This document shows, piece after piece, positions 1 through 64,000 of a stretch of 64,000 nt of DNA. The notes under the pieces were generated by a model. The model saw nothing but the letters and a program-made list of their open reading frames with translations. It ran no database searches and was not told the DNA's origin. The position numbers were made by a program, and so were the translations under genes. Position 1 is the first letter of the stretch, and each line of letters starts with the position of its first letter. Location: the NCBI RefSeq assembly GCF_900102795.1, contig NZ_FMWG01000002.1, positions 434,001 through 498,000 of the forward strand, read 5' to 3'. The stretch comes from Epibacterium ulvae. Lineage in GTDB: Bacteria; Pseudomonadota; Alphaproteobacteria; Rhodobacterales; Rhodobacteraceae.

Positions 1-262
1 TTTCACAGTATGAAACAACGTCTTCAATCGGCAACCGGTGCCTAAACTCTCGAATTTCATCACATCCGAATTGAGGCAAGTTGGGGGTGTAGCGGCATGA
101 CAAAAAGATGTTGATCGGGCCTATCTTTTTTGAGCCGTGCACAAATAAGGACCAGCAATCCATTGCTTTTTATGTTTTGGTTCTTGATGAATAAACGATC
201 ATACCTTGAACACGCTGCGAATGAGGAAAATTAACCTCTTTGTTCGATCAAAAGCAGTTTTC
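1..262. other. Non-coding or degraded left edge of island
   Basis: I see no convincing gene on either strand here. The stretch follows the end of the frameshifted PrtN-like gene (leftward genes run into it) and is AT-rich compared with the core genes to the right. It is probably more of the decayed island, but nothing recognisable is left. Confidence 0.4.
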
Positions 263-522
263 TCATTCAGACGTAAATTCTTTCAATCTGGCAACTGCTG
301 CAACACGTTGCTGCTCAATATACAGTGCCAACTGAGGCAACGCTACATTGCTTCTTCGCATTGATTTCTTTTGATCGTTAAAGAAGTCAAGTTTGATCTT
401 TCCTTTCTTGATTTTTGGTCGAGAGCCTCCGGTTCAAGCCCGAAATATTCTCGTGCCATCTGAGCGAATGGGATCTCTTCGCTACCATCACGACGTGCCA
501 ACAGCAGCATCAGTGTTGTCAT
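263..522 (-). pseudogene. PrtN-like (pyocin activator family) gene with a -1 frameshift
   Basis: Starting at the ATG at 522, 8 codons past the neighbouring gene's end region, the frame reads 37 residues (MTTLMLLLARRDGSEEIPFA...) and then leaves frame at a run of five A (412-416, minus strand). Reading on one base back gives 49 more residues ending at TGA 263-265, with IKKGKIKLDFF and LPQLALYIEQQR. The joined 86-residue product lines up along its whole length with the PrtN-like protein encoded just upstream (EKIRAGQIKLPL, LIDFADYIDARH). PrtN family members are small DNA-binding activators or excisionase-like proteins found in phages and islands. A sixth A would restore the frame, so this is either a decayed gene, a slippage site or a sequencing error. 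Confidence 0.65.
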
Positions 523-529
523 GATTTTT

Positions 530-787
530 TCAATGCCCCATCAGCTTCAATTCTTTTTCAGCAGCATGTCGGGCATCAATGTAATCTGCGAAGTCAATCA
601 GATGGATACCCTTGGCGCATTTTTGGCTTTCTTCCTCTATGAGAACGAGTGGAAGCTTAATTTGCCCAGCTCGGATTTTCTCATGGAACTTCCCAACAGA
701 AAGTTCGAACCAATCCTGCGCGACCTTTTCTGAATCGATGATTGCCTGTGCGTTGTACATTGCCATCATCATAATTGCTGTGTTCAT
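530..787 (-). CDS. PrtN-like regulator (pyocin activator family), 85 aa
   Basis: A small DNA-binding protein of the PrtN family, typical of prophages and genomic islands, where it acts as an activator or excisionase-like factor. The sequence from MNTAIMMMAMYN through SQKCAKGIHLIDFADYID matches the family pattern along the full usual length of about 85-95 residues. The ATG at 787 is preceded by GAGGAAATCC, a good ribosome binding site; an in-frame upstream ATG at 850 lacks one. It is followed after 7 bases by a second, frameshifted PrtN-like gene, so the two form a tandem duplication. The family call is firm; the role in this relic island is inferred. Confidence 0.75.
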   Translation of the reverse strand: MNTAIMMMAMYNAQAIIDSEKVAQDWFELSVGKFHEKIRAGQIKLPLVLIEEESQKCAKGIHLIDFADYIDARHAAEKELKLMGH

Positions 788-837
788 TGGATTTCCTCGT
801 ATTTGACGGCCTGTTTTTTTGGGGGCCGCCTGGGTTT

Positions 838-870
838 GAAAAACCGCCACCCAAGGCGACGGTTTTGAGG
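838..870 (-). terminator. Possible imperfect terminator
   Basis: Read on the minus strand this is AAAACCG-tcgcc-ttggg-tgg-CGGTTTT followed by more T: a 7-bp stem with mismatches in its upper half and a T-run. It sits just before the PrtN-like gene and after the 105-residue reading frame, so it could end the latter's transcript. Confidence 0.3.
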
Positions 871-964
871 AAATGGTGCGAAGCCGTATTTTCGGAAGAA
901 AGTTTGTTAGTAGGTTTGAATCCTATCTTGGCTGCGACTGTATTCGTCGCTGTCAAGACTATGT

Positions 965-1378
965 TCATACTTCCGCCAACAGTCTTTCAGTCTCTCTGAT
1001 CGCGGCAAGCTTGTCGTCGAGCGCTCTTTTGGCTTTTCGGACTTGGCGCCAGCACCAGGCCAGGTTCACCAAGTCGATCCCTTTAACATCGCAAAAGTGC
1101 TCGGTATCGACATCTCTGACCAATGCCTGGTCGCCCAGGCCGCTTCTGTAGTCGTTTGTGAAATGCCTGATCTGCTCGCCTATTATCCCGATGCGCTCAT
1201 CATCAATGTCTTCGAGGCCGCTCCGTTCGCAGAGGCTGTTGAGAAGCGACAGGACGAAGGGGCGAGTAATGCCTTGCGGCACAAGGCCAACTTCACGCCA
1301 TTCTTGCGCCTAAAGTCGCCCCTGAGAAATCACAGCCAAAACCAGTTCATGCGTTTCGTGTTCGATTTTTTCATCCAT
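965..1378 (-). pseudogene. Unknown island protein interrupted by an in-frame amber codon
   Basis: I do not recognise this family. An ATG at 1378 with a strong GGAGG ribosome binding site opens a frame of 22 residues (MDEKIEHETHELVLAVISQG...) that stops at TAG 1310-1312. The same frame then stays open to 965 and could restart at a GTG at 1282, giving 105 residues with a charged helical end (RKAKRALDDKLAAIRETERLLAEV region). The GTG has no clear ribosome binding site, so the simplest reading is one gene of about 137 codons broken by a nonsense mutation. It lies between island remnants. A true short gene starting at 1282 cannot be excluded. Confidence 0.45.
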
Positions 1379-1459
1379 TTTTGTTCCTCCAATGGGTGAG
1401 GCCACGATGCGTGGCCTCTCAAGGCGCCGGTGGAAGGAGTTACCCACCGACGGTTGCGC

Positions 1460-1687
1460 TCAGGCGGCGCGCGGGAAGTCCAGGCGATCAGCGGTTCGGA
1501 GTAGAACATCTTGGAAGGCATTAGCCAGTAGACAGAGGTCTTCGACATAAGGTGCTGCTGGATCGAGATCTGCAAAATGAGCCGACTCTGGTCGGCTGAA
1601 GTCGTGCACATGCTCAAGGGTGAGCAGCTCGTGCAGGCGTACCAAGCCTTGGCTAAGGAAGGGTTCGATTGGGTCTGGTGCGAACAT
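1460..1687 (-). CDS. Hypothetical small acidic protein, possibly truncated at its start
   Basis: An open frame of 75 residues on the minus strand, rich in acidic and hydrophobic residues (DLDPAAPYVEDLCLLANAF). I do not recognise it. It lies upstream of the amber-interrupted gene on the same strand and could belong to the same island cassette. Its first 10-15 codons overlap the opposite-strand helicase fragment, so its true start may have been lost at a recombination junction near 1640-1690. It could also be a chance frame. Confidence 0.35.
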   Translation of the reverse strand: MFAPDPIEPFLSQGLVRLHELLTLEHVHDFSRPESAHFADLDPAAPYVEDLCLLANAFQDVLLRTADRLDFPRAA

Positions 1688-2526
1688 GCGCTGACCATCG
1701 GTTATCGCCCTTCTCTAACCGAAATTGTGCAAATCATTGGCCGCGCAACACGAGACGCCCCCGGCAAGCTAGGGGCGGTTTTTACAAATCTTGTTGCGGA
1801 GCCGGGTGTCGAGACTGGTTGGTCGTAGCAGATGCCGTCAACGACATGTTCAAGGCGATCTCGGGCTCGCTGCTGATGGAGCAGGTGCTGGCCCTCAATT
1901 TCAAATTCTACCGCCGTGAAGATGGCGATATCCGAGAACCTGTCGAAACCGACGGTCAGGGCAATGTGATGATCGGTATCAAGGGTCTTGTAGAGCCGCC
2001 CACAGACCGTGCAAAAGATATCTGTGAGCAAGATATGAAAGATCTGATGGCTGCGGCCTGTCAGGCGATGGATCGTAGGGTTCTGGAACCTGACACTACG
2101 CCTGAGGTGGCTACTCAGATGGTTCTGACCGATATCATTAAGAAGCGCTATGAAGCCTTGGATGAAGAAGAAACGGAGTCTGTTCGCCAGCATCTTGCAG
2201 CGCACATGAACATCTTTAGCATTGCTCGAGATGAGCAAGCAAAGGGAATGGCCGAAACGCAGTCCATCTTTGAAGGTAAAAAGCCTGATTTGGATGATGA
2301 AGAAGAAGTTGAGCTTGGTGGTGCACAGAATACGCTGCTCCAAATGGTAAAGAAATTCATCAATGTCAGAGACATTGATGTTGCGCTGATCGACAGCGTC
2401 AACGCCTTTCGAGAGCAGTTTGAGGTGGCTTCAAAGTCCTTGGATTCAGACCTTTTGGCGCATGTTCAATCTGCCATGGTCGCCATACGGGTTTCTTTCA
2501 ATGCGTTTTCACGACGCTTTAACTAG
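1640..2526 (+). pseudogene. Helicase C-terminal fragment, truncated and frameshifted
   Basis: The first reading frame contains the segment SLTEIVQIIGRATRDAPGK, which has the QxxGRxxR pattern of helicase motif VI in superfamily 2 DEAD/DEAH-type enzymes. It runs out of frame at 1826-1830 after FTNLVAEPG, and the protein continues in another frame (VADAVNDMFKAISGSLLMEQVLA...) to a stop at 2524-2526. The N-terminal ATPase domain is absent, so the piece cannot be an active helicase. The 5' limit is uncertain: the frame is open from 1577, but the first 20 or so codons may not belong. The acidic stretch LDDEEEVELGG lies near the end. The 3' end abuts a truncated integrase gene, suggesting a deletion joint. 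Confidence 0.6.
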
Positions 2527-2657
2527 GTTTTTGCTGCCTGTTCAGTTGCGAATGTTTCGACCAGATTGAGAATGACCTTGCCCTTTTTCTTCTTCCGGAG
2601 CTGCGCGGTGAAGCTCGGTTTGCCATTTGTCTTGAGGCGTCCTGTGATAGTTCCCAT
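2523..2657 (-). pseudogene. Tyrosine integrase N-terminal stub (44 aa)
   Basis: From the ATG at 2657, with AAAGGA as ribosome binding site, the frame encodes MGTITGRLKTNGKPS, a short basic stretch RKKKKGKVI, and TFATEQAAKT before a stop. This resembles the arm-binding N-terminus of phage-type tyrosine recombinases, which are normally 350-420 residues; the catalytic domain is missing. The stop overlaps the helicase fragment's stop on the other strand, so both genes were cut at the same place. The stub points away from dusA, 275 bases from its start, the arrangement expected of a dusA-targeting island. Identification rests on a short sequence. Confidence 0.6.
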
Positions 2658-2735
2658 GGGAGTTCCTTTCAGTCACGGGGTTTCCATGGCCGGGACATCT
2701 GATCGTTCGATTTGTTCGGAAGCGTGTTTGATTGG

Positions 2736-2752
2736 GTTTGAATCCCAAACCG
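2736..2752. repeat. Short hairpin TTGGG/CCCAA with GGTTTGAATCC core
   Basis: TTGGG-TTTGAAT-CCCAA forms a 5-bp stem with a 7-base loop. The inner 11 bases GGTTTGAATCC occur again at about 913-923. It resembles a tRNA T-arm but has T where the invariant C of the T-loop should be. It may be an integrase-binding or chance repeat. Confidence 0.35.
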
Positions 2753-2844
2753 GGGGTGATCGGGCGGAATGGGGGAAAACCGATGAGGTACGGTAGTGAC
2801 CGGGCAGTGCTCAATTTGGGGTGCTGGAACTTGGGTAGAAAAAA

Positions 2845-2883
2845 GTGCTACACGGCGCCGTCGGTGCTACATTCTGTAGCACC
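2845..2883. promoter_or_regulatory. GTGCTAC repeat cluster with 8-bp perfect inverted repeat
   Basis: GTGCTAC occurs at 2845-2851 and 2864-2870 and inverted at 2876-2882. The last two form GGTGCTAC-attct-GTAGCACC (2863-2883). It lies between the integrase stub and dusA, so it may be an integrase or regulator binding site left by the island, or part of the dusA promoter. Function is inferred from position. Confidence 0.45.
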
Positions 2884-2932
2884 GCACCTAAAAACGGGGC
2901 TAATTTGGGCCAAAACGGGGAAAAAGCGCAAA

Positions 2933-3955
2933 ATGGCGAATCCAAAAAACCAAGAAAAATCAGGGTTTTCCGATCTTCGGCGGGCTGCGCGCCTATCCAT
3001 TGCACCCATGATGGACTGGACCGATCGACGCTGTCGAATGTTTCACCGTTTGTTAAGTCGTGAAACGCTTCTTTATACTGAAATGGTCACGGCTCCTGCG
3101 TTGGTGCGTGGCGGTGCTTTGCATTTGTTGGAGTTTTCCCCCGAAGAACATCCGGTTGCACTACAGCTCGGTGGCTCTGATCCAAAAGAGTTAGCAGCGG
3201 CTGCAAAGTTTGGTGCTGATGCGGGCTATGATGAGATCAACATCAATTGCGGCTGTCCTAGTGATCGGGTGCAATCCGGTGCCTTTGGCGCAATTTTGAT
3301 GCAGACGCCTGATCTGGTTGCGGACTGTGTGGGGGAGATGCGGGCGGCAGTTGATGTGGAAGTGACAGTGAAATGTCGCATTGGCGTCGATGAGCAAGAG
3401 CCGCGCGATATTTTGCCTGTATTTTTGGAAAAGATCCGAGATGCCGGGTGTCGGCGGGTGACAATTCACGCGCGTAAAGCTTGGCTGAAAGGCCTTAGCC
3501 CAAAAGAAAACCGTGATATTCCACCGCTGGATTATGATCTTGTGCACGAAATGAAAGCCGCGTTTGGCGATATGCATATCTCGATTAACGGCGGCATCGA
3601 CAGTCTGGAGCAGGCGCAAGAACTACTCGCAAAAGGTCTTGACGGGGTTATGATTGGGCGTGCGGCGTACCATCAACCTGTCGATATTTTGTCGGCTGCG
3701 GATCCTGTGATTTTTGGTACAGGTGCGGTGATTTCTGCAGAACAGGCCGTGCGTGCGATGCTGCCTTTCATTGAGGACGAGCTTCAGAACGGTGCGCGAT
3801 TGAATCAAATCACCCGCCATATGTTGGGAGCATTTGCCGGGCGTCCAGGTGCGCGCCAGTGGAGGCGACGCCTATCCGAAGAGGCGAATAAACCCGGTGC
3901 AGGGCCTGAATTGGTGGAAAGCACATTAAACGAAGTGATTCAGCGCGCGGCATAA
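2933..3955 (+). CDS. dusA: tRNA-dihydrouridine(20/20a) synthase DusA
   Basis: FMN-dependent reduction of uridine to dihydrouridine in the tRNA D-loop. The 340-residue protein shows the DusA signature APMMDWTDRRCR near residue 23, the catalytic-cysteine segment NINCGCPSDRVQSGAFGAILM, the HARKAWLKGLSPKENR stretch and the INGGI and GVMIGRAAY phosphate-binding motifs; the length is normal. I chose ATG 2933 rather than the frame opening at 2732, because the extra residues are not family-like and cross the repeat-rich region. The gene's 5' end is a documented integration target for tyrosine-integrase islands, and an integrase stub lies just upstream. The gene itself is intact. Confidence 0.95.
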   Translation: MANPKNQEKSGFSDLRRAARLSIAPMMDWTDRRCRMFHRLLSRETLLYTEMVTAPALVRGGALHLLEFSPEEHPVALQLGGSDPKELAAAAKFGADAGYDEININCGCPSDRVQSGAFGAILMQTPDLVADCVGEMRAAVDVEVTVKCRIGVDEQEPRDILPVFLEKIRDAGCRRVTIHARKAWLKGLSPKENRDIPPLDYDLVHEMKAAFGDMHISINGGIDSLEQAQELLAKGLDGVMIGRAAYHQPVDILSAADPVIFGTGAVISAEQAVRAMLPFIEDELQNGARLNQITRHMLGAFAGRPGARQWRRRLSEEANKPGAGPELVESTLNEVIQRAA

Positions 3956-3988
3956 GCGCTGGACATTCTGGCGCTGAGCCGCTCTTTT
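3947..3988 (+). terminator. Terminator of dusA
   Basis: Two stacked 5-bp stems, GCGGC/GCCGC and AGCGC/GCGCT, separated by a small internal loop, followed by TCTTTT. The left arm overlaps the dusA stop codon. Confidence 0.5.
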
Positions 3989-4017
3989 CCCACTAATCAA
4001 CTTGAGGTGGGGAGAGA

Positions 4018-4851
4018 GTGAGCAGCATGCCTGATTTTGGAACCTTAATGCTTTTGTGCGCCATTTTGGCGGCAATTGGTGCAATCGCTGGCGTGCTGGC
4101 AGGTCTTTTGGGCGTCGGCGGTGGCATTGTATTGGTGCCTGCCTTTTTCTATACGTTTCAAACCTTGGGCTATGGCGGCGATCAGCTAATGCAGATCTGC
4201 CTTGCAACATCGCTTGCAACAATTATCGTTACGTCTTTGCGATCGGTGTCGAGCCATCACAAAAAAGGCGCTGTGGAATGGGAAATTCTGCGCCGCTGGG
4301 GGCCGGGAATTGTTGTGGGGGCAGCGATCGGAGTTGTTGCGGTTTCTGCCTTGCAGTCGTCGTCTTTGCAGTTGCTTTTTGGCGTTTTGGGTTTGTTGAT
4401 CGGGACCTATATGGGGCTGGGACGCAGTGAATGGCGCCTTGGTGATGAGATGCCACAGGGGATCAAACGTGCGACTTTGTCCCCCATGGTCGGATTCTTA
4501 TCCGTCCTTATGGGAATAGGAGGGGGCAGCTTTGGTGTTCCATTGATGAGCCTGCATGGCGTTGCGATCCATCGCGCGGTTGCAACAGCCGCCGGCTTTG
4601 GTGTGATTATCGCGGTGCCCTCGGTCATCGGGTTTTTATTTGTCGCCATCGATCCTGCTGTTCGCCCGCCTTTTACGGTTGGTGCAGTCAATCTGGGAGC
4701 GTTTGCAATTGTTGTCGCGATGACCACGTTGACAGCGCCGATTGGAGTTCGTTTGGCGCATTCTATGAACCCCAAACCCCTGAAACGGATTTTTGCTGTA
4801 TTCTTGATCTTTGTCGCGTTGAATATGCTGCGCAAAGCGTTGGGATACTGA
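4018..4851 (+). CDS. TauE/SafE-family sulfite/organosulfonate exporter-like permease
   Basis: A 277-residue inner-membrane protein of the TauE/SafE (DUF81) family, which move sulfite, sulfonates or related anions. The sequence shows about eight hydrophobic segments and two family glycine-rich repeats, AGVLAGLLGVGGGIVLVP near the start and GIGGGSFGVPLM in the middle. The GTG at 4018 follows GGGGAGAG; an ATG three codons later is an equal alternative. It stands alone between dusA and the convergent DUF1289 gene, so the sequence gives no substrate. A paralogue lies at 36,587. Confidence 0.85.
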   Translation: MSSMPDFGTLMLLCAILAAIGAIAGVLAGLLGVGGGIVLVPAFFYTFQTLGYGGDQLMQICLATSLATIIVTSLRSVSSHHKKGAVEWEILRRWGPGIVVGAAIGVVAVSALQSSSLQLLFGVLGLLIGTYMGLGRSEWRLGDEMPQGIKRATLSPMVGFLSVLMGIGGGSFGVPLMSLHGVAIHRAVATAAGFGVIIAVPSVIGFLFVAIDPAVRPPFTVGAVNLGAFAIVVAMTTLTAPIGVRLAHSMNPKPLKRIFAVFLIFVALNMLRKALGY

Positions 4852-4853
4852 CG

Positions 4854-5093
4854 CTATTGGGCTTTACGCCCGCGTTTTGCAGCGCGCCCGCCTCGGCGTG
4901 TCTTGGGGGCTGCTTCGCGCTTTGGAAGTTCGGCCAAGAGCGAAAGCCGTTCGTCATCTGACATTTTCGACCAGCGCGTGATCTCGTCGATAGAGCGGGC
5001 ACACCCCGTGCACAGCCGTGTTTCGGGATGAATCACACAGATCTGCACACAAGGGGATTGAATCTCATCTCTTTTCCAGACCTCTTGGGTCAT
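4854..5093 (-). CDS. DUF1289 domain protein
   Basis: A 79-residue protein of the DUF1289 family, a small cysteine-containing module of unknown function common in Proteobacteria. The core shows SPCVQICVIHPETRLCTGCARSIDEI, with four cysteines that could bind a metal, and WSKMSDDER; the C-terminus is a basic tail (KTRRGGRAAKRGRK). The ATG at 5093 has AAGGAG upstream; the frame opening at 5177 would overlap ruvX. It is the last gene of the leftward ccmI-ruvX-DUF1289 run, 13 bases after ruvX. Confidence 0.85.
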   Translation of the reverse strand: MTQEVWKRDEIQSPCVQICVIHPETRLCTGCARSIDEITRWSKMSDDERLSLLAELPKREAAPKTRRGGRAAKRGRKAQ

Positions 5094-5106
5094 AGTCCCG
5101 CGCTCC

Positions 5107-5580
5107 TTAAGTCGTCTTGAGATGGCGCAATCGATCCAATGCGCCTTGCAGGATATATGAGGCTGCGACGTTATCAATCAACTCTGCACGCCGTTTTCTT
5201 GAGGTGTCCGCTTCCAAAAGCGCACGCTCAGCCGCGACGGTGGAAAGGCGTTCATCCCAAAAGCCGATGGGTAATTCTGTGATCCGGTTCAAATTGCGGG
5301 CAAATGCGCGGGTTTTCTGGCATCGTGGTCCTTCGCTGCCGTCCATGTTGCGGGGCAATCCCAAGAGGAGGCCATTGAGTTCCCGATTGGCGATGATCTC
5401 TAGCAGGCGCGCGCTATCAAGCGTAAATTTCTTGCGCTTGATCGTTTCCAGCGGAGTAGCAGCTGTGCCCAACCGGTCTGATATGGCAACGCCGATGGTT
5501 TTATCGCCTAGGTCCAACCCCGCAAGGGCGCTCATCGGAGGAAGAGCCGCTGCGAAATCTTCGATTGTCTCATAGATCAT
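5107..5580 (-). CDS. ruvX: Putative pre-16S rRNA nuclease / Holliday junction resolvase-like RuvX (YqgF)
   Basis: A 157-residue YqgF-family protein with an RNase H-like fold, linked in E. coli to 5' processing of 16S rRNA and annotated elsewhere as a Holliday resolvase. Visible motifs are GLDLGDKTIGVAISD with the first catalytic aspartate, LLLGLPRNMDGSEGPR, and FWDERLSTVAAERALLEAD with the second acidic pair; D in AELIDNVAASYILQ supplies the third. Length is normal. Its ATG overlaps the ccmI stop by 4 bases, so the two are translationally coupled. Confidence 0.92.
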   Translation of the reverse strand: MIYETIEDFAAALPPMSALAGLDLGDKTIGVAISDRLGTAATPLETIKRKKFTLDSARLLEIIANRELNGLLLGLPRNMDGSEGPRCQKTRAFARNLNRITELPIGFWDERLSTVAAERALLEADTSRKRRAELIDNVAASYILQGALDRLRHLKTT

Positions 5581-6803
5581 GGGGCAAATCCTGCTTGGGT
5601 GGCTGCGGTATCAATCACACGGCGATCCTCTGGACTGTCGGCAAATCGTGCACGTGCTTCGCTCAGTATGGTGAGCGCTTCATCTACGCGGTTTAAGACC
5701 GAAAGTGCGACGATCAGCTGGCCCCATTCTTGGGCCGTGCCGCCATCGCTTGCCAGTCGGTCTGATAGGCTGGCCACCATTGAATGGATCATTTCAGCAC
5801 GTGCCTGAGGGGTTAGCTCTGCAGCTGCGTCAATATCGCCTGCACTGGGTCCGGCTAACGCACTGCCGGGGGCAATGGGCGTATAATTCTGCCCCGCGCG
5901 TTCGGCCATGTCACCGATTTGGGCCTGAATGGCGATAGTCCAACGGGCATTTTCTGGGCTGACAGAAAGCGTTTCGCGCCAGATATCAAACGCAAGGTCG
6001 GGGCGGCCAAACTGCCCCATCATCAATCCCCAGTAATACCTTGCCATGCCTTGGCTCGCGTTTAATTCTAGGGCCTTTCGAAGTGCTATTTCGGCTTCGG
6101 GAGAGACAAGACCACCAGCAGCAATGATCATCAGCTCTGCCTGTTCTGTATAATCATCACTTGTTGCGGCCGCTCCCAACAAGGCAATTTGCCGGGTCTT
6201 TGCCTGATAGGCAGCTTTTAGGTTTCCAAGGCGCGCTTCGTGGCGAACCAGTAAGGCTTGTCCCTGTGCATCCTCTGGACGTGCGGCTGCAGCCTCTCGC
6301 AATTGCGCAACCAGTGCTTCGTAGCCTTGTTCTACTTGGGGCGGGGCGGCTTTAGGCGCGTCGGCCTCCATCTCTGCCTGAGAGGGGCGAGTGTTTGCAT
6401 AAAGGCGGGCCTGTTCCAAACGCGTGTTCAGGGCAAGGTCGGGATACCCCGGTGCCCCCAGTTGCGCATAAAGATAGAACGTCCCGGTCAGTAAAAACAC
6501 AACCACTGCAAGGGCGGTGACAAACGACGGCATACGAGGTTGGGCATTGCCGCTTGTGTGTCGTTGAACTGCGGCATCAGCAGCAAGAATGCGACGGGAA
6601 ATCTCGATGCGCACACGCTCGCCGTCGGCCTCGTGCACCAGCCCACGCGCAACGTCTTTATCAACGTCGCGCAATTGCTGCTGGTAAAGACGCAGATCAT
6701 AGGCTGCGGCGGGTTCCGCTGCGCTGCGCGCCCGCACAAGAACAAGCGCCAGCAGCAGGCCAATAGCAAGCGACATGGCTGCGGTCACAATCCAAAAGCT
6801 CAT
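5577..6803 (-). CDS. ccmI: Cytochrome c maturation protein CcmI
   Basis: CcmI holds apocytochrome c for haem ligation in the periplasm. The 408-residue protein has two transmembrane helices (about 1-25 and 95-115) with a cytoplasmic loop containing YQQQLRDVDKDVARGLVHEADGERVRIEISRRIL, the typical CcmI N-domain, followed by a TPR-rich periplasmic part (about 170-300). This bipartite layout and length match alphaproteobacterial CcmI. It is first in a leftward operon with ruvX and DUF1289, while the other ccm genes here lie 31 kb away at 37,770-40,502. Confidence 0.9.
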   Translation of the reverse strand: MSFWIVTAAMSLAIGLLLALVLVRARSAAEPAAAYDLRLYQQQLRDVDKDVARGLVHEADGERVRIEISRRILAADAAVQRHTSGNAQPRMPSFVTALAVVVFLLTGTFYLYAQLGAPGYPDLALNTRLEQARLYANTRPSQAEMEADAPKAAPPQVEQGYEALVAQLREAAAARPEDAQGQALLVRHEARLGNLKAAYQAKTRQIALLGAAATSDDYTEQAELMIIAAGGLVSPEAEIALRKALELNASQGMARYYWGLMMGQFGRPDLAFDIWRETLSVSPENARWTIAIQAQIGDMAERAGQNYTPIAPGSALAGPSAGDIDAAAELTPQARAEMIHSMVASLSDRLASDGGTAQEWGQLIVALSVLNRVDEALTILSEARARFADSPEDRRVIDTAATQAGFAP

Positions 6804-7029
6804 CTGCTCTCCCCCGTCAAACGTCTCATACTTTGGTCAGTCTCTATAGAGATGCAGCCTCAGACAAAAGCCCCAATGACTGCGACTTTGGCGCGCGCCC
6901 TTTGGTATTGAATTGTGTCACACGGTCAGGCAGATGTCGCAAAGTTACAGAAAACAGCCGATAAACGGCAGGCGCTGATATCACCGCATGTCGCATATAT
7001 ATTGCAATCTTGACTCATCGGATTCGCCA

Positions 7030-8274
7030 ATGAAACGATACTCTGCTTTTGCCGTGGTGCGTGAAGCCCTGCGTTTTCACACCGGATGGGAGCGCGCATG
7101 GCGCTCTCCTGAACCAAAACGCCGCTATGATGCCATCATCATTGGGGCAGGCGGTCATGGTTTGGCAACGGCGTACTATCTTGGGAAAAACTACGGGATC
7201 ACCAATGTTGCTATCCTTGAAAAAGGATGGCTTGGCGGCGGAAATACCGGGCGCAATACCACGATCATTCGCTCAAACTATCTGCAGGATCCGTCTGCCG
7301 CGATTTATGAAAAAGCGCGCAGCCTTTACGAAACTATGAGTCAGGATGTGAACTACAATATCATGTTCTCACCTCGTGGTGTTATCATGTTGGCGCAGAC
7401 CGAACATGAGGTGCGCGGCTACAAACGCACGGCCCATGCCAATGCGCTGCAAGGGGTAGCGACCGAATGGATCGAACCTGCGCGTGTCAAAGAATTGGTG
7501 CCGATCATAAATTTGCAAGGCCCACGCTATCCGGTGCTTGGCGGCCTTTGGCAGGCGCGTGGCGGCACTGCGCGCCATGATGCCGTTGCATGGGGTTATG
7601 CACGGGCCTGCTCTGATATGGGAATGGACATCATTCAGAAATGCGAGGTCACAGGCGTACGTACTGAGGCCGGGTGTGTTGTTGGTGTTGATACCAACAA
7701 GGGTGCGATTGACTGTGATAAGCTTGGCATGGTTGTTGCGGGGCATTCATCGGTTTTGTCCAATATGGCAGGGTTCCGTCTACCAATGGAATCCGTAGCG
7801 CTTCAGGCGCTTGTGTCTGAACCGATCAAACCCTGTATGGATGTTGTTGTGATGGCCAATACGGTGCATGGTTATCTGTCGCAATCCGACAAAGGTGAGA
7901 TGGTCATTGGGGGCGGCACCGATGCGTTTAACAACTACACCCAGCGTGGTTCCTTCCATCACGTCGAAGAAACCGTGCGCGCGTTGAATGAAACCTTCCC
8001 AATGCTCAGCCGTTTGAAAATGCTGCGCCAGTGGGGCGGGATTGTGGATGTCACCGGGGATCGGTCTCCTATTATATCATCTACGCCGGTTGGTGGCTGT
8101 TTTGTCAACTGCGGCTGGGGCACCGGTGGGTTCAAGGCCATCCCGGGCTCTGGCTGGGCCATGGCGGAATTGATGGCCACGGGTCATTCCAAACTGGCGG
8201 AAGAGTTCACCATGACCCGTTTCCGTGAAGGTAAGTTCATTGATGAAAGCGTCGCGGCAGGGGTGGCGCATTGA
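7030..8274 (+). CDS. soxB: Sarcosine oxidase subunit beta
   Basis: Catalytic flavin subunit of heterotetrameric sarcosine oxidase, which oxidises sarcosine to glycine and passes the methyl group to tetrahydrofolate as methylene. The 414-residue protein has an FAD/NAD-binding fold IIIGAGGHGLATAYYL (about 36-51) and RGGTARHDAVAWGY (about 177-190), whose His183 corresponds by analogy to the covalent FMN site. I start at ATG 7030 (MKRYSAFAVV), the usual family N-terminus; the frame also opens at 6988. It leads the operon soxB-(unknown)-soxD-soxA-soxG, divergent from ccmI. Confidence 0.95.
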   Translation: MKRYSAFAVVREALRFHTGWERAWRSPEPKRRYDAIIIGAGGHGLATAYYLGKNYGITNVAILEKGWLGGGNTGRNTTIIRSNYLQDPSAAIYEKARSLYETMSQDVNYNIMFSPRGVIMLAQTEHEVRGYKRTAHANALQGVATEWIEPARVKELVPIINLQGPRYPVLGGLWQARGGTARHDAVAWGYARACSDMGMDIIQKCEVTGVRTEAGCVVGVDTNKGAIDCDKLGMVVAGHSSVLSNMAGFRLPMESVALQALVSEPIKPCMDVVVMANTVHGYLSQSDKGEMVIGGGTDAFNNYTQRGSFHHVEETVRALNETFPMLSRLKMLRQWGGIVDVTGDRSPIISSTPVGGCFVNCGWGTGGFKAIPGSGWAMAELMATGHSKLAEEFTMTRFREGKFIDESVAAGVAH

Positions 8275-8864
8275 TGGAACTATATTTGCTTTCTATCGTA
8301 CTCCCAGCGCTTGGGTTCGTTTCTGCGGCGATTGGCGTTTTAGTGAGCGCAGAGGCTGATAGGAGTGGATGGCTCAAACGTTTGGGGCCATTGAGAACGG
8401 CTACAATTTTTGTTTCTCTAGCCTTCGCGATTTGTACAGCGTGGGTGGGGTACTTGCAGCATTTGTCAGGTGAAAAGCTGAATGGTCAGCTTGATGAGGC
8501 AAATAGAAAACTTGATCAGGCGAATATGGAACTAGCTCGAGTCAGCGAGGTCTCGCGGACTGCAGAAGGAGAAAAGTACTTTCACAATCAGTTGGTTGGG
8601 GAACTTAACCAAATTGTTCTGGATGGTGTGAAAGGAGCCGGAACGTTGTCGCTTCACGTTACCGGATATTGTGAAGTCGCAGAAGTTGGAATGACGAACA
8701 TAATCGGTAAGTACAAAAAAATACAAGCTGGCCCATTGGTGTTTTCAGTGAAAGTTCCTGCTGACGCAGTCTCTGTTGTGGTCAAAAAGCAACCTCCTAA
8801 TTTGTCAACCGGTAGATCCTTTGGTCAGCTTTGTAAGGCTCACTATAAGTTCGTGAAGGAGTGA
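8274..8864 (+). CDS. Unknown two-helix membrane protein inserted in the sarcosine oxidase operon
   Basis: I do not recognise this 196-residue protein. It has two membrane helices (about 2-24 and 39-58), then a coiled-coil-like stretch (about 64-100: LNGQLDEANRKLDQANMEL), then a globular part with scattered Val and Lys. Its ATG overlaps the soxB stop (TGATG), so it is coupled to soxB, and its last codons contain AAGGAG, which serves as the soxD ribosome binding site. Codon use looks more AT-rich (CTA, AGA, TTT) than in the flanking sox genes, suggesting later insertion. Sarcosine oxidase operons usually have soxB directly followed by soxD. A helper or sensor role is possible but unsupported. 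Confidence 0.75.
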   Translation: MELYLLSIVLPALGFVSAAIGVLVSAEADRSGWLKRLGPLRTATIFVSLAFAICTAWVGYLQHLSGEKLNGQLDEANRKLDQANMELARVSEVSRTAEGEKYFHNQLVGELNQIVLDGVKGAGTLSLHVTGYCEVAEVGMTNIIGKYKKIQAGPLVFSVKVPADAVSVVVKKQPPNLSTGRSFGQLCKAHYKFVKE

Positions 8865-8871
8865 TAGCCAA

Positions 8872-9201
8872 ATGCTCATCCTTAAATGTCCCTATTGCGG
8901 CGTTGAAGCCGAAGAAACCGAACTCACTGCAGGCGGCGAAGCGCATCTGAAGCGCTTTGGCCCCGGCTCATCTGATGATGAATTCCACGACTACCTTTTT
9001 ACGCGGGAAAACCCTAAAGGCGTACATTTCGAACGCTGGCGCCATGCGAATGGCTGTGGCAAATGGTTTCATGCGGCCCGCTGCACGCAGACCTTGGAAG
9101 TGTTTGGCACCTACAGCGCGCAGACAACCGAACCCCCGCAAGAGATCAAAGATAAGATTGCCGCCAAACGTCCGGGCTGGACCTGGCGCGAGTTTTCTTG
9201 A
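8872..9201 (+). CDS. soxD: Sarcosine oxidase subunit delta
   Basis: Small zinc-binding subunit of heterotetrameric sarcosine oxidase that helps the complex assemble. The 109-residue protein starts MLILKCPYCGVEAEE, with CPYC as two metal ligands, and continues with HANGCGKWFHAARC, which supplies the rest; it ends in PGWTWREFS. Length and motifs are typical. The ATG sits 10 bases after AAGGAG inside the end of the upstream unknown gene. Confidence 0.95.
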   Translation: MLILKCPYCGVEAEETELTAGGEAHLKRFGPGSSDDEFHDYLFTRENPKGVHFERWRHANGCGKWFHAARCTQTLEVFGTYSAQTTEPPQEIKDKIAAKRPGWTWREFS

Positions 9202-9271
9202 TGTCACGTGTGACATCTTATTTTTCCGTTTGGGGCATCTGGCCCCGCTCCAGCGCAGAAGGTTCGTGTAG

Positions 9272-12200
9272 ATGAGCACTCGTATTTCGTCATCCGCCGC
9301 TCCCAGATTCGGTCGATTGATTGATCGTGACCAGCCCGTCACTTTTACCTTTAATGGTGCGCCTTTGCAGGGTTATGCAGGTGATACGCTGGCTTCTGCT
9401 CTACTGGCCAACGATCAGATGCTTGTTGGACGCTCTTTTAAATACCACCGTCCGCGCGGCGTGGTTGCAGCAGGCGCCGAAGAGCCGAACGCGCTGGTGG
9501 GCCTTGGTCGCAACGAACGGTTCGAACCGAACCAGCGCGCCACCACAACAGAGTTGTTTCACGGTCTCGAAGCACAAAGCCAAAACCATTGGCCAAGCCT
9601 GAACTTTGATATTGGCGTGTTGAACAGCAAACTGTTCTCTCGTTTTTTGACTGCGGGCTTTTATTACAAGATGTTCATCCATCCACGCCCGTTCTGGAAA
9701 CATATCTACGAACCCTTCATTCGCCAATCTGCAGGGCTTGGAAAAGCGCCAGATACTGAACTAAAAGACGCAGATACCTACGAACATTTCTATTTTTTCT
9801 GTGATGTCTTGGTTGTCGGTGGCGGTGTTGCCGGGTTGCAGGCTGCGAAATCCGCTGCCGCCTCTGGTGCAAAGGTATTGCTGCTCGAACAAAACGCCTA
9901 TTGGGGCGGTCGCGCTCCGGTTGATGGTGGTTTAATCGACGGCGAAGCGCCTGAGGTCTGGATCGAGAAAACTCGCGCGGATCTCGCTGCACTTGAGAAT
10001 GTCACCCTACGCAGCCGCTGCATGGGTGCCGGGATCTATGATCATGGCTATGCGCTTGGATATGAACGCCTCACGGATCATGATCCGAAACTCTTTGGTC
10101 CACGCCATCGCCTGTGGCGCATTCGTGCCAAACAGATTGTAACGGCGACCGGCGCGGTTGAAAGACCCTTGTCCTTTGCTGGAAACGATGTGCCGGGCGT
10201 CATGCTGGCCTCTGCAATGCGAGAGTATGCGGTGAACTGGGGTGTTCTTCCCGGACAACGCATATTGATCGCAACCAACAATGATGATGCCTATCGCACC
10301 GCATTATGCCTGCAGGACGCTGGGGCTGAAATTACTTGCGTGGTTGATGCGCGCCCCAATGGCGGTGGTGCCTTGATGGAAGAAGTGCGCGCGCGCGGCA
10401 TTCGGATTGAAACCGGGTATGCGATCAAAAAAGTACAGGATGGCAAACGGGTTCATCGTGTGGCGCTTTGTGCTCAGGATAGCGATGGCACGGATTTTGA
10501 AGAGGTAGATGTCGATGCGGTCGCCATGTCAGGCGGTTGGTCCCCTGTTGTGCATCTTTGGTCTCACTGCGGTGGGAAACTGATCTGGGATGAAACACAG
10601 GCTCATTTCAGACCAGATGCAGATCGTGCACCGACAAGCCATGATGGCGCAGGATTTGTTTGGGCGGCTGGCAGTGCCAATGGAGATATGACGTTGCAGG
10701 GGGCTGTCTCAGATGGCGCCCATGCCGGTGCAAAAGCTGCAGAGGCTGCAGGGTTCTCGGCCCAAATGCCAGATGCGCCCAACTGTGATGAGACAGTCGA
10801 AGCAGCGCTTTTGGCGGTCTGGTCGATGCCAGCTAAGGCGGGCATTAAACTACGTATGAAAACGTGGCTTGATTACCAAAACGACGTGAAAGTGTCGGAT
10901 GTTCAGCTTGCCGCGCGTGAAGGCTATGAAAGCGTCGAACATACCAAACGCTATACCACATTGGGCATGGCCACGGATCAGGGAAAGCTTTCTAATATCA
11001 ACGGTCTGGCTGTTCTGGCCGACAGTCTGGGTGCTGAAATACCACAGGTCGGAACAACCACATTCCGCCCACCTTATCATCCCATTTCGATGGGGGCGAT
11101 TGGCGGCGAAGCACGTGGTGAAGTTTTCCAACCTCTGCGCAAAACGCCGATCTATAGCTGGAACGATAAAAACGGTGCCCATTGGGAGCCGGTTGGCCAG
11201 TGGCGTCGCCCATTCGCCTATGTTCGGGACGGGGAGACGGTGCATGAGGCGGTCAATCGTGAAGTAAAAAATACGCGCGAAAACCTTGGACTGCTTGATG
11301 CTTCAACCCTTGGAAAGTTGGTTGTAAAAGGGCCAGATGCGGGCAGGTTCCTTAATATGATGTATACTAACATGATGTCGAACCTGAAAATTGGCAAATG
11401 CCGCTATGGTCTGATGTGTTCAGAGAATGGCTTTTTGGTGGATGACGGTGTCGTCGCACGTATCGATGAAGACACATGGTTGTGTCACACCACCACCGGC
11501 GGCGCTGATCACATTTACAGCCATATGGAAGAATGGCTGCAAACGGAATGGTGGGATTGGAAAGTCTATGTTGCCAATGTCACGGAACAATACGCGCAAA
11601 TCGCTGTGGTTGGCCCCAATGCGCGTAAAGTGCTGGAAAAGCTGAATGCTCAAGCCAACGGTGGCATGGATGTTTCTAAAGAGGCGCTGCCATTCATGGA
11701 GTGGCGCGATGGCACAATCGGCGGCTTTGATGCGCGTGCATATCGGATTTCGTTCTCGGGTGAACTGTCTTACGAAATAGCGGTTCCCGCGTCGCAAGGG
11801 GCCGCCTTTTGGGAGGCACTGATCGAGGCGGGTCAAGAATTTGGCGTGATGCCTTATGGCACTGAAACCCTGCATATTCTGCGCGCTGAAAAAGGGTTTA
11901 TCATGATCGGGGATGAAACTGACGGCACGGTCATTCCACAGGATTTGGGTTTGAACTGGGCCTTGTCTAAGAAGAAAGACGATTATCTGGGCAAGCGTGC
12001 GCATGGCCGTAGTCATATGCAGGATCCTGATCGCTGGCAGCTTGTCGGTTTGGAAACACTGGATGGATCAGTTCTGCCTGAGGGGGCTTATGCCGTTGGC
12101 GGTGGATATAATGGCAATGGCCAGCGCAATACCATAGGGCGCGTGACCTCAACCTATTACTCTGCAAACTTGGGCCGTGGGATTGCCATGGGACTGGTGA

Positions 12201-12322
12201 AACATGGCCCCAAACGAATGGGTGACGTGATCACATTCCCGGGTACCGATGGTACCGAATATCACGCCAAGATCGTTGATCCTGTTGTATATGACAAAGA
12301 GGGCGAGAAACAAAATGTCTAA
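9272..12322 (+). CDS. soxA: Sarcosine oxidase subunit alpha
   Basis: The 1016-residue large subunit carries NAD and the folate-binding domain. In order: an N-terminal [2Fe-2S]-like fold without the cysteine cluster (about 15-100), a Rossmann dinucleotide domain with LVVGGGVAGLQAAKSAAASG near 180, and a C-terminal glycine-cleavage-T-like (aminomethyltransferase) domain from about 610 (TFRPPYHPISMGAI, LGLLDASTLGKLVVKGPDA). This is the usual architecture and length. It is the largest gene of the sox operon and overlaps soxG by 8 bases. With SoxB it channels the methylene to tetrahydrofolate. Confidence 0.96.
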   Translation: MSTRISSSAAPRFGRLIDRDQPVTFTFNGAPLQGYAGDTLASALLANDQMLVGRSFKYHRPRGVVAAGAEEPNALVGLGRNERFEPNQRATTTELFHGLEAQSQNHWPSLNFDIGVLNSKLFSRFLTAGFYYKMFIHPRPFWKHIYEPFIRQSAGLGKAPDTELKDADTYEHFYFFCDVLVVGGGVAGLQAAKSAAASGAKVLLLEQNAYWGGRAPVDGGLIDGEAPEVWIEKTRADLAALENVTLRSRCMGAGIYDHGYALGYERLTDHDPKLFGPRHRLWRIRAKQIVTATGAVERPLSFAGNDVPGVMLASAMREYAVNWGVLPGQRILIATNNDDAYRTALCLQDAGAEITCVVDARPNGGGALMEEVRARGIRIETGYAIKKVQDGKRVHRVALCAQDSDGTDFEEVDVDAVAMSGGWSPVVHLWSHCGGKLIWDETQAHFRPDADRAPTSHDGAGFVWAAGSANGDMTLQGAVSDGAHAGAKAAEAAGFSAQMPDAPNCDETVEAALLAVWSMPAKAGIKLRMKTWLDYQNDVKVSDVQLAAREGYESVEHTKRYTTLGMATDQGKLSNINGLAVLADSLGAEIPQVGTTTFRPPYHPISMGAIGGEARGEVFQPLRKTPIYSWNDKNGAHWEPVGQWRRPFAYVRDGETVHEAVNREVKNTRENLGLLDASTLGKLVVKGPDAGRFLNMMYTNMMSNLKIGKCRYGLMCSENGFLVDDGVVARIDEDTWLCHTTTGGADHIYSHMEEWLQTEWWDWKVYVANVTEQYAQIAVVGPNARKVLEKLNAQANGGMDVSKEALPFMEWRDGTIGGFDARAYRISFSGELSYEIAVPASQGAAFWEALIEAGQEFGVMPYGTETLHILRAEKGFIMIGDETDGTVIPQDLGLNWALSKKKDDYLGKRAHGRSHMQDPDRWQLVGLETLDGSVLPEGAYAVGGGYNGNGQRNTIGRVTSTYYSANLGRGIAMGLVKHGPKRMGDVITFPGTDGTEYHAKIVDPVVYDKEGEKQNV

Positions 12323-12881
12323 GGCAATCAGCGCTCTAGAGGGCGCTTCCTTTTCTGGCCTCGCAAATATTTCTGAAAGTGGCTTAACGGGCATGATCAC
12401 CGTACGCGGTGATTTCAGCAACGCAGTGTTTCAAAAAAATATCGAGTTAGCTACAGGATGCACTGTCCCCTCGATACGAAAGATCTCGCAATCCGGTAGC
12501 AACACAGTGGTCTGGATGTCGCCAGATGAACTGTTGATTGTGACAGCACACGTAAATGCGCAGGGTTTGGTTTTGCAGCTTGAGGAAGCGCTGAAAGACC
12601 AACACGCACTTGTTGCAAATGTTTCTGATGCACGCGTCTGTTTTTCGATCTCAGGTGTAGATGCGCGGGAGGTTCTGTCAAAATTGGCACCCGTCGATTT
12701 TACCGAGACGGAGTTTCAGGCAGGAGATGTAAGACGCACACGTGTCGCACAGATTGCGGCAGCGGTCTGGCAAGATGACAGTGGCGACTTTACTTTGGTG
12801 TGTTTCCGGTCTGTTGCTGAATATGCATTCAATCTTTTGAAAACCGCTGCACATCCGCTGTCTGGGGTTATGGCGCAGTAA
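12315..12881 (+). CDS. soxG: Sarcosine oxidase subunit gamma
   Basis: The fourth subunit, 188 residues, related to the aminomethyltransferase fold. Recognisable are WMSPDELLI, the ANVSDARVCFSISG stretch and VCFRSVAEYAFNLL near the end. ATG 12315 overlaps the soxA stop by 8 bases, which fixes the start better than the frame opening at 12249. It completes the operon; no folate, serine or betaine genes follow here, unlike in some relatives. Confidence 0.9.
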   Translation: MSKAISALEGASFSGLANISESGLTGMITVRGDFSNAVFQKNIELATGCTVPSIRKISQSGSNTVVWMSPDELLIVTAHVNAQGLVLQLEEALKDQHALVANVSDARVCFSISGVDAREVLSKLAPVDFTETEFQAGDVRRTRVAQIAAAVWQDDSGDFTLVCFRSVAEYAFNLLKTAAHPLSGVMAQ

Positions 12882-12979
12882 ATTTTGGCGTCTTGAATTT
12901 ATGTTCTCACTTAGGTTGTGTTGTGGCTTATGTGTCGGTAGTAATTTGTTTTATTGAATTAATTTAACTGGTGAATCGA

Positions 12980-13378
12980 ATGAAAAAGCTCTTTTTAGCA
13001 ACAGTTCTTGTTATATCTTCAGTCGCAGCTGCACAGTCCGAAACATATCGTTGTAAATTCCATGATCCGGGTCGCTACAATACAATTCCAAAAGAGGTGT
13101 TGGTAAAGGTCGCTCCAAATAACGCAGGCGCTGAGGTTGTTGACCCTATCTTGCTCTCAGAGCGCCAAGCTCCGAAAGCGGCGCGATTTGTTGACAACAA
13201 CAGCAAATTACTACGTGTGCGCTGGCGTGTTGACGGTGCAACCTTTAGAGGGGGCGCAAAGTCCGACATGGATTTCTCTATGGTTTATCGGAAAGCGCGC
13301 AATCGTGCATCGATTACGCTGACGATTGCAAACTTCGACAATACAGATTCTGGAACCGGTCACTGCGTTCTTGAGTAA
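12980..13378 (+). CDS. Unknown small secreted protein
   Basis: I do not recognise the 132-residue product. It begins with a clear signal peptide (KKLFLATVLVISSVAAAQS, cleavage near residue 19), so it is probably periplasmic. The mature part has two cysteines (YRCKFHDPG and TGHCVLE), which could form one disulphide, and many beta-prone residues. The ATG at 12980 or a GTG three codons earlier could be the start; neither has a strong ribosome binding site. It is single between the sox operon and sodB. Confidence 0.65.
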   Translation: MKKLFLATVLVISSVAAAQSETYRCKFHDPGRYNTIPKEVLVKVAPNNAGAEVVDPILLSERQAPKAARFVDNNSKLLRVRWRVDGATFRGGAKSDMDFSMVYRKARNRASITLTIANFDNTDSGTGHCVLE

Positions 13379-13411
13379 GCGTCAGATGACTGCATAATTG
13401 ATACCCCTCCA

Positions 13412-13450
13412 ATGCACGATCAGCCCCAAGTTTGGTAAATGATCGTGCAT
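13412..13450. repeat. Long inverted repeat upstream of sodB
   Basis: ATGCACGATCA at 13412-13422 is repeated inverted at 13440-13450, giving an 11-bp perfect stem with a 17-base loop. No T-run follows, so it is not a classic terminator; it lies between a secreted-protein gene and sodB, and could be an operator or mRNA structure. Confidence 0.5.
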
Positions 13451-13587
13451 CAACCCCAGGGGCGAACACTTAAGCGGTAGAACTAAGCGACACACTAAGT
13501 GTCTGTTATCTTTTCTTGCCTCTTGACCTGCGCGGCCTTGCGCCTCATTTATCTGCGCAGGATAACTTAATTTGACAGGGGGCCATC

Positions 13588-14187
13588 ATGGCATTTGAAC
13601 TTCCCGATCTTCCTTATGCGCACGATGCACTGGCTGACAAAGGCATGTCTGCAGAGACGTTGGAATATCACCACGATCTGCACCACAAAGCTTATGTTGA
13701 TAACGGCAACAAGCTGATTGCAGGCACTGAGTGGGAGGGCAAGACCCTCGAAGAGATCATTGTTGGCACCTACGACAAGACCGCAGTTGCGCAAAATGGC
13801 ATTTTCAACAACATCTCTCAGCTGTGGAACCACAACCAGTTCTGGGAAATGATGGGCCCTGGCGCATCTGCACTTCCAGGTGAGCTGGAAAAAGCGCTGG
13901 TTGAAAGCTTTGGTTCTGTTGATGAATTCAAAAGCCAGTTTTCAGCGGCAGGCGCAGGGCAGTTTGGCTCTGGCTGGGCTTGGCTGGTCAAAGACACCGA
14001 TGGTGGTCTGAAAGTGACCAAAACCGAAAATGGTGTGAACCCATTGTGCTTTGGCCAAACTGCACTGTTGGGCTGTGATGTCTGGGAGCACTCCTATTAT
14101 ATCGATTTCCGCAACAAACGCCCTGCTTACCTGTCGAACTTCCTCGACAACCTGGTGAACTGGGAAAATGTTGCATCACGCCTGTAA
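13588..14187 (+). CDS. sodB: Superoxide dismutase, Fe/Mn family
   Basis: Converts superoxide to oxygen and peroxide in the cytoplasm. The 199-residue protein has the metal-ligand stretches LEYHHDLHHKAY (His28 as first ligand), QLWNHNQFW, and CDVWEHSYYIDFRN with the aspartate and last histidine. AGGGGG precedes the ATG. The residues visible do not decide between iron and manganese. It is a single gene ending in a good terminator. Confidence 0.95.
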   Translation: MAFELPDLPYAHDALADKGMSAETLEYHHDLHHKAYVDNGNKLIAGTEWEGKTLEEIIVGTYDKTAVAQNGIFNNISQLWNHNQFWEMMGPGASALPGELEKALVESFGSVDEFKSQFSAAGAGQFGSGWAWLVKDTDGGLKVTKTENGVNPLCFGQTALLGCDVWEHSYYIDFRNKRPAYLSNFLDNLVNWENVASRL

Positions 14188-14208
14188 GCAAACAGTCGTA
14201 TGATCTTG

Positions 14209-14243
14209 AAAGACCTGTCAGAGTGATCTGGCAGGTCTTTTGC
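14209..14243 (+). terminator. Terminator of sodB
   Basis: A 14-base arm AAAGACCTGTCAGA pairs with TCTGGCAGGTCTTT (one mismatch) around a GTGA loop, followed by T: a strong intrinsic terminator 21 bases after sodB. Confidence 0.85.
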
Positions 14244-14292
14244 ATTTAGGGTGTTTGCCAAAGTGGGGTGACAGTTTTGTGAAAAAGATTTG

Positions 14293-14338
14293 TCTGAAAA
14301 TTTCAGATTTATGCATAGATGAGTTGACACCTGTGTCA
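14293..14338. promoter_or_regulatory. Two perfect palindromes in the sodB-LysM gap
   Basis: TCTGAAA-A-TTTCAGA (14293-14307) and TGACAC-CT-GTGTCA (14325-14338) lie 17 bases apart. They are in the 359-base gap before the LysM gene and may bind a regulator. A weak hairpin (AAGGCC/GGCCTT, 14398-14417, then TT) lies farther on; no gene is seen in this gap. Confidence 0.4.
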
Positions 14339-14546
14339 CTCAGATTCTAGGCGTAACTTGCGCCAAAACATATAGTGCAATACACACAGGCAAATTTAAG
14401 GCCATAAAAAAGGCCTTTTGCACATGTATATCGGTGGGGATATCGCAGAGTGAGCCTGTGACGGTTATGTTGAGCGTAAGCTCCGTCCCTGTTTGGCTTA
14501 CCTTGTGGCGGCTTCGATAAGAGGCCTAATACTGGGAAGGATGATC

Positions 14547-16298
14547 ATGGCTGAGACATCAGGTACAGGTGTATCAAGTGGTATTGCAATCGGCGGCATT
14601 GCAACCGTTGCGGTTGTTGTTGGTGGTCTTGTACTGACCCAATTGGGGTTCTTTGACAAGCCCGCCGCGCCAGAACAGCAAAAACCTGCCGATCTTGCGG
14701 TAGCCCCTAATGATGCGCGCGCTCTCCCTGCTCCTATCGTGACAGCTGACGCAACGCCACAGACCACCAGTGTTGAGAGCACGCCTGTTCCTCCTGTGGG
14801 TCAAAACGCTTCTGCAGCGGATTCGGTGGCATCTGATCAGGTCGCGAGGGACGCAGATGCTCGCTTGGATTCTGAAAGCCTAACTGAAACCACGGATGTG
14901 GCTGAGCCATTGGTGATTGAACCGGCGCCGGAAGCAGTCATAGCGTTGGAAGCGCCCGAAATTGATGTGTTCCGCTTTGCGCCAGACGGTTCAGGGCTGA
15001 TCGCTGGACGCGGGGAAGTTGGCTCTGAAATTGCGGTGCTCTTGGATGGTGAAGTCATTGAAACCGTCGATGTGCCCGCTGGTGAAGAGTTTGTCGCGTT
15101 CCCGTTCATTGCGCCAAGTGATGTGGCACGTGTTGTCACAATCGAAGCGCGCCGGGCCGAAGAGAAACGCCTTGCAGAGGCAAGTTTCATTCTTGCCCCA
15201 GTTACACCAATAGCTGAAGAGAGTGTTGTTGCCGAAGTAACCCCAGTTGAACCCGCAATTGATGCGGAGACAGCTGCGCCCCAGGTTTCTGTGTCCTTAT
15301 CTGAGACTTCCAACAGCATTGCCTCCGCTGAACTGGAAGAGCTGGCGGAAACTGTAACGCCTTCCTCTGTCGTTGCTGCAACGGATATTGTTCCTTCAAG
15401 GGAGGTTGAAGAGAGTGTTGCAAGTGCGTCGGGGGGCGTAACAGATGCTGTTGAAACCGCGCTTTCTGAGACGCCGCAAGAAGAGGTTGCTGTTGTTGCA
15501 GAGGCCGTGATTGCTCCCGTCGCAGAGGTACCAGTTACTGAGGTTCCAGAGGAAACAGGAGCCGAACTTGCTGCTGTGACCGAAACTGCAGATGTGCAAG
15601 TAAATCGCGAACCTCCTACACAAATCGCTACGCAGACAGCTGCATTACCAGAAGCGACTCAACCCACTGTGCAGACAACCGCGCCTGAACAGGTGACATC
15701 CGCGCAGATTGCGGAAATTCCTGCGCCTTCGGTTCAAGACAGCCCTGCGATTGCTGTACTCAGGGCGAGCCCTGAGGGGATTGAAGTGGTGCAACCTGCA
15801 GCACCTGCAGTGCCTGAGTTGGTTGGGAAAGTCGCACTGGATACAATCAGCTACTCTGACGCGGGTGATGTGCAATTGGCAGGGCGGGCCCGTCCCAAGG
15901 CTTTGGTTCGTGTCTATGTTGACAATACTGTTGTTGCTGAAGTTCAAACCGCAGAAGATGGGCGCTGGTCTGGCGACCTTGCCGAGGTTGACGCGGGCAT
16001 ATTTACGCTGCGTTTGGATGAAATCGATCCGGTGATCGGAACGGTCACAAGCCGTCTGGAAACCCCTTTCAAACGTGAGGCGCGTGAAGATCTGGCGGAA
16101 AATGCGGCGCAAAATGCATCTGATAATACAGCGCTTGTCCGTGCCGTGACCGTGCAAGAGGGCGATACGTTATGGGCGATCTCACAAGAGCGGTATGGCA
16201 ACGGCGTTCTCTATGTGCGGGTTTTTGAAGCCAATCAAAAAGATATCCGCGATCCCGATCTAATCTATCCTGGCCAGATCTTCACCCTGCCGGAATAA
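14547..16298 (+). CDS. LysM-domain cell-wall protein with a long Ala/Glu/Val-rich linker
   Basis: A 583-residue envelope protein. After a short start it has a membrane helix (IAIGGIATVAVVVGGLVLTQLGFF), then about 400 residues of low-complexity, acidic, Ala/Val/Pro-rich linker, then an Ig-like region (LAGRARPKALVRVYVDNTVVA) and a C-terminal LysM module (TVQEGDTLWAISQERYGNGV, QIFTLPE) that binds peptidoglycan. The ATG at 14547 has GGGAAGG seven bases upstream; an ATG six bases earlier is also in frame. Such proteins anchor or space the envelope; the exact job is unknown. Confidence 0.8.
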   Translation: MAETSGTGVSSGIAIGGIATVAVVVGGLVLTQLGFFDKPAAPEQQKPADLAVAPNDARALPAPIVTADATPQTTSVESTPVPPVGQNASAADSVASDQVARDADARLDSESLTETTDVAEPLVIEPAPEAVIALEAPEIDVFRFAPDGSGLIAGRGEVGSEIAVLLDGEVIETVDVPAGEEFVAFPFIAPSDVARVVTIEARRAEEKRLAEASFILAPVTPIAEESVVAEVTPVEPAIDAETAAPQVSVSLSETSNSIASAELEELAETVTPSSVVAATDIVPSREVEESVASASGGVTDAVETALSETPQEEVAVVAEAVIAPVAEVPVTEVPEETGAELAAVTETADVQVNREPPTQIATQTAALPEATQPTVQTTAPEQVTSAQIAEIPAPSVQDSPAIAVLRASPEGIEVVQPAAPAVPELVGKVALDTISYSDAGDVQLAGRARPKALVRVYVDNTVVAEVQTAEDGRWSGDLAEVDAGIFTLRLDEIDPVIGTVTSRLETPFKREAREDLAENAAQNASDNTALVRAVTVQEGDTLWAISQERYGNGVLYVRVFEANQKDIRDPDLIYPGQIFTLPE

Positions 16299-16388
16299 TC
16301 CTTTATCTTGTCTAGACAAACGCGCCTGAACGGGCGCGTTTTGCATCTGATAACGCCGCTGCGTCATCCAAGATATAAGGACGTCTGA

Positions 16389-18197
16389 ATGAGACCTGTT
16401 CCCGAGCCAACAGCCAAGGAAGAGCGCAAATCCTCGTTGCGCACGATACGGCGTGTGGTGCCGTATATCTGGCCCCAATTTCCCAAATGGATTCGGGTGC
16501 GCGTTGTTCTGGCGCTTTCTATTCTTGTGCTGTCAAAGGTGGTCGCGGTTTACACACCCATCCTATATAAGGGGGCCGTTGATCAGCTTGCAGGCGATGG
16601 TGTCTCACAATTGGCGTTGGGGGCGATTGGACTTACGATCGCCTATGGGTTGGCCCGTGTGATGACTGTTGGGTTTCAACAGCTTAGAGATGCGATCTTT
16701 GCCCCTGTTGGCCAGCGCGCCTTGCGCCGTCTCGCACTTGAGACGTTTACGCATATACACCGCCTGTCTATGCGGTATCACATCACGCGTAAAACTGGTG
16801 GTTTAAGTCGCATCATCGAGCGGGGCGTGAAAGGCGTCGAATTTCTGCTGCGTTATCTTGTGTTTTCCATCGGGCCTTTGATACTGGAACTGGGCATGGT
16901 GGCTATCATATTAGCGACCTTGTTTGATATCCGGTATCTGTTGATCGTTGGAGCAACCATTCTTGGCTATTGCGTATTTACCTTCACGGTCTCCGAATGG
17001 CGGGTGAAGCTGCGCCGGAGGATGAACCAACAGGATACCGAAGCCAATCAAAAGGCGATCGACAGCCTGCTGAACTATGAGACAGTAAAGTATTTCGTTG
17101 CTGAAGAGCGCGAAGCAGCGCGGTACGACAGTGCGATGAAGGGCTATGCACAAGCAGCCCTTAAAACATCTTATTCCTTGGCTTTTTTGAATTTCGGCCA
17201 GAGCGTCATTATTACAATGGGCCTTGTGGGGGTGATGGTGCTTGCGGCCATCGGGGTTCAAAACGGTACGCTGACGGTGGGCGATTTCGTGATGGTCAAC
17301 GCCTACATGATCCAAATAACCGTACCGCTTAATTTTCTGGGTTCAGTATATCGTGAAATTCGTCAAAGCCTTGTCGATATGGGCGAAATGTTTGAATTGC
17401 TTGAGCAGCCGGCTGACGTTGAGGACACCCCTCGTGCCAAAGATCTGAAAGTGAGCCACGGGGCAATTGCCCTGCGAGATATACGGTTTTCTTATGATCC
17501 AGAGCGTGAGATCCTGAAAGGCGTGTCTTTGGATGTGATGGGGGGGCAGACTGTTGCGATCGTTGGCTCAACAGGGTCGGGCAAATCAACGATCGGGCGT
17601 TTATTGTTCCGTTTTTATGATGTCACGGGTGGTGCGATCTTGATCGATGGTCAGGATATTCGTGATGTAACGCAAAAAAGCCTTCATACAGCGATTGGCG
17701 TGGTTCCTCAGGATACGGTGCTGTTTAACGATACCGTGCGCTATAACATTGCCTACGGGCGAGAAGGCGCTGCGGAAGATGAGATCATCCAAGCTGCAAA
17801 AGATGCCCAGATCCACGAGTTTATCGTGGCGCTTCCGGATGGCTATGACACGCAAGTGGGTGAGCGTGGGTTAAAGCTTTCAGGGGGAGAGAAGCAGCGG
17901 GTGGGGATTGCACGGACCTTGCTTAAAAAACCTCCAATCTTATTGCTGGATGAAGCAACCTCCGCGTTGGATACGGACACTGAACAGGAAATTAAAGATG
18001 CGCTTTCACGTGCGGGGCAGGGGCGCACGGTGATTACCATTGCGCACCGTCTGTCTACGATCGCTGAAGCTGATTTGATTGTCGTGCTTGAGCAGGGCGA
18101 AATTGCTGAAGCAGGCACACACGAGGCCCTATTGCAAAAAGAAGGTCGTTACGCCCACCTTTGGCAGCGCCAGCACACCGATCAGGATGCAGCCTAA
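16389..18197 (+). CDS. Atm1-like ABC exporter (fused permease and ATPase)
   Basis: A 602-residue half-transporter of the Atm1/HMT (ABCB7) group, which exports glutathione-linked sulfur or metal compounds from the cytoplasm. The N-terminal part has six membrane helices and the family stretch TRKTGGLSRIIERGVKGVEFL; the ATPase part has Walker A GSTGSGKST (about 393), the signature LSGGEKQRVGIART (about 497) and Walker B ILLLDEATSALD (about 517). It acts as a homodimer. Single gene; alternatives such as a lipid exporter are less likely from the motif set. Confidence 0.88.
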   Translation: MRPVPEPTAKEERKSSLRTIRRVVPYIWPQFPKWIRVRVVLALSILVLSKVVAVYTPILYKGAVDQLAGDGVSQLALGAIGLTIAYGLARVMTVGFQQLRDAIFAPVGQRALRRLALETFTHIHRLSMRYHITRKTGGLSRIIERGVKGVEFLLRYLVFSIGPLILELGMVAIILATLFDIRYLLIVGATILGYCVFTFTVSEWRVKLRRRMNQQDTEANQKAIDSLLNYETVKYFVAEEREAARYDSAMKGYAQAALKTSYSLAFLNFGQSVIITMGLVGVMVLAAIGVQNGTLTVGDFVMVNAYMIQITVPLNFLGSVYREIRQSLVDMGEMFELLEQPADVEDTPRAKDLKVSHGAIALRDIRFSYDPEREILKGVSLDVMGGQTVAIVGSTGSGKSTIGRLLFRFYDVTGGAILIDGQDIRDVTQKSLHTAIGVVPQDTVLFNDTVRYNIAYGREGAAEDEIIQAAKDAQIHEFIVALPDGYDTQVGERGLKLSGGEKQRVGIARTLLKKPPILLLDEATSALDTDTEQEIKDALSRAGQGRTVITIAHRLSTIAEADLIVVLEQGEIAEAGTHEALLQKEGRYAHLWQRQHTDQDAA

Positions 18198-18198
18198 A

Positions 18199-18208
18199 CC
18201 CCCCCCCC
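18199..18208. repeat. Run of ten C
   Basis: A homopolymer of ten C directly after the ABC exporter stop codon. Such tracts are prone to slippage and sequencing error. Confidence 0.5.
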
Positions 18209-18222
18209 TTGCCTATAAGGCA

Positions 18223-18246
18223 CGCGAGGGCTTTTTAGCCTTCGCG
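18223..18246. terminator. Hairpin between convergent exporter and VirJ-like genes
   Basis: GCGAGGGCT-TTTT-AGCCTTCGC forms a 9-bp stem with one G-T pair and a T loop. It overlaps the 3' end of the VirJ-like gene and lies after the exporter, suiting a two-way terminator. Confidence 0.5.
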
Positions 18247-19581
18247 TGGTGATGACAACAGCGTTTTAAGCTCGCTGACAATGGCGTCGTGGGCATGGCC
18301 TAAATGATGGCCACCTTCAAACTCCACTTTTTTCATCCCCGGTAGTTGGCTTGGGGGGCAGGCGCTGACGCTTTCTTTGCTTCCAAACAGACACATGACG
18401 CGGTGACCGGGAAGATGACCTTGCAGCGCGGCAATCGCTGGCGACACCTCATGCGCGCCGGTCTCTTGCCCCAGCCAGCCCCCCACGACAATTTCAAAGC
18501 CCGTTCGGGTTTCAGGCGCGATGAGACCAAGACCTGCAATGCGACTGCGCAGGTTGTCAGGCATATGGGTCGCTGCAAAAGGCAAGGTATTTGCGCCGAG
18601 CGAGAAACCAAGGATGAGCACACGAGATTTGCTAAAATGCATACTGTAATGGGCATCAATCCGGGTAAGATCAGCAGCAATCTGGGCGGGGCTTTTTTCA
18701 CGCCACATATACCGCAGACTGGAAATCCCAACGACAGGAATACCTTCTGCTGCCAATCGGTCTGAGATCTGCTTGTCAAAGTTTGCCCAGCCACCATCGC
18801 CTGATAGGAAAATCGCATAGGTATCGTAACTGCTTGCCTGCTGGGTATTGTGGATGGTCAGCGGCAGATCTTCCAGATCGGCAGCGGCGGCTTGTGTGCG
18901 GGTATCAAACGCGGAATCTGTGCCAGCCAGCCGCAGATAACTTTTATAAAACGCACGCTGGGCCGTTGGTGTTGGAGGCACAACTGTTGCACCCTGAATG
19001 TTTTGAGCGGGTGAAATAACATCTCCCTCGGTCACATCCAGCCACCGCAAAGGTGCTTTTGCGCCGTCAGCGGGTTGTGCCCCTGCGCATAACATATCCT
19101 GATGATCTGTTGATACAGTGACAAGCCCTTTGAACCGGTTCGGCGCCACATCTGCTGCGGACAAGGCTAGTGATGTCGCGCTGCCATAAGCCGTCAAAAC
19201 CGGGGTACGTGCCAACGCGCCTTCACGCACCTGGACCGCAAGGGCAGCCTTTAGGATCAATGGTGCGACGGCGGAGCAATCATTTCCCGCGCTCTTTAGT
19301 AGATGCAAGCCGTCCAGACCAACGACGAGCGTATGCATTTCAGACAAGCGTTTTGCGCGTGCGGCTTGCTCAGCCGTCCATCCTTCATGTCCGACAAGGA
19401 AAATGGCTGTAGATCGTGCATCCATTCCTTGAGGCATGGAGACAGAGAGAACGTGCTGCTCTGCATCGCTGGTGTTAAGAGCGGTCAAATCGCCCCATTT
19501 TGCAAATGTCGCCACAGCGGAGAGGGAGAGCGCAGTCAAAATGCTGCCGAGCTGAATTGATCTTTTCCAAACGCGTTTCAT
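18235..19581 (-). CDS. AcvB/VirJ-like periplasmic hydrolase
   Basis: A 448-residue protein of the AcvB/VirJ family, known in Agrobacterium for virulence and as a lysyl-phosphatidylglycerol hydrolase. A signal peptide (KRSIQLGSILTALSLSAVA) is followed by two related alpha/beta-hydrolase-like halves; the second contains IFLSGDGGWANFDKQIS, YMWREKSPAQIAADL and ILGFSLGANTLPF with a nucleophile-elbow serine. Start ATG 19581 has AGAAGG upstream. AcvB is often beside lpiA/mprF lipid genes; none is seen here, so a different role is possible. Confidence 0.78.
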   Translation of the reverse strand: MKRVWKRSIQLGSILTALSLSAVATFAKWGDLTALNTSDAEQHVLSVSMPQGMDARSTAIFLVGHEGWTAEQAARAKRLSEMHTLVVGLDGLHLLKSAGNDCSAVAPLILKAALAVQVREGALARTPVLTAYGSATSLALSAADVAPNRFKGLVTVSTDHQDMLCAGAQPADGAKAPLRWLDVTEGDVISPAQNIQGATVVPPTPTAQRAFYKSYLRLAGTDSAFDTRTQAAAADLEDLPLTIHNTQQASSYDTYAIFLSGDGGWANFDKQISDRLAAEGIPVVGISSLRYMWREKSPAQIAADLTRIDAHYSMHFSKSRVLILGFSLGANTLPFAATHMPDNLRSRIAGLGLIAPETRTGFEIVVGGWLGQETGAHEVSPAIAALQGHLPGHRVMCLFGSKESVSACPPSQLPGMKKVEFEGGHHLGHAHDAIVSELKTLLSSPREG

Positions 19582-19680
19582 CTGCACAGCCTTCTGCCCG
19601 TTCTTTTGCCTATGGCTAGCAGTTATGTGCTGATGAAATCTAAATGATGCAAAGTTCTGTGGGAGGTTCACGAAAGACTA

Positions 19681-19711
19681 AAAAGCCCCGCTGATGGGCG
19701 GGGCTTTTGTG
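19681..19711 (-). terminator. Terminator of the RND efflux operon
   Basis: AAAAGCCCCGC (19681-19691) pairs with GCGGGGCTTTT (19698-19708) around a 6-base loop, with T on both sides. It follows the RND permease gene. Confidence 0.85.
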
Positions 19712-19713
19712 GG

Positions 19714-22700
19714 TTATTCTGCTGCACGCAAGCGACTGTCTGGTAAGGCTTCTGCTGTTTCAGCTGTTTCTGCTGGCGTATTCTCTTCCCACTGGATTTC
19801 AGTGGTTTTGATTTTCTTAGCTTGCTTTGCCAGACGCATATCTTGTGCAATGCGGCTGCTGCGGCCCTTAGTAACCCGCGCCAGGGCACGGCCCAGCCAA
19901 CGGGCGTAGGTGCTGACCCAGACACGCATTGCCAAGAGAGAGGGTGTGACAACAAGCGTGAGGATCGTTGCAATACCAAGACCAAAAACCACCGCCGTAG
20001 CCAGCTGCTTCCACCACAGGGCGGTCGGGCTGTCAATTGAATAGCCGCCATTGATGAAATCAAGGCTTAGGCCAAACATCATCGGGGCAAGGCCCGCCAT
20101 CGTGGTAATCGTAGTTAGCAAAACAGGCCGGATACGGGACTCGGCGGTGCGAATGATCGCTTCGATCCGGGGCATGTGCTGGCTGTATTCCTGATAGGTA
20201 TCAATCAGCACGATGTTGTTGTTCACCACAATGCCTGCGAGCGCCACAATACCAGTCCCTGTCATGATGATCGAGAAGGGCTGCTGCATCACCATCATGC
20301 CAATCAAAACACCGGTGGTAGAAAGAACCACCGCCAAAAGGACCAGTACCGAGTTGTAAAAGCTGTTGAACTGCGCAAGCAGGATTACAAACATCAGACC
20401 AAGCGCACCGGCAAAAGCATTCATCAGGAAGGCGCCTGATTCTGCCTGCTCTTCTTGATCTCCTGTCCATTCCCAGCTGACTTCTGATGATAGGGGATTG
20501 GTGCTCAACCACTCGGTGATTACAGCAATTCGTTCGTTGGCATTGACGGGCACAAAACGTGCACCATCTTCGATTGCCTCGCGCAGGGTTTCAATGCTGC
20601 CAGCGCCCGTCAATCGCATCAGTTCCAGTCGATCTCCGTTGGGGCGGGTGAACACTTCAGCCGTTGTGCCATCTTCGGCGGGCTTGAGCAGAGCAAGTCG
20701 CTGTGCCGCGTCTCCTTCACCCTGTTCGACTTTTATGAGGCCGGGCAGCACATCTGCTTTGACATCATAAAACCGTTCCTGATCAATCCGAGAGATGCTT
20801 GCCAGTTTTGCTACAGGTTTGCGTTCGATAAAGTTGGACAAAGGCACCAGCCCATCGTCCGTGCGGACCTTAAGCGTATCTAGTGTTGACAAGACACGAT
20901 CCTCTTCGGGAAGGCGTACGCGTATTTCCATTTCTTCGTCAGAATTACCGACGCGCGTATCGTCCAGATAGATGCCCCGTGTGACCAACTGCACCATGGC
21001 GCCTACCGTTGCGACATCCGCGCCATAGCGACCTGCCTTAGCCACATCAACGTCGATCTGCCAGTCAATGCCGGGTAGGGGTAAGGTATCTTCAATTAAG
21101 GTCAGGCCTGGTACGCTTTCAAAATGCTGCCTTGCTGCAAGCGTTGAGCTGTCCAGCGTGTCCCAATTGTCGCCTTTGATACGCAGGTGGATGGGTTTCC
21201 CCTGACCTGGCCCTTGTTCAAGCGCGTTCAATTCGGCCTCAAACCCAGCCAGCTGCGCCAGATCGGCCTTTAGTTCATCGATGACAGTATCGCCGTCAAA
21301 ATCAGTGGCGGTCACTTCACGGGTGAAGAGATCAAAGAACCAGCGCTCTTGTTGTGTGGGGCGATCATCCCACGGGATGATTTCAAATTGAACCTGTCCC
21401 ACAGTATCCGCTGGCGAATCTCCACCACCCGGTCCGCCCGTATCCAACCCGCCTTCACCGGCAAAGGCAAAGACGTTCACAACAGCAGGGTGGGCCGAGA
21501 TGACCTCTTCCACCTGTTTTACCATCGCATCATTTTCCATGAGCGAGGTGTTTCCGCGTGCGCGCACGTAGACGGTGGCTTGTTCTGGTTCGGTGTCTAC
21601 AAAGAATTCGACCCCGTAGTTGTTTTGACCAAACATGCCAAACACCGTCATGATGCCAAAGCCCACAACGCCAAGGGTTGCAATTGGCATGATAGGATTG
21701 CCAACGATGAATTTGATCACCCAGCCAAAACCGCTATGTGCACGATCGGCTTTCAGAGGATTGCTTTTACGCTCGATCTGCGCGGCGCTCAGCGTGACAG
21801 AGGCTGCAAAGGCGAAAATTAAGAACACCAAACCGCCGAAGGCCGTCGCACCCAGACCTGTGGTACCTTCGGGAAGCAGATAGGCCGGGTTCAGCATTTG
21901 CATCGCACCGGCAAACATGCCGAACATCACAGGCGGAACCAAAAGCGCACGGATCCACCATGGTAGAAAGGCGCGCAACCCGTTTGACATATGTTCAAAG
22001 CTGCGGCTGATGCGACCAGAGACACCACCAACAACCGGTAGGTAAATCAAGGCCACCAAGAGTGAAGACGATAGCACAAAGATCAGCGTAACCGGCAGCA
22101 TGCTCATAAACTCGCCGGGAACGCCAGGCCAAAACAGCATCGGCAGGAACGCGCAAAGCGTTGTTGCGGTTGATGAAATCACCGGCCAGAACATGCGTTG
22201 TGCCGCTTCAACATAGGCATGCATTGGGCCGACACCGGATTTGATCCGTTTGTCAGCATATTCAACAACAACAATAGCGCCATCAACCAACATGCCAACA
22301 GCCAGGATCAAGCCAAACATGACCATGTTGGAAATAGACACGCCCATCATTGCCAAAAAGGCAAAACACAATAGGAAAGACGTTGGGATTGCAAAGCCAA
22401 CCAGCAGGGCTGCACGGCTTCCCAACGAGGACAGAATAACGATCATCACTAGAGCAACAGCGGTCAGAACTGATCCTTCCAACTGGCTCACCATCGAAGC
22501 AACAACGCGGCTTTGGTCGTTTGAGGTGCCCACCTTCACCGCAGCCTGCAGTTCCTCAGGCCATTGCGATTGCGCCTCTGCAAGGGTCGCTTTGATCTGA
22601 TCCACGGTGTCGATCAGGTTGTAACCTTTCCGCTTAACAACCTGCAGGGCCACGGTGTTTTCACCGTCAAACCGGGCTGTTCCAGTGCGGTCTTCAAAGG

Positions 22701-23487
22701 TTAGATTGATTTCCGCCAGTTCACCCAATGTTACGACACGATCGCCGTTTACCTTGACGGGCAGCTCGTAGATGTCGTTGACCTCATCAAATGAAGACGG
22801 GATCTTAACCGCGAAAGTGCCTTGCGCGCTTTCAATTTCACCCGCTGCGATCAGTTGGTTGTTGTTTTGCACAACGGTGATCAGCTCGATTGGAGTGACA
22901 TTATAAGCTTCCAGGCGCAAAGGATCGATCAGGACTTCGACCATTTCATCACGATTGCCAGCCAGCCCTGCTTCAAGCACGGAATCCAACGCTTCGAATT
23001 CATCCTGAAGATCTTTTGCGATGCGCGTCATCGTGCGCTCTGGGACATCCCCAGTGAGATTGACGATCACAATCGGGAATTCAGAGAAGTTGAGCTCGCT
23101 CAGGGTATATTGTTCTGCACCTTCAGGAAATTCTGCCTGTGCTGCAATCATCGCATCCCGCACGTCTGCCATGATTGCGGTCTTGTCCCACCCAAAATCA
23201 AATTCAAGTGCAATGCCCGCATAGCCTTCGGCAGCGGTCGCGGTCATCTTGTCAAGGCCATCCAGATCCGCAAGCTCGGTCTCCATAGTCTTGACCAGCA
23301 GATCTTCGGCATCCTCAGCGGAAATTCCTGGGAAGCTCACTGAGATAAAGAGAGCAGGGATTTCGATGTCCGGCTCGCCTTCTTTGGGGAGGGCCGAATA
23401 GGCGAAACCACCCACCAGAATCGAAATCGCAATAAAGGCTATTACCATTCGGGCGCGCTCGGCGGCCCATGCTACCAAACCAGTCAT
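19714..23487 (-). CDS. RND multidrug efflux permease, AcrB-like
   Basis: The 1257-residue inner-membrane pump of an RND efflux system, which uses proton flow to expel compounds. It has the family N-terminus and resistance-pump motifs (VSFPGISAEDAEDLLV, VLVLLAVVLSTTGVLIGMM, GTGIVALAGIVVNNNIVLID). It is about 200 residues longer than typical AcrB proteins, with extra length partly in a C-terminal tail (KQAKKIKTTEIQWEEN). Start ATG 23487 is one base past the upstream stop, showing coupling to the membrane fusion gene. Substrate is unknown. Confidence 0.9.
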   Translation of the reverse strand: MTGLVAWAAERARMVIAFIAISILVGGFAYSALPKEGEPDIEIPALFISVSFPGISAEDAEDLLVKTMETELADLDGLDKMTATAAEGYAGIALEFDFGWDKTAIMADVRDAMIAAQAEFPEGAEQYTLSELNFSEFPIVIVNLTGDVPERTMTRIAKDLQDEFEALDSVLEAGLAGNRDEMVEVLIDPLRLEAYNVTPIELITVVQNNNQLIAAGEIESAQGTFAVKIPSSFDEVNDIYELPVKVNGDRVVTLGELAEINLTFEDRTGTARFDGENTVALQVVKRKGYNLIDTVDQIKATLAEAQSQWPEELQAAVKVGTSNDQSRVVASMVSQLEGSVLTAVALVMIVILSSLGSRAALLVGFAIPTSFLLCFAFLAMMGVSISNMVMFGLILAVGMLVDGAIVVVEYADKRIKSGVGPMHAYVEAAQRMFWPVISSTATTLCAFLPMLFWPGVPGEFMSMLPVTLIFVLSSSLLVALIYLPVVGGVSGRISRSFEHMSNGLRAFLPWWIRALLVPPVMFGMFAGAMQMLNPAYLLPEGTTGLGATAFGGLVFLIFAFAASVTLSAAQIERKSNPLKADRAHSGFGWVIKFIVGNPIMPIATLGVVGFGIMTVFGMFGQNNYGVEFFVDTEPEQATVYVRARGNTSLMENDAMVKQVEEVISAHPAVVNVFAFAGEGGLDTGGPGGGDSPADTVGQVQFEIIPWDDRPTQQERWFFDLFTREVTATDFDGDTVIDELKADLAQLAGFEAELNALEQGPGQGKPIHLRIKGDNWDTLDSSTLAARQHFESVPGLTLIEDTLPLPGIDWQIDVDVAKAGRYGADVATVGAMVQLVTRGIYLDDTRVGNSDEEMEIRVRLPEEDRVLSTLDTLKVRTDDGLVPLSNFIERKPVAKLASISRIDQERFYDVKADVLPGLIKVEQGEGDAAQRLALLKPAEDGTTAEVFTRPNGDRLELMRLTGAGSIETLREAIEDGARFVPVNANERIAVITEWLSTNPLSSEVSWEWTGDQEEQAESGAFLMNAFAGALGLMFVILLAQFNSFYNSVLVLLAVVLSTTGVLIGMMVMQQPFSIIMTGTGIVALAGIVVNNNIVLIDTYQEYSQHMPRIEAIIRTAESRIRPVLLTTITTMAGLAPMMFGLSLDFINGGYSIDSPTALWWKQLATAVVFGLGIATILTLVVTPSLLAMRVWVSTYARWLGRALARVTKGRSSRIAQDMRLAKQAKKIKTTEIQWEENTPAETAETAEALPDSRLRAAE

Positions 23488-23488
23488 A

Positions 23489-24784
23489 TTATAATGCCTC
23501 TTTATAGGTAGGTGCGACGAGAACGCCCTGTGTGACGAAATCCTGACCCAGCACAATTACATCTGCTTTTTCGGGCAGGCCGCTCAACCACACGCCATCA
23601 GATTCGTCGCGCAACAATTTGACGGGTACAAAATCAACAACTTGATTGGTTGAAACCGTCCGGACCCCCAATTGGCCCTCATTGTTCAGGGTCAGGGCTG
23701 ATTGGGGCAGTTTATGTGCTTTGGCACCATCTGCTGCGATAACGATATCAGCGGTCTGGCCATCACGAATTTGAAGGTCAGGGTTTGGAACTTCAATTTC
23801 AACTTCAAACGTGCGCGTTTCCGGATCAGCAGAGCGGCTGACAAAGGTCACGCGACCTTTGACCTGCGCGCCGGCTGCCAGTTCGGCACCAGCCAATGCG
23901 CCAATTTCGATGCGGTTCACATCAATTTCAGGTACAAATCCAACCAGTTTTACCGAGTCCAGCTGAATAACAGTACCGCATAGGCTACCGGGCTGCATCA
24001 GGCTGCCAAGCTCAGCTGTGTCGCTTTCTAGCAAACCGTCAAAAGGAGCGGTGATGGTCAGGCGCTCCATTTCTTTTTCAGCGGCAGCCACGATCGCTGC
24101 GGCTGATTGAATGCCAGCCTGTGTGGATTGCAACCCGGATTGGGCAGAAGCAATTGCGGCAATTGCGGTGCGTTCTGCGGCCTCTGCTGCTGCCACACGC
24201 GTGTCTGACGCATACCCATCCTCAGACAGGCGTTTTGCGGCGTTCAGATTGATCTCGGCTTCACGCAGGCGCGCGTGCGCTTCGTCCAAACGGGCACGGG
24301 CTTCGGGAACGCGCGCTTCTGCTTCGATCAGTCGTGCTTTTGCTTCCGCAAGCACCGAAGGGCGGGTGCCAGAGGCCAGTTCACACAATAAATCGCCTTT
24401 TGCTACATGTGCGCCTTTTCGCAAAGGTTCAGAAAGAACGGTCGCTGAGGTTTCCGACCGCACTTCAACTTGACGGAGCGCTTGGGTCTGTCCGCGCAGG
24501 ACGACCGCACTGTCAATTGTACGCGCAACACTGCGCAGAGCGACAACTTTTACCCGACCGGTCTCTTCTGATAGAACCGCAGGTGTTTTCACAGGCGCCG
24601 TTTCAGCGGCTGCAAATGTATCTGTGGGTGATATTTCAGTATCGGTTGATACGGTTTCTGCCTGTGCGCTTGCGAATAGAGGGCCGTCTCCGCGCGCAAA
24701 GCTCATCACGCGATCGCGTTCAATCACGAACATATATGTGCCCACGGTAACCGTGGCAGCGGTAATCAGGGGAATAATGCGCAT
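23489..24784 (-). CDS. RND efflux membrane fusion protein (periplasmic adaptor)
   Basis: A 431-residue adaptor linking the RND pump to an outer-membrane channel. An N-terminal anchor helix is followed by the lipoyl/barrel region (VRSETSATVLSEPLRKGAHVAKGDLLCELA), a long coiled coil rich in Ala and Glu (about 145-200) and the beta-barrel part (TAPFDGLLESDTAELGSL). The ATG at 24784 has AAGG 6 bases upstream. It is first in a two-gene leftward operon with the pump; no outer-membrane partner is coded beside it. Confidence 0.9.
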   Translation of the reverse strand: MRIIPLITAATVTVGTYMFVIERDRVMSFARGDGPLFASAQAETVSTDTEISPTDTFAAAETAPVKTPAVLSEETGRVKVVALRSVARTIDSAVVLRGQTQALRQVEVRSETSATVLSEPLRKGAHVAKGDLLCELASGTRPSVLAEAKARLIEAEARVPEARARLDEAHARLREAEINLNAAKRLSEDGYASDTRVAAAEAAERTAIAAIASAQSGLQSTQAGIQSAAAIVAAAEKEMERLTITAPFDGLLESDTAELGSLMQPGSLCGTVIQLDSVKLVGFVPEIDVNRIEIGALAGAELAAGAQVKGRVTFVSRSADPETRTFEVEIEVPNPDLQIRDGQTADIVIAADGAKAHKLPQSALTLNNEGQLGVRTVSTNQVVDFVPVKLLRDESDGVWLSGLPEKADVIVLGQDFVTQGVLVAPTYKEAL

Positions 24785-24889
24785 TGCAGGCCTTTCCAGT
24801 CAATATGTGCGCGATTGTGATGGTCGTAACCTTAGGGTTGGGCACGCGCACTCGATAGCTATTTTTTGCACGTATATGCGGTCTAAATA

Positions 24890-24907
24890 CTAAACTATAT
24901 AGTTTAG
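24890..24907. promoter_or_regulatory. Perfect palindrome in the RND/YfgM divergent promoter
   Basis: CTAAACTATATAGTTTAG is a perfect 18-base palindrome in the 262-base gap between the RND operon and yfgM-bamB-der. Read leftward it overlaps TAGTAT, a plausible -10 box, so it is a likely repressor operator for the efflux genes. No regulator gene lies beside it. Confidence 0.6.
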
Positions 24908-25046
24908 ATCACACTTCAGGCAGTATTGCTTCCTTTTCTTTCGTTTGCGGAAGGCAAGCGCCACTTGGCTTGGCGCGCAGCACGCGGTAAGAGAGGCGAA
25001 AGAGATCATTCACCGGCGGTGCCGAACTGCGTAGGAGAGATTACGG

Positions 25047-25703
25047 ATGAGCAATACAGACAGTTTTATCGATGAGGTCACGGAAGAGGTACGCCGCGAC
25101 CGGCTGTTTGTGTTGCTAAAGCGCTATGGCTGGCTTGGTGGAGTTGCTGTTGCCTTGATCGTTGGGGGCACTGCGTGGCGTGAATACACAAATGCGCAAT
25201 CACGCAATGCCGCAGAAAGCCTAGGCGATGCCCTTATCGCAGCGACCGCAATCGACGACAGCGCAGCGCGGGCACAAGAATTGTCGCAAATTCCAACTGA
25301 TACGGCAGGCAGCACGCTCCTTGTCCGATTGAGCGAAGCAACCGCGCTTGTTGATGCAGGTGAGCCGGAAAAGGCGATCGCGCTTTTGGAAGAGGTCGCC
25401 TCCAATGGTGATCTTGCGCTGATTTATCGTCATTTAGCTTCATTCAAAGCACTGACGCTGCAAGTGGGCAGCTTAGCAATCGAAGAACGTCGCCTGCGTC
25501 TGGACGCTTTGGCGCAACCGGGTGCGCCACTTGCACTGCTGGCTTCGGAACAAATTGCACTGCTTGATATCGAATCTGGTGATACCGCAGCCGCGCTGAG
25601 CCGTTTGACGGCAATAGCGGCGGATGCAGCCGTAGATCAGGATCAACGCGAACGCGTTCTTCAGTTGATTACCGCTCTTGGTGGAGACGCATCTGCGCTT
25701 TAA
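25047..25703 (+). CDS. YfgM-like tetratricopeptide membrane protein
   Basis: A 218-residue inner-membrane protein with a cytoplasmic N-terminus (IDEVTEEVRRDRLFVLLKRYG), one membrane helix (about 29-45: WLGGVAVALIVGG) and a periplasmic TPR domain. YfgM associates with the Sec translocon and periplasmic chaperones in E. coli. The gene order yfgM-bamB-der is as in E. coli, supporting the assignment. Confidence 0.82.
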   Translation: MSNTDSFIDEVTEEVRRDRLFVLLKRYGWLGGVAVALIVGGTAWREYTNAQSRNAAESLGDALIAATAIDDSAARAQELSQIPTDTAGSTLLVRLSEATALVDAGEPEKAIALLEEVASNGDLALIYRHLASFKALTLQVGSLAIEERRLRLDALAQPGAPLALLASEQIALLDIESGDTAAALSRLTAIAADAAVDQDQRERVLQLITALGGDASAL

Positions 25704-25770
25704 CGATCAAACCAGTTGATTATATGCATAAAAGCATGACAAAAAACCTTGAAGGCTAAAGGGCAGGGGC

Positions 25771-27102
25771 ATGACGGGTAAGAGTATGTACAAGAGAACT
25801 TCACGCTGGCGTTCCTTTTTCGGTGTGAGCACTCTTGCATTGGTATTGGTGGCTTGTGCTGAACCTGAAATCATCTTGCAAGGTGAACGTGAACCCATTC
25901 GCCCGGAAGACGCGGTGAAGGTCGAAAACCAAAGTCGCAAGATTTCGCTGCCGTCGCAAAAGGCCAATGCCGCTTGGCCTCAATTTCATGGAACGGCGGG
26001 GTTTCGCACCGCGCACCCTGCGCTTGCGGCGGCACCGACATTACGATGGTCCACCTCGATCGGGGATGGCGACAGCAGGCGACAACGTATAACTGCGCAA
26101 CCTGTCGTTGGGGCAGGGCGGGTTTATACGCTTGATAGCTCCGCACGTGCGACGGCGGTTTCCCCTTCAGGGCAGGTTTTGTGGTCCACACAGATGATCC
26201 CATCCTCTGATGATGCAGGAGAGGCGACTGGCGGTGGTATTGCCTACCATGATGGCGTGCTTTACGTATCCTCCGGTTTTGGTGTGCTGACAGCACTGTC
26301 TGCGGAAACAGGAGCGGTCATCTGGCGTCAAGAACTGGATGCAACGGGCTCTGGGCAGCCATTGGTTCAGGATGGACTGCTTTATCTTGTAGCGGGTGAT
26401 CAAACTGGATGGGCCGTCCACACGAAAGATGGCCGTATTGCATGGCAATTTGAAGCCAGCCCAAGTGTTGCAAATGTTCTTGGCGCAGCAGCTCCTGCTT
26501 TGACATCTGATCTGGCAATCTTTGCTTTTGGATCTGGTGACATCACCGCAACGTTCCGTAAGGGGGGATTGCCACGCTGGAACGCCTCTGTGTCGGGGCA
26601 GCGTGTCGGGCGGACGATTTCAGGAATATCAGATGTGACAGGCGCCCCTGTTGTCGCGGGCAATACCGTGTATGTGGGCAACAACGCTGGACGTACCGCG
26701 GCCTTTGATGCCGGCAATGGTGATCGTCTGTGGACTGCACGTGAGGGAACAACAGGACCGGTTTGGCCCGCAGGTGATAGTGTTTTTCAAATCACAGACC
26801 TCAGCGCCCTGGCGCGTCTGGATGCACAAAACGGTGAGACGATTTGGTCTGTAAAACTGCCGAATTTTCTGAGAGATAAGCCGCGCAAACGCGAAGAAAT
26901 TGTTGCGCATCACGGACCAATTCTTGCCGGGGGCAATGTAATCGTTGTGTCTAATGATGGGGCGATGCGCCTGTTTGATCCAACCGATGGTCAACTGTTG
27001 CGCAGTATCGAAATACCAGATGGAGCAACCACAGCCCCTGTTGTTGCGGGAGAAACTTTGTATGTTGTCTCCACAAAAGGTGAACTCCACGCTTTCCGTT
27101 GA
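25771..27102 (+). CDS. bamB: Outer membrane assembly lipoprotein BamB-like
   Basis: A 443-residue PQQ-like beta-propeller lipoprotein of the BAM complex, which inserts outer-membrane proteins. The lipobox LVAC puts the lipidated cysteine at residue 29. Repeated propeller blades are visible (VYTLDSSARATAVSPSGQVLWS, LTALSAETGAVIWRQEL, AAFDAGNGDRLWTAREG). ATG 25771 follows AAAGGG; ATG 25786 is also possible. It sits between yfgM and der. Confidence 0.9.
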   Translation: MTGKSMYKRTSRWRSFFGVSTLALVLVACAEPEIILQGEREPIRPEDAVKVENQSRKISLPSQKANAAWPQFHGTAGFRTAHPALAAAPTLRWSTSIGDGDSRRQRITAQPVVGAGRVYTLDSSARATAVSPSGQVLWSTQMIPSSDDAGEATGGGIAYHDGVLYVSSGFGVLTALSAETGAVIWRQELDATGSGQPLVQDGLLYLVAGDQTGWAVHTKDGRIAWQFEASPSVANVLGAAAPALTSDLAIFAFGSGDITATFRKGGLPRWNASVSGQRVGRTISGISDVTGAPVVAGNTVYVGNNAGRTAAFDAGNGDRLWTAREGTTGPVWPAGDSVFQITDLSALARLDAQNGETIWSVKLPNFLRDKPRKREEIVAHHGPILAGGNVIVVSNDGAMRLFDPTDGQLLRSIEIPDGATTAPVVAGETLYVVSTKGELHAFR

Positions 27103-27151
27103 CGCAAAGATGCGCTATGGGGCGCGTCTGTAATCACGGAAAGCGGATACC

Positions 27152-28636
27152 ATGTCCTTTACCCTTGCCATTGTGGGCCGTCCAAATGTGGGCAAGTCTA
27201 CCTTGTTCAATCGCCTCGTCGGTAAAAAACTGGCTCTGGTAGATGACCAGCCAGGCGTGACGCGTGACCTTCGGGAGGGTGAGGCACGACTGGGGGATTT
27301 GCGGTTCACTGTGATCGACACCGCTGGCTTGGAAGATGCAACCGACAATTCGTTGCAGGGCCGTATGCGCCGTCTCACAGAGCGCGCTGTCGATATGGCC
27401 GATATTTGCCTGTTCATGGTGGATGCGCGCACGGGGATTACCCCAACGGATGAGGTCTTTGCCGAGATTTTGCGTCGTAAATCTGCACAGGTCATTTTGG
27501 CGGCCAACAAAGCGGAAGGGAACGCCGCTGAAGCTGGCGTTCTTGAAGCATATGGTTTGGGCCTTGGTGAACCGTTGCGCCTGTCTGGTGAGCACGGCGA
27601 AGGCATGCCTGATCTCTATTCGATCCTTTTGCCGCTTTCAGAGAAATATGAAGAGCAGGCGGAAGACCTAAATGCGGTTGTTGAAACTGATACGGATCTT
27701 GAAGAGAACGAGGACGAAGACGAAGACACCGTTTATGAGGTCGCGATGCCAACGGCTGAAAAGCCGATGCAGGTTGCGGTGATTGGTCGGCCAAATGCCG
27801 GAAAATCAACGTTGATCAATAAAATCCTTGGCGAAGACCGTCTGCTGACCGGCCCAGAGGCCGGTATCACGCGCGATGCGATCTCTTTACGAGTGAACTG
27901 GAATGATGTGCCCATGCGCATCTTTGATACTGCCGGGATGCGCAAAAAAGCCAAAGTGCAGGAGAAACTGGAAAAGCTATCGGTTTCCGATGGCCTGCGC
28001 GCAGTAAAATTTGCCGAAGTTGTCGTTGTGCTGTTGGATGCAGCCATTCCCTTTGAACAGCAGGATCTGCGGATTGCGGATCTGGCCGAGCGTGAAGGCC
28101 GCGCTGTGGTCATTGCTGTGAACAAATGGGATATTGAAGATGAAAAGCAAGACAAGCTGAAACAGCTGAAAGAAAGCTTTGAACGTTTATTGCCACAGCT
28201 GCGTGGCGCACCTCTGATCACTGTGTCTGCCAAAACAGGGCGCGGTCTTGACCGCCTCAATGCGGCAATCCTGCGCGCCTATCAGGTTTGGAACCGTCGT
28301 ATGCCCACGGCTGCGCTCAACCGTTGGCTCACGGGGATGCTGGAACAACACCCGCCGCCAGCGCCGCAGGGCAAACGGATCAAGCTGCGCTATATGACGC
28401 AGGTGAAATCCCGTCCGCCGGGGTTTGTCGTGATGTGCTCGCACCCAGACAAGATGCCCGCAAGCTACAGTCGATATCTTGTAAATGGGTTGCGTCAGGA
28501 TTTTGATCTACCGGGCACGCCTATTCGCCTGACGTTACGCGGTCAGGGGGATAAAAACCCCTACAAGGACAAGAAAAAGAAGAATGCGGGCGCATTGAAA
28601 AAACACCTTGGAAACTTGCCACGATCAAAAAAGTAG
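27152..28636 (+). CDS. der: Ribosome biogenesis GTPase Der (EngA)
   Basis: A 494-residue tandem GTPase needed for 50S subunit assembly. Two G domains are visible: GRPNVGKS at 9-16 with DTAG at 56-59, and GRPNAGKS at 212-219 with DTAG and NKWD later. An acidic linker (180-193: [14 protein letters not shown]) joins them, and the KH-like domain ends in a basic tail ([12 protein letters not shown]). Length is normal, and it closes the yfgM-bamB-der block. Confidence 0.96.
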
Positions 28637-28741
28637 TCGCATTCGAAACCTTTTTGACCCGATTTTACCGTTCGTTATCTCTCTTCCGGCAGAACCAAAG
28701 CAGTTGATTTAAGGTTCTCAATGAGATTGGAGTAAGAGCAG

Positions 28742-29431
28742 ATGATAAAATCGGTGGTTGGCGCAGTGAGCGCTTTGCTTGTGTCCGCGGGATCTTTGTT
28801 TGCTGCGATGGATCAGATTTCAGTCGCGCAAATGCCCGTTGCTGCAGAGACCTCAGAAAAAGGTGAATTGATTGACCTGCTGAACGAGATGAAAGCACAG
28901 TCCAATGTAGACTTTCCGGTAACGGTTGCTCCCTTTTCCAGATCTTTGCACATGGTTGCATCAGGATCTTCGAGCGCGCATTTACCGCTTTTGGACCCAG
29001 AAAACGGCAGCCCTCCTGCGCCTGGGTTGGCTTATAGCTCCGAAACTATTTTGGGTGTTGAGTTTGCTCTTTATCACCATGTTGATGTTCAGGTTGATCC
29101 CGAGAATTTAAGCGGTCTCAATCTGGAAACCGAACGAAGCCATACAGGCTTGTTTGAGTTTGACATTGCGCCTGTGACTTGCGTTGACTGTACACTGGCC
29201 AAGATCAACAGCGGCCGGGATAGCGTGTTTCTGTTTGCTTCCAACGTATCAGACGGCGTGATTGCTGCTAAGGGGTTGGACCAAATTCAAAAAACCGTCT
29301 TTAAGGTATTTCCGATGAAATTTGTGATCCGCGAGGGAGACACTGAAGCGGATCAATGGCTAACCCAAGCTTTGCAAGCCGTAAAGGCAAGTGGTCGCCT
29401 GCCTGAATTGGTGCCAAGTCTGTTGAATTGA
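28742..29431 (+). CDS. Secreted solute-binding-like protein of unknown role
   Basis: I recognise only a general shape. The 229-residue protein has an N-terminal signal peptide (AVSALLVSAGSLFAAMDQ) and a body that could be a small periplasmic binding fold (FPVTVAPFSRSLHMVASG, SYSSETILGVEFALY, KGLDQIQKTVFKVFPM). A cysteine pair VTCVDCTLAKI lies near 140. It is single, 105 bases after der, and ends in a good terminator. The substrate and any transporter are unknown. Confidence 0.55.
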   Translation: MIKSVVGAVSALLVSAGSLFAAMDQISVAQMPVAAETSEKGELIDLLNEMKAQSNVDFPVTVAPFSRSLHMVASGSSSAHLPLLDPENGSPPAPGLAYSSETILGVEFALYHHVDVQVDPENLSGLNLETERSHTGLFEFDIAPVTCVDCTLAKINSGRDSVFLFASNVSDGVIAAKGLDQIQKTVFKVFPMKFVIREGDTEADQWLTQALQAVKASGRLPELVPSLLN

Positions 29432-29459
29432 TTGACTGTCGAAAATCTACAAAAGACAG

Positions 29460-29486
29460 AGGCATCTCCTTATGAGGTGCCTTTTT
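29460..29486 (+). terminator. Terminator of the 28,742 gene
   Basis: GGCATCTC pairs with GAGGTGCC (one G-T-type mismatch) around CTTAT, followed by TTTTTC. Confidence 0.7.
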
Positions 29487-29614
29487 CTCGTGAAGAAAGG
29501 CTGTTGTCGTTCATAATTTTACAATGCTGTTACTTGTCACATAGAAAACCTACCCTAGTTTATAACAGACTCTACGCACAACTTATCTAGATCACAGATA
29601 GAGATGAGAGCAGC

Positions 29615-30586
29615 ATGGATTTACGTGCCCATACACGACGATACTGCAGACGTGATAACCGACTGGCATCACTTAGTTATTTCTCTACGCTTGCGATCTA
29701 CTTTTTATCACTCACTTTCGCGATAGCCTTTGCGCAAGCATGGTATATTTTGTTGCCTGCAGGGATGGTTTTTGCTGTATCCGCAGTGCGGCTATACGTT
29801 TTGCAGCATGACACCGGTCATCATTCGCTGTTTGAAACCCGCCTGCAAAATGAATGTGCCGGTCATCTCTTATCCATTTTTACATTTGCGCCATTTGAGG
29901 TGATGAAACAAAATCACAACTTGCACCATGGCGGGATCAGTAACCTTGAACACAGAGAGACAGGTGAAATTTTTACCATGACTCTTCGGGAGTGGGAGCA
30001 GGCTACGGTGCTGCAACGCATTGGATATCGCTGCTACCGAAATCCTTTTGTATTAGTTACTTTTGGTGCGTTGTTTACTTATTTTATCCGCTATCGCTGG
30101 CCCAAGAACACGATGCATTTTGGGGCGGGCGGGGTGATCCTGCATAACATTGTAATAGCGAGCTTTCTTTGGGGGCTGTATCGAATTGGCGATGTGACTG
30201 CCGTTCTAATTTGGTTGACCTTTTCATTTCTTGGCGGGATGTTAGGGGTGTTTCTGGTCTATCTTCAGCATAATTTTGAAGACACCTATTGGGATAGAAG
30301 ACCGGATCTTGACCCTGTCAAAGCGGCCTTGTCGGGGGCATCCTGTCTGGATTTTGGGTGGTTTTTTGATTTGGCCGTCGCCAATATTACCCTACATGAC
30401 CTGCATCATTTCAATGCACGTATTCCGTCATATCGTCTGCGACAGTGTCACTATGCAATCCCGCCTGAATATGCACCGCGACGGATTAAGTTTCCAGAAG
30501 CCCTGCGTGCCCTGACTTTGAAACTCTGGGACGAAAAGAAAAAACGCCTTGTCCCCTTTCCATCCATGGTAGAAAATGTGCAATAA
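29615..30586 (+). CDS. Membrane fatty acid desaturase family protein
   Basis: A 323-residue membrane di-iron desaturase/hydroxylase. The three histidine boxes are present: HDTGHH at 65-70, HNLHH at 101-105 and HDLHH at 261-265, with four or five hydrophobic segments between. It oxidises acyl chains or a related lipid in the inner membrane; substrate and position of attack cannot be read from sequence. GAGAG precedes the ATG. It is followed by the histone-H1-like gene. Confidence 0.88.
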   Translation: MDLRAHTRRYCRRDNRLASLSYFSTLAIYFLSLTFAIAFAQAWYILLPAGMVFAVSAVRLYVLQHDTGHHSLFETRLQNECAGHLLSIFTFAPFEVMKQNHNLHHGGISNLEHRETGEIFTMTLREWEQATVLQRIGYRCYRNPFVLVTFGALFTYFIRYRWPKNTMHFGAGGVILHNIVIASFLWGLYRIGDVTAVLIWLTFSFLGGMLGVFLVYLQHNFEDTYWDRRPDLDPVKAALSGASCLDFGWFFDLAVANITLHDLHHFNARIPSYRLRQCHYAIPPEYAPRRIKFPEALRALTLKLWDEKKKRLVPFPSMVENVQ

Positions 30587-30644
30587 TGACGTCATTCCAT
30601 CATGAGGTGGGGGCGACAAGAAAAATGAAACAAATTGGGACATC

Positions 30645-31175
30645 ATGACGGCAATATCAAAATTAAAAGGTGTGGGGCCAGTCCTCGCAAAAGTTTTGAA
30701 ATCGAAATCAGTCACATCAGTCGAAGACATCGCGGCTATGGACCTTGCGACCTTGATGGCATTTCCGGGGATCGGGTCGCGTCGCGCCGATATCATAATG
30801 GCGTCGGCCAAAGAGCTAACCTCTCCAAGCGCCAAAGGGGACAGGAAGACAAAAAGTGCCCAGGCCCCTCGTAAATCCACAACATCCGGTAAGCCTGCTC
30901 AGGGCACGTCTGTAGACAGCAAGCTGAATGCGGCGCTTGTCGCTGCCGAGGCTGCCAGACAGGCTGCCGAGGAAAAAGCAAGCAAAGCCAAGGCCAAAGC
31001 GAAGAAAGCCAAAAGAAAAGCTGCAACGCTTGCCGAAGAATTTGCCGCCGCCAAAGTGAAAGCCAAAGCAAAGGCTAAAAAGGAAAAAGCCAAGGCCAAG
31101 AAAGCAATTGCAAAAGAACGGGCAAAGGCAAAAGCTATTCTGGACGGTAAAAAGGGCAAAAAATCAAAAAAGTAA
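30645..31175 (+). CDS. Helix-hairpin-helix protein with a lysine/alanine histone-H1-like tail
   Basis: A 176-residue protein in two parts. Residues 7-57 hold helix-hairpin-helix repeats (LKGVGPVLAKVLKSKSV, FPGIGSRRADIIMASAK), which bind DNA without sequence specificity. From about 60 on the protein is almost all Lys, Ala, Glu and Arg (KAKAKKAKRKAATLAEE), as in bacterial histone-H1-like and AlgP-type tails. It is likely a nucleoid protein that bends or compacts DNA. The combination is uncommon. It is convergent with serS. The tail's low complexity makes family assignment weak. Confidence 0.6.
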   Translation: MTAISKLKGVGPVLAKVLKSKSVTSVEDIAAMDLATLMAFPGIGSRRADIIMASAKELTSPSAKGDRKTKSAQAPRKSTTSGKPAQGTSVDSKLNAALVAAEAARQAAEEKASKAKAKAKKAKRKAATLAEEFAAAKVKAKAKAKKEKAKAKKAIAKERAKAKAILDGKKGKKSKK

Positions 31176-31233
31176 AACGCCACAGGGCATTATTTCTCTT
31201 GTGGAGTGAAATACCGCCTGATGATTTGGTATG

Positions 31234-31266
31234 ATCACCAGCCTGATGTGGATGCAGGCTGGTGAT
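31234..31266. terminator. Long hairpin between convergent HhH and serS genes
   Basis: ATCACCAGCCTG and CAGGCTGGTGAT form a perfect 12-bp stem with a 9-base loop in the 106-base gap between convergent genes. No T-run follows on either strand, so it may stop transcription differently or stabilise mRNA. Confidence 0.55.
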
Positions 31267-31281
31267 GGATCGGTGGCAAGG

Positions 31282-32574
31282 TTAGCTTAGAACACCATCC
31301 GCGCCCAAGATGCGTTTGCCACCCAGATAGGGTGCAAGCGCTTCGGGAAGCTCGACAGAGCCGTCTTCCTTCTGGCCGTTTTCAAGCACAGCAATCAAAC
31401 ACCGCCCAACAGCAAGACCAGAACCGTTCAGCGTATGCACAAACGCAGGTTTGCCGCCATCTGCTGGTTTGAACCTCGCATTCATCCGGCGCGCTTGGAA
31501 TTCACCGGTAGTCGAGACAGAAGAAATTTCGCGATACGTATTTTGCCCCGGCAGCCAGGCTTCGATGTCAAACGTGCGGCGCGCGCCAAACCCCATATCA
31601 CCCGTGCACAATACGACTGTGCGGTATGGGATGTTCAACGCTTCCAGAATACCTTCAGCGCAGCGGAGCATACGCTTTTGTTCGTCATCCGAGCTCTCAG
31701 GATGTACGACGGAAACCATTTCTACCTTTTCAAACTGATGCTGACGCAGCATGCCTGAGGTGTCGCGCCCAGCTGAGCCCGCTTCCGACCGGAAACACAA
31801 GGTATGCGATGTCATGCGCAGGGGCAGGTCGCTTTCGTCCAGCACGTCTCCGGCCACTGAATAGGTCAGCGGCACCTCGGACGTCGGGACCAGCCATTCG
31901 CCACCTGTGGTTTGATAGCTGTCTTCACCGAATTTCGGCAGCTTATCGGTGCCATACATCGCCTCATCACGCACCAGAACGGGAGAGTTCACCTCGGTCA
32001 ATCCGTTTTTATCTACATGTGTGTCGACCATAAACTGTGCCAACGCGCGGTGAATACGCGCCACGGCTCCTTTCAAGAACACAAAACGCGCGCCTGAAAC
32101 TTTGGCGGCCGTTTCAAAATCCATAGCAGCCGAAACGCCTTTGATTTCAAAATGTTCTTTGGCCTCAAACGCCAGTTCCACTGGGGTGCCCCAGCGGTTA
32201 ATCTCAACGTTGTCATCTTCATCGGCACCTTGCGGCACATCCTCTGCAGGCGCGTTTGGAATACGCGCCAGCATATCGGTCAGCTTGGCGTCCAGCTCCT
32301 TAGCCTCTGCCTGCATTGCGGCGACTTCGGATTTCTTTTCCGCCACTTCCGCGCGCAGGCGCTGAAATTCCTCTTCGTCGCCTTTGGCCTTTGCGGCGCC
32401 AATGGCTTTGGCGGCTTTGTTCTGATCCGCCTGTGCAGTTTCAGAGGCCAAGATCTTGGCCCGGCGCGCTTCATCCAGCGCTAAAATGTCCGAGGACAAT
32501 GCCGCATCTCCACGACGCGCCAAAGCGGCGTCAAACGCAGCGGGATTTTCGCGGATTGCACGGATGTCATGCAT
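31282..32574 (-). CDS. serS: Seryl-tRNA synthetase
   Basis: Class II enzyme that charges tRNA-Ser. The 430-residue protein starts [11 protein letters not shown], has the N-terminal coiled-coil arm (about 30-100), motif 2 [21 protein letters not shown] and motif 3 [17 protein letters not shown]. Length is typical. Single gene, expected core function. Confidence 0.97.
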
Positions 32575-32673
32575 GGGACTGCTCCTCTGGAGAGATGGTG
32601 TTTCTTAGCTTCCCCTATGCCGGATTGGTGGGCAAAGGGGAAGGGGGGAGAAGCAATCCGTCGTTGTATAGGG

Positions 32674-33360
32674 TTAGTTGGTCACGTTGGGGGCAGGATC
32701 TAGCTCAGGATACCAGAGTTTATCAATCGCCTCGGCGGTGTTTAGATCCAGCCCTTGTTGTTCCGTCACAATTCGATAGTCATGGTCAGTGCGCTCGTTC
32801 AAGAAGTCTTCAAACTCAGATTTTAATTGTTCAAGCGTTACGTCCTCCCATTTGTGTTCAACAAAAGCTTCCATTCCGTCTGCGGTGATAAACCCAGTGG
32901 CTACGACAATACTATGGGACACGTAGGCAACCAGCGCGTCTCCGGCGTATATCGCCATTTTTACAGGCTTGCTAACGAGAGGGGTAGGAGTAGCGTTGCG
33001 GAGCCTTCTGGCTTCTGATGGGGCAAATTTATCAAGTGTTTCCCAAAAGTCAGATATCCGTTTTTTGTGATCTAAGTATTGCTCATACCCCTCGCGCGTT
33101 GCGGGAGGGCCGACTTGGATGTTTTCAGCGAATTTTCTAAATGTTTCGTCTGCGAAGGGGGATATATGTACTGTGAATTGTTCCAACCTCTTAGCTTGCA
33201 GCGGTTGCCATTCTTCATAAGTATATGTTTTTGTGTGGTCCATTGGCGGAGCATCTCCAATGCTGAAATGAGCAAAGGACCGAGAAAAATTGCCGTCTGT
33301 ATTGACTTGGTTAACTTGCTTGAATGGTGTGGATACATAGGCAGTCGTGGTAATGTGCAT
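32674..33360 (-). CDS. Unknown protein of 228 aa
   Basis: I do not recognise this product. It has no signal peptide or membrane helix. It contains charged stretches and an acidic segment (FEDFLNERTDHDY). The ATG at 33360 has AGGAG upstream, so it is a real-looking gene. It is alone between serS and yajC. Confidence 0.6.
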   Translation of the reverse strand: MHITTTAYVSTPFKQVNQVNTDGNFSRSFAHFSIGDAPPMDHTKTYTYEEWQPLQAKRLEQFTVHISPFADETFRKFAENIQVGPPATREGYEQYLDHKKRISDFWETLDKFAPSEARRLRNATPTPLVSKPVKMAIYAGDALVAYVSHSIVVATGFITADGMEAFVEHKWEDVTLEQLKSEFEDFLNERTDHDYRIVTEQQGLDLNTAEAIDKLWYPELDPAPNVTN

Positions 33361-33641
33361 TCTGCACTCCTAGTAATGATATGTTGACTTATATCAGCTT
33401 TAGGTTGCACATCTTAATGCTTCGTTTCGCCACCAGACGGAACCGCAGAATACGCGCTGGTTTTTCGACATATTCTTGGCCTTTATGACACAAAGCGAGC
33501 TTGCCCGCCTGTCAGAACGTGGCCGGACATGAGTTTCATGTGGCAAGGCCATCAGCTCACCTTGCAAAGCCCTGACGCAGCGCATAGGTTCCGGTGCAAA
33601 TTTACCGGCCCCAAGGCCGCCGAGAACAAGGAAGACCCTTT

Positions 33642-33926
33642 ATGGATAGCCAAGCGATTGCGCAGTTTGTCCCTCTCATTCTGATCTTTGCGATCATGTA
33701 TTTCCTGCTGATCCGTCCGCAGCAAAAGAAGATGAAAGAACATCAGAACATGGTCAGTGCGCTGCGCCGCGGGGATCAGGTGGTGACGCAGGGTGGCGTG
33801 ATCGGCAAGGTTGTGAAGGTTAAAGACGAAGGTGAGCTGGAAGTGGAAATCGCCGACGGCGTGAAAATTCGCGTTGTGCAAAACACCATCGCGCAAGTGC
33901 TGAGCAAAACCGAGCCAGCTGCCTAA
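33642..33926 (+). CDS. yajC: Preprotein translocase subunit YajC
   Basis: A 94-residue single-helix protein that associates with SecDF. It shows the typical N-terminal helix (AQFVPLILIFAIMYFLLIRP) and the QQKKMKEHQNM, LRRGDQVVTQGG and GVIGKVVKVKDE stretches. ATG 33642 follows AAGGAAG. First of the run yajC-secD-secF. Confidence 0.94.
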   Translation: MDSQAIAQFVPLILIFAIMYFLLIRPQQKKMKEHQNMVSALRRGDQVVTQGGVIGKVVKVKDEGELEVEIADGVKIRVVQNTIAQVLSKTEPAA

Positions 33927-33960
33927 GCTTTACCGTCTAACAATTTGATAAGGCAGGGCT

Positions 33961-35622
33961 ATGCTGCAAATTGATCTCTGGAAGAGGGTGACAATCTGGC
34001 TGGTCTGTGTGATCGGTCTGATGTTGGCCCTGCCAAATGCGTTTTATACACGTGTCGAACAAGCCAATGACGCGGTCGCGGAATTGGTCACCAAAGGCGA
34101 AACGCAGGAGCGTTTGGAGATTGCAGGGCAGTGGCCCGGATTTCTTCCTTCTGGTCTTGTGAACCTTGGTCTGGACCTGCGCGGTGGTGCGCATCTTTTG
34201 GCGGAAGTCGAAGTTGAAGATGTTTACGCCGCGCGCATGACCGCGCTGTGGCCCGAGGTGCGCAATGTATTGCGGGCTGAGCGCGCGACAGTGGGAACAT
34301 TCCGTCGTCAGCAAGGGCCTGACAGTGAGTTGCGGGTGCGCCTTTCAAATCCTGATGGCATGTCACGGGCGCTGCAGGTTGTCCGCGAACTGGCCACGCC
34401 TGTTGTGACCCTGACAGGTGCTGGTGCAAATGACATCGAGGTCAGCGCTAGTGGCGACGTGATCACAATTCAGCTGTCAGATGCAGAAAAGCTGGCCAGT
34501 GATGATCGGACTGTACGTCAGGCGTTGGAAATCGTGCGTCGCCGTATTGATGAGGTTGGCACGCGTGAGCCGACCATTCAGCGTCAAGGTGCGGATCGCA
34601 TCCTGATTCAGGTGCCGGGCATCGGCTCCGCGTCTGAATTGAAAGCAATCATCGGTACCACAGCTCAGCTGACGTTTAACCCTGTTGTTGGACGGGGGTC
34701 TGATGAAAATGCGGTTCCGGGTGTAGGTAACAAGGTAATTCCGTCCTTGGATGAAGAGGGCGTATATTACACCGTGGAGTCTGCACCCGTTGTCACCGGT
34801 GAAGAATTGGTGGATGCGCAGCCTGCCTTTGATCAAAACGGTCGCCCTGCGGTGAATTTCCGCTTTAATCCAGCAGGTGCTCGCAAGTTTGGCGACTATA
34901 CTGCTGAAAACATCGGCTCTCCCTTTGCGATTGTACTGGATGATGAGGTCGTCTCGGCCCCGACCATTCAAAGCCATATTCCGGGTGGTTCTGGTATCAT
35001 CACAGGTAACTTTACCATCGAAGAAAGCACCAATCTGGCGGTACTGCTGCGCGCAGGCGCTTTGCCAGCTGAGCTGACATTCCTTGAAGAACGTACCATT
35101 GGCCCAGAGTTGGGTCAGGATAGCATCGATGCAGGTAAGGTTGCGACCATTATCGCCTTTGCCGGGGTTCTTGTCTTTATGGCGCTGAGCTATGGATTGT
35201 TTGGCCTGTTTGCAAACGTTGCGCTGATCATCAACATCGGCCTGATCTTTGGCGCACTCAGTCTGATCGGTGGTACGCTGACACTGCCGGGGATCGCAGG
35301 TATTGTTTTGACAGTCGGTATGGCTGTTGATGCAAACGTGCTGATTTTTGAACGTATTCGCGAAGAGATCAAAGCAGGGCGCGGTCCAGCAAAAGCGATT
35401 GATGAAGGCTATTCAAAAGCGCTGAGCGCAATCCTGGATGCAAACGTTACCACCTTTATCACAGCGGTGATCCTGTTTGTGATGGGCTCTGGCCCTGTGC
35501 GTGGTTTTGCCATTACTCTGGGGCTTGGCATTCTCACATCTGTGTTCACGGCGATCTTTGTCACACGCTTGTTGGTGGTGATGTGGTTTGAACGTCGTCG
35601 CCCTAAAGAGATTGAGGTATAA
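33961..35622 (+). CDS. secD: Protein-export membrane protein SecD
   Basis: A 553-residue RND-type subunit that uses the proton gradient to finish protein export. Visible are the first helix, the P1 head region LDLRGGAHLLAEV, the membrane signature GMAVDANVLIFERIREE and ASEL-type C-terminal helices. Followed after 3 bases by secF. Confidence 0.96.
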   Translation: MLQIDLWKRVTIWLVCVIGLMLALPNAFYTRVEQANDAVAELVTKGETQERLEIAGQWPGFLPSGLVNLGLDLRGGAHLLAEVEVEDVYAARMTALWPEVRNVLRAERATVGTFRRQQGPDSELRVRLSNPDGMSRALQVVRELATPVVTLTGAGANDIEVSASGDVITIQLSDAEKLASDDRTVRQALEIVRRRIDEVGTREPTIQRQGADRILIQVPGIGSASELKAIIGTTAQLTFNPVVGRGSDENAVPGVGNKVIPSLDEEGVYYTVESAPVVTGEELVDAQPAFDQNGRPAVNFRFNPAGARKFGDYTAENIGSPFAIVLDDEVVSAPTIQSHIPGGSGIITGNFTIEESTNLAVLLRAGALPAELTFLEERTIGPELGQDSIDAGKVATIIAFAGVLVFMALSYGLFGLFANVALIINIGLIFGALSLIGGTLTLPGIAGIVLTVGMAVDANVLIFERIREEIKAGRGPAKAIDEGYSKALSAILDANVTTFITAVILFVMGSGPVRGFAITLGLGILTSVFTAIFVTRLLVVMWFERRRPKEIEV

Positions 35623-35625
35623 TTG

Positions 35626-36594
35626 ATGCGGCTTAGACTTATCCCAAAAGAAACCTCGATTGATTTCTTCACAAAATGGCGCCTGTGGCTCGGGTTCTCG
35701 GCCTTTTTGATCGTGCTTGGGTTTGTGTCCTTTATGGTTCAGGGGCTGAACTTTGGGATTGATTTCCGAGGCGGAACAACCATTCGGACAGAGGCCACCA
35801 TATCTGTTGATACAGGCACCTACCGTGATGCGCTTGCGCCGCTTGATCTGGGGGATATCTCGATCACAGAGGTGTTTGATCCTGCCTTTGATGAAGATCA
35901 GCACGTGGCCATGATCCGCATTCAGGCACAAGACGGGGGAGAGGCCATTTCTGGTGAGCAGATTTCAGAAATTCAATCGGCCTTGAACGCGGTTGTGCCA
36001 GATATCAAATTTGTATCGGTTGAATCGGTCGGGCCAAAAGTGTCGGGTGAGCTGATCCAAACTGCGGTTCTAGCGGTTGTTTTGGCAATCGGTGCAGTTC
36101 TAATCTACATCTGGCTGCGCTTTGAATGGCAGTTTGCATTGGGTGCGGTTGCGGCTTTGGTTCATGATGTGATCCTCACCATTGGTGTGTTCTCAGCGCT
36201 GCAAATCAAATTTGATCTGGCTATTATCGCGGCCCTTTTGACAATTGTCGGCTATTCTTTGAACGATACTGTGGTTGTTTTTGACCGGGTTCGCGAAAAT
36301 CTGCGCCGATACAAGCAAAAGCCGCTGGCGGACGTGTTGAACATCTCAATCAATGAAACCCTGAGCCGGACACTGATGACCTCGGTGACAACGCTTTTGG
36401 CGCTGATTGCTTTGTTTGTTCTGGGCGGTGATGTGATCCGTGGTTTTGTGTTTGCGATGATCTGGGGGGTGGTGGTTGGAACCTACTCTTCGGTCTTTGT
36501 GGCCTCAACCATTTTGCTTCGCTGTGGTGTGACACGGGACTGGAGCAAAAAGAACAAGCCAACCGGCAATCAATTTGCTGACATCGATGCCTGA
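35626..36594 (+). CDS. secF: Protein-export membrane protein SecF
   Basis: The 322-residue partner of SecD. It has GLNFGIDFRGGTTI after helix 1, and the membrane motif GYSLNDTVVVFDRVRENL, as in SecF. ATG 35626 is taken over the TTG at 35623. It overlaps the next gene by 8 bases. Confidence 0.95.
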   Translation: MRLRLIPKETSIDFFTKWRLWLGFSAFLIVLGFVSFMVQGLNFGIDFRGGTTIRTEATISVDTGTYRDALAPLDLGDISITEVFDPAFDEDQHVAMIRIQAQDGGEAISGEQISEIQSALNAVVPDIKFVSVESVGPKVSGELIQTAVLAVVLAIGAVLIYIWLRFEWQFALGAVAALVHDVILTIGVFSALQIKFDLAIIAALLTIVGYSLNDTVVVFDRVRENLRRYKQKPLADVLNISINETLSRTLMTSVTTLLALIALFVLGGDVIRGFVFAMIWGVVVGTYSSVFVASTILLRCGVTRDWSKKNKPTGNQFADIDA

Positions 36595-37339
36595 TGCGCT
36601 GTTGAGCGCATGGGCAACGCCAGGCCTTTTTTGGCTCTTGCTCACGATTGGAGCCGCGGGTTTGGTCCGCGGCTTCACTGGTTTTGGAACCGCGCTGATT
36701 TTTGTACCAGTCGCGGGTATTTTCCTGACCCCCGTTGAGGTGATCTTGATGATTGTTCTCACGGGGGTTGCTTCAACGGCGGCACTTTTGCCGGGTGCTT
36801 GGGGGCAGGCGGATCGAAAGGAAGTCGGCACGTTGGCACTTGCCGCCACGGTTACTGTGCCTCTCGGGATTTGGATCATGGGGCAGGTGGACGAATTGCT
36901 TCTGCGGTGGTTTATCGCTGTTATCGTTGGAGGCACGCTTCTTGCGGTGGTGTCTGGCTGGCGCTATCAGGGACGCCTTGGTTTAAAAGGACGCGGGGCG
37001 ATTGGATCCTCAGCCGGACTGATTGGCGGTATGACAGGGCTAACGGGGCCTGTTGTGATCGTGTTTTACCTTGCCAATGCGCGCGATATTACAAAGGTGC
37101 GGGCCAATACCATCGTATTTCTGACGGCGATGGATATCGTCATCGCTTTGAATCTACTGGTGCGGGGCAATGTCACATCTGAAGCGATCTGGCTTGCCGT
37201 GCTTTTGTCCGTGCCCTATTTCACAACTACGATGATCGGCAAGGCGGTTTTTGATCCAAGGTTTGAACGGGCCTATCGGGTCGCAGCTTATTCCGTGATT
37301 GCAATCGCTGTGATATCCAGCCTTCCGATATTTGATTGA
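36587..37339 (+). CDS. TauE/SafE-family permease (second copy)
   Basis: A 250-residue membrane protein of the same family as that at 4,018 but clearly divergent. The glycine-rich stretch GLVRGFTGFGTALIFVP and several hydrophobic helices are visible. ATG 36587 overlaps secF, so it is in the Sec operon by position only; substrate unknown. Confidence 0.82.
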   Translation: MPDALLSAWATPGLFWLLLTIGAAGLVRGFTGFGTALIFVPVAGIFLTPVEVILMIVLTGVASTAALLPGAWGQADRKEVGTLALAATVTVPLGIWIMGQVDELLLRWFIAVIVGGTLLAVVSGWRYQGRLGLKGRGAIGSSAGLIGGMTGLTGPVVIVFYLANARDITKVRANTIVFLTAMDIVIALNLLVRGNVTSEAIWLAVLLSVPYFTTTMIGKAVFDPRFERAYRVAAYSVIAIAVISSLPIFD

Positions 37340-37350
37340 AAGGAGGCCTC

Positions 37351-37704
37351 ATGCGCCTGAATGAAGTGAACTTTTCTGACGCGGACCCCGTAGATGGATA
37401 TGGCGCAGGTTTCTTTCGTATTGCAGGAAATGTGCATGAAGGTGCGGTTCTGACATCTGTTTTAGGCACTGGCATTTGGGGCGGTTATGATGATCAGCAG
37501 GCGCTTCTGGCACTTGCTGGAGAGATCGACGTTTTGTTTGTTGGAACCGGTGCCGAAATAACCCATATCCCAGCGACCCTGCGTAAAGCATTGGAAGATG
37601 CCGGAATGGGGGTTGAGATCATGAATTCACCCGCAGCCTGTCGAACGTATAACGTTTTGCTTTCCGAAGGGCGCCGTATTGCGCTGGCCGCTCTTCCAGT
37701 TTGA
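37351..37704 (+). CDS. Mth938-like domain protein (DUF498)
   Basis: A 117-residue cytoplasmic protein of the Mth938/NDUFAF3-like family of unknown exact function. ATG 37351 has a strong AAGGAGG site. Visible family stretches are [21 protein letters not shown] and the [16 protein letters not shown] core. It follows the Sec genes, as in many alphaproteobacteria. Confidence 0.85.
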
Positions 37705-37769
37705 TCTGGCGCAAAGCGATTTTGCAGGACACTGGGGTAGATGGATCATGTAAACCAGATGGGTATGGA

Positions 37770-38396
37770 ATGACACTCACCGTTACAGATCTGAGCGTTA
37801 CGCGTGGTGCTCTACCCGTGCTTTCGGGGGTGTCCTTTGCGATTGTCCCGGGGGAAGCGTTGATCCTGCGTGGGCCAAATGGAATAGGAAAGACAACGCT
37901 TTTGCGCACGGTGGCAGGGCTACAGCCTGCTTATGCGGGCAGCATCGCAGGGGCTGAGGATCAGATTGCCTATGCAGCGCATGCGGATGGGTTGAAGCCC
38001 ACTTTAAGTACGCGTGAAAATCTGAAATTCTGGGCCCAGATTTTTGGAGTCAAAGATGTGACACATCGCGTGTCCGAGGCCTTGGCGGATTTTGATCTGG
38101 AAACTCTGGCTGATCGTCCGGCGGCAAATCTATCGGCTGGACAAAAGCGACGATTGGGACTTGCGCGCTTGGGGGTGACTGGACGCCCGATCTGGATCAT
38201 GGATGAGCCGACCGTAAGCCTGGACACATCCTCTGTGCAGCGCTTTGCTGAAGTTGTGCAAAATCATCTCCAATCAGGTGGCAGTGCGATGATTGCGACG
38301 CATATTGATCTAGGCCTGAGCGGGACCGAGCTGGACCTGACATCTTACAAGACAGCGCCGCAGCAGCTGGATGATTTTGATGGAGCTTTTTTGTGA
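37770..38396 (+). CDS. ccmA: Haem exporter ATPase CcmA
   Basis: ATP-binding subunit of the CcmABC haem exporter for cytochrome c maturation. The 208-residue protein has Walker A GPNGIGKT at 35-42, signature LSAGQ at 121-125 and Walker B IWIMDE at 141-146. It overlaps ccmB by 4 bases. Confidence 0.94.
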
Positions 38397-39049
38397 TCGC
38401 GCTTCTCTACCGTGATTTGCAGCTTGCGTTTCGAGCAGGTGGAGGCTTTGGGCTTGGTCTGGCGTTTTTCTTGATTGTCGTTGTTTTGGTGCCGTTTGCA
38501 GTTGGCCCGCAGTCAGAGCTTCTGGCGCGGATTGCTCCGGGCGTCTTGTGGATTGGGGCCTTGCTTGCATGTCTGTTGTCATTGGACCGCGTGCTGGCGC
38601 TGGATTGGGAAGATGGGTCGCTTGATCTTTTGGCCACGGCGCCCTTGCCGCTGGAGGCAATCGTAACCATGAAATCCTGCGCGCATTGGATCACAACAGC
38701 TTTGCCACTGGTGGTGATTTCGCCGCTTTTGGGGGTGTTACTGCATCTGCCGGGGGGCGGGTATCTTTGGTTGGTGATTTCTTTGCTGCTGGGCACACCT
38801 GCGCTTTCGGTCATCGGAACATTTGGCGCTGCGTTGACCGTGGGACTAAAACGCGGGGGATTGCTGCTTTCGCTACTGGTCTTGCCGCTTTATGTCCCGA
38901 CTTTGATCTTCGGCGCAGAGGTGGCGCGGCGCGGTGCCGCAGGACTGGCCGTTGAAACTCCGTTATTAATGCTGGCGGGTATTTCAGCAGCGTCACTTGC
39001 GGTTCTACCCTTTGCCAGCGCCGCAGTTTTGCGTATCAACCTGCGATAA
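38393..39049 (+). CDS. ccmB: Haem exporter permease CcmB
   Basis: A 218-residue membrane subunit with about six helices, containing [15 protein letters not shown] and the [18 protein letters not shown]-like region ([18 protein letters not shown]). Fits CcmB in length and position, coupled to ccmA. Confidence 0.93.
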
Positions 39050-39080
39050 GCCCCGCGTTTGAAGAAAGCTACGACCTGAT

Positions 39081-39812
39081 ATGTCTTTTTGGGAATATGC
39101 CAACCCGCGAAAATTTCTGACCACCTCAGAACGTGTTTTACCGCTCGTGTGGGGGCTCGCAGCAATAACCACCCTTGTTGGGTTGGTCTGGGGGTTTTTC
39201 TTTACGCCGGATGATTTCCGCATGGGATCAACGGTTAAGATCATCTTTTTGCATGTGCCGTCTGCCTTGATGGCCATCAATGCCTGGTTCATGATGCTTC
39301 TGGCCTCAATTATCTGGATTGTCCGCCGCCACCATGTGAGCGCGCTTGCCGCTAAAGCGGCAGCACCGGTTGGGGCCATCATGACAGTGATTGCACTGGT
39401 GACGGGGGCGATCTGGGGACAGCCGATGTGGGGAACATGGTGGGAATGGGATCCACGCCTCACGTCGTTTCTTGTGCTTTTCTTGTTTTATCTCGGATAC
39501 ATCGCCCTATGGGAAGCGATTGAGGACCCAGATACAGCCGCAGATCTGACGTCAATCCTATGTTTGGTGGGGTCGGTTTTTGCGGTGCTCAGCCGGTATG
39601 CGGTCTTGTTCTGGAACCAGGGATTACATCAAGGAGCCTCGCTCAGCCTTGATAAGGAAGAAAACATTGCGGATGTTTTCTCCAATCCACTTTATGTCTG
39701 CATGGTCGGGTTTGCCCTGCTATTTCTCGCACTGGTCCTGTATCGCACGGGCACAGAAATTCGCCTGCGCCGGATGAAGGCGCTGATTGCGCGTGAGCGC
39801 CTGGAGGGATGA
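39081..39812 (+). CDS. ccmC: Haem transfer protein CcmC
   Basis: A 243-residue inner-membrane protein that delivers haem to CcmE. It has the tryptophan-rich haem motif WGQPMWGTWWEWDPR (about 113-128) and several helices. The stop overlaps the following small gene. Confidence 0.95.
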   Translation: MSFWEYANPRKFLTTSERVLPLVWGLAAITTLVGLVWGFFFTPDDFRMGSTVKIIFLHVPSALMAINAWFMMLLASIIWIVRRHHVSALAAKAAAPVGAIMTVIALVTGAIWGQPMWGTWWEWDPRLTSFLVLFLFYLGYIALWEAIEDPDTAADLTSILCLVGSVFAVLSRYAVLFWNQGLHQGASLSLDKEENIADVFSNPLYVCMVGFALLFLALVLYRTGTEIRLRRMKALIARERLEG

Positions 39813-39814
39813 CT

Positions 39815-39967
39815 ATGGAACTTGGCAAATATGCGGATACGGTTTTATCAACCTATGCAGTGTCTTTGGCGTTGTTGATTGGTTTGGTTGTCTGGACGAT
39901 CCTACGTGGGCAAAAAATACGTAAAGAGCTGCGCAAAATCGAAGAACGAGGGCATATTGATGGTTAA
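39815..39967 (+). CDS. ccmD: Cytochrome c maturation protein CcmD
   Basis: A 50-residue single-helix protein that helps CcmC deliver haem to CcmE. GGAGG lies seven bases before ATG 39815; an ATG at 39809 is too close to the site. The protein starts MELGKYADTVLSTYAVS and ends in a charged tail (RKELRKIEERGHIDG). The stop overlaps the ccmG start. Confidence 0.85.
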   Translation: MELGKYADTVLSTYAVSLALLIGLVVWTILRGQKIRKELRKIEERGHIDG

Positions 39968-40502
39968 AGTTTCACCTTTGATGGCGGTGCCTGTCGCGTT
40001 GTTTACAGGCTTTGCCATGCTGGCTTTTGTCGGGTTGCACCGGGATGATCCCGACGGTCTGCCATCCGTTCTTGTTGGGCGCGATGCGCCAGCGGTCTCT
40101 TCAGCGCCCCTTCTTGAATACCCAGAGTTTCAGACGGCGGATCTGCAGGGGCAGGGGATTTCTTTGGTCAATTTTTGGGCCAGCTGGTGCGCCCCTTGCC
40201 GCGCAGAGCATCCAAATTTGATGGAGCTTGCCGAAACGTATCCCGTTTATGGTATCAACCAAGATTATGGTGAGAAGGACGCAAAAGCCTTCTTGGATGA
40301 ACTGGGAAACCCCTACGCGGGGATATTGTTTGATGGCAGTAAGCGGCAATCTATTGATTGGGGCGTCTACGGACTACCTGAAACATTTGTTGTGGATGAA
40401 GATGGAAAAATTTTGGCCCGCATTGCAGGCCCTCTCACACAGCGTGTGATTGAAAACACCCTTGAACCAATTTTCGCGGCTCAGGTGAGTGAAAAACAGT
40501 AA
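39960..40502 (+). CDS. ccmG: Thiol-disulphide oxidoreductase CcmG/DsbE
   Basis: A 180-residue membrane-anchored periplasmic thioredoxin that reduces apocytochrome c. It has a helix near the N-terminus and the active site WASWCAPC with Cys77 and Cys80. ATG 39960 overlaps ccmD. It closes the ccmABCDG set; ccmE, ccmF and ccmH are not in this window. Confidence 0.94.
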   Translation: MVKVSPLMAVPVALFTGFAMLAFVGLHRDDPDGLPSVLVGRDAPAVSSAPLLEYPEFQTADLQGQGISLVNFWASWCAPCRAEHPNLMELAETYPVYGINQDYGEKDAKAFLDELGNPYAGILFDGSKRQSIDWGVYGLPETFVVDEDGKILARIAGPLTQRVIENTLEPIFAAQVSEKQ

Positions 40503-40531
40503 AAACAGGTGACTGATTGCGGCGGTCGCAA

Positions 40532-40822
40532 CTAGGCGACGACCTGATATGATTTAATTTTGATATCCTGTTCGATCATGCCTTGAACAGTTAAGAGCCC
40601 GCCACTTTCAATACGCCAGTCAACATAGGTCTGATAGGCTTCTGCTGAAGACCAGAGAGTGAAGATAACGACCTCTGCAGGATCATCGGACCGCATCAGA
40701 CATGCCTGTTCGCAGCCTTCAAAGGTTCGCGTTTTATCCAGCATAGATTCAATCAGCGTTAAGAGCTCTCCAAAGAACTCCTCGACAGGAAACAGACTGA
40801 TAATCGCAGCTTCTTTCACCAT
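40532..40822 (-). CDS. Antibiotic-biosynthesis-monooxygenase (ABM) domain protein
   Basis: A 96-residue ABM-fold protein, possibly a quinol monooxygenase. The SLFPVEEFFGELLTLIE and VVIFTLWSSAEAYQTYVDW stretches fit the fold. GGAG precedes the ATG. It lies downstream of the HxlR-type regulator on the same strand, suggesting coregulation. Confidence 0.68.
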   Translation of the reverse strand: MVKEAAIISLFPVEEFFGELLTLIESMLDKTRTFEGCEQACLMRSDDPAEVVIFTLWSSAEAYQTYVDWRIESGGLLTVQGMIEQDIKIKSYQVVA

Positions 40823-40925
40823 GATACTCCGTTAATTGAGGCAACAACTGTTCAAGCGATATTGTGGAGTTTTACAATGGATCTATTGCGCTATGTCAAA
40901 TGAGCCATCTTTTTATGCAGGTTTT

Positions 40926-41303
40926 TTATTCCGAACTTGAATCAATTTTGTGTTTTTCATCATAAGTCGCACGATCTGAACGAATATCTGTTTGGTTTTG
41001 TTCCGACCATTGGGTCAGATGCGTTAAGGCTCCGATCAATGAACATCCACGCGTTGTTAGTGCATATTCGACTTGTGGCGGAGATAGATCCAAAACCTTT
41101 CGCGACACAATACCATCGCGTTCAAGATTGCGTAACGTCACAGTTAACATGCGCTGTGAAATGCCATCAACCACGCGGCGTAACGCGTTGAACCTATTTG
41201 GTCCTTTCCCCAGCTCAGTGATGATCAAGACAGACCATGCGTCACTCACACGTCCCAAGACATCGCGAATGGCACAGTCGTGTTCTACTGCTCTACGGCC
41301 CAT
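40926..41303 (-). CDS. HxlR-family transcriptional regulator
   Basis: A 125-residue winged-helix regulator with the HxlR N-terminus (CAIRDVLGRVSDAWSVLII, FNALRRVVDGISQRMLT) and the wing stretch (LSPPQVEYALTTRG). These often respond to quinones or electrophiles. I use ATG 41303, since AAGGG is well spaced there; ATG 41309 is too near. It precedes the ABM gene and may control it. Confidence 0.82.
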   Translation of the reverse strand: MGRRAVEHDCAIRDVLGRVSDAWSVLIITELGKGPNRFNALRRVVDGISQRMLTVTLRNLERDGIVSRKVLDLSPPQVEYALTTRGCSLIGALTHLTQWSEQNQTDIRSDRATYDEKHKIDSSSE

Positions 41304-41441
41304 ATCCATCCCTTAGATGATTTACTTATTTAAGATGTTATATAACTTTAAGAGTAATTTTAATGCAAGGTACTTTTCGTAACTTAAGTATTTATATTTA
41401 GGTGTATCTGAGTTACGCCTTGCGGTTCTTTTGGGTACATG

Positions 41442-41466
41442 AAAAAGCCCCGGTAAAAACCGGGGC
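41442..41466 (-). terminator. Terminator of acnA
   Basis: GCCCCGG and CCGGGGC with a 6-base loop (41447-41466), followed on the minus strand by TTTTT. Confidence 0.85.
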
Positions 41467-41491
41467 GTGATTATAGTGCGTCTTGCATTGG

Positions 41492-44179
41492 TTATGTTTT
41501 GGCGAGATCGCGCAAAACATAGTGAAGAACGCCTCCATGTTCGATGTATTCAATTTCGGGTGCCGTATCGATACGACATTTGAGAGTGATCGTTTTGATG
41601 CTGCCGTCTACCATGGTGATTTCACACGGGACGTTTTGCAACGGTTCGATCGTATCAAGCCCTGTGATCGAGACGGTCTCCTCGCCAGTTAACCCAAGTG
41701 TCTTACGAGTATCATCGCCGGTAAATTCAAACGGAATAACTCCCATCCCAACAAGGTTCGAACGGTGAATACGCTCAAAACTTTCAGCGATGACAGCCTT
41801 TACCCCCAAAAGCGCAGTGCCTTTAGCGGCCCAGTCACGTGAAGATCCCGCGCCGTATTGCTCACCTCCGAAAATGACCAAAGGCGTGCCATTGGCTTGA
41901 TGCGCCATAGACGCCTCATAGATAGAGGTTTCTGTGCCGTCGGGTCCTTTGGTGTAACCACCTTCAACCCCGTCAAGCATTTCATTCTTAATCCGAATAT
42001 TTGCAAAAGTTCCGCGCATCATGATTTCATGATTGCCACGGCGTGATCCGTAGGAGTTGAATTCACGTGGCTGTACTTGACGATCTAGCAGATACTTCCC
42101 TGCAGGGGTTGTGGTCGCAAAGGATCCCGCTGGTGATATATGATCTGTCGTGACCATATCGCCCAGCAAAGCGAGAACTTTTGCACCTCTTATATTCGTG
42201 ATCGTCCCCGCATCCGGTCCCATGCCCTGAAAATAGGGTGGGTTTTGAATGTATGTTGATGCCGTAGGCCAATCATAGGTTTCATCGGCAGTGGTTTGCA
42301 CACTTTGCCATTTTTCGTCGCCTTTAAAGACATCGGCGTATTTGGTTTGAAAGGCCTCACGCGTGACGGTTTCTTGTACAAGGTCTGCAACCTCTTTAGC
42401 GCTTGGCCAGAGGTCTTTCAGATAGACATCTTTGCCATCTTTGTCTTGTGCGATGGGGTCGTTTGCCAGATCGATATCCATTGTTCCGGCCAGCGCATAA
42501 GCGACAACCAGAGGCGGGGAGGCCAGATAGTTGGCACGCACATCAGGTGAGATACGCCCTTCAAAGTTCCGGTTCCCTGACAGCACAGATGTTGCCACCA
42601 GATCTCCTTCCGCAATGGCGTCTGACAATTCCGGCTGGATCGGACCAGAGTTGCCAATACAGGTGGTGCAGCCATACCCCACCAGATTAAATCCGATGGA
42701 ATCCAGATCTTTTTGCAAACCTGCGGCTTCAAGATAGGCGCTTACAACTTGTGATCCCGGTGCGAGTGAGGTTTTGACCCACGGCTTGCGATTCAACCCA
42801 AGTGCCGCAGCCTTGCGTGCCACCAGACCCGCACCGATCATCACATAAGGATTAGAGGTATTGGTGCAAGATGTGATCGAGGCGATGACAACCTTGCCAG
42901 ATTCTAGCGTGTAGTTTTCACCTTTTACCGCGACCTCTTTTCCCAAGGGACGTTTGAATGTCTCTTCCATCTCGCGATGGAAAGCTGATTGGGATCGATC
43001 AAGCGCAATATAATCTTGAGGTCGTTTTGGCCCAGAAATCGCAGGCACAATAGTGCCCATGTCCAAATGCAATGTATCTGTGTAGATAGGCGCATAATCA
43101 TCGCCACGCCACAGGCCGTTTTCCTTAGCGTAGGCCTCAACCAGCGCAATGCGGTCTTCTTCGCGCCCTGTATTTCGGAGATAGCGCAGGGTTTCACCAT
43201 CAATCGGAAAAAATCCGCAGGTTGCACCATATTCAGGTGCCATATTCGCGATGGTGGCCCTATCCGCGAGCGGCAAACGGTCGAGACCTTCACCATAGAA
43301 TTCGACAAATTTCCCAACAACACCTTTGGCGCGTAGCATTTCGACAACCTTCAGCACCAGATCGGTTCCGGTTGTGCCTTCGATCATTGCACCGGTCAGC
43401 TCAAATCCAATCACCTCAGGAATAAGCATAGAGATCGGCTGCCCCAGCATTGCCGCCTCAGCTTCAATCCCACCAACGCCCCAGCCCAACACAGCTGCTC
43501 CGTTGACCATTGTTGTATGGCTGTCGGTTCCCACCAGCGTGTCGGGATAGGCGATTTCGTTCCCGTCTTGATCAACATCTGTCCAAATGGTCTGCGCCAG
43601 ATATTCCAGATTAACCTGGTGACAAATGCCCGTGCCGGGAGGCACAACGCGGAAGTTATCAAAGGCACCTTGCCCCCATTTCAGGAAGGTATAGCGTTCT
43701 AGGTTGCGTTCATATTCGCGATCGACATTCATTTGGAACGCGCGCGGATTGCCAAAGGCATCAATCATCACCGAATGGTCGATCACAAGGTCTACGGGAA
43801 CTTGTGGGTTGATACGTGTTGCATCCCCGCCAAGCGCTTTGATTCCATCACGCATGGCTGCCAAATCAACGACGGCAGGCACACCAGTGAAATCCTGCAT
43901 CAAAACGCGGGCTGGCCGGTAGGCGATCTCACGCGGATTGTTACCACCTTTGTCGCCCCATTCTGCGAAGGCTTTGATATCATCCGTGGAGACCGAAAAA
44001 CCACTGTCTTCGAACCGCAACATGTTCTCTAGAACCACTTTGAGCACAGCAGGGAGCTTTGAAAAATCACCTAAGCCCGCTTCGGTCGCCGCTGCGATTG
44101 AGTAGTATGAAATTTTATTTTCTTTTACTGTCAAGGTTTTACGTGTTTTGCTTGAGTCATTTCCGACAGTCACTGCCAT
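41492..44179 (-). CDS. acnA: Aconitate hydratase A (housekeeping aconitase)
   Basis: An 895-residue [4Fe-4S] enzyme of the TCA cycle that interconverts citrate and isocitrate. The cluster cysteines are C438 in ASITSCTNT and C504/C507 in GCTTCIGNSG. The C-terminal swivel domain has GDMVTTDHISPAG and QYGAGSSRDWAAKG. Length is normal. Compare the AcnD-type enzyme at 60,084. Confidence 0.97.
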   Translation of the reverse strand: MAVTVGNDSSKTRKTLTVKENKISYYSIAAATEAGLGDFSKLPAVLKVVLENMLRFEDSGFSVSTDDIKAFAEWGDKGGNNPREIAYRPARVLMQDFTGVPAVVDLAAMRDGIKALGGDATRINPQVPVDLVIDHSVMIDAFGNPRAFQMNVDREYERNLERYTFLKWGQGAFDNFRVVPPGTGICHQVNLEYLAQTIWTDVDQDGNEIAYPDTLVGTDSHTTMVNGAAVLGWGVGGIEAEAAMLGQPISMLIPEVIGFELTGAMIEGTTGTDLVLKVVEMLRAKGVVGKFVEFYGEGLDRLPLADRATIANMAPEYGATCGFFPIDGETLRYLRNTGREEDRIALVEAYAKENGLWRGDDYAPIYTDTLHLDMGTIVPAISGPKRPQDYIALDRSQSAFHREMEETFKRPLGKEVAVKGENYTLESGKVVIASITSCTNTSNPYVMIGAGLVARKAAALGLNRKPWVKTSLAPGSQVVSAYLEAAGLQKDLDSIGFNLVGYGCTTCIGNSGPIQPELSDAIAEGDLVATSVLSGNRNFEGRISPDVRANYLASPPLVVAYALAGTMDIDLANDPIAQDKDGKDVYLKDLWPSAKEVADLVQETVTREAFQTKYADVFKGDEKWQSVQTTADETYDWPTASTYIQNPPYFQGMGPDAGTITNIRGAKVLALLGDMVTTDHISPAGSFATTTPAGKYLLDRQVQPREFNSYGSRRGNHEIMMRGTFANIRIKNEMLDGVEGGYTKGPDGTETSIYEASMAHQANGTPLVIFGGEQYGAGSSRDWAAKGTALLGVKAVIAESFERIHRSNLVGMGVIPFEFTGDDTRKTLGLTGEETVSITGLDTIEPLQNVPCEITMVDGSIKTITLKCRIDTAPEIEYIEHGGVLHYVLRDLAKT

Positions 44180-44393
44180 GATTGTATCCCTTGATTAATA
44201 TACGTTGGCTCTGTACGCCCCTTCCACAAGGAAGGGGTGCGAAGTCTTGATCCTGCGTCCTGTGCTTGTGCTAGCACATATGGGTATCTGGTTTTGATTG
44301 TGTCCAGGTGCTCTCGAACAGCTCAACAATGATTGATTGGCCTCGTCGCGTCTAGAGAGATAGAACTGATAGGACGAGACATGAGGTAGGTTT

Positions 44394-45128
44394 ATGCGAG
44401 TATTTAAAGATGCGGCCCTAGCAATGGGCATGATGATCGGCGCCGCCACCATCGGATTGCAGGCAACGTCTGTTTCTGCAGGTCCCATAACAAGTCCTGT
44501 TGTGATTGAACTTTATACCTCACAAGGCTGTTCTTCGTGTCCGCCGGCGGATGAGTTATTGGCTGAACTTGCATCACATGAGGATGTTTTACCTTTAGCA
44601 CTGCATGTTGATTATTGGGATTACATCGGCTGGAAGGATGAATTCGCTTCACCTGCGTATACCAACCGTCAAAAAGGTTATGCGCACGTTGGGCAGCGGC
44701 GCATGATTTACACACCACAGATGGTTATCATGGGGCGTGAAGATGTTGTTGGCGCCAATGTGCCTGCTGTTACAAGCCTGTTGAAAAAGTATAATGACAC
44801 GCCTGCGCCAATTGCGATGCAGCTTTACGACGAAGGTGATAGCGTGCGACTAACAGCAACGGCGGTACAAGAATTGCAAGAGGGCGTGCCGCATTTTGTC
44901 CAGTTGGTTCGCTATGCGCCCATGCGCACCGTTTCTATCAAGCGTGGTGAACTTGCTGGCCACACCTTGGACTACGCGAATGTTGTAAGCACCTTAGAAG
45001 TCATTCATCAATGGGACGGCACAGGCGAGCTTGATCTCTCAGTGTCTTTGGATGATGAACTGCGCAGCGCGTTGCTGATCCAGGCAGGGCCTTACGGACC
45101 AATTGTTGGCGCGGCAAAGCTCGACTAA
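44394..45128 (+). CDS. DUF1223 thioredoxin-like secreted protein
   Basis: A 244-residue DUF1223 protein, probably periplasmic. A signal peptide (up to about 29) is followed by VIELYTSQGCSSCPPADELL, a thioredoxin-like CxxC site, and HVDYWDYIGWKDEFASP and RRMIYTPQMVI, typical of the family. Function unproven, redox role likely. It is divergent from acnA. Confidence 0.85.
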   Translation: MRVFKDAALAMGMMIGAATIGLQATSVSAGPITSPVVIELYTSQGCSSCPPADELLAELASHEDVLPLALHVDYWDYIGWKDEFASPAYTNRQKGYAHVGQRRMIYTPQMVIMGREDVVGANVPAVTSLLKKYNDTPAPIAMQLYDEGDSVRLTATAVQELQEGVPHFVQLVRYAPMRTVSIKRGELAGHTLDYANVVSTLEVIHQWDGTGELDLSVSLDDELRSALLIQAGPYGPIVGAAKLD

Positions 45129-45135
45129 GGCTGGT

Positions 45136-46017
45136 TTATTTCCAGCGACGATGAATCCAGAACCACTGATCTTTGTGGGTCTGGATTTCCTGTTCCAAAT
45201 CCCGACAAAGATGGGTGGTCATCTCCAATGCGTCTGAGTGGGGAACCGGCTCTTTCATAACGATTTCAAAGTCCAGACCATTGTCTTGCCGCACAGCGTA
45301 GATCGGAACCATCAACGCGTTGTATTTCAAGGCAAGTTCTGCGGGCACCAGAGATGTGCTTGCAGGGTGGCCCATGAAATCGATATAGGTACCGCCAATT
45401 GCATGTAGGTCCGTTACAATTGCGATTGTGCCACCCTTTTTCAGGTAACGCACCATTTCAACCATCCCCTTTTTGCCCTGTTCAAAGGTCGGCGTTCCAG
45501 TGGCGTTGAGGGATTTTACATAGTCGGCATTGAAATATGGATTGGCCATGCGCCGATACAGCGGGCCAAGGTTGTAGCCTTCCTGAATGAGCTTTGAACG
45601 CGCGGCATCATAGTTGCCAAAATGGGCCGTCACTATCATAATGGGGCGGCCTTCTGCACGCGCTTTTTTGAAAGGTTCAAAGCCCGGGCCGGTTATCTTG
45701 GCTTGTTTTGCGCGATCCCAGAACGGCTGACCTGCGAAAAATTCACCAAGGCTGCGCCCCACATTGTCACAGACTTTGCGGCAGAGGTCTTTCACCTCTT
45801 GCGCGCTCAGCTCCGGTTGGGTGAGCGCAAGATTGGTGCGGATACGTTTATGATAGCCAACCACCGGCCCGAGAAAACGCACAAGGCGGCCCATCATCGC
45901 AATACGCTGGGGGTAGGGGAGCAGGCTCAAACTTGCGGTGATCCCCCGAATAACTTGATTGCTCAGGTAGTATTTAACACGCTGACTTGTCGAGAGTTCT
46001 TCAGGAGTGATGGGCAT
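45136..46017 (-). CDS. Lysophospholipid/lipid A acyltransferase, LpxL/HtrB-like
   Basis: A 293-residue acyltransferase of the LpxL family, normally adding the secondary acyl chain to lipid A at the inner membrane. The catalytic HX4D motif is HFGNYD, and GTIAIVTDLHAIGGTYIDFMGHPAS follows. It could alternatively act on ornithine lipid. Convergent with the DUF1223 gene. Confidence 0.83.
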   Translation of the reverse strand: MPITPEELSTSQRVKYYLSNQVIRGITASLSLLPYPQRIAMMGRLVRFLGPVVGYHKRIRTNLALTQPELSAQEVKDLCRKVCDNVGRSLGEFFAGQPFWDRAKQAKITGPGFEPFKKARAEGRPIMIVTAHFGNYDAARSKLIQEGYNLGPLYRRMANPYFNADYVKSLNATGTPTFEQGKKGMVEMVRYLKKGGTIAIVTDLHAIGGTYIDFMGHPASTSLVPAELALKYNALMVPIYAVRQDNGLDFEIVMKEPVPHSDALEMTTHLCRDLEQEIQTHKDQWFWIHRRWK

Positions 46018-46120
46018 TATAGGGACCTACCGGAGTGTGAGGTTAGCCTCTTTCTATATCGCTCTCCACGCTTGGCTACAAGCTGCCTGCAAACCTGATC
46101 TGGCTTGCAGGCGTTTCTGT

Positions 46121-47266
46121 CTATTCGTCTTCTTCGTCGTCAGGGGACAGCAGCTCGATTTCACCGGAGTTCACCAGATCGCGGAGCGAGTTTACAATAT
46201 TTGACATCGCCATTTCACCGGTTTTCCGCTTTACCTTACCCTGTTCGCCCACTTCTTCGCGAATATTGGCAGCCATACGAGAGGACATATTGGCCAGCAG
46301 GAAATCACTCGCGGCGACATCTTCGTCATCTGAGGAATAGGCAATGGCTGTCACCAGATCCCCTTGCGGAACAACACGAGTGATTTTGGGGACATCAGTT
46401 GGTGCGATCCGCGTGCCCAAAAGCGAATAGGTAAAGAGGGATTTGCGTACATCCGTCGCAAACTCTTCATCCTCCGCATCCAAGGCCGTCATCACCTCTT
46501 CCCGCTTTTCAGCCGGGGACTGAGTTAAGATTGCGCCCATACGTTCACCGGGGGTATCGTCAAAGGCAACATCCGGACGGGATTCGACCTGTGCGGCAAG
46601 TGACAGACCAATGCGATCAACGGTTTCTGGTGTTACACTGCTGGTTTGACGCACGGCAAAGGTAATTTGACGGGCAATTGGACCGGGCAGCTCTCCCAGA
46701 AGTGCAGCTGCTTTGGCGGTATCCAGCTTGGAGAGCAAGACCGCAGCAACCTCGACACTTTCCGCCTGTGCAAGTTCTGCCAGATCTTCAGGCGTAAGGC
46801 TGCGCAAACGTTCCCACGGATCGCCAAATTGGCGTACACCGGCCTCTTTGCGCAGGCGGTTATGGGTGTAGCGGCTGATCTTCCCTTCCATTGCAGTCAA
46901 CGCGCCTGCAAGACCGTTGGGAAAAGATAGGCCGATATTGTCGAGCCTGTCAGCAAATTCACCTGCAACGGCATTCAGTGTATCGCGATCCACCAGGCTC
47001 ATCTGTCCCATTTGCTGGGTCAGCTCGATCTGTAGATCATCTGGCAGTTCTTCAATTGGGATATCAGCGCCTTCGTTGAGTAAAAGCCTGACGACAATGG
47101 CAGCTTTTGCCTTTCCGCTGAGATCAACAGGGGCAGCAGGCGCAAGCGGTGCTGCGTCTGCCATCGGAGCAGGGCTGGTGTCTTCCATCGGAGAGAGAGC
47201 AGGGAAATCCCCAAAGTCATCTCCCAATCCCACCATGGGGAGCGCCAATGCTGAGTCTTCTTCCAT
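46121..47266 (-). CDS. Orphan FliG-like flagellar motor switch protein
   Basis: A 381-residue protein with FliG features: an N-terminal part with KAAIVVRLLLNEGADIPIEELP, a middle domain (VAAVLLSKLDTAKAAALLGELP) and the C-terminal torque domain (DVPKITRVVPQGDLVTAIAYSS, NMSSRMAANIREEVG, VNSLRDLVNSGEIELL). A long acidic N-terminus (MEEDSALALP) is extra. No flagellar genes lie nearby. The ATG at 47266 has GAGG upstream. Confidence 0.72.
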   Translation of the reverse strand: MEEDSALALPMVGLGDDFGDFPALSPMEDTSPAPMADAAPLAPAAPVDLSGKAKAAIVVRLLLNEGADIPIEELPDDLQIELTQQMGQMSLVDRDTLNAVAGEFADRLDNIGLSFPNGLAGALTAMEGKISRYTHNRLRKEAGVRQFGDPWERLRSLTPEDLAELAQAESVEVAAVLLSKLDTAKAAALLGELPGPIARQITFAVRQTSSVTPETVDRIGLSLAAQVESRPDVAFDDTPGERMGAILTQSPAEKREEVMTALDAEDEEFATDVRKSLFTYSLLGTRIAPTDVPKITRVVPQGDLVTAIAYSSDDEDVAASDFLLANMSSRMAANIREEVGEQGKVKRKTGEMAMSNIVNSLRDLVNSGEIELLSPDDEEDE

Positions 47267-47343
47267 TCTTGAGCCTCGACCACAAAGATTCTTCTTCGGT
47301 ATGAGGCCCAAGATAACGGTTAACCCGTAAACAAAGGCTGAAG

Positions 47344-47883
47344 CTAGTAGCTATAAGTTTTCCCTGTTTCCAAAGCCTTGCGCAGCGAGGTTTCGGGCCA
47401 GCTGCCTTTACCGCCATAGGCAAGGATCTCTTGCCATTGTTCATAGGCTTCCCCCAGTTTACCCTGCGTGACAAAACCTTGCGCCATATAAGAGCGGGCT
47501 AGGATATTGCTTGGATCCTGCGCAATCGCCTGAGTGTAGAAGCGATCTGCTAGATCTTGATTGCCCAGTTTGCGATGCGTAAAGCCCCAGTACGTCAGAA
47601 CGTGGCCATCCGTTTGGTCTGAGATCGCCGCCAAAACAGCCTGTGCGTCTTCTTGGCGATCCAAATATGCCAGTTCTCGCGCCGTTTGCAGAAGCTGCTG
47701 ATCACTCATCGACGATTTTTCAGGTTTGATGCATTTTCCCGTCTCTGCATCATAAACCCGTTTGCCCCAGCATTTTTTTGTTCCATCAGATGGCTTTGGA
47801 GGCTCAAAATCATCACCGCCGGCCGCAAATACAGGTAGAGCAAATGTTGCCACTAGGGCAGTTGCAATCGCAAAAGAACGCAT
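47344..47883 (-). CDS. Secreted tetratricopeptide-repeat protein
   Basis: A 179-residue periplasmic protein with a signal peptide (AIATALVATFALPVFA), a cysteine pair (KKCWGKRVYDAETGKCIKP) and TPR-like helices (ILARSYMAQGFVTQGKLGEAY). No known function. It lies between the FliG-like gene and the purB terminator on the same strand. Confidence 0.7.
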   Translation of the reverse strand: MRSFAIATALVATFALPVFAAGGDDFEPPKPSDGTKKCWGKRVYDAETGKCIKPEKSSMSDQQLLQTARELAYLDRQEDAQAVLAAISDQTDGHVLTYWGFTHRKLGNQDLADRFYTQAIAQDPSNILARSYMAQGFVTQGKLGEAYEQWQEILAYGGKGSWPETSLRKALETGKTYSY

Positions 47884-47990
47884 AACAGGGTCTCCAAGTT
47901 GTCCGTTTTATCAAAGCATACTCATAAAACACATCAGGCGCGTATTTTATGCGATCACAAAGGTGTTTTTTTAGGTTTCATGCCACAAAC

Positions 47991-48021
47991 AAAAAGGCCT
48001 CCGCAGGAACGGAGGCCTTTT
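47991..48021 (-). terminator. Terminator of purB
   Basis: AAAAGGCCTCCG pairs with CGGAGGCCTTTT around CAGGAA (12-bp perfect stem, T-rich end), just past purB. Confidence 0.9.
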
Positions 48022-48042
48022 CTGTTTAATCAGGTCTATAGA

Positions 48043-49347
48043 TTATTCACCAAAGACCCGTTTGAAAATCGTATCCACATGTTTGGTGTGATAGCCCATG
48101 TCGAATTTTTCGTTGATTGCCTCTTCACCAAGAGCCGCAACGACATCTGCATCTGCCAGCAGAAGTTCGCGGAAATCAACACGGTCTTCCCAGACTTTCA
48201 ATGCGTTGCGTTGTACCATGGAATATGCGTCTTCACGGCTAACACCTGCCTGGGTGAGGGCCAGCAGTACACGCTGTGACATCACAAGGCCGGGGAATTT
48301 GTTCATATTGTCCAGCATGTTTTCGGGGAAGACCAGCATTTTGTCGATCACGCCTGTCAATCGCGCCAGCGCAAAATCAAGAGTCACACAGGCATCTGGG
48401 CCGATCGCACGTTCAACAGAAGAGTGTGAAATATCGCGTTCATGCCATAGCGCAACATTTTCCATCGCCGGGATGACGGACATGCGCACCAGACGCGCAA
48501 GACCCGTGAGATTTTCGGTCAAAACTGGGTTTTTCTTGTGCGGCATCGCGGAAGAGCCTTTTTGGCCCATCGAGAAGAATTCGGCGCCTTCCAGCACTTC
48601 GGTGCGCTGCATGTGGCGAATTTCGACGGCGACATTTTCAATCGACGACGCAATAACACCCAAGGTGGCAAAGAACATCGCATGGCGGTCGCGCGGGATC
48701 ACTTGGGTTGAGATCGGCTCAGCCGCAAGGCCCAGCTGTTCGCAGACATGCTCTTCGACGCGAGGATCGATATTGGCAAATGTCCCAACCGCACCGGAAA
48801 TTGCGCCGGTGGCAATTTCTTCACGTGCCAGTTTGAGGCGCGCCATGTTGCGGTCCATTTCCGCATAAAACCGCGCAAAGGTCAGACCCATAGTGGTGGG
48901 TTCCGCATGAATACCGTGTGAGCGACCAACACGCACAGTGTCTTTGTGCTCGATCGCACGCTTTTTCAGAGCCGCCAGCAGGCCTTCCATATCCTTGATC
49001 AAAATATCAGCAGAGCGCACCAATTGTACGTTCAGGCAGGTGTCCAGAACATCTGATGATGTCATGCCCTGATGTACAAAACGCGCTTCTTCGCTGCCCA
49101 CGTGTTCGGCAAGGTGCGTTAGGAAGGCGATGACGTCATGTTTGGTGACAGCTTCGATTTCGTCAATGCGCGCGACGTCAAATTCGACATCTTTTGCTTT
49201 CCAGACCGCATCTGCATTTTCGCGTGGGATGACGCCCAGATTGGCCATTGCTTCGCAGGCGTGCGCCTCGATCTCGTACCAGATCTTAAATTTGCTCTCT
49301 GGTGACCAGATGGCGACCATGTCGGGGCGAGAATAACGAGGGATCAT
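48043..49347 (-). CDS. purB: Adenylosuccinate lyase
   Basis: Enzyme of purine synthesis acting at two steps. The 434-residue protein has MIPRYSRPDM at its start, the fumarase-superfamily signature GSSAMPHKKNPV with its catalytic lysine region, and TSSDVLDTCLNVQL. I use the ATG at 49347, as the family starts there; the frame opens earlier at 49461. Core function. Confidence 0.96.
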   Translation of the reverse strand: MIPRYSRPDMVAIWSPESKFKIWYEIEAHACEAMANLGVIPRENADAVWKAKDVEFDVARIDEIEAVTKHDVIAFLTHLAEHVGSEEARFVHQGMTSSDVLDTCLNVQLVRSADILIKDMEGLLAALKKRAIEHKDTVRVGRSHGIHAEPTTMGLTFARFYAEMDRNMARLKLAREEIATGAISGAVGTFANIDPRVEEHVCEQLGLAAEPISTQVIPRDRHAMFFATLGVIASSIENVAVEIRHMQRTEVLEGAEFFSMGQKGSSAMPHKKNPVLTENLTGLARLVRMSVIPAMENVALWHERDISHSSVERAIGPDACVTLDFALARLTGVIDKMLVFPENMLDNMNKFPGLVMSQRVLLALTQAGVSREDAYSMVQRNALKVWEDRVDFRELLLADADVVAALGEEAINEKFDMGYHTKHVDTIFKRVFGE

Positions 49348-49433
49348 GGGCGAAAGCACCTTTATGTGATTGTCCAGCAGATGCCAGCCTCTTAGAGCAG
49401 AGGAGGACATTGAGCAAGTCTGGGAGGCTGAAG

Positions 49434-49817
49434 ATGTATATGACCTATGTGAAAACAACAAAGCTCCGTTGGATCGCGTTGAAGGCTGCCACTGTGGTCA
49501 GCCTTTTTGCTGCAGGAACCGCCTTGGCAGACAGCGCGTGGGAGAGATTGGATGCCAACGCCATTAAGATTGCCCTGACAGGGCGTGCGCTCGTTTATGA
49601 AAACGGTGCGGAGCAAAGCTTTGATGTGAGTGGTCAGACCAGCTATATTTCGGATCGGCCAAGCCTTGGATATTGGTCAATTCGGGGTGATCACTACTGT
49701 TCGGTCTGGCCCCCTTCGGATCTGTGGGCGTGTTATCAGATCGAAGTCCAAGGGGAGATGCTGCGCTTCATCGGCAAGCGGGGAGACGTGACGGTTGGTA
49801 AGTACAAAGGAGAATAG
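49434..49817 (+). CDS. Conserved small secreted protein
   Basis: A 127-residue protein with a signal peptide (WIALKAATVVSLFAAGTALA) and a conserved-looking core IKIALTGRALVYENG, SDRPSLGYWSIRGDHYC and WPPSDLWACYQIEV, a pattern I have seen in Rhodobacterales proteins of unknown function. GGGAGG lies six bases before ATG 49434. No role known. Confidence 0.68.
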   Translation: MYMTYVKTTKLRWIALKAATVVSLFAAGTALADSAWERLDANAIKIALTGRALVYENGAEQSFDVSGQTSYISDRPSLGYWSIRGDHYCSVWPPSDLWACYQIEVQGEMLRFIGKRGDVTVGKYKGE

Positions 49818-49826
49818 CCAATAAGT

Positions 49827-49853
49827 GGCCTCCCGCTGGGATTGCGGAAGGCC
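49827..49853. terminator. Hairpin between convergent genes
   Basis: GGCCTCCCGC and GCGGAAGGCC form a 10-bp stem with one mismatch around 7 bases, then TTT. Located between the convergent secreted-protein and hydrolase-OsmC genes. Confidence 0.5.
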
Positions 49854-49864
49854 TTTGGGCGGGA

Positions 49865-51097
49865 TTAATCTTCAAATCCAGCAGAATCTTTTAGTTCGGT
49901 CACAACGTTTGCGCTTGCTTCCAGTGTCCGGTGTACAGGGCATTTGTCAGCAATCTCCAGCAGACGTGCGCGCTGCTCTTCGTCCAATGCGCCAGACAGA
50001 TGTAATGTACGCGTGAATTGATCAAGCTTTGTTGAGCCTTCGGGGCCTGCATCATGTGCGTGTACTTTGTTGTGGCTGACCTCAACACTGACATCATCCA
50101 GAGGCCAGTTCTTACGACGCGCATACATGCGTACCGTCATCGCTGTACAGGCGCCCAGACCGGCTGAGACAAAACCATAAGGCGTCATGCCTTTGTTGGT
50201 TCCACCGTAGGCAAGGGGTTCATCTGCGATGGTGTGGTGATGAGGGCCGGATTGGATATGCTGCATAAAGCCGGTCGGGTCCGCCTCGGTAACGCGCAAG
50301 ACACCTTCTGGTGCGCCAGGTGGGGGCGCGGGCGGTGTCAGATCCACATAGCGCGCGGCCCAGGCTGAAATAACTTCTGCCGCATATTCCGCATCAGAGG
50401 CGCGCGTGATCAGATGATCGGCGTCATCCAAAGTGACAAAGCTTTTGGGGTGTTTCGCCATACCAAAAATTTCTGCCGCGTTATCAATGCTGACGGTTGC
50501 ATCCAAAGGCGCGTGCATGATCAAAAGGGCTGCATCCAGATTGGGCACAGCTTCTTTCAAATGCGTGCCGCAAATGTCATCTACAAACTCTTTGCTGATC
50601 ACAAAAGGGCGCCCGCCCAAGCAGACTTCTGCCTGACCTTTTTCTTTGATTTCAGGGAGTGCCTTTTCGAAATGATGCGCAACATGGCCGGGATCTGAGG
50701 GCGTACCAAGCGTAACGACGCCTTTCACAGAGGGCAGGTTTTGTTTTGCACGCAAGACAGCAGCGCCCCCCAAAGAGTGACCAATCAGGAGGCTGGGTTC
50801 CATGTCACGGCTGCGCAAATATGCAGCTGCAGCAACAAGGTCTTGGACATTGGTGGTAAAGCTGGTGTCTGCAAAGTCGCCACATGATTGACCAAGCCCG
50901 GTGAAGTCAAACCGTAAAACTGCGATGCCCATCGCCGCAAGACGAGACGAGATGCGGCGTGCAGCAGCGTTGTCTTTGGACCCCGTGAAATAGTGAGCAA
51001 AAAGTGCTGTTGCAAGAACGGGACCTTCGGGAAGGTCAAGACGGGCTGCAAGGTTGAGACCCGCATGGCCGGGAAAAGAGATACGTTCCGTTGGCAT
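49865..51097 (-). CDS. Fused alpha/beta hydrolase-OsmC protein
   Basis: A 410-residue bifunctional protein. Residues 1-250 are an alpha/beta hydrolase with the nucleophile elbow GHSLGG (Ser108), followed by an OsmC-type domain with GACTAMTVRMYARRK and CPVHRTLE holding two redox cysteines. OsmC modules reduce organic hydroperoxides. The joined architecture is known in alphaproteobacteria. It is divergent from the NUDIX gene. Confidence 0.88.
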   Translation of the reverse strand: MPTERISFPGHAGLNLAARLDLPEGPVLATALFAHYFTGSKDNAAARRISSRLAAMGIAVLRFDFTGLGQSCGDFADTSFTTNVQDLVAAAAYLRSRDMEPSLLIGHSLGGAAVLRAKQNLPSVKGVVTLGTPSDPGHVAHHFEKALPEIKEKGQAEVCLGGRPFVISKEFVDDICGTHLKEAVPNLDAALLIMHAPLDATVSIDNAAEIFGMAKHPKSFVTLDDADHLITRASDAEYAAEVISAWAARYVDLTPPAPPPGAPEGVLRVTEADPTGFMQHIQSGPHHHTIADEPLAYGGTNKGMTPYGFVSAGLGACTAMTVRMYARRKNWPLDDVSVEVSHNKVHAHDAGPEGSTKLDQFTRTLHLSGALDEEQRARLLEIADKCPVHRTLEASANVVTELKDSAGFED

Positions 51098-51202
51098 AGA
51101 GTGCCCCTTGTAATCTATTGCGGTAAGCGGTTGAAAAGATGTGGTTGCTTAGACAGCCTATCAAGGTTTGCTACATTTTGTCACGCAGAGGTGAGGTGTT
51201 TG

Positions 51203-51775
51203 GTGGAAGACGATCTAAAACGACAACTGCCGGGAATAGGTACATATAATCTAAAGACGACGTTTGATATGGAAATCTGTACGCGCTTTATGGGGTTTTT
51301 GGACGCCGAGCCGCGCGCGTTTGAACGTGACCCATCACATGATCATGTCACAGCATCAGCTTTTGTGGTGTCAAAGGATCTCACTTCGGTTGTGTTGACG
51401 CATCATGTTAAACTGGACAAATGGCTGCAGCTTGGGGGCCATTGTGACGGTCTTGTAGATGCGGCTTTTGTCGCGCAAAAGGAAGCTTATGAAGAAAGCG
51501 GGCTGAGCCGGATCCGTCTGCTGACAGAAGACGTGATTGATCTCGACGTCCATGAAATTCCTGCGCGAGGTGCTGATCCTGCACATCTTCATTTTGATGT
51601 GCGTTACCTATTTCAGGCTGAGCAGGGACGTCTTTGCTCCAGTGCAGAGAGCAACGATCTGGCATGGGTGCCCCTTGAGGCGCTGGAAGAGTATTCTGAC
51701 GAACCTTCGTTGCTGCGTCTGCGCGATAAAGCCATTGATATAATAGGGGAATTGTCGCTTAGCGGAGGAGCCTAA
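51203..51775 (+). CDS. NUDIX hydrolase
   Basis: A 190-residue NUDIX enzyme that cleaves nucleoside-diphosphate-linked compounds. The Nudix box (about 78-101) reads GGHCDG...KEAYEESGL. The likely start is GTG 51203 after GAGGTGAGG; the open frame continues upstream without a start that makes sense. Substrate unknown. Confidence 0.8.
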   Translation: MEDDLKRQLPGIGTYNLKTTFDMEICTRFMGFLDAEPRAFERDPSHDHVTASAFVVSKDLTSVVLTHHVKLDKWLQLGGHCDGLVDAAFVAQKEAYEESGLSRIRLLTEDVIDLDVHEIPARGADPAHLHFDVRYLFQAEQGRLCSSAESNDLAWVPLEALEEYSDEPSLLRLRDKAIDIIGELSLSGGA

Positions 51776-51791
51776 CGGCTCCACAGGTTGA

Positions 51792-51821
51792 GCCTTGTCT
51801 CTCTGGCAGGAGAGACAAGGC
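51792..51821. terminator. Long hairpin between convergent NUDIX and unknown genes
   Basis: GCCTTGTCTCTC and GAGAGACAAGGC make a perfect 12-bp stem with a 6-base loop. No T-run follows; it lies between convergent genes. Confidence 0.55.
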
Positions 51822-51849
51822 GGTTGGCACACGATGAAACCGTGTGCTT

Positions 51850-52752
51850 TTAGGGCAATGCGGGCAAAAGACTGAGCGCGGCGCGCACCATGCCTGCACT
51901 GTCCAGATACAGCGCCAACGTGAGCAGAACGAGGAGCTGTAAAGAAAACCGTAAATCACTGCCGCGAATAAGATTGACCGCGCCGGCCAGAATGGCTGCG
52001 GGTGCTGAAACCGTTGCCATGATAGCGGTCAGAGCAAATGTGGCGACATGCTGGGGCAGTTTGTCCAGAACATATTGTTTCCAGCTGCCTGATCCGACGT
52101 TTTGTGCCTGATCCATTGCCGCGGTTTTCAGACGCAGATCACATTGCAGAGCAAGTTGTTCTGCGGTTTGATCAATGGGAGCAAAGCGAGACGCTCTTTG
52201 GGTTGGCGCGGGTTTTGCGCTGATTTTTCCAAAGGTTGTCGCGCGATACAACGGTGCATCGCGATGAAACAGACGTCCCGCTGTGTTTGATGCTGAAACT
52301 GGCGTGGGCTCAACGGTGTCTTGTTTTGTAAAAGGTGTTTCAAAAACACTCAGGAATTGATCGGCGGTCAGTTCGGTTGGCCAATCCAACCAGTGCACGC
52401 TTCGGATAGGCAAGGTTACAGCGAGCGCATGCAACAGGCAGGCCAGCAAGGTCTCTGAAAGTTCTTGATCATTATACATTGGATAAAGTGGCGTCAAACG
52501 CAGCTCTAGCGTGTCGCCAAGCGTATGTGGTGAGCGCCAGCCATGGGTAAGTTTGCGCCGCCGCCGCAGTTCCAGACAATATTCGTCGGTATCAAGAACC
52601 AGAGTGTGACCGGTAGGATTTTCAGAGCTTAAAATATCGTGGCCGTAGACCTCAAGCGTGTCAACGATCAAAGGAGCTGCTGCATCCAGAAGACCCAGGA
52701 CTTCTCCTTCGAAGCCAAGTTTTGCTTTTAATGTTGCGCTCTGTTCCATCAT
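51850..52752 (-). CDS. Unknown protein with two C-terminal membrane helices
   Basis: A 300-residue protein I do not recognise. The N-terminal two-thirds are soluble (GLLDAAAPLIVDTLEVYG), and the C-terminus has two hydrophobic segments (ATFALTAIMATVSAPAAILAG and SLQLLVLLTLALYLD). AGGA precedes the ATG. Single, next to a 338-base non-coding gap. Confidence 0.6.
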   Translation of the reverse strand: MMEQSATLKAKLGFEGEVLGLLDAAAPLIVDTLEVYGHDILSSENPTGHTLVLDTDEYCLELRRRRKLTHGWRSPHTLGDTLELRLTPLYPMYNDQELSETLLACLLHALAVTLPIRSVHWLDWPTELTADQFLSVFETPFTKQDTVEPTPVSASNTAGRLFHRDAPLYRATTFGKISAKPAPTQRASRFAPIDQTAEQLALQCDLRLKTAAMDQAQNVGSGSWKQYVLDKLPQHVATFALTAIMATVSAPAAILAGAVNLIRGSDLRFSLQLLVLLTLALYLDSAGMVRAALSLLPALP

Positions 52753-53090
52753 CGAAATCCTGTTTTTAGGGGCCGATGAGGAAACAATAAAATTTGAAAG
52801 AGTATAAATTTAGGCGGTGATCTATTTTATTCAAAAAATGTAAACCGCCCTGCTATCAAATTGTGGCACCCTTTATAATTTATAAAAATCAATGATTTGG
52901 CGTATATTTTTGAAAGTAAATTGTTTAGAATAAGGCATCGAGACGGCATCGCAGGAACACATTTGTGCCGCAGCTCGCACAATCTTTACGAGGTAAGGGA
53001 ATTGTTAACCATTCCAGGCCGCCACGAAAAGGATCTGCGATCACTGATTGTTTCCTTGGCGCTGGTTCTGTGCCCGCTTTTGACTGGGGA
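52753..53090. other. 338-base intergenic region with AT-rich half
   Basis: The part near 52,780-52,920 is very AT-rich and probably holds the promoter of the 300-residue leftward gene. Two small opposite frames exist here, but neither has gene-like features. A TTAACCAT (53005-53012) resembles a CtrA half-site; a full site is not seen. Confidence 0.35.
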
Positions 53091-54344
53091 TCAGTTGTGA
53101 AATGCGTGTTGCGCACTGAGGGCAAGCCCATCTGCAACAGCTGTCATTGCATTGTCGCGATGCAGGCGAGCGTTGGGACAGAGGTTCTGCATCTCCTGTT
53201 CAATCACCTGAAGAAGAGATGAGCCGCCGACCAGTACAATCCGGTTGACCTTCGCCGCAGTGACATCTGCCAGCTGTAGCGTTTCAGCGGCACAGGTGCG
53301 GACCTCAGAAACAGTTGCAGCAAGTGATGTTTGCATTAGGTCTGAGCTAAGCGGGGTGCCCAATCCACGCTTAAGCATGCGCAGATCGACACGGGCTTCA
53401 GCTTGGCTGTTGGCGGTGATCTTGCCGCGCTCAACCGCGAAAGCGACATCGTGGCCCAGCTCATGTTCCAAAACGTCAACCAGAAGATCCAATTTTTCGC
53501 GCTCAACCGCATGCGCCGCAAGATCAGCGGCTTTGCGCCGCGTCTCACCTGTATAAAGAAAAGGGATCATTTGCCAGGTTGCGAGATCGTTGAAGATCTG
53601 ATTTGGGGCCGCCAAGGTCCCGCCGCCAAATGCGTTTTTGATGTCGCTGCCACGACCAAGCAGAGGCATCACGTGATCGATACTGATTTGCCGGTCAAAA
53701 TCGGTTCCGCCGATGCGCACACCATTAGAGGCCAAAATCTCAGTGTGGCCGTTCACATCTTGTGAGAAAACGGTGAAATCCGATGTCCCGCCGCCGATAT
53801 CAACAATAAGGCCCACCCCCGGTTCTGGCGGCGCTGCGCGCAGGGCGGCTTCTGGCTCGTTCAGGAATTTTACATCCGTAAAACCCGCTTCCAGATAGCA
53901 GGCGCGCAGATCTTCTTCGGCCTTGGTGTTGCGCGCGGCGTCTTTGGAATGAAATTTGACCGGCCGCCCGGATAAAGCGTGGGTAAACACCATCCGCGTC
54001 TGGGCTTCGGCCTGAGATTTTACCGCTGCTAGAAACCGCGCAATGATCGAAGCAAAGCTTAGCCGTTCGCCCCCCAAACGACGTTCTTCATAAAGGAGGG
54101 GCGTGCCCAAAAGGCTTTTGAGCGCCCGCATGAAACGGCCTTCTTCGCCGTCGATCAGAGCGCGGGTGGCGCTGCGCCCAATCCGCATACCGCGCTGGCC
54201 TTCTTCAAAAAAGACTGCGGTTGGTAGCGTGGTTTCTCCCGGTTCCAGTTCAATCAGGTAGGGACGCCCTGCAACGGCAAGGCCCGCAGCGGAATTTGAA
54301 GTGCCAAAATCGATGCCAAGGGTTGTTGGGGACTGATTTGACAT
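53091..54344 (-). CDS. Hsp70-family protein, YegD-like
   Basis: A 417-residue actin-like ATPase of the Hsp70 superfamily without a normal substrate-binding domain. The ATP motifs are GIDFGTSNS (10-18), DIGGGTSDF (182-190) and IVLVGGSSLLQ near 370. E. coli YegD has this shape. The role is unknown; it may act on a specific client. It is downstream of an MFS gene on the same strand. Confidence 0.82.
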   Translation of the reverse strand: MSNQSPTTLGIDFGTSNSAAGLAVAGRPYLIELEPGETTLPTAVFFEEGQRGMRIGRSATRALIDGEEGRFMRALKSLLGTPLLYEERRLGGERLSFASIIARFLAAVKSQAEAQTRMVFTHALSGRPVKFHSKDAARNTKAEEDLRACYLEAGFTDVKFLNEPEAALRAAPPEPGVGLIVDIGGGTSDFTVFSQDVNGHTEILASNGVRIGGTDFDRQISIDHVMPLLGRGSDIKNAFGGGTLAAPNQIFNDLATWQMIPFLYTGETRRKAADLAAHAVEREKLDLLVDVLEHELGHDVAFAVERGKITANSQAEARVDLRMLKRGLGTPLSSDLMQTSLAATVSEVRTCAAETLQLADVTAAKVNRIVLVGGSSLLQVIEQEMQNLCPNARLHRDNAMTAVADGLALSAQHAFHN

Positions 54345-54423
54345 GTGTGCGCTCCAAAAGATGGGAGAAGGCGTCTAGCGCATTTGCCCCATTTCGGCAA
54401 GGTTTGGATTTTCGTCCTTATCT

Positions 54424-55620
54424 TTAGGTCTGATCGGAAGCTAGCGGTGCCGTAAGCGCACGGGTGAGAACCAAAATGCCGAGCGCAAGGACAGCGCCAA
54501 GCGCTGCCAGCTGTATTACGGCTTGAAAGCTATGATACTGGCCAATTGCACCCACCAATGGACCGGCGATTAGACCGCTGACCATAAGTGTATTCCAATA
54601 GATGGCTGTTGCACGTGCAAAGCGTCCATTTGCAAAGCTTTGCACGAAAGTGATGCTGAGGCTTGCATAGAACCCATAATACAGCCCTTCAATGGCGGCT
54701 CCCAGCATCATCATTTTCAGGCTGTTGATCTGCGCCAGAAATTCAATCGCGACGATGGCAAGGATCAAAGTACCTCCCAGTGTAAGACGCACGCCAAACC
54801 GCTGGATGAAGTAAGGAGTAGAGAGAATAGCAAAGATTTCGACAAAGGTTTTGATCGAAAAATGCAGGCCGGGTGCAAAGGTGGGCAGGTTCACCTCTTG
54901 CACGTAAAACAGCGGCAGGGCGGAAAAGGTCAGCGAATGTGCGGTTGAAAGGCAAAAGCAAACAAGCGCTGCTAGGTAAAGAGCATGATCTGACAAGGGG
55001 GCATGGGGTGCGGAGGCTCGCGTAGCCTTATCTGATTTGGTGAGACTGGTCATATTGCGCGGCACAATGTGCCACCAAAGCGTAAGCCAGATCACAACCA
55101 GTGCTGCGCAAACTCGAAAGACAAACGGCGCGCCTAAACTGTCTGCAATGACAAAAGATAGGGCAGGGCCCATCATCCAACCAGTGGATGTCGTGGCGCG
55201 CATAAAAGCATTGAACTGTTCTGTGGGGATCTTGCGCGCTTCGGCGTAACTGCGGCTCAGGGTGAACATCGTCGACACTGCGCTGGAGCCAAAGCTAAAC
55301 CCAATCACGCCAAAAGTTAGCGTGACCCAGAGCGTTGGGGAAAGCGACAAGGCACATGCCGCCATCAAATACCCGCTTGCAGCGATACCAATCAGCGGAA
55401 ACACGGGGTTCCCTGCATCCATGGCCTTTGCGAAACGTTTATTTAAAAACAATGTCAGTGCAACAACAAGGACAGAATAGACGCTTAAAATCAGCGGCGC
55501 ATTCTCTAGGTCCTCAACGATGAAATACCCCATGAAGGGAACGATCATAGAACTGCACAGCGTCCCGCTGAGTTGCAGTGCCAAGAAAGGCAACGCGCTG
55601 CGAAAGTCAGAAAATGTCAT
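54424..55620 (-). CDS. MFS transporter, sugar-efflux-like
   Basis: A 398-residue major facilitator with about 12 hydrophobic segments. It resembles SetA-type sugar efflux carriers in its general pattern (SIKTFVEIFAILSTPYF, LSITFVQSFANGRFARATAIYWNTLM). The family N-terminus starts at ATG 55620. Substrate is unknown; it lies next to but past the terminator of the tct operon, so it is probably separate. Confidence 0.72.
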   Translation of the reverse strand: MTFSDFRSALPFLALQLSGTLCSSMIVPFMGYFIVEDLENAPLILSVYSVLVVALTLFLNKRFAKAMDAGNPVFPLIGIAASGYLMAACALSLSPTLWVTLTFGVIGFSFGSSAVSTMFTLSRSYAEARKIPTEQFNAFMRATTSTGWMMGPALSFVIADSLGAPFVFRVCAALVVIWLTLWWHIVPRNMTSLTKSDKATRASAPHAPLSDHALYLAALVCFCLSTAHSLTFSALPLFYVQEVNLPTFAPGLHFSIKTFVEIFAILSTPYFIQRFGVRLTLGGTLILAIVAIEFLAQINSLKMMMLGAAIEGLYYGFYASLSITFVQSFANGRFARATAIYWNTLMVSGLIAGPLVGAIGQYHSFQAVIQLAALGAVLALGILVLTRALTAPLASDQT

Positions 55621-55728
55621 TGTAAAATAATCCAAAAGTACTGTCGCGCTAAGGCATGCAACCTGACATGGTTCCTGCGCTGCAAGCAAATGAAGCTTTT
55701 ATGTCATGCGAAGTGTGATGTATGACAT

Positions 55729-55755
55729 AAAAAAAGGGCGCGGAATGCGCCCTTT
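55729..55755 (-). terminator. Terminator of the acnD-prpF-tctCBA operon
   Basis: AAAGGGCGC and GCGCCCTTT with a five-base loop, followed on the minus strand by TTTTTTT. A strong intrinsic terminator just after tctA. Confidence 0.88.
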
Positions 55756-55778
55756 GAAAGATTGTATCAGCTTACCTC

Positions 55779-57272
55779 TTAGGTTTTGGCTTTGCGGTTC
55801 CTCACCGAGGGTAAGACGATAAGCAATGCCGCAAAGATCAGTAGGCCAAGTGTCATCGGGCGCTCCCAGATAAAACCAACCCCATCGTACAGCTGCATTG
55901 CACGGGCAAAGTTGTTTTCAAGCAATGGCCCAAGAATAAACCCGATCAGCAATGGCGCGAGAGGGTAGTTGGCAAACCGGAGTAAAGTTGCCCCAATGCC
56001 AAATCCGATCAGGATCAACAGCTCTGCTGCGTTATTTTGCCCGATGTAAGCCCCCATCAGAGTAAAGAACAAAATAAAGGGGATCAGAAAATTCCGTGGA
56101 ACCGCCAATACCTTTGCAATGTAAGGGATCAGAGGCAGGTTCAGGATCAACAACACCAAATTGCCAAGATACATTGAAACAATCACCGCCCAAAAGATCT
56201 GCGGCTCATCAATCATCAAACGCGGTCCTGGAGAGACGTTAAGCGCGATAAGCGCACCAAGCAAAATTGCAGTTGTTCCAGATCCTGGAATCCCAAGCGT
56301 CAAGAGTGGCACAAACGAGCCGGTACAGGCTGCGTTATTGGCGCTTTCGGGTGCCGCGATACCTTTAATGGCCCCTTTGCCAAATTCGTCCTGTTCATGC
56401 TTGGGGGCAATGTTGCGTTCAACTGCGTAGCCAAGGAAAGATGCGATTGTAGCCCCTGCGCCGGGGAGCACGCCAATAAAGAAGCCTTGCAAAGACTGTC
56501 GCCCGATAACGGGAGCAATTTTACGTGCTTCATCCCTGCTGATACGCAGATCTTTGATTTCGCCGCTGTTGTCATCGCCAGTTTTGGAGCGGGTGGGGTC
56601 CAGCACCAGATAGATCGCTTCGGGGAGGGCAAACATCGCCATGGCGAGTGTAACAAACCCAAAGCCAGATTGCAGCTCCATCACCCCCATAGTGAAACGG
56701 GCAGAGTTAAACAGAACGCCTTCGCCAACCGTGGCCATGATGAGGCCCAGAAACGTCATCAGCAGTGCTTTTGAGACCTGACCAGTGCCCGCAAAGGCCG
56801 CAATGGCGGACAATCCCACGACCATCAGTGCAAAATACTCTGAGGAATGAAACAAAAGCGCGACCGAAGCCAGCGCAGGTGCAAAGATCATCAAGAGAAT
56901 TGCACCAATGGTTCCCCCTGAAAAAGAGGCAATCGCGGCGATGGTCAGGGCTTTACCCGCTTTGCCTGCGCGTGCCATCGGATAGCCATCAAAGGATGTC
57001 GCCACTGTTGAGGCCACGCCGGGTGCATTGATCAATATCGACGAGGTCGATCCGCCAAAAACCGCGCCATAGTACACCCCTGCCAGCAGGATCAGCGCAG
57101 CAGAAGGATCACCAATGGTGATGGCAATCGGGATCATGATAGCAATGATCGACATCGGCCCAAGGCCGGGCAACATGCCGATAAATGTCCCGATCAAACA
57201 TCCACCGATGACCATCAGGATGTTTGTAAACGTAAAGGCCGTGGCAAGACCTGTTAAAAGTCCTTCCAGCAT
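55779..57272 (-). CDS. tctA: Tripartite tricarboxylate transporter, large membrane subunit TctA
   Basis: A 497-residue membrane subunit that moves tricarboxylates across the inner membrane. It starts MLEGLLTGLATAFT and has GCLIGTFIGMLPGLGPM, YGAVFGGSTSSILINAPG and GIPGSGTTAILLGALI, the TctA signatures. It lies one base after tctB and ends at the terminator. Confidence 0.94.
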   Translation of the reverse strand: MLEGLLTGLATAFTFTNILMVIGGCLIGTFIGMLPGLGPMSIIAIMIPIAITIGDPSAALILLAGVYYGAVFGGSTSSILINAPGVASTVATSFDGYPMARAGKAGKALTIAAIASFSGGTIGAILLMIFAPALASVALLFHSSEYFALMVVGLSAIAAFAGTGQVSKALLMTFLGLIMATVGEGVLFNSARFTMGVMELQSGFGFVTLAMAMFALPEAIYLVLDPTRSKTGDDNSGEIKDLRISRDEARKIAPVIGRQSLQGFFIGVLPGAGATIASFLGYAVERNIAPKHEQDEFGKGAIKGIAAPESANNAACTGSFVPLLTLGIPGSGTTAILLGALIALNVSPGPRLMIDEPQIFWAVIVSMYLGNLVLLILNLPLIPYIAKVLAVPRNFLIPFILFFTLMGAYIGQNNAAELLILIGFGIGATLLRFANYPLAPLLIGFILGPLLENNFARAMQLYDGVGFIWERPMTLGLLIFAALLIVLPSVRNRKAKT

Positions 57273-57273
57273 A

Positions 57274-57762
57274 TCAGCTCCCCATCAGAAAAAAAGGAAA
57301 GGGGCTTAGGAAAATCCCCAAAACGGCATCCACCAGATACCAGACTGTGCCGGCCGCGATGGCAGAGACCAGCGCCATCAATCCAAAACGTCGCTCGCCC
57401 AGAATAAGACTGCCTCCGACGAGGAAAAGGAAGGTGCTGCCAAGAAACCCAAAGGGGCGCAGCAAGATCGCATAAACGACCATCAGTCCTAGTAAAAGTA
57501 CGGCCTGGCCGACGTTATATTCCCAAAGGCGAGACAGATTAATGTCGCTCTGTGGCTGTTCTGAGCTGCGTTCTAAGTTAAATAAAACGCTGAGAGACAT
57601 GAGCACGCCACCAACGGCAAGCACTTTGGGAAAACTGGATGGCCAAATCGGGCTGCGCCGCATAATCGGAGGCAGCAGGTCATCCATCAGGAAATATGCG
57701 GAATAGCCGTAGAGCACGCATACAAAGAAAAGGGCCAGAGCGATCCAACGGTCTAGAGCCAT
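57274..57762 (-). CDS. tctB: Tripartite tricarboxylate transporter, small membrane subunit TctB
   Basis: A 162-residue protein with four helices (IALALFFVCVLYGYSAYF, VLAVGGVLMSLSVLF). The GGAGG before ATG 57762 decides this start against earlier in-frame ATGs at 57777 and 57831. TctB gives the small membrane subunit for TctA; spacing shows an operon. Confidence 0.85.
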   Translation of the reverse strand: MALDRWIALALFFVCVLYGYSAYFLMDDLLPPIMRRSPIWPSSFPKVLAVGGVLMSLSVLFNLERSSEQPQSDINLSRLWEYNVGQAVLLLGLMVVYAILLRPFGFLGSTFLFLVGGSLILGERRFGLMALVSAIAAGTVWYLVDAVLGIFLSPFPFFLMGS

Positions 57763-57846
57763 ATCGCTGTCCTCCATCACTTGCGGAAAAGCCCGGCGCG
57801 TGGGTGCGCCGGGTTGATGTTTGAAGATCAAACAGTGTCGGTCAGA

Positions 57847-58830
57847 TTATAGGAAGCCAAGCTTGCGCATCAGATCACCGATTACCTGTTCTTGATTTTC
57901 AAGGAAGCTCCGGAATTCATCGCCGTTGTTGTGAATGTTGACCCAACCATTGCGCTGGCGTACGGCTTCCCATTCAGGGGTGTCGTACATCTTTGTCAGC
58001 GCGTCCTGATATGAGGAAAGTTTGTCCTCTGGCAGGCCGGGGGCTGCGAAGAAACCACGCCAGTTTACAAAGGTGGTATCATTGCCTTGTTCAACCATGG
58101 TTGGGGCATCCGGGAAGGCATCGACACGGGCATCTGCGGTAACGCCGATAATGCGCACTTCGCCCGCTTTGGCGAGTTCTACCGCCTCAGAAAACCCGGT
58201 TGAGACGGCTTTGACCTCACCGGACAACAAACCTGCCATGGTTGCGCCACCACCATCATATGGCACGTATTTCAGATCCAAAGGATCTGCACCCGCGGAT
58301 TGAAAGACCATGGCGGCGACAAGGTGATCCATACCACCCGGCACAGAGCCACCGCCAATAGCAACGCTGCGAGGATCTGCTTTGAAGGCATCAATCAGAC
58401 CGTTTACATTCTGAATATCACTGTCTGCGGCAACTACTAGTGCGGCATAATCGCCAATTGTGCCTGCAACCAATGTCAGGTCACGGAAATTCTGCGGGAA
58501 CACACCGGTAAGCGAGCGAATGACAATGGGAGTTGAGTTGACCATCAGCGTGCCATGTTGGCTGGCCGCGTTTTCAATCAGATAGCCAATGGCCTTGCCA
58601 CCTCCGCCACCAGACATGTTTTCATATGAGGCTGTTCCAACCAAACCAGCGCCAGTCAGCGCCTCGCCGGTACCACGCGCAGTGCCATCCCATCCACCAC
58701 CGGCGCCGCCGGGGATCAAAAAGTGCACACTGTCCAACACAGGATCAGCCGAGGCCAGCGGTGCGCCTAAGCTGAGGCTGGCCACAGCAAAACCCAATGC
58801 AGCGCGACGGCTAAATTTTAAAATACTCAT
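57847..58830 (-). CDS. tctC: Tripartite tricarboxylate transporter, binding protein TctC
   Basis: A 327-residue periplasmic binding protein of the TctC/Bug family. A signal peptide (ending ASA near 28) is followed by VHFLIPGGAGGGWDGTARGTG and YVPYDGGGATMAGLLSGEV, typical for the family. These bind carboxylates such as citrate; the ligand here is not determined. It lies between prpF and tctB. Confidence 0.92.
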   Translation of the reverse strand: MSILKFSRRAALGFAVASLSLGAPLASADPVLDSVHFLIPGGAGGGWDGTARGTGEALTGAGLVGTASYENMSGGGGGKAIGYLIENAASQHGTLMVNSTPIVIRSLTGVFPQNFRDLTLVAGTIGDYAALVVAADSDIQNVNGLIDAFKADPRSVAIGGGSVPGGMDHLVAAMVFQSAGADPLDLKYVPYDGGGATMAGLLSGEVKAVSTGFSEAVELAKAGEVRIIGVTADARVDAFPDAPTMVEQGNDTTFVNWRGFFAAPGLPEDKLSSYQDALTKMYDTPEWEAVRQRNGWVNIHNNGDEFRSFLENQEQVIGDLMRKLGFL

Positions 58831-58853
58831 GTTTTCCTCCCGTTACATGAATT

Positions 58854-58876
58854 ACCTAATCTTGTATCGATTAGGT
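58854..58876. promoter_or_regulatory. Perfect inverted repeat in the prpF-tctC gap
   Basis: ACCTAATC-ttgtatc-GATTAGGT is an 8-bp perfect inverted repeat in the 99-base gap upstream of tctC. It may be an operator (IclR or other) or an internal promoter site. Confidence 0.5.
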
Positions 58877-58929
58877 CATATGAGGTCTCGGAACCTTTTT
58901 GAGGCTCTCGTTCACCAAAGTTACTGCGT

Positions 58930-60084
58930 TCAGGGGGTGTCTATCTCTTTGCGCAGTAGGTCGTCTGGGTAGTGAACTGCACCGCTCATGATGCAGCGTT
59001 GTGTGCGAAAGGTCGTGGCCGATCGCGCACTTTGGGTTGGGCCAATTGCCTCGACCTCAGCATCAACGGGCAATACACCCGAAGGGTTGCCCACGCGTAT
59101 AGTCTTGGCATCGCCACCGATCTGTGCCGGAAGACTGCCCTCAAGTTTACAAGCGACTGCCACGCACATACCGCCTGACAGTGTAATTGCTTTATGAAAG
59201 TTCCCCATTGAAATCAGCCGCACCGCGATGTCATGACTGTCTGCTGAATTGCAGCGACCATCAAGCGAGGTAAACTCGCGAGGGTGTGCAACCATTGCAA
59301 CCTTGGGATTGGACAGTGGGATTTCTTCCGCACATGTTGCCATTCCCATAGCCACGCCACCTGCACGGCGGATCTCATCCATACGGTGCATCAATTCTGC
59401 ATTGTTGTCCAATGTTTCTGGCGCTTCATGTCCGGTGCAGCCAATATCGCGTGCCCGCACAAAAACAACTGGATTGGCCGCATCAATTAAAGAGACTTCG
59501 AAACGTTCACCACTGCCAGTTATGATGTTATCAACCTCGTGACCGGTTGGCAGTAACGCCCCGGTGACCGCACCCCCCGGGTTCAGAAAATCAAGACGGA
59601 TGGGGGCACCGCTGCCGCTTACACCGGGAATTTCAAAATTGCCGTCTTCAAGTGCAGCGCCATCTTTGACGGCGAACTCGGCCTGATAGATCTGACCTGT
59701 ATTGGTGTTGTGAATGCGCACTTGGCAGGTCTCATCCGTTGGGGTCACAAACCCCTCACGCACGGCAAAAGGTCCGACACAGGAGGACATGTTTCCACAG
59801 GTCGAACCATAATCTGCAACCGGCGCTCTGACGGCGATCTGGACAAAGGTGTAATCCACATCTGCGTCAGGATGCGTTGAGGGGCCGACAATCACCACTT
59901 TAGAGAGAGAGGAAAGCCCGCCACCTAATCCATCCAGCTGGCGTCCATTTGGATCTGGACTGCCCAGAACATGAAGAAAAATACGATCACGCAGCGCTTG
60001 ATCGGTTGGGAGATCCTTGCTGTTGAAGACCACCGCTTTGGACGTCCCACCCCGATAAAACGCAGCACGCAGAGATTGAACCAT
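58930..60084 (-). CDS. prpF: PrpF-family isomerase (2-methylaconitate isomerase-like)
   Basis: A 384-residue enzyme of the PrpF family, which moves the double bond of 2-methylaconitate or related carboxylates. The catalytic pair from Shewanella PrpF (Lys73 and Cys107, 34 apart) matches Lys62 (SLSKVV) and Cys96 (GSTCGN), also 34 apart. It overlaps the acnD stop by 1 base, showing coupling. The family also includes methylitaconate isomerase and oxalomesaconate tautomerase, so the substrate is open. Confidence 0.86.
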   Translation of the reverse strand: MVQSLRAAFYRGGTSKAVVFNSKDLPTDQALRDRIFLHVLGSPDPNGRQLDGLGGGLSSLSKVVIVGPSTHPDADVDYTFVQIAVRAPVADYGSTCGNMSSCVGPFAVREGFVTPTDETCQVRIHNTNTGQIYQAEFAVKDGAALEDGNFEIPGVSGSGAPIRLDFLNPGGAVTGALLPTGHEVDNIITGSGERFEVSLIDAANPVVFVRARDIGCTGHEAPETLDNNAELMHRMDEIRRAGGVAMGMATCAEEIPLSNPKVAMVAHPREFTSLDGRCNSADSHDIAVRLISMGNFHKAITLSGGMCVAVACKLEGSLPAQIGGDAKTIRVGNPSGVLPVDAEVEAIGPTQSARSATTFRTQRCIMSGAVHYPDDLLRKEIDTP

Positions 60085-62678
60085 TACGCAGCCCCCGCAA
60101 GGAATTTGCGGAACGCGCGCGGCAGCAGACCGCCTTCTGAAAAAGTCGCGCGCTCTGCGTCATTGTACAAGCGCAGATCAAGGGGGGTCGTGGTTTTTCT
60201 GCCATCTTCACGCGTGATTGTCAGCTCTGCCGATGTCAGCGCTTCATTCAAATGGATGTCAAACAATTCGCTGCCATCAAGTTCAAGCGTCTTGCGTGTG
60301 ACCCCTTCGGGGAAACACAATGGGGCGATCCCCATATTAACCAGGTTAGACCGGTGGATACGTTCGAAACTTTCGGCAATGACAGCGCGGATTCCGGCAA
60401 GCCAAGGTGCCTTTGCTGCGGTGTCGCGGGACGAGCCGCATCCATATTCTTTTCCGCCAATCACCACGAGCGGCTGTTCACGCCCAAGATAGGTTTCGAT
60501 GGCATTAAAGATCGTGGTGACACGCCCTTCAGGCTGAATGCTGGTCCAGGATCCCTCGCGATCTGGAACCATCTCATTGCGCAAACGATAGTTTGCAAAT
60601 GTGGAGCGGATGACCACATCTGAACAGCCACGGCGGGTGCCAAAGGAATTAAAATCCCGGTGTGCAACACCATGGCGTTGCAAAAACTGCCCCGCTTCTG
60701 ACTCTGGTGTAATGATCCCAGACGGCGAGATATGATCCGTGGTGACACTATCGCCCAAGATCACCAACGGCCGTAGGCCACGTAGGGTGGTCACTGGTGT
60801 GTTGGCAGCCCGGATGTCTTTCACAAAGGGTGGGAAAGAAACATAGGTAGAAGGCGTCCAGTCATATCGACCCGCGCCCACCTGCATCGCAGTCCATTGT
60901 GCATTGATTGTATCTATACTGTTGTAATTGTCACGAAACTCTTCTGGCGTCACATGTGCCTCGATCAATGCAGACACTTCGTCTGCATCTGGCCAAAGGT
61001 CATCCAGATAGACCGGTGCGCCGTCTTGATCATGGCCAAGCGGCGCGCTGGAAATATCTGTAAGCACAGAACCCGCCAGCGCATAAGCGATCACCAATGG
61101 CGGGGATGCAATCATATTGCGTGAGGCCAATGGGTGGATACGTCCTGCAAAGTTTCGGTTCCCCGACAGCACCGCGATGCCTTTCACGTCATGGGCGCGA
61201 ATGGTTTCTTCATGTGCCGGGTGCAGGGGGCCAGACATGCCGTTGCAGGTCGAACAGGAAAAGGCCGCAATTTCAAATCCAAGTTTGCTGAGATCTTCCT
61301 GCAGACCGCTTTGTTTAAGATACCGCGCCACAACACGAGAGCCCGGCGCAAGCGATGTCTTTACGTGGGGTTTTACCTGCAACCCTTTTGCGACGGCTTT
61401 TCGGGCCATCAGCCCTGCCATTATCATATTGCGCGGATTTGCGGTGTTTGTGCAGCTGGTGATTGCAGCGATGATAACATCGCCATTACCAATGTCATGG
61501 GCAGGTAAGCTGCCGCTTTGGTCCACAACAGCCACTCTGTGATCAGCCTCTTCAACCGAGGTAAGCTGTTTCGTGGCGTCTGCCAGATCGATCCGTTGTT
61601 CTGGGCGAGAGGGGCCAGACACGGCGCGGCCAATCTGGCTTAGATCAATGTGAACGACCTCGTCATACTCTATCGCAGTGTCAACGCCATCATTCCAAAG
61701 GCCCTGAACCTGACAATAGGCTTGGGTGCGTGCGCTGTGCTCTCCGCGTCCAGTTTGGTTCAGATAGTGGATCGTGTTCTCATCAACCGGGCAGAACACC
61801 ATGGTTGATCCATATTCGGGGGCCATATTCGCGATGGTTGCACGATCTGCGACGCTTAGTGTGTTGTAGCCAGTCCCAAACATTTCAACAAATGTATCAA
61901 CCACGCCAAGAGCGCGCAGTTTTTCGGCCACAACCAGCGCGATGTCCGTGGCTGTAATATCGTGTGAGGGCGCGCCTGTGACTTCAAGCCCGACAACGCG
62001 GGGCACATTCACCGAAGAGGTTTCACCAAACAGTAGCGCTTCGGCTTCCAGTCCGCCAATCCCCCAGCCCATAACGCCAAGCGCATTGATCATCGGTGTA
62101 TGGCTGTCTGTACCTAGCGAGGAGTCTGGGATCAAAAGATGCGGGTTTTCGTTGGACGGCAGAACCGTATGGCCAAGATATTCCAGATTGACCTGATGGC
62201 AGATGCCGCTACCGGGAGGCATGACACGCAGGCGGGGAAAGCGGTCTGCGCAGGCCTTCAGAAAGGCAAAACGCTCCCGGTTTACTTCAAATTCGCGTTG
62301 CATGTTTTGTTCAAGTGCAAATTTATCTGCCCAGTGATTGATCGACATGGCGTGATCAATAATCAGATCCACTGGCAGGCTCATATCAACCGTGCTCGGA
62401 TCTCCGCCATGTGCCTCAAGGTGGTCGCGAATGGCCATAATATCGATCAGGGCAGGGATGCCGAGCATATCGTGAAGCAACAGACGGGCTGGGCGAAAGG
62501 GCACCGCATCCCCCTTGCGTGCCGCGACCTGCAACGCCGCCTCACCCTCTGTGGAATGACGTGCCGCGTTTTCGGCAAGAACGCGTAACGAATAGGGCAG
62601 GGTGCGCGTGCGGTCTCCCAATAGGGCACGATAATCAAGGGCTTTAAGGGGCGAATTGGGAATGTCGAGGTAGTGCAC
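60084..62678 (-). CDS. acnD: AcnD-type 2-methylisocitrate dehydratase
   Basis: An 864-residue [4Fe-4S] aconitase-superfamily enzyme. Cluster cysteines are C409 in AAITSCTNT and C475/C478 in FSCSTCNGMSG. The NGMSG form is that of AcnD, not AcnA (which has IGNSG, as in the gene at 41,492). AcnD needs PrpF for 2-methylcitrate use. The start is a GTG at 62678 after AGGAG. The next gene, prpF, overlaps it. Substrate range cannot be fixed by sequence. Confidence 0.86.
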   Translation of the reverse strand: MHYLDIPNSPLKALDYRALLGDRTRTLPYSLRVLAENAARHSTEGEAALQVAARKGDAVPFRPARLLLHDMLGIPALIDIMAIRDHLEAHGGDPSTVDMSLPVDLIIDHAMSINHWADKFALEQNMQREFEVNRERFAFLKACADRFPRLRVMPPGSGICHQVNLEYLGHTVLPSNENPHLLIPDSSLGTDSHTPMINALGVMGWGIGGLEAEALLFGETSSVNVPRVVGLEVTGAPSHDITATDIALVVAEKLRALGVVDTFVEMFGTGYNTLSVADRATIANMAPEYGSTMVFCPVDENTIHYLNQTGRGEHSARTQAYCQVQGLWNDGVDTAIEYDEVVHIDLSQIGRAVSGPSRPEQRIDLADATKQLTSVEEADHRVAVVDQSGSLPAHDIGNGDVIIAAITSCTNTANPRNMIMAGLMARKAVAKGLQVKPHVKTSLAPGSRVVARYLKQSGLQEDLSKLGFEIAAFSCSTCNGMSGPLHPAHEETIRAHDVKGIAVLSGNRNFAGRIHPLASRNMIASPPLVIAYALAGSVLTDISSAPLGHDQDGAPVYLDDLWPDADEVSALIEAHVTPEEFRDNYNSIDTINAQWTAMQVGAGRYDWTPSTYVSFPPFVKDIRAANTPVTTLRGLRPLVILGDSVTTDHISPSGIITPESEAGQFLQRHGVAHRDFNSFGTRRGCSDVVIRSTFANYRLRNEMVPDREGSWTSIQPEGRVTTIFNAIETYLGREQPLVVIGGKEYGCGSSRDTAAKAPWLAGIRAVIAESFERIHRSNLVNMGIAPLCFPEGVTRKTLELDGSELFDIHLNEALTSAELTITREDGRKTTTPLDLRLYNDAERATFSEGGLLPRAFRKFLAGAA

Positions 62679-62714
62679 GTCTTGATCTCCTGAATTGGTT
62701 GAATGGTAGACAGC

Positions 62715-62755
62715 CGCCTAGATATGAGGCAAGTTGTGAACGTATTCGTTTCATC
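62715..62755. promoter_or_regulatory. Divergent acnD/iclR promoter region
   Basis: The 86-base gap contains an imperfect dyad TGAACG-tatt-CGTTTCA (one extra base). It is the natural place for an IclR operator controlling both acnD and iclR. Confidence 0.35.
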
Positions 62756-62764
62756 AGGTGAAAT

Positions 62765-63436
62765 ATGATCTCAGGTCAACGGACCGAAGCGGTCGAGCGC
62801 GCGATGTCGATTTTGAACGCGTTTTCGACCAAAACACCCAGCCTTTCATTGGCGGATCTTGCCGAAGAAACCGGGCTGCATAAAACCACGATTTTGCGGC
62901 TCACCAATTCTATGGCGATCTATGGATTTATCCAAAGAGATGATGCTGGAAAATTCACAGTGGGCCCCAGTGTTTGGCGGTTGGGATTGGTGTTTCGACA
63001 GGACTTCACCAAACGTGAACATGTTGCGCCTTCGCTTCGAATTTTAGCTGATGCCACAGGCGAAACTGCGTCTTTTTACGTTAAAGTTGGTAATGAAAGG
63101 GTTTGTTTATACAGGGAAAATTCCCCAAACCTGTTGCGATTTCATGTCGAAGAAGGTATGCGGTTAAAATTATCTACAGGGGCGTCGGGCTTGGTTCTGC
63201 GCCATTTCTCAGGTGAAGATGTAGGCAATCTGGATCGCTTTAATGCAAATGGGACCGCCGTCTCAGTCGGGCAAACCAATCCCAATATTTCCTCAATTGC
63301 GACCCCTGTGTTTGATGCCCAGAAACAATTGATCGGTGCGCTCACTGTGTCTGGTCTTGTCAACAGATTTGATGAAGAGGCACGCATGCGCACGATTCCA
63401 TTGTTGGAAAGCCTTGCGCGCGGTCTTGGAGCTTGA
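62765..63436 (+). CDS. IclR-family transcriptional regulator
   Basis: A 223-residue regulator with an N-terminal winged helix-turn-helix (LSLADLAEETGLHKTTILRLTNSM) and a C-terminal ligand-binding GAF-like domain (GETASFYVKVGNERVCLYRE). IclR proteins respond to small acids. It is divergent from acnD, and probably controls the cluster; AGGTGA precedes the ATG. Confidence 0.9.
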   Translation: MISGQRTEAVERAMSILNAFSTKTPSLSLADLAEETGLHKTTILRLTNSMAIYGFIQRDDAGKFTVGPSVWRLGLVFRQDFTKREHVAPSLRILADATGETASFYVKVGNERVCLYRENSPNLLRFHVEEGMRLKLSTGASGLVLRHFSGEDVGNLDRFNANGTAVSVGQTNPNISSIATPVFDAQKQLIGALTVSGLVNRFDEEARMRTIPLLESLARGLGA

Positions 63437-63548
63437 TCTGTCTTGAGCTCAGAAATTTCACTCAGTGAAACCTGTTTATTCGTTGCTTGTATCAATCTCA
63501 GTCGCTGATTAGGCAGAGAGCAAAACCCTGATTTGGAGGGCATTTGCT

Positions 63549-64000
63549 ATGATGAACCATGAAATTAACAAGGCGTTTCGCGCGCGTCTTAACAGTGGCA
63601 AAGCGGTTTTGATGCCGGGGGCCGCTAATGCGCTGGCCGCTCAGGTGATTGATCAAATCGGTTTTGAGGCCCTCTATATCTCGGGCGCGGGTGTCACCAA
63701 TACAGCGCTTGGCATGCCTGATCTTGGGTTCATTTCCCTGCCAGAAATCGCACAGCATACCGCGACCATTCGCAATGTAACTGACCTGCCAATTGTCGTG
63801 GATGCAGACACAGGATTTGGCAATGCGCTGAACGTGCATCACACTGTGCGCACCCTAGAGCGGGCAGGCGCCAGCGCCATTCAGATCGAGGATCAGGTTG
63901 CGCCAAAACGCTGTGGCCATTTTTCTGGTAAAGACATCGTGGATCTGGAGGAAGCACGCAGCCGGATCAAAGCGGCTGTGGACGCGCGTCAGGATCCAAA
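63549..64000 (+). CDS. PrpB/isocitrate-lyase-family C-C lyase (partial)
   Basis: The first 150 residues of a lyase; the gene runs past the window's end. It has the core VDADTGFG (84-91) and QIEDQVAPKRCGHFSGK with the catalytic KRCGH (120-124). Methylisocitrate lyase, dimethylmalate lyase and oxaloacetate hydrolases share this core. It follows iclR and faces away from acnD. Substrate cannot be told from the part seen. Confidence 0.82.
   Translation, partial: MMNHEINKAFRARLNSGKAVLMPGAANALAAQVIDQIGFEALYISGAGVTNTALGMPDLGFISLPEIAQHTATIRNVTDLPIVVDADTGFGNALNVHHTVRTLERAGASAIQIEDQVAPKRCGHFSGKDIVDLEEARSRIKAAVDARQDP

Follow-up and report, generated by a model that had tools for sequence, protein, structure and literature searches.

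A gene cluster of Epibacterium ulvae probably forms a self-contained catabolic regulon that corresponds to the AcnD-PrpF-PrpB part of the methylcitrate cycle but is fed by import and has no prpC. Its gene content and order, its conservation, the family placement of its products and the absence of prpC from the cluster were observed directly. The window was a stretch of 64,000 nt (GCF_900102795.1, NZ_FMWG01000002.1, positions 434,001 to 498,000, forward strand). Pfam assigned the cluster products to the Aconitase, PrpF, TctC, TctB, TctA, IclR and PEP_mutase/ICL families.

Layout and extent of the cluster

The original prediction had described an overlapping acn-prpF pair, a tctC-tctB-tctA series with a terminator, and a divergent iclR with a KRCGH lyase gene. 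This layout was borne out and the coordinates were confirmed (Table 1). The genes for TctA, TctB and TctC stand together and thus make up a tripartite tricarboxylate transporter (TTT); TctC matched solved proteins weakly, and these relatives have varied ligands. The MALDRW start common to two related loci (L044 and L045) suggests that tctB more likely starts near 57762. The full lyase has 292 aa and ends 427 bases beyond the window, and the next listed gene of at least 150 aa encodes glutamine synthetase on the opposite strand, so the cluster is complete. When the genes past position 64,000 were read for prpC, as had been proposed, neither prpC nor prpR was found among the genes following the lyase.

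Table 1. Features of the cluster and their positions in the window
Feature	Position	Strand	Remarks
acn, aconitase-family hydratase gene	60084-62678	-	own clade, named W
prpF, PrpF-superfamily isomerase	58930-60084	-	1-base overlap with acn
tctC, periplasmic binding protein of the TTT	57847-58830	-	Pfam PF03401
tctB, small membrane subunit	57274-57831	-	Pfam PF07331
tctA, large membrane subunit	55779-57272	-	Pfam PF01970, 466 bits
Intrinsic terminator 3' of tctA	55733-55755	-	9-pair stem, T tail
Divergent acn/iclR promoter region	62679-62764	no strand	blocks kept in relatives; putative promoter and operator
iclR, IclR-family regulator	62765-63436	+	Pfam HTH_IclR, IclR_C
KRCGH lyase, ICL/PEP mutase superfamily, GGKTP type	63549->64000	+	continues to equivalent of 64427

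Family placement of the three enzymes

The acn product is a single AcnA-type chain with both the Aconitase and the Aconitase_C domains. It fails the NCBIfam AcnD model TIGR02333 (804.4 bits, cut-off 1419.85) and passes three AcnA models, which are broad (TIGR01341, 947.8 against 945 bits; NF006757, 1067.7 against 686; NF009520, 1053.1 against 905). For the tree, the 14 closest loci, window included, were named W, and nine more distant loci were named M. The 14 W rows form a single clade with a support of 100, separate from the 30 AcnD rows in their own clade and from the AcnA clade of 20 rows, which includes the other AcnA of the genome. The hydratase had been predicted to be AcnD, a name that holds at superfamily level only. 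The M aconitases form no single clade in either tree. A kinship of W with AcnD had a support of 89 in the first tree, and this join vanished when two long branches, the second own aconitase and L117, were removed. A lost arginine, in the column equivalent to IRP1 R699 and mitochondrial aconitase R580, was considered as a mark of dicarboxylate use. The column holds R in 1/14 W, 2/9 M, 6/20 AcnA and 0/30 AcnD rows; since few AcnA rows have it either, it is no marker of AcnA function, and this line of reasoning was abandoned.

The prpF product belongs to the PrpF superfamily, as it matches PF04303 with 351 bits and has the catalytic Lys and Cys (K62 and C96, aligned to K73 and C107 of the Shewanella protein). 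It scores below the cut-offs of both curated NCBIfam models (TIGR02334 for methylcitrate-cycle PrpF, 291.4 bits against 440.55), and it lies outside the clade formed by 29 AcnD-linked PrpF rows. Its best PDB match is 3-methylitaconate isomerase (3g7k, 291 bits), followed by PrpF (2pvz, 234 bits) and oxalomesaconate isomerase (189 bits).

The K[KR]CGH loop and a family match place the lyase in the ICL/PEP mutase superfamily. The predicted PrpB identity does not extend below this level: the lyase scores 290.3 bits with the PrpB model TIGR02317 (cut-off 354.4), and has the motif NLVVGGKTP without TEFG, which is found in 18/18 PrpB controls. In the tree, 25 GGKTP rows form a clade apart from the 18 PrpB rows (support 100/95). 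The lyase shares FVEAP...GGKTP with the petal death protein (PDB 1zlp), which has alkylmalate lyase activity, whereas the methylisocitrate lyases in the alignments compared have TEFG. The petal death protein is a plant protein, while the window lyase is linked with PrpF and a transporter. Among solved lyases, a methylisocitrate lyase scores highest (199 bits), ahead of the petal death protein (186 bits) and dimethylmalate lyase (160 bits).

Citrate synthase and genome context

The methylcitrate synthase gene is missing from the operon. When the citrate synthase of the genome itself was used as query (E <= 1e-8), a homologue was found in 20/20 AcnD operons, but in 0/14 W and 0/9 distant loci. 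Three PrpC queries at E <= 1e-5 again detected 20/20 AcnD operons and 0/9 distant loci, but added one remote W match (L046, 50 bits), so a strict absence from all 14 W loci was not retained. With 0-1/14 closest loci against 20/20 AcnD operons, the predicted uptake-and-cleavage cluster does differ from ordinary propionate operons. The L046 match is a 293-aa citrate-synthase-family protein (Pfam Citrate_synt), whose gene follows a CoA-transferase gene downstream of tctA. Proteins of this type, with 58-100% identity, were found in 8/14 W genomes; in the window's genome none was found, and only its citrate synthase matched. In G197, the genome for which contigs were compared, the match lies on another contig than the cluster. 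A citrate-synthase-family gene is also present in L076, L083 and L142, which are PrpF loci outside W and M.

The genome, which is 99.7% complete, has one citrate-synthase-family gene, on another contig, one PrpF gene and two methylmalonyl-CoA-mutase-family genes. The sole isocitrate-lyase-family match is a weak one to the cluster's own lyase.

Recurrence in other genomes

Adjacent acn and prpF were found in 22 loci besides the window (3/17 neighbourhoods of the order survey and 19/80 of the genome collection), two of them in named Actinomycetota. The hosts include Roseibium album, Ruegeria spongiae, Thalassospira profundimaris, Dactylosporangium roseum and Sphaerisporangium album. Because the identical order recurs in further genomes, the arrangement goes beyond chance. 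Among the 14 W loci, where as elsewhere in the compared loci many neighbour gene names were assigned by eye, 12 have iclR, 11 a lyase homologue (9 GGKTP, 2 TEFG) and 9 a TTT (7 of the window type). The TEFG lyases are those of L071 and L077, and the L071 enzyme scores above the cut-off of the curated PrpB model (398 against 354 bits). In L073 a two-component pair (2CSK_N sensor and response regulator), which presumably resembles TctDE, adjoins the transporter; by clustering, the same holds for L065.

Several observations weigh against a self-contained regulon. L044 carries acn-prpF-tctCBA, but neither iclR nor a lyase gene in 19.5 kb, and L070 has acn, prpF, iclR and lyase with no TTT match in 17 kb. 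The CoA-transferase and citrate-synthase-family genes of L046 could belong to the cluster. For 61 of the 80 best PrpF relatives, acn of at least 44% identity was absent from the neighbouring sequence examined, in which some contigs were short; the acn-prpF pairing is thus one context among several. PrpF matches at E <= 1e-30 were found in 0/6 same-genus genomes, which makes the cluster an optional trait.

Proposed pathway and its alternatives

We infer the direction of the route, its substrate class, every reaction and its regulation as follows. TctCBA would bring in a di- or tricarboxylate that is branched or substituted. Its double bond would be shifted and water added by the isomerase of PrpF type and the dedicated hydratase of aconitase type, giving a 2-hydroxy acid. 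Retro-aldol cleavage of this acid by the KRCGH lyase would yield a 2-oxo acid together with a smaller carboxylate. The divergent operon would be controlled by IclR, whose gene stands with that of the lyase. The originally predicted range of C6/C7 tricarboxylates and methylated dicarboxylates is kept, with 2-methylcitrate-like compounds, branched dicarboxylates and trans-aconitate as candidate substrates.

It is possible, if somewhat doubtful, that 2-methylcitrate or a close 2-alkylcitrate is imported, dehydrated by the acn product, changed in double-bond position by PrpF, rehydrated by an aconitase and cleaved to succinate and pyruvate or another 2-oxo acid. The action of AcnD and PrpF on 2-methylcitrate is one worked-out logic for an aconitase-PrpF pairing (PMC5690661), and the TEFG lyases of L071 and L077, the two-component pairs and the extra L046 genes fit this substrate. 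Against it, the lyase is not PrpB by score, motif or tree, and the window PrpF is closer to methylitaconate isomerase than to PrpF. The cluster resembles the Shewanella-type AcnD-PrpF-PrpB segment in pairing an aconitase-family enzyme with PrpF and having a KRCGH ICL-superfamily lyase, but it lacks prpC, has a TTT importer and IclR, and its three enzymes each lie outside the 2-methylcitrate clades. In Advenella mimigardefordensis, a prpC-acnD-prpF-prpB cluster has a TctC gene nearby, and methylcitrate enzymes, a CoA-transferase and TctC share one region with an imported compound, dithiodipropionate; that system differs in having prpC, a named AcnD and PrpB, and a sulfur-compound substrate (PMC5373536). 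An ordinary propionate operon with prpC elsewhere in the genome is very improbable: its three enzyme superfamilies are identical to those found here, but the genome's single citrate-synthase-family gene lies on another contig, methylmalonyl-CoA-mutase-family genes are present and no cluster enzyme joins the AcnD, AcnD-linked PrpF or PrpB clade.

A branched dicarboxylate (methylitaconate, dimethylmaleate, itaconate, citraconate or mesaconate) is a rather unlikely substrate. PrpF would shift its double bond, the acn product would form a methylated malate, and the lyase would release glyoxylate or pyruvate and propionate without CoA; methylmalonyl-CoA mutase could then take up propionate use. The nearest solved PrpF relative and the petal-death-like lyase motifs point this way. 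On the other side, methylisocitrate lyase is still the nearest solved lyase, the lyase beside an orthologous acn-prpF pair in L071 fits the PrpB model, and the arginine argument failed its control. This failure and the L046 citrate-synthase match made the dicarboxylate slightly less likely and a methylcitrate-like substrate slightly more so. In the nicotinate fermentation of Eubacterium barkeri, the segment order is Mii-DmdAB-Dml, and the dimethylmaleate hydratase DmdAB has two subunits. An isomerase, an aconitase-superfamily hydratase and an ICL-superfamily lyase likewise act in series there, and 3g7k is the one E. barkeri sequence compared; however, the cluster has a single-chain AcnA-type hydratase, an uptake system and no mutase. 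The broader proposal is unlikely: CoA-free bacterial import and splitting of methylitaconate-, itaconate- or dimethylmaleate-type acids into a 2-oxo acid and propionate, by a further PrpF-coupled aconitase lineage and an alkylmalate-type lyase, as an externally fed counterpart of the nicotinate fermenters' pathway.

Assimilation of trans-aconitate is improbable; PrpF would act as aconitate isomerase and the acn product would form isocitrate, destined for lyase cleavage or the TCA cycle. The PrpF superfamily includes TarA and TbrA, which have been described as aconitate isomerases (PMC11495376), and Shewanella PrpF isomerises trans-aconitate (PMC5690661), but the separate AcnA of the genome should suffice and the lyase lacks TEFG. 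The Bacillus trans-aconitate systems tarRAB and tbrAB likewise combine a PrpF-superfamily isomerase with a dedicated transporter, but this is of the MFS type, the tar regulator is LysR, and a dedicated aconitase or lyase is not named in the available text (PMC11495376). Quite improbable, too, is an oxalomesaconate- or oxalocitramalate-like compound processed with an RraA-family aldolase. In 6/14 W loci, prpF is followed immediately or almost immediately by an RraA-family gene, as it is in L076 and L083, both without acn. The two W proteins tested (L045 and L073) weakly match 4-carboxy-4-hydroxy-2-oxoadipate aldolase models, but do not reach the aldolase cut-offs, and they do reach that of the RNase E regulator model; the window cluster has no RraA gene.

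Such a gene set did not appear in any title or abstract opening that literature searches of open-licence PMC papers brought up. If the import-fed regulon is real, AcnA/AcnD, PrpF and methylisocitrate lyase annotations in various Alphaproteobacteria and some Actinomycetota would misdirect to propionate, where the real role would be a branched organic acid uptake route. It would add one more lineage of PrpF-coupled aconitases, raise the testable question of which ligand a TTT binding protein recognises, and perhaps point to a carbon source that has been overlooked.

Terminator and promoter region

The promoter and terminator scans gave numbers near chance. The terminator scan counted 8 against a shuffle mean of 9.3, so the terminator after tctA was judged by its stem and position. 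Twelve W regions, picked by hand and all with iclR, were aligned with MAFFT; the letters C-x-G-xxx-AAA, TTG and GTCTA of the acn/iclR region were invariant in 12/12, an invariance counted without a shuffled control. These intergenic blocks may serve as promoter and operator.

Gene content and boundaries of the cluster

The predicted gene set and arrangement were present as described, and Pfam confirms the superfamilies. The genome, in which the window is G000:C18:434001-498000, is 99.7% complete in 30 contigs. Read past the window end, the full lyase has 292 aa; a glutamine synthetase on the opposite strand is the gene listed after it. Therefore, the cluster ends there, with no prpC, prpR or acyl-CoA enzyme in it. 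Just 3' of the terminator lies an MFS protein (54424-55689, - strand) with a weak, below-cut-off match to a sugar efflux transporter.

Features of the cluster in window coordinates
Feature	Position	Strand	Remark
acn	60084-62678	-	
prpF	58930-60084	-	1-base overlap with acn
tctC, tctB, tctA	3' of prpF, in that order	-	
terminator stem	55755-55733	-	9 pairs; closes tctCBA
iclR	62765-63436	+	divergent from acn
lyase	63549 onward	+	divergent from acn

Lineages of the three enzymes

The hydratase had been named AcnD, but it fails the AcnD model (804.4 versus 1419.85) and exceeds the cut-offs of three AcnA models, in one case only just (947.8 versus 945). Quick trees included 30 AcnD, 20 AcnA (19 collected and the genome's own), 14 window-type PrpF-linked aconitases (window included) and nine more distant PrpF-linked ones (44-50% identical). 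AcnD, AcnA and the window type each formed one clade with SH-aLRT support of 98-100, the window type on a long stem, and the distant ones were not a single clade. The clade order was unstable: a join of the window type with AcnD in the first tree was gone in the second. Each group is at least 90% conserved at 283 columns. All three agree at 209 of these; the window type departs from the state common to AcnA and AcnD at 24, matches AcnA at 21 and AcnD at 14, and all three differ at 15. One window-type-specific change is the residue after SSRD, from W to T (position 753). An active-site arginine argument was dropped after its control failed.

The window PrpF is below both NCBIfam equivalog cut-offs (316.5 and 291.4 versus about 440). 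Its closest solved structure is 3-methylitaconate isomerase (291 bits), followed by a hypothetical protein (245 bits), PrpF (234) and, further down, oxalomesaconate isomerase (189). Its K62 and C96 align with K73 and C107 of Shewanella PrpF, where substitutions did not support growth on propionate alone, although variants at C107 remained partly functional in a less stringent test (PMC5690661). A tree of 106 rows, for which 39 of the 78 other PrpF rows were retained, placed the 29 AcnD-linked PrpF in one clade and the 14 window-type PrpF with that of locus L047 in another.

The lyase had been called PrpB-family, but its being PrpB in the narrow sense is not supported: it is under the PrpB cut-off (290.3 versus 354.4), lacks TEFG and falls outside the PrpB clade. 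Its closest solved relative by score is a methylisocitrate lyase (199 bits); further methylisocitrate lyases come next, ahead of petal death protein (186 bits) and dimethylmalate lyase (160). In the alignments, the methylisocitrate lyases carry N-x-T-E-F-G, whereas both the window lyase (NLVVGGKTP) and petal death protein (NMIEGGKTP) have GGKTP together with FVEAP. T212 of PrpB presumably binds the distal carboxylate. TEFG was found in all 18 PrpB from 20 AcnD operons (two gave no lyase match). A tree of 52 lyases grouped the 25 GGKTP rows in one clade (100/95) and these 18 PrpB in a second (100/100).

Citrate synthase and propionate metabolism

As a control, 20 of the 30 AcnD loci were fetched with about 5 kb upstream (the AcnD cut-off was exceeded in 50 of 299 genomes). 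A search with the citrate synthase of the window's genome gave a homologue at 20/20 AcnD loci, 0/14 window-type loci and 0/9 distant ones. Three PrpC queries at a laxer threshold gave 20/20 (at least 117 bits), 1/14 (L046, 50 bits) and 0/9. In L046 (14290-16301) the gene lies 3' of tctA, following one for a family III CoA-transferase, and its product is a Citrate_synt-family protein of 293 aa. Because its relative in genome G197 is on a different contig from the cluster, it is read as a neighbour of another pathway, although it may belong to the cluster. Near other prpF genes are citrate-synthase-family genes with a MerR-type N-terminal part (L076 5421-6560, L083 555-1679) and a full-length one (L142 1078-2214).

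The window's genome has one citrate-synthase-family gene, on a different contig from the cluster, one PrpF, five aconitase-family genes, two PEP_mutase-family genes above cut-off and two methylmalonyl-CoA-mutase-family genes; the sole isocitrate-lyase-family match is a weak one to the cluster lyase. Given this inventory, a methylcitrate cycle is unlikely in this organism, and propionate could be used via methylmalonyl-CoA.

The same genome has a second transporter cluster (L061, G000:C13:1-15000, 2045-13177, - strand) with an aconitase of AcnA type whose tree branch is very long, AbrB-like, short RraA, class II aldolase, DUF1537-type kinase, racemase-like and isopropylmalate/tartrate-dehydrogenase-like genes, TctA, TctB, TctC and GntR (names assigned mostly by eye).

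Proposed function and substrate

In the best-supported reading, in which we infer every reaction, TctCBA would import the substrate, PrpF and acn would isomerise and hydrate it, the lyase would cleave the product and IclR would control the cluster. Evidence on the substrate follows two conflicting lines. A citrate-type tricarboxylate is suggested by the AcnD/PrpF precedent (PMC5690661) and by L071, where a related pair (acn 64%, PrpF 58%) accompanies a lyase passing the PrpB model (398 bits). In contrast, the closeness of the window PrpF to methylitaconate isomerase and the GGKTP type of its lyase point to a branched dicarboxylate. Trans-aconitate is possible because the aconitate isomerases TarA and TbrA belong to the PrpF superfamily (PMC11495376), but a second aconitase or a lyase would not be needed for it.

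A search of titles and abstract starts found no description of this gene set. Nearest in print among the papers examined is an Advenella region with prpC-acnD-prpF-prpB, a CoA-transferase and TctC (PMC5373536). Other papers discuss a tripartite tricarboxylate transporter (TTT) system as a possible importer only (PMC6370202), a CoA-dependent itaconate route (PMC12290011) and branched dicarboxylate use in Pseudomonas (PMC9875883). The window cluster has its enzyme superfamilies and logic in common with the methylcitrate segment, but differs in its separate enzyme lineages, in-cluster importer and absent synthase.

Distribution and regulation

A PrpF match at E <= 1e-30 occurred in 163 of the 390 genomes surveyed in the order, but in none of the six from the same genus. 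Besides the window's, 16 genomes (17 loci) had a match of at least 43% identity, below which scores fall from 257 to 218 bits. In these 17 neighbourhoods acn adjoins prpF in three (L044, L045, L046), and a lyase is on the fetched stretch in 13. In the GTDB collection, acn (at least 44% identity) adjoins prpF in 19 of the best 80 of at least 543 confirmed PrpF loci, and two of these 80 have a weak acn match. The hosts of acn-prpF loci include named alphaproteobacterial isolates and, from the Actinomycetota, the two species Dactylosporangium roseum and Sphaerisporangium album; mis-binning may affect MAG labels such as Planctomycetaceae.

Both the gene content and the conservation of the cluster were directly observed. 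Window-type loci, several of whose contigs end early (L066, L067, L072, L074), have iclR in 12/14, a lyase in 11/14 (nine of GGKTP type, those of L071 and L077 of TEFG type), window-type TctCBA in 7/14 and another TTT in 2/14. In the 12 with iclR, hand-chosen acn/iclR regions aligned without a shuffled control have invariant letters (C-x-G-xxx-AAA, TTG, GTCTA) amid diverged spacers; the first block in the window is TTTCA-N5-TGAAA (+ strand), next to the iclR start. The natural reading is a putative IclR operator and acn promoter.

A short RraA-family gene lies directly or nearly 3' of prpF in 6/14 window-type loci (L045, L046, L064, L073, L074, L077) and also in L076 and L083, both without aconitase. 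The L045 and L073 proteins pass an RNase E regulator model, but the context would suit an enzyme.

Four acn-prpF loci share one protein cluster (L067 9135-9845, L072 8909-9901, L110 1075-1830, L135 10058-10738). The L067 member is SBP_bac_3 by Pfam; since no signal peptide is seen in it by eye, an enzyme or sensor role is possible. A sensor kinase (2CSK_N), response regulator and solute-binding-type protein lie between prpF (or rraA) and tctC in L065 (9134-12170) and L073 (9671-12728), with Pfam run on two L073 genes and one L065 gene. L054, L055, L056 and L058, with no acn match on the fetched stretches, have a compact unit of GntR (named by eye), prpF and lyase beside a different TTT and an AbrB-like gene, and its lyase is ~70% identical to the window's.
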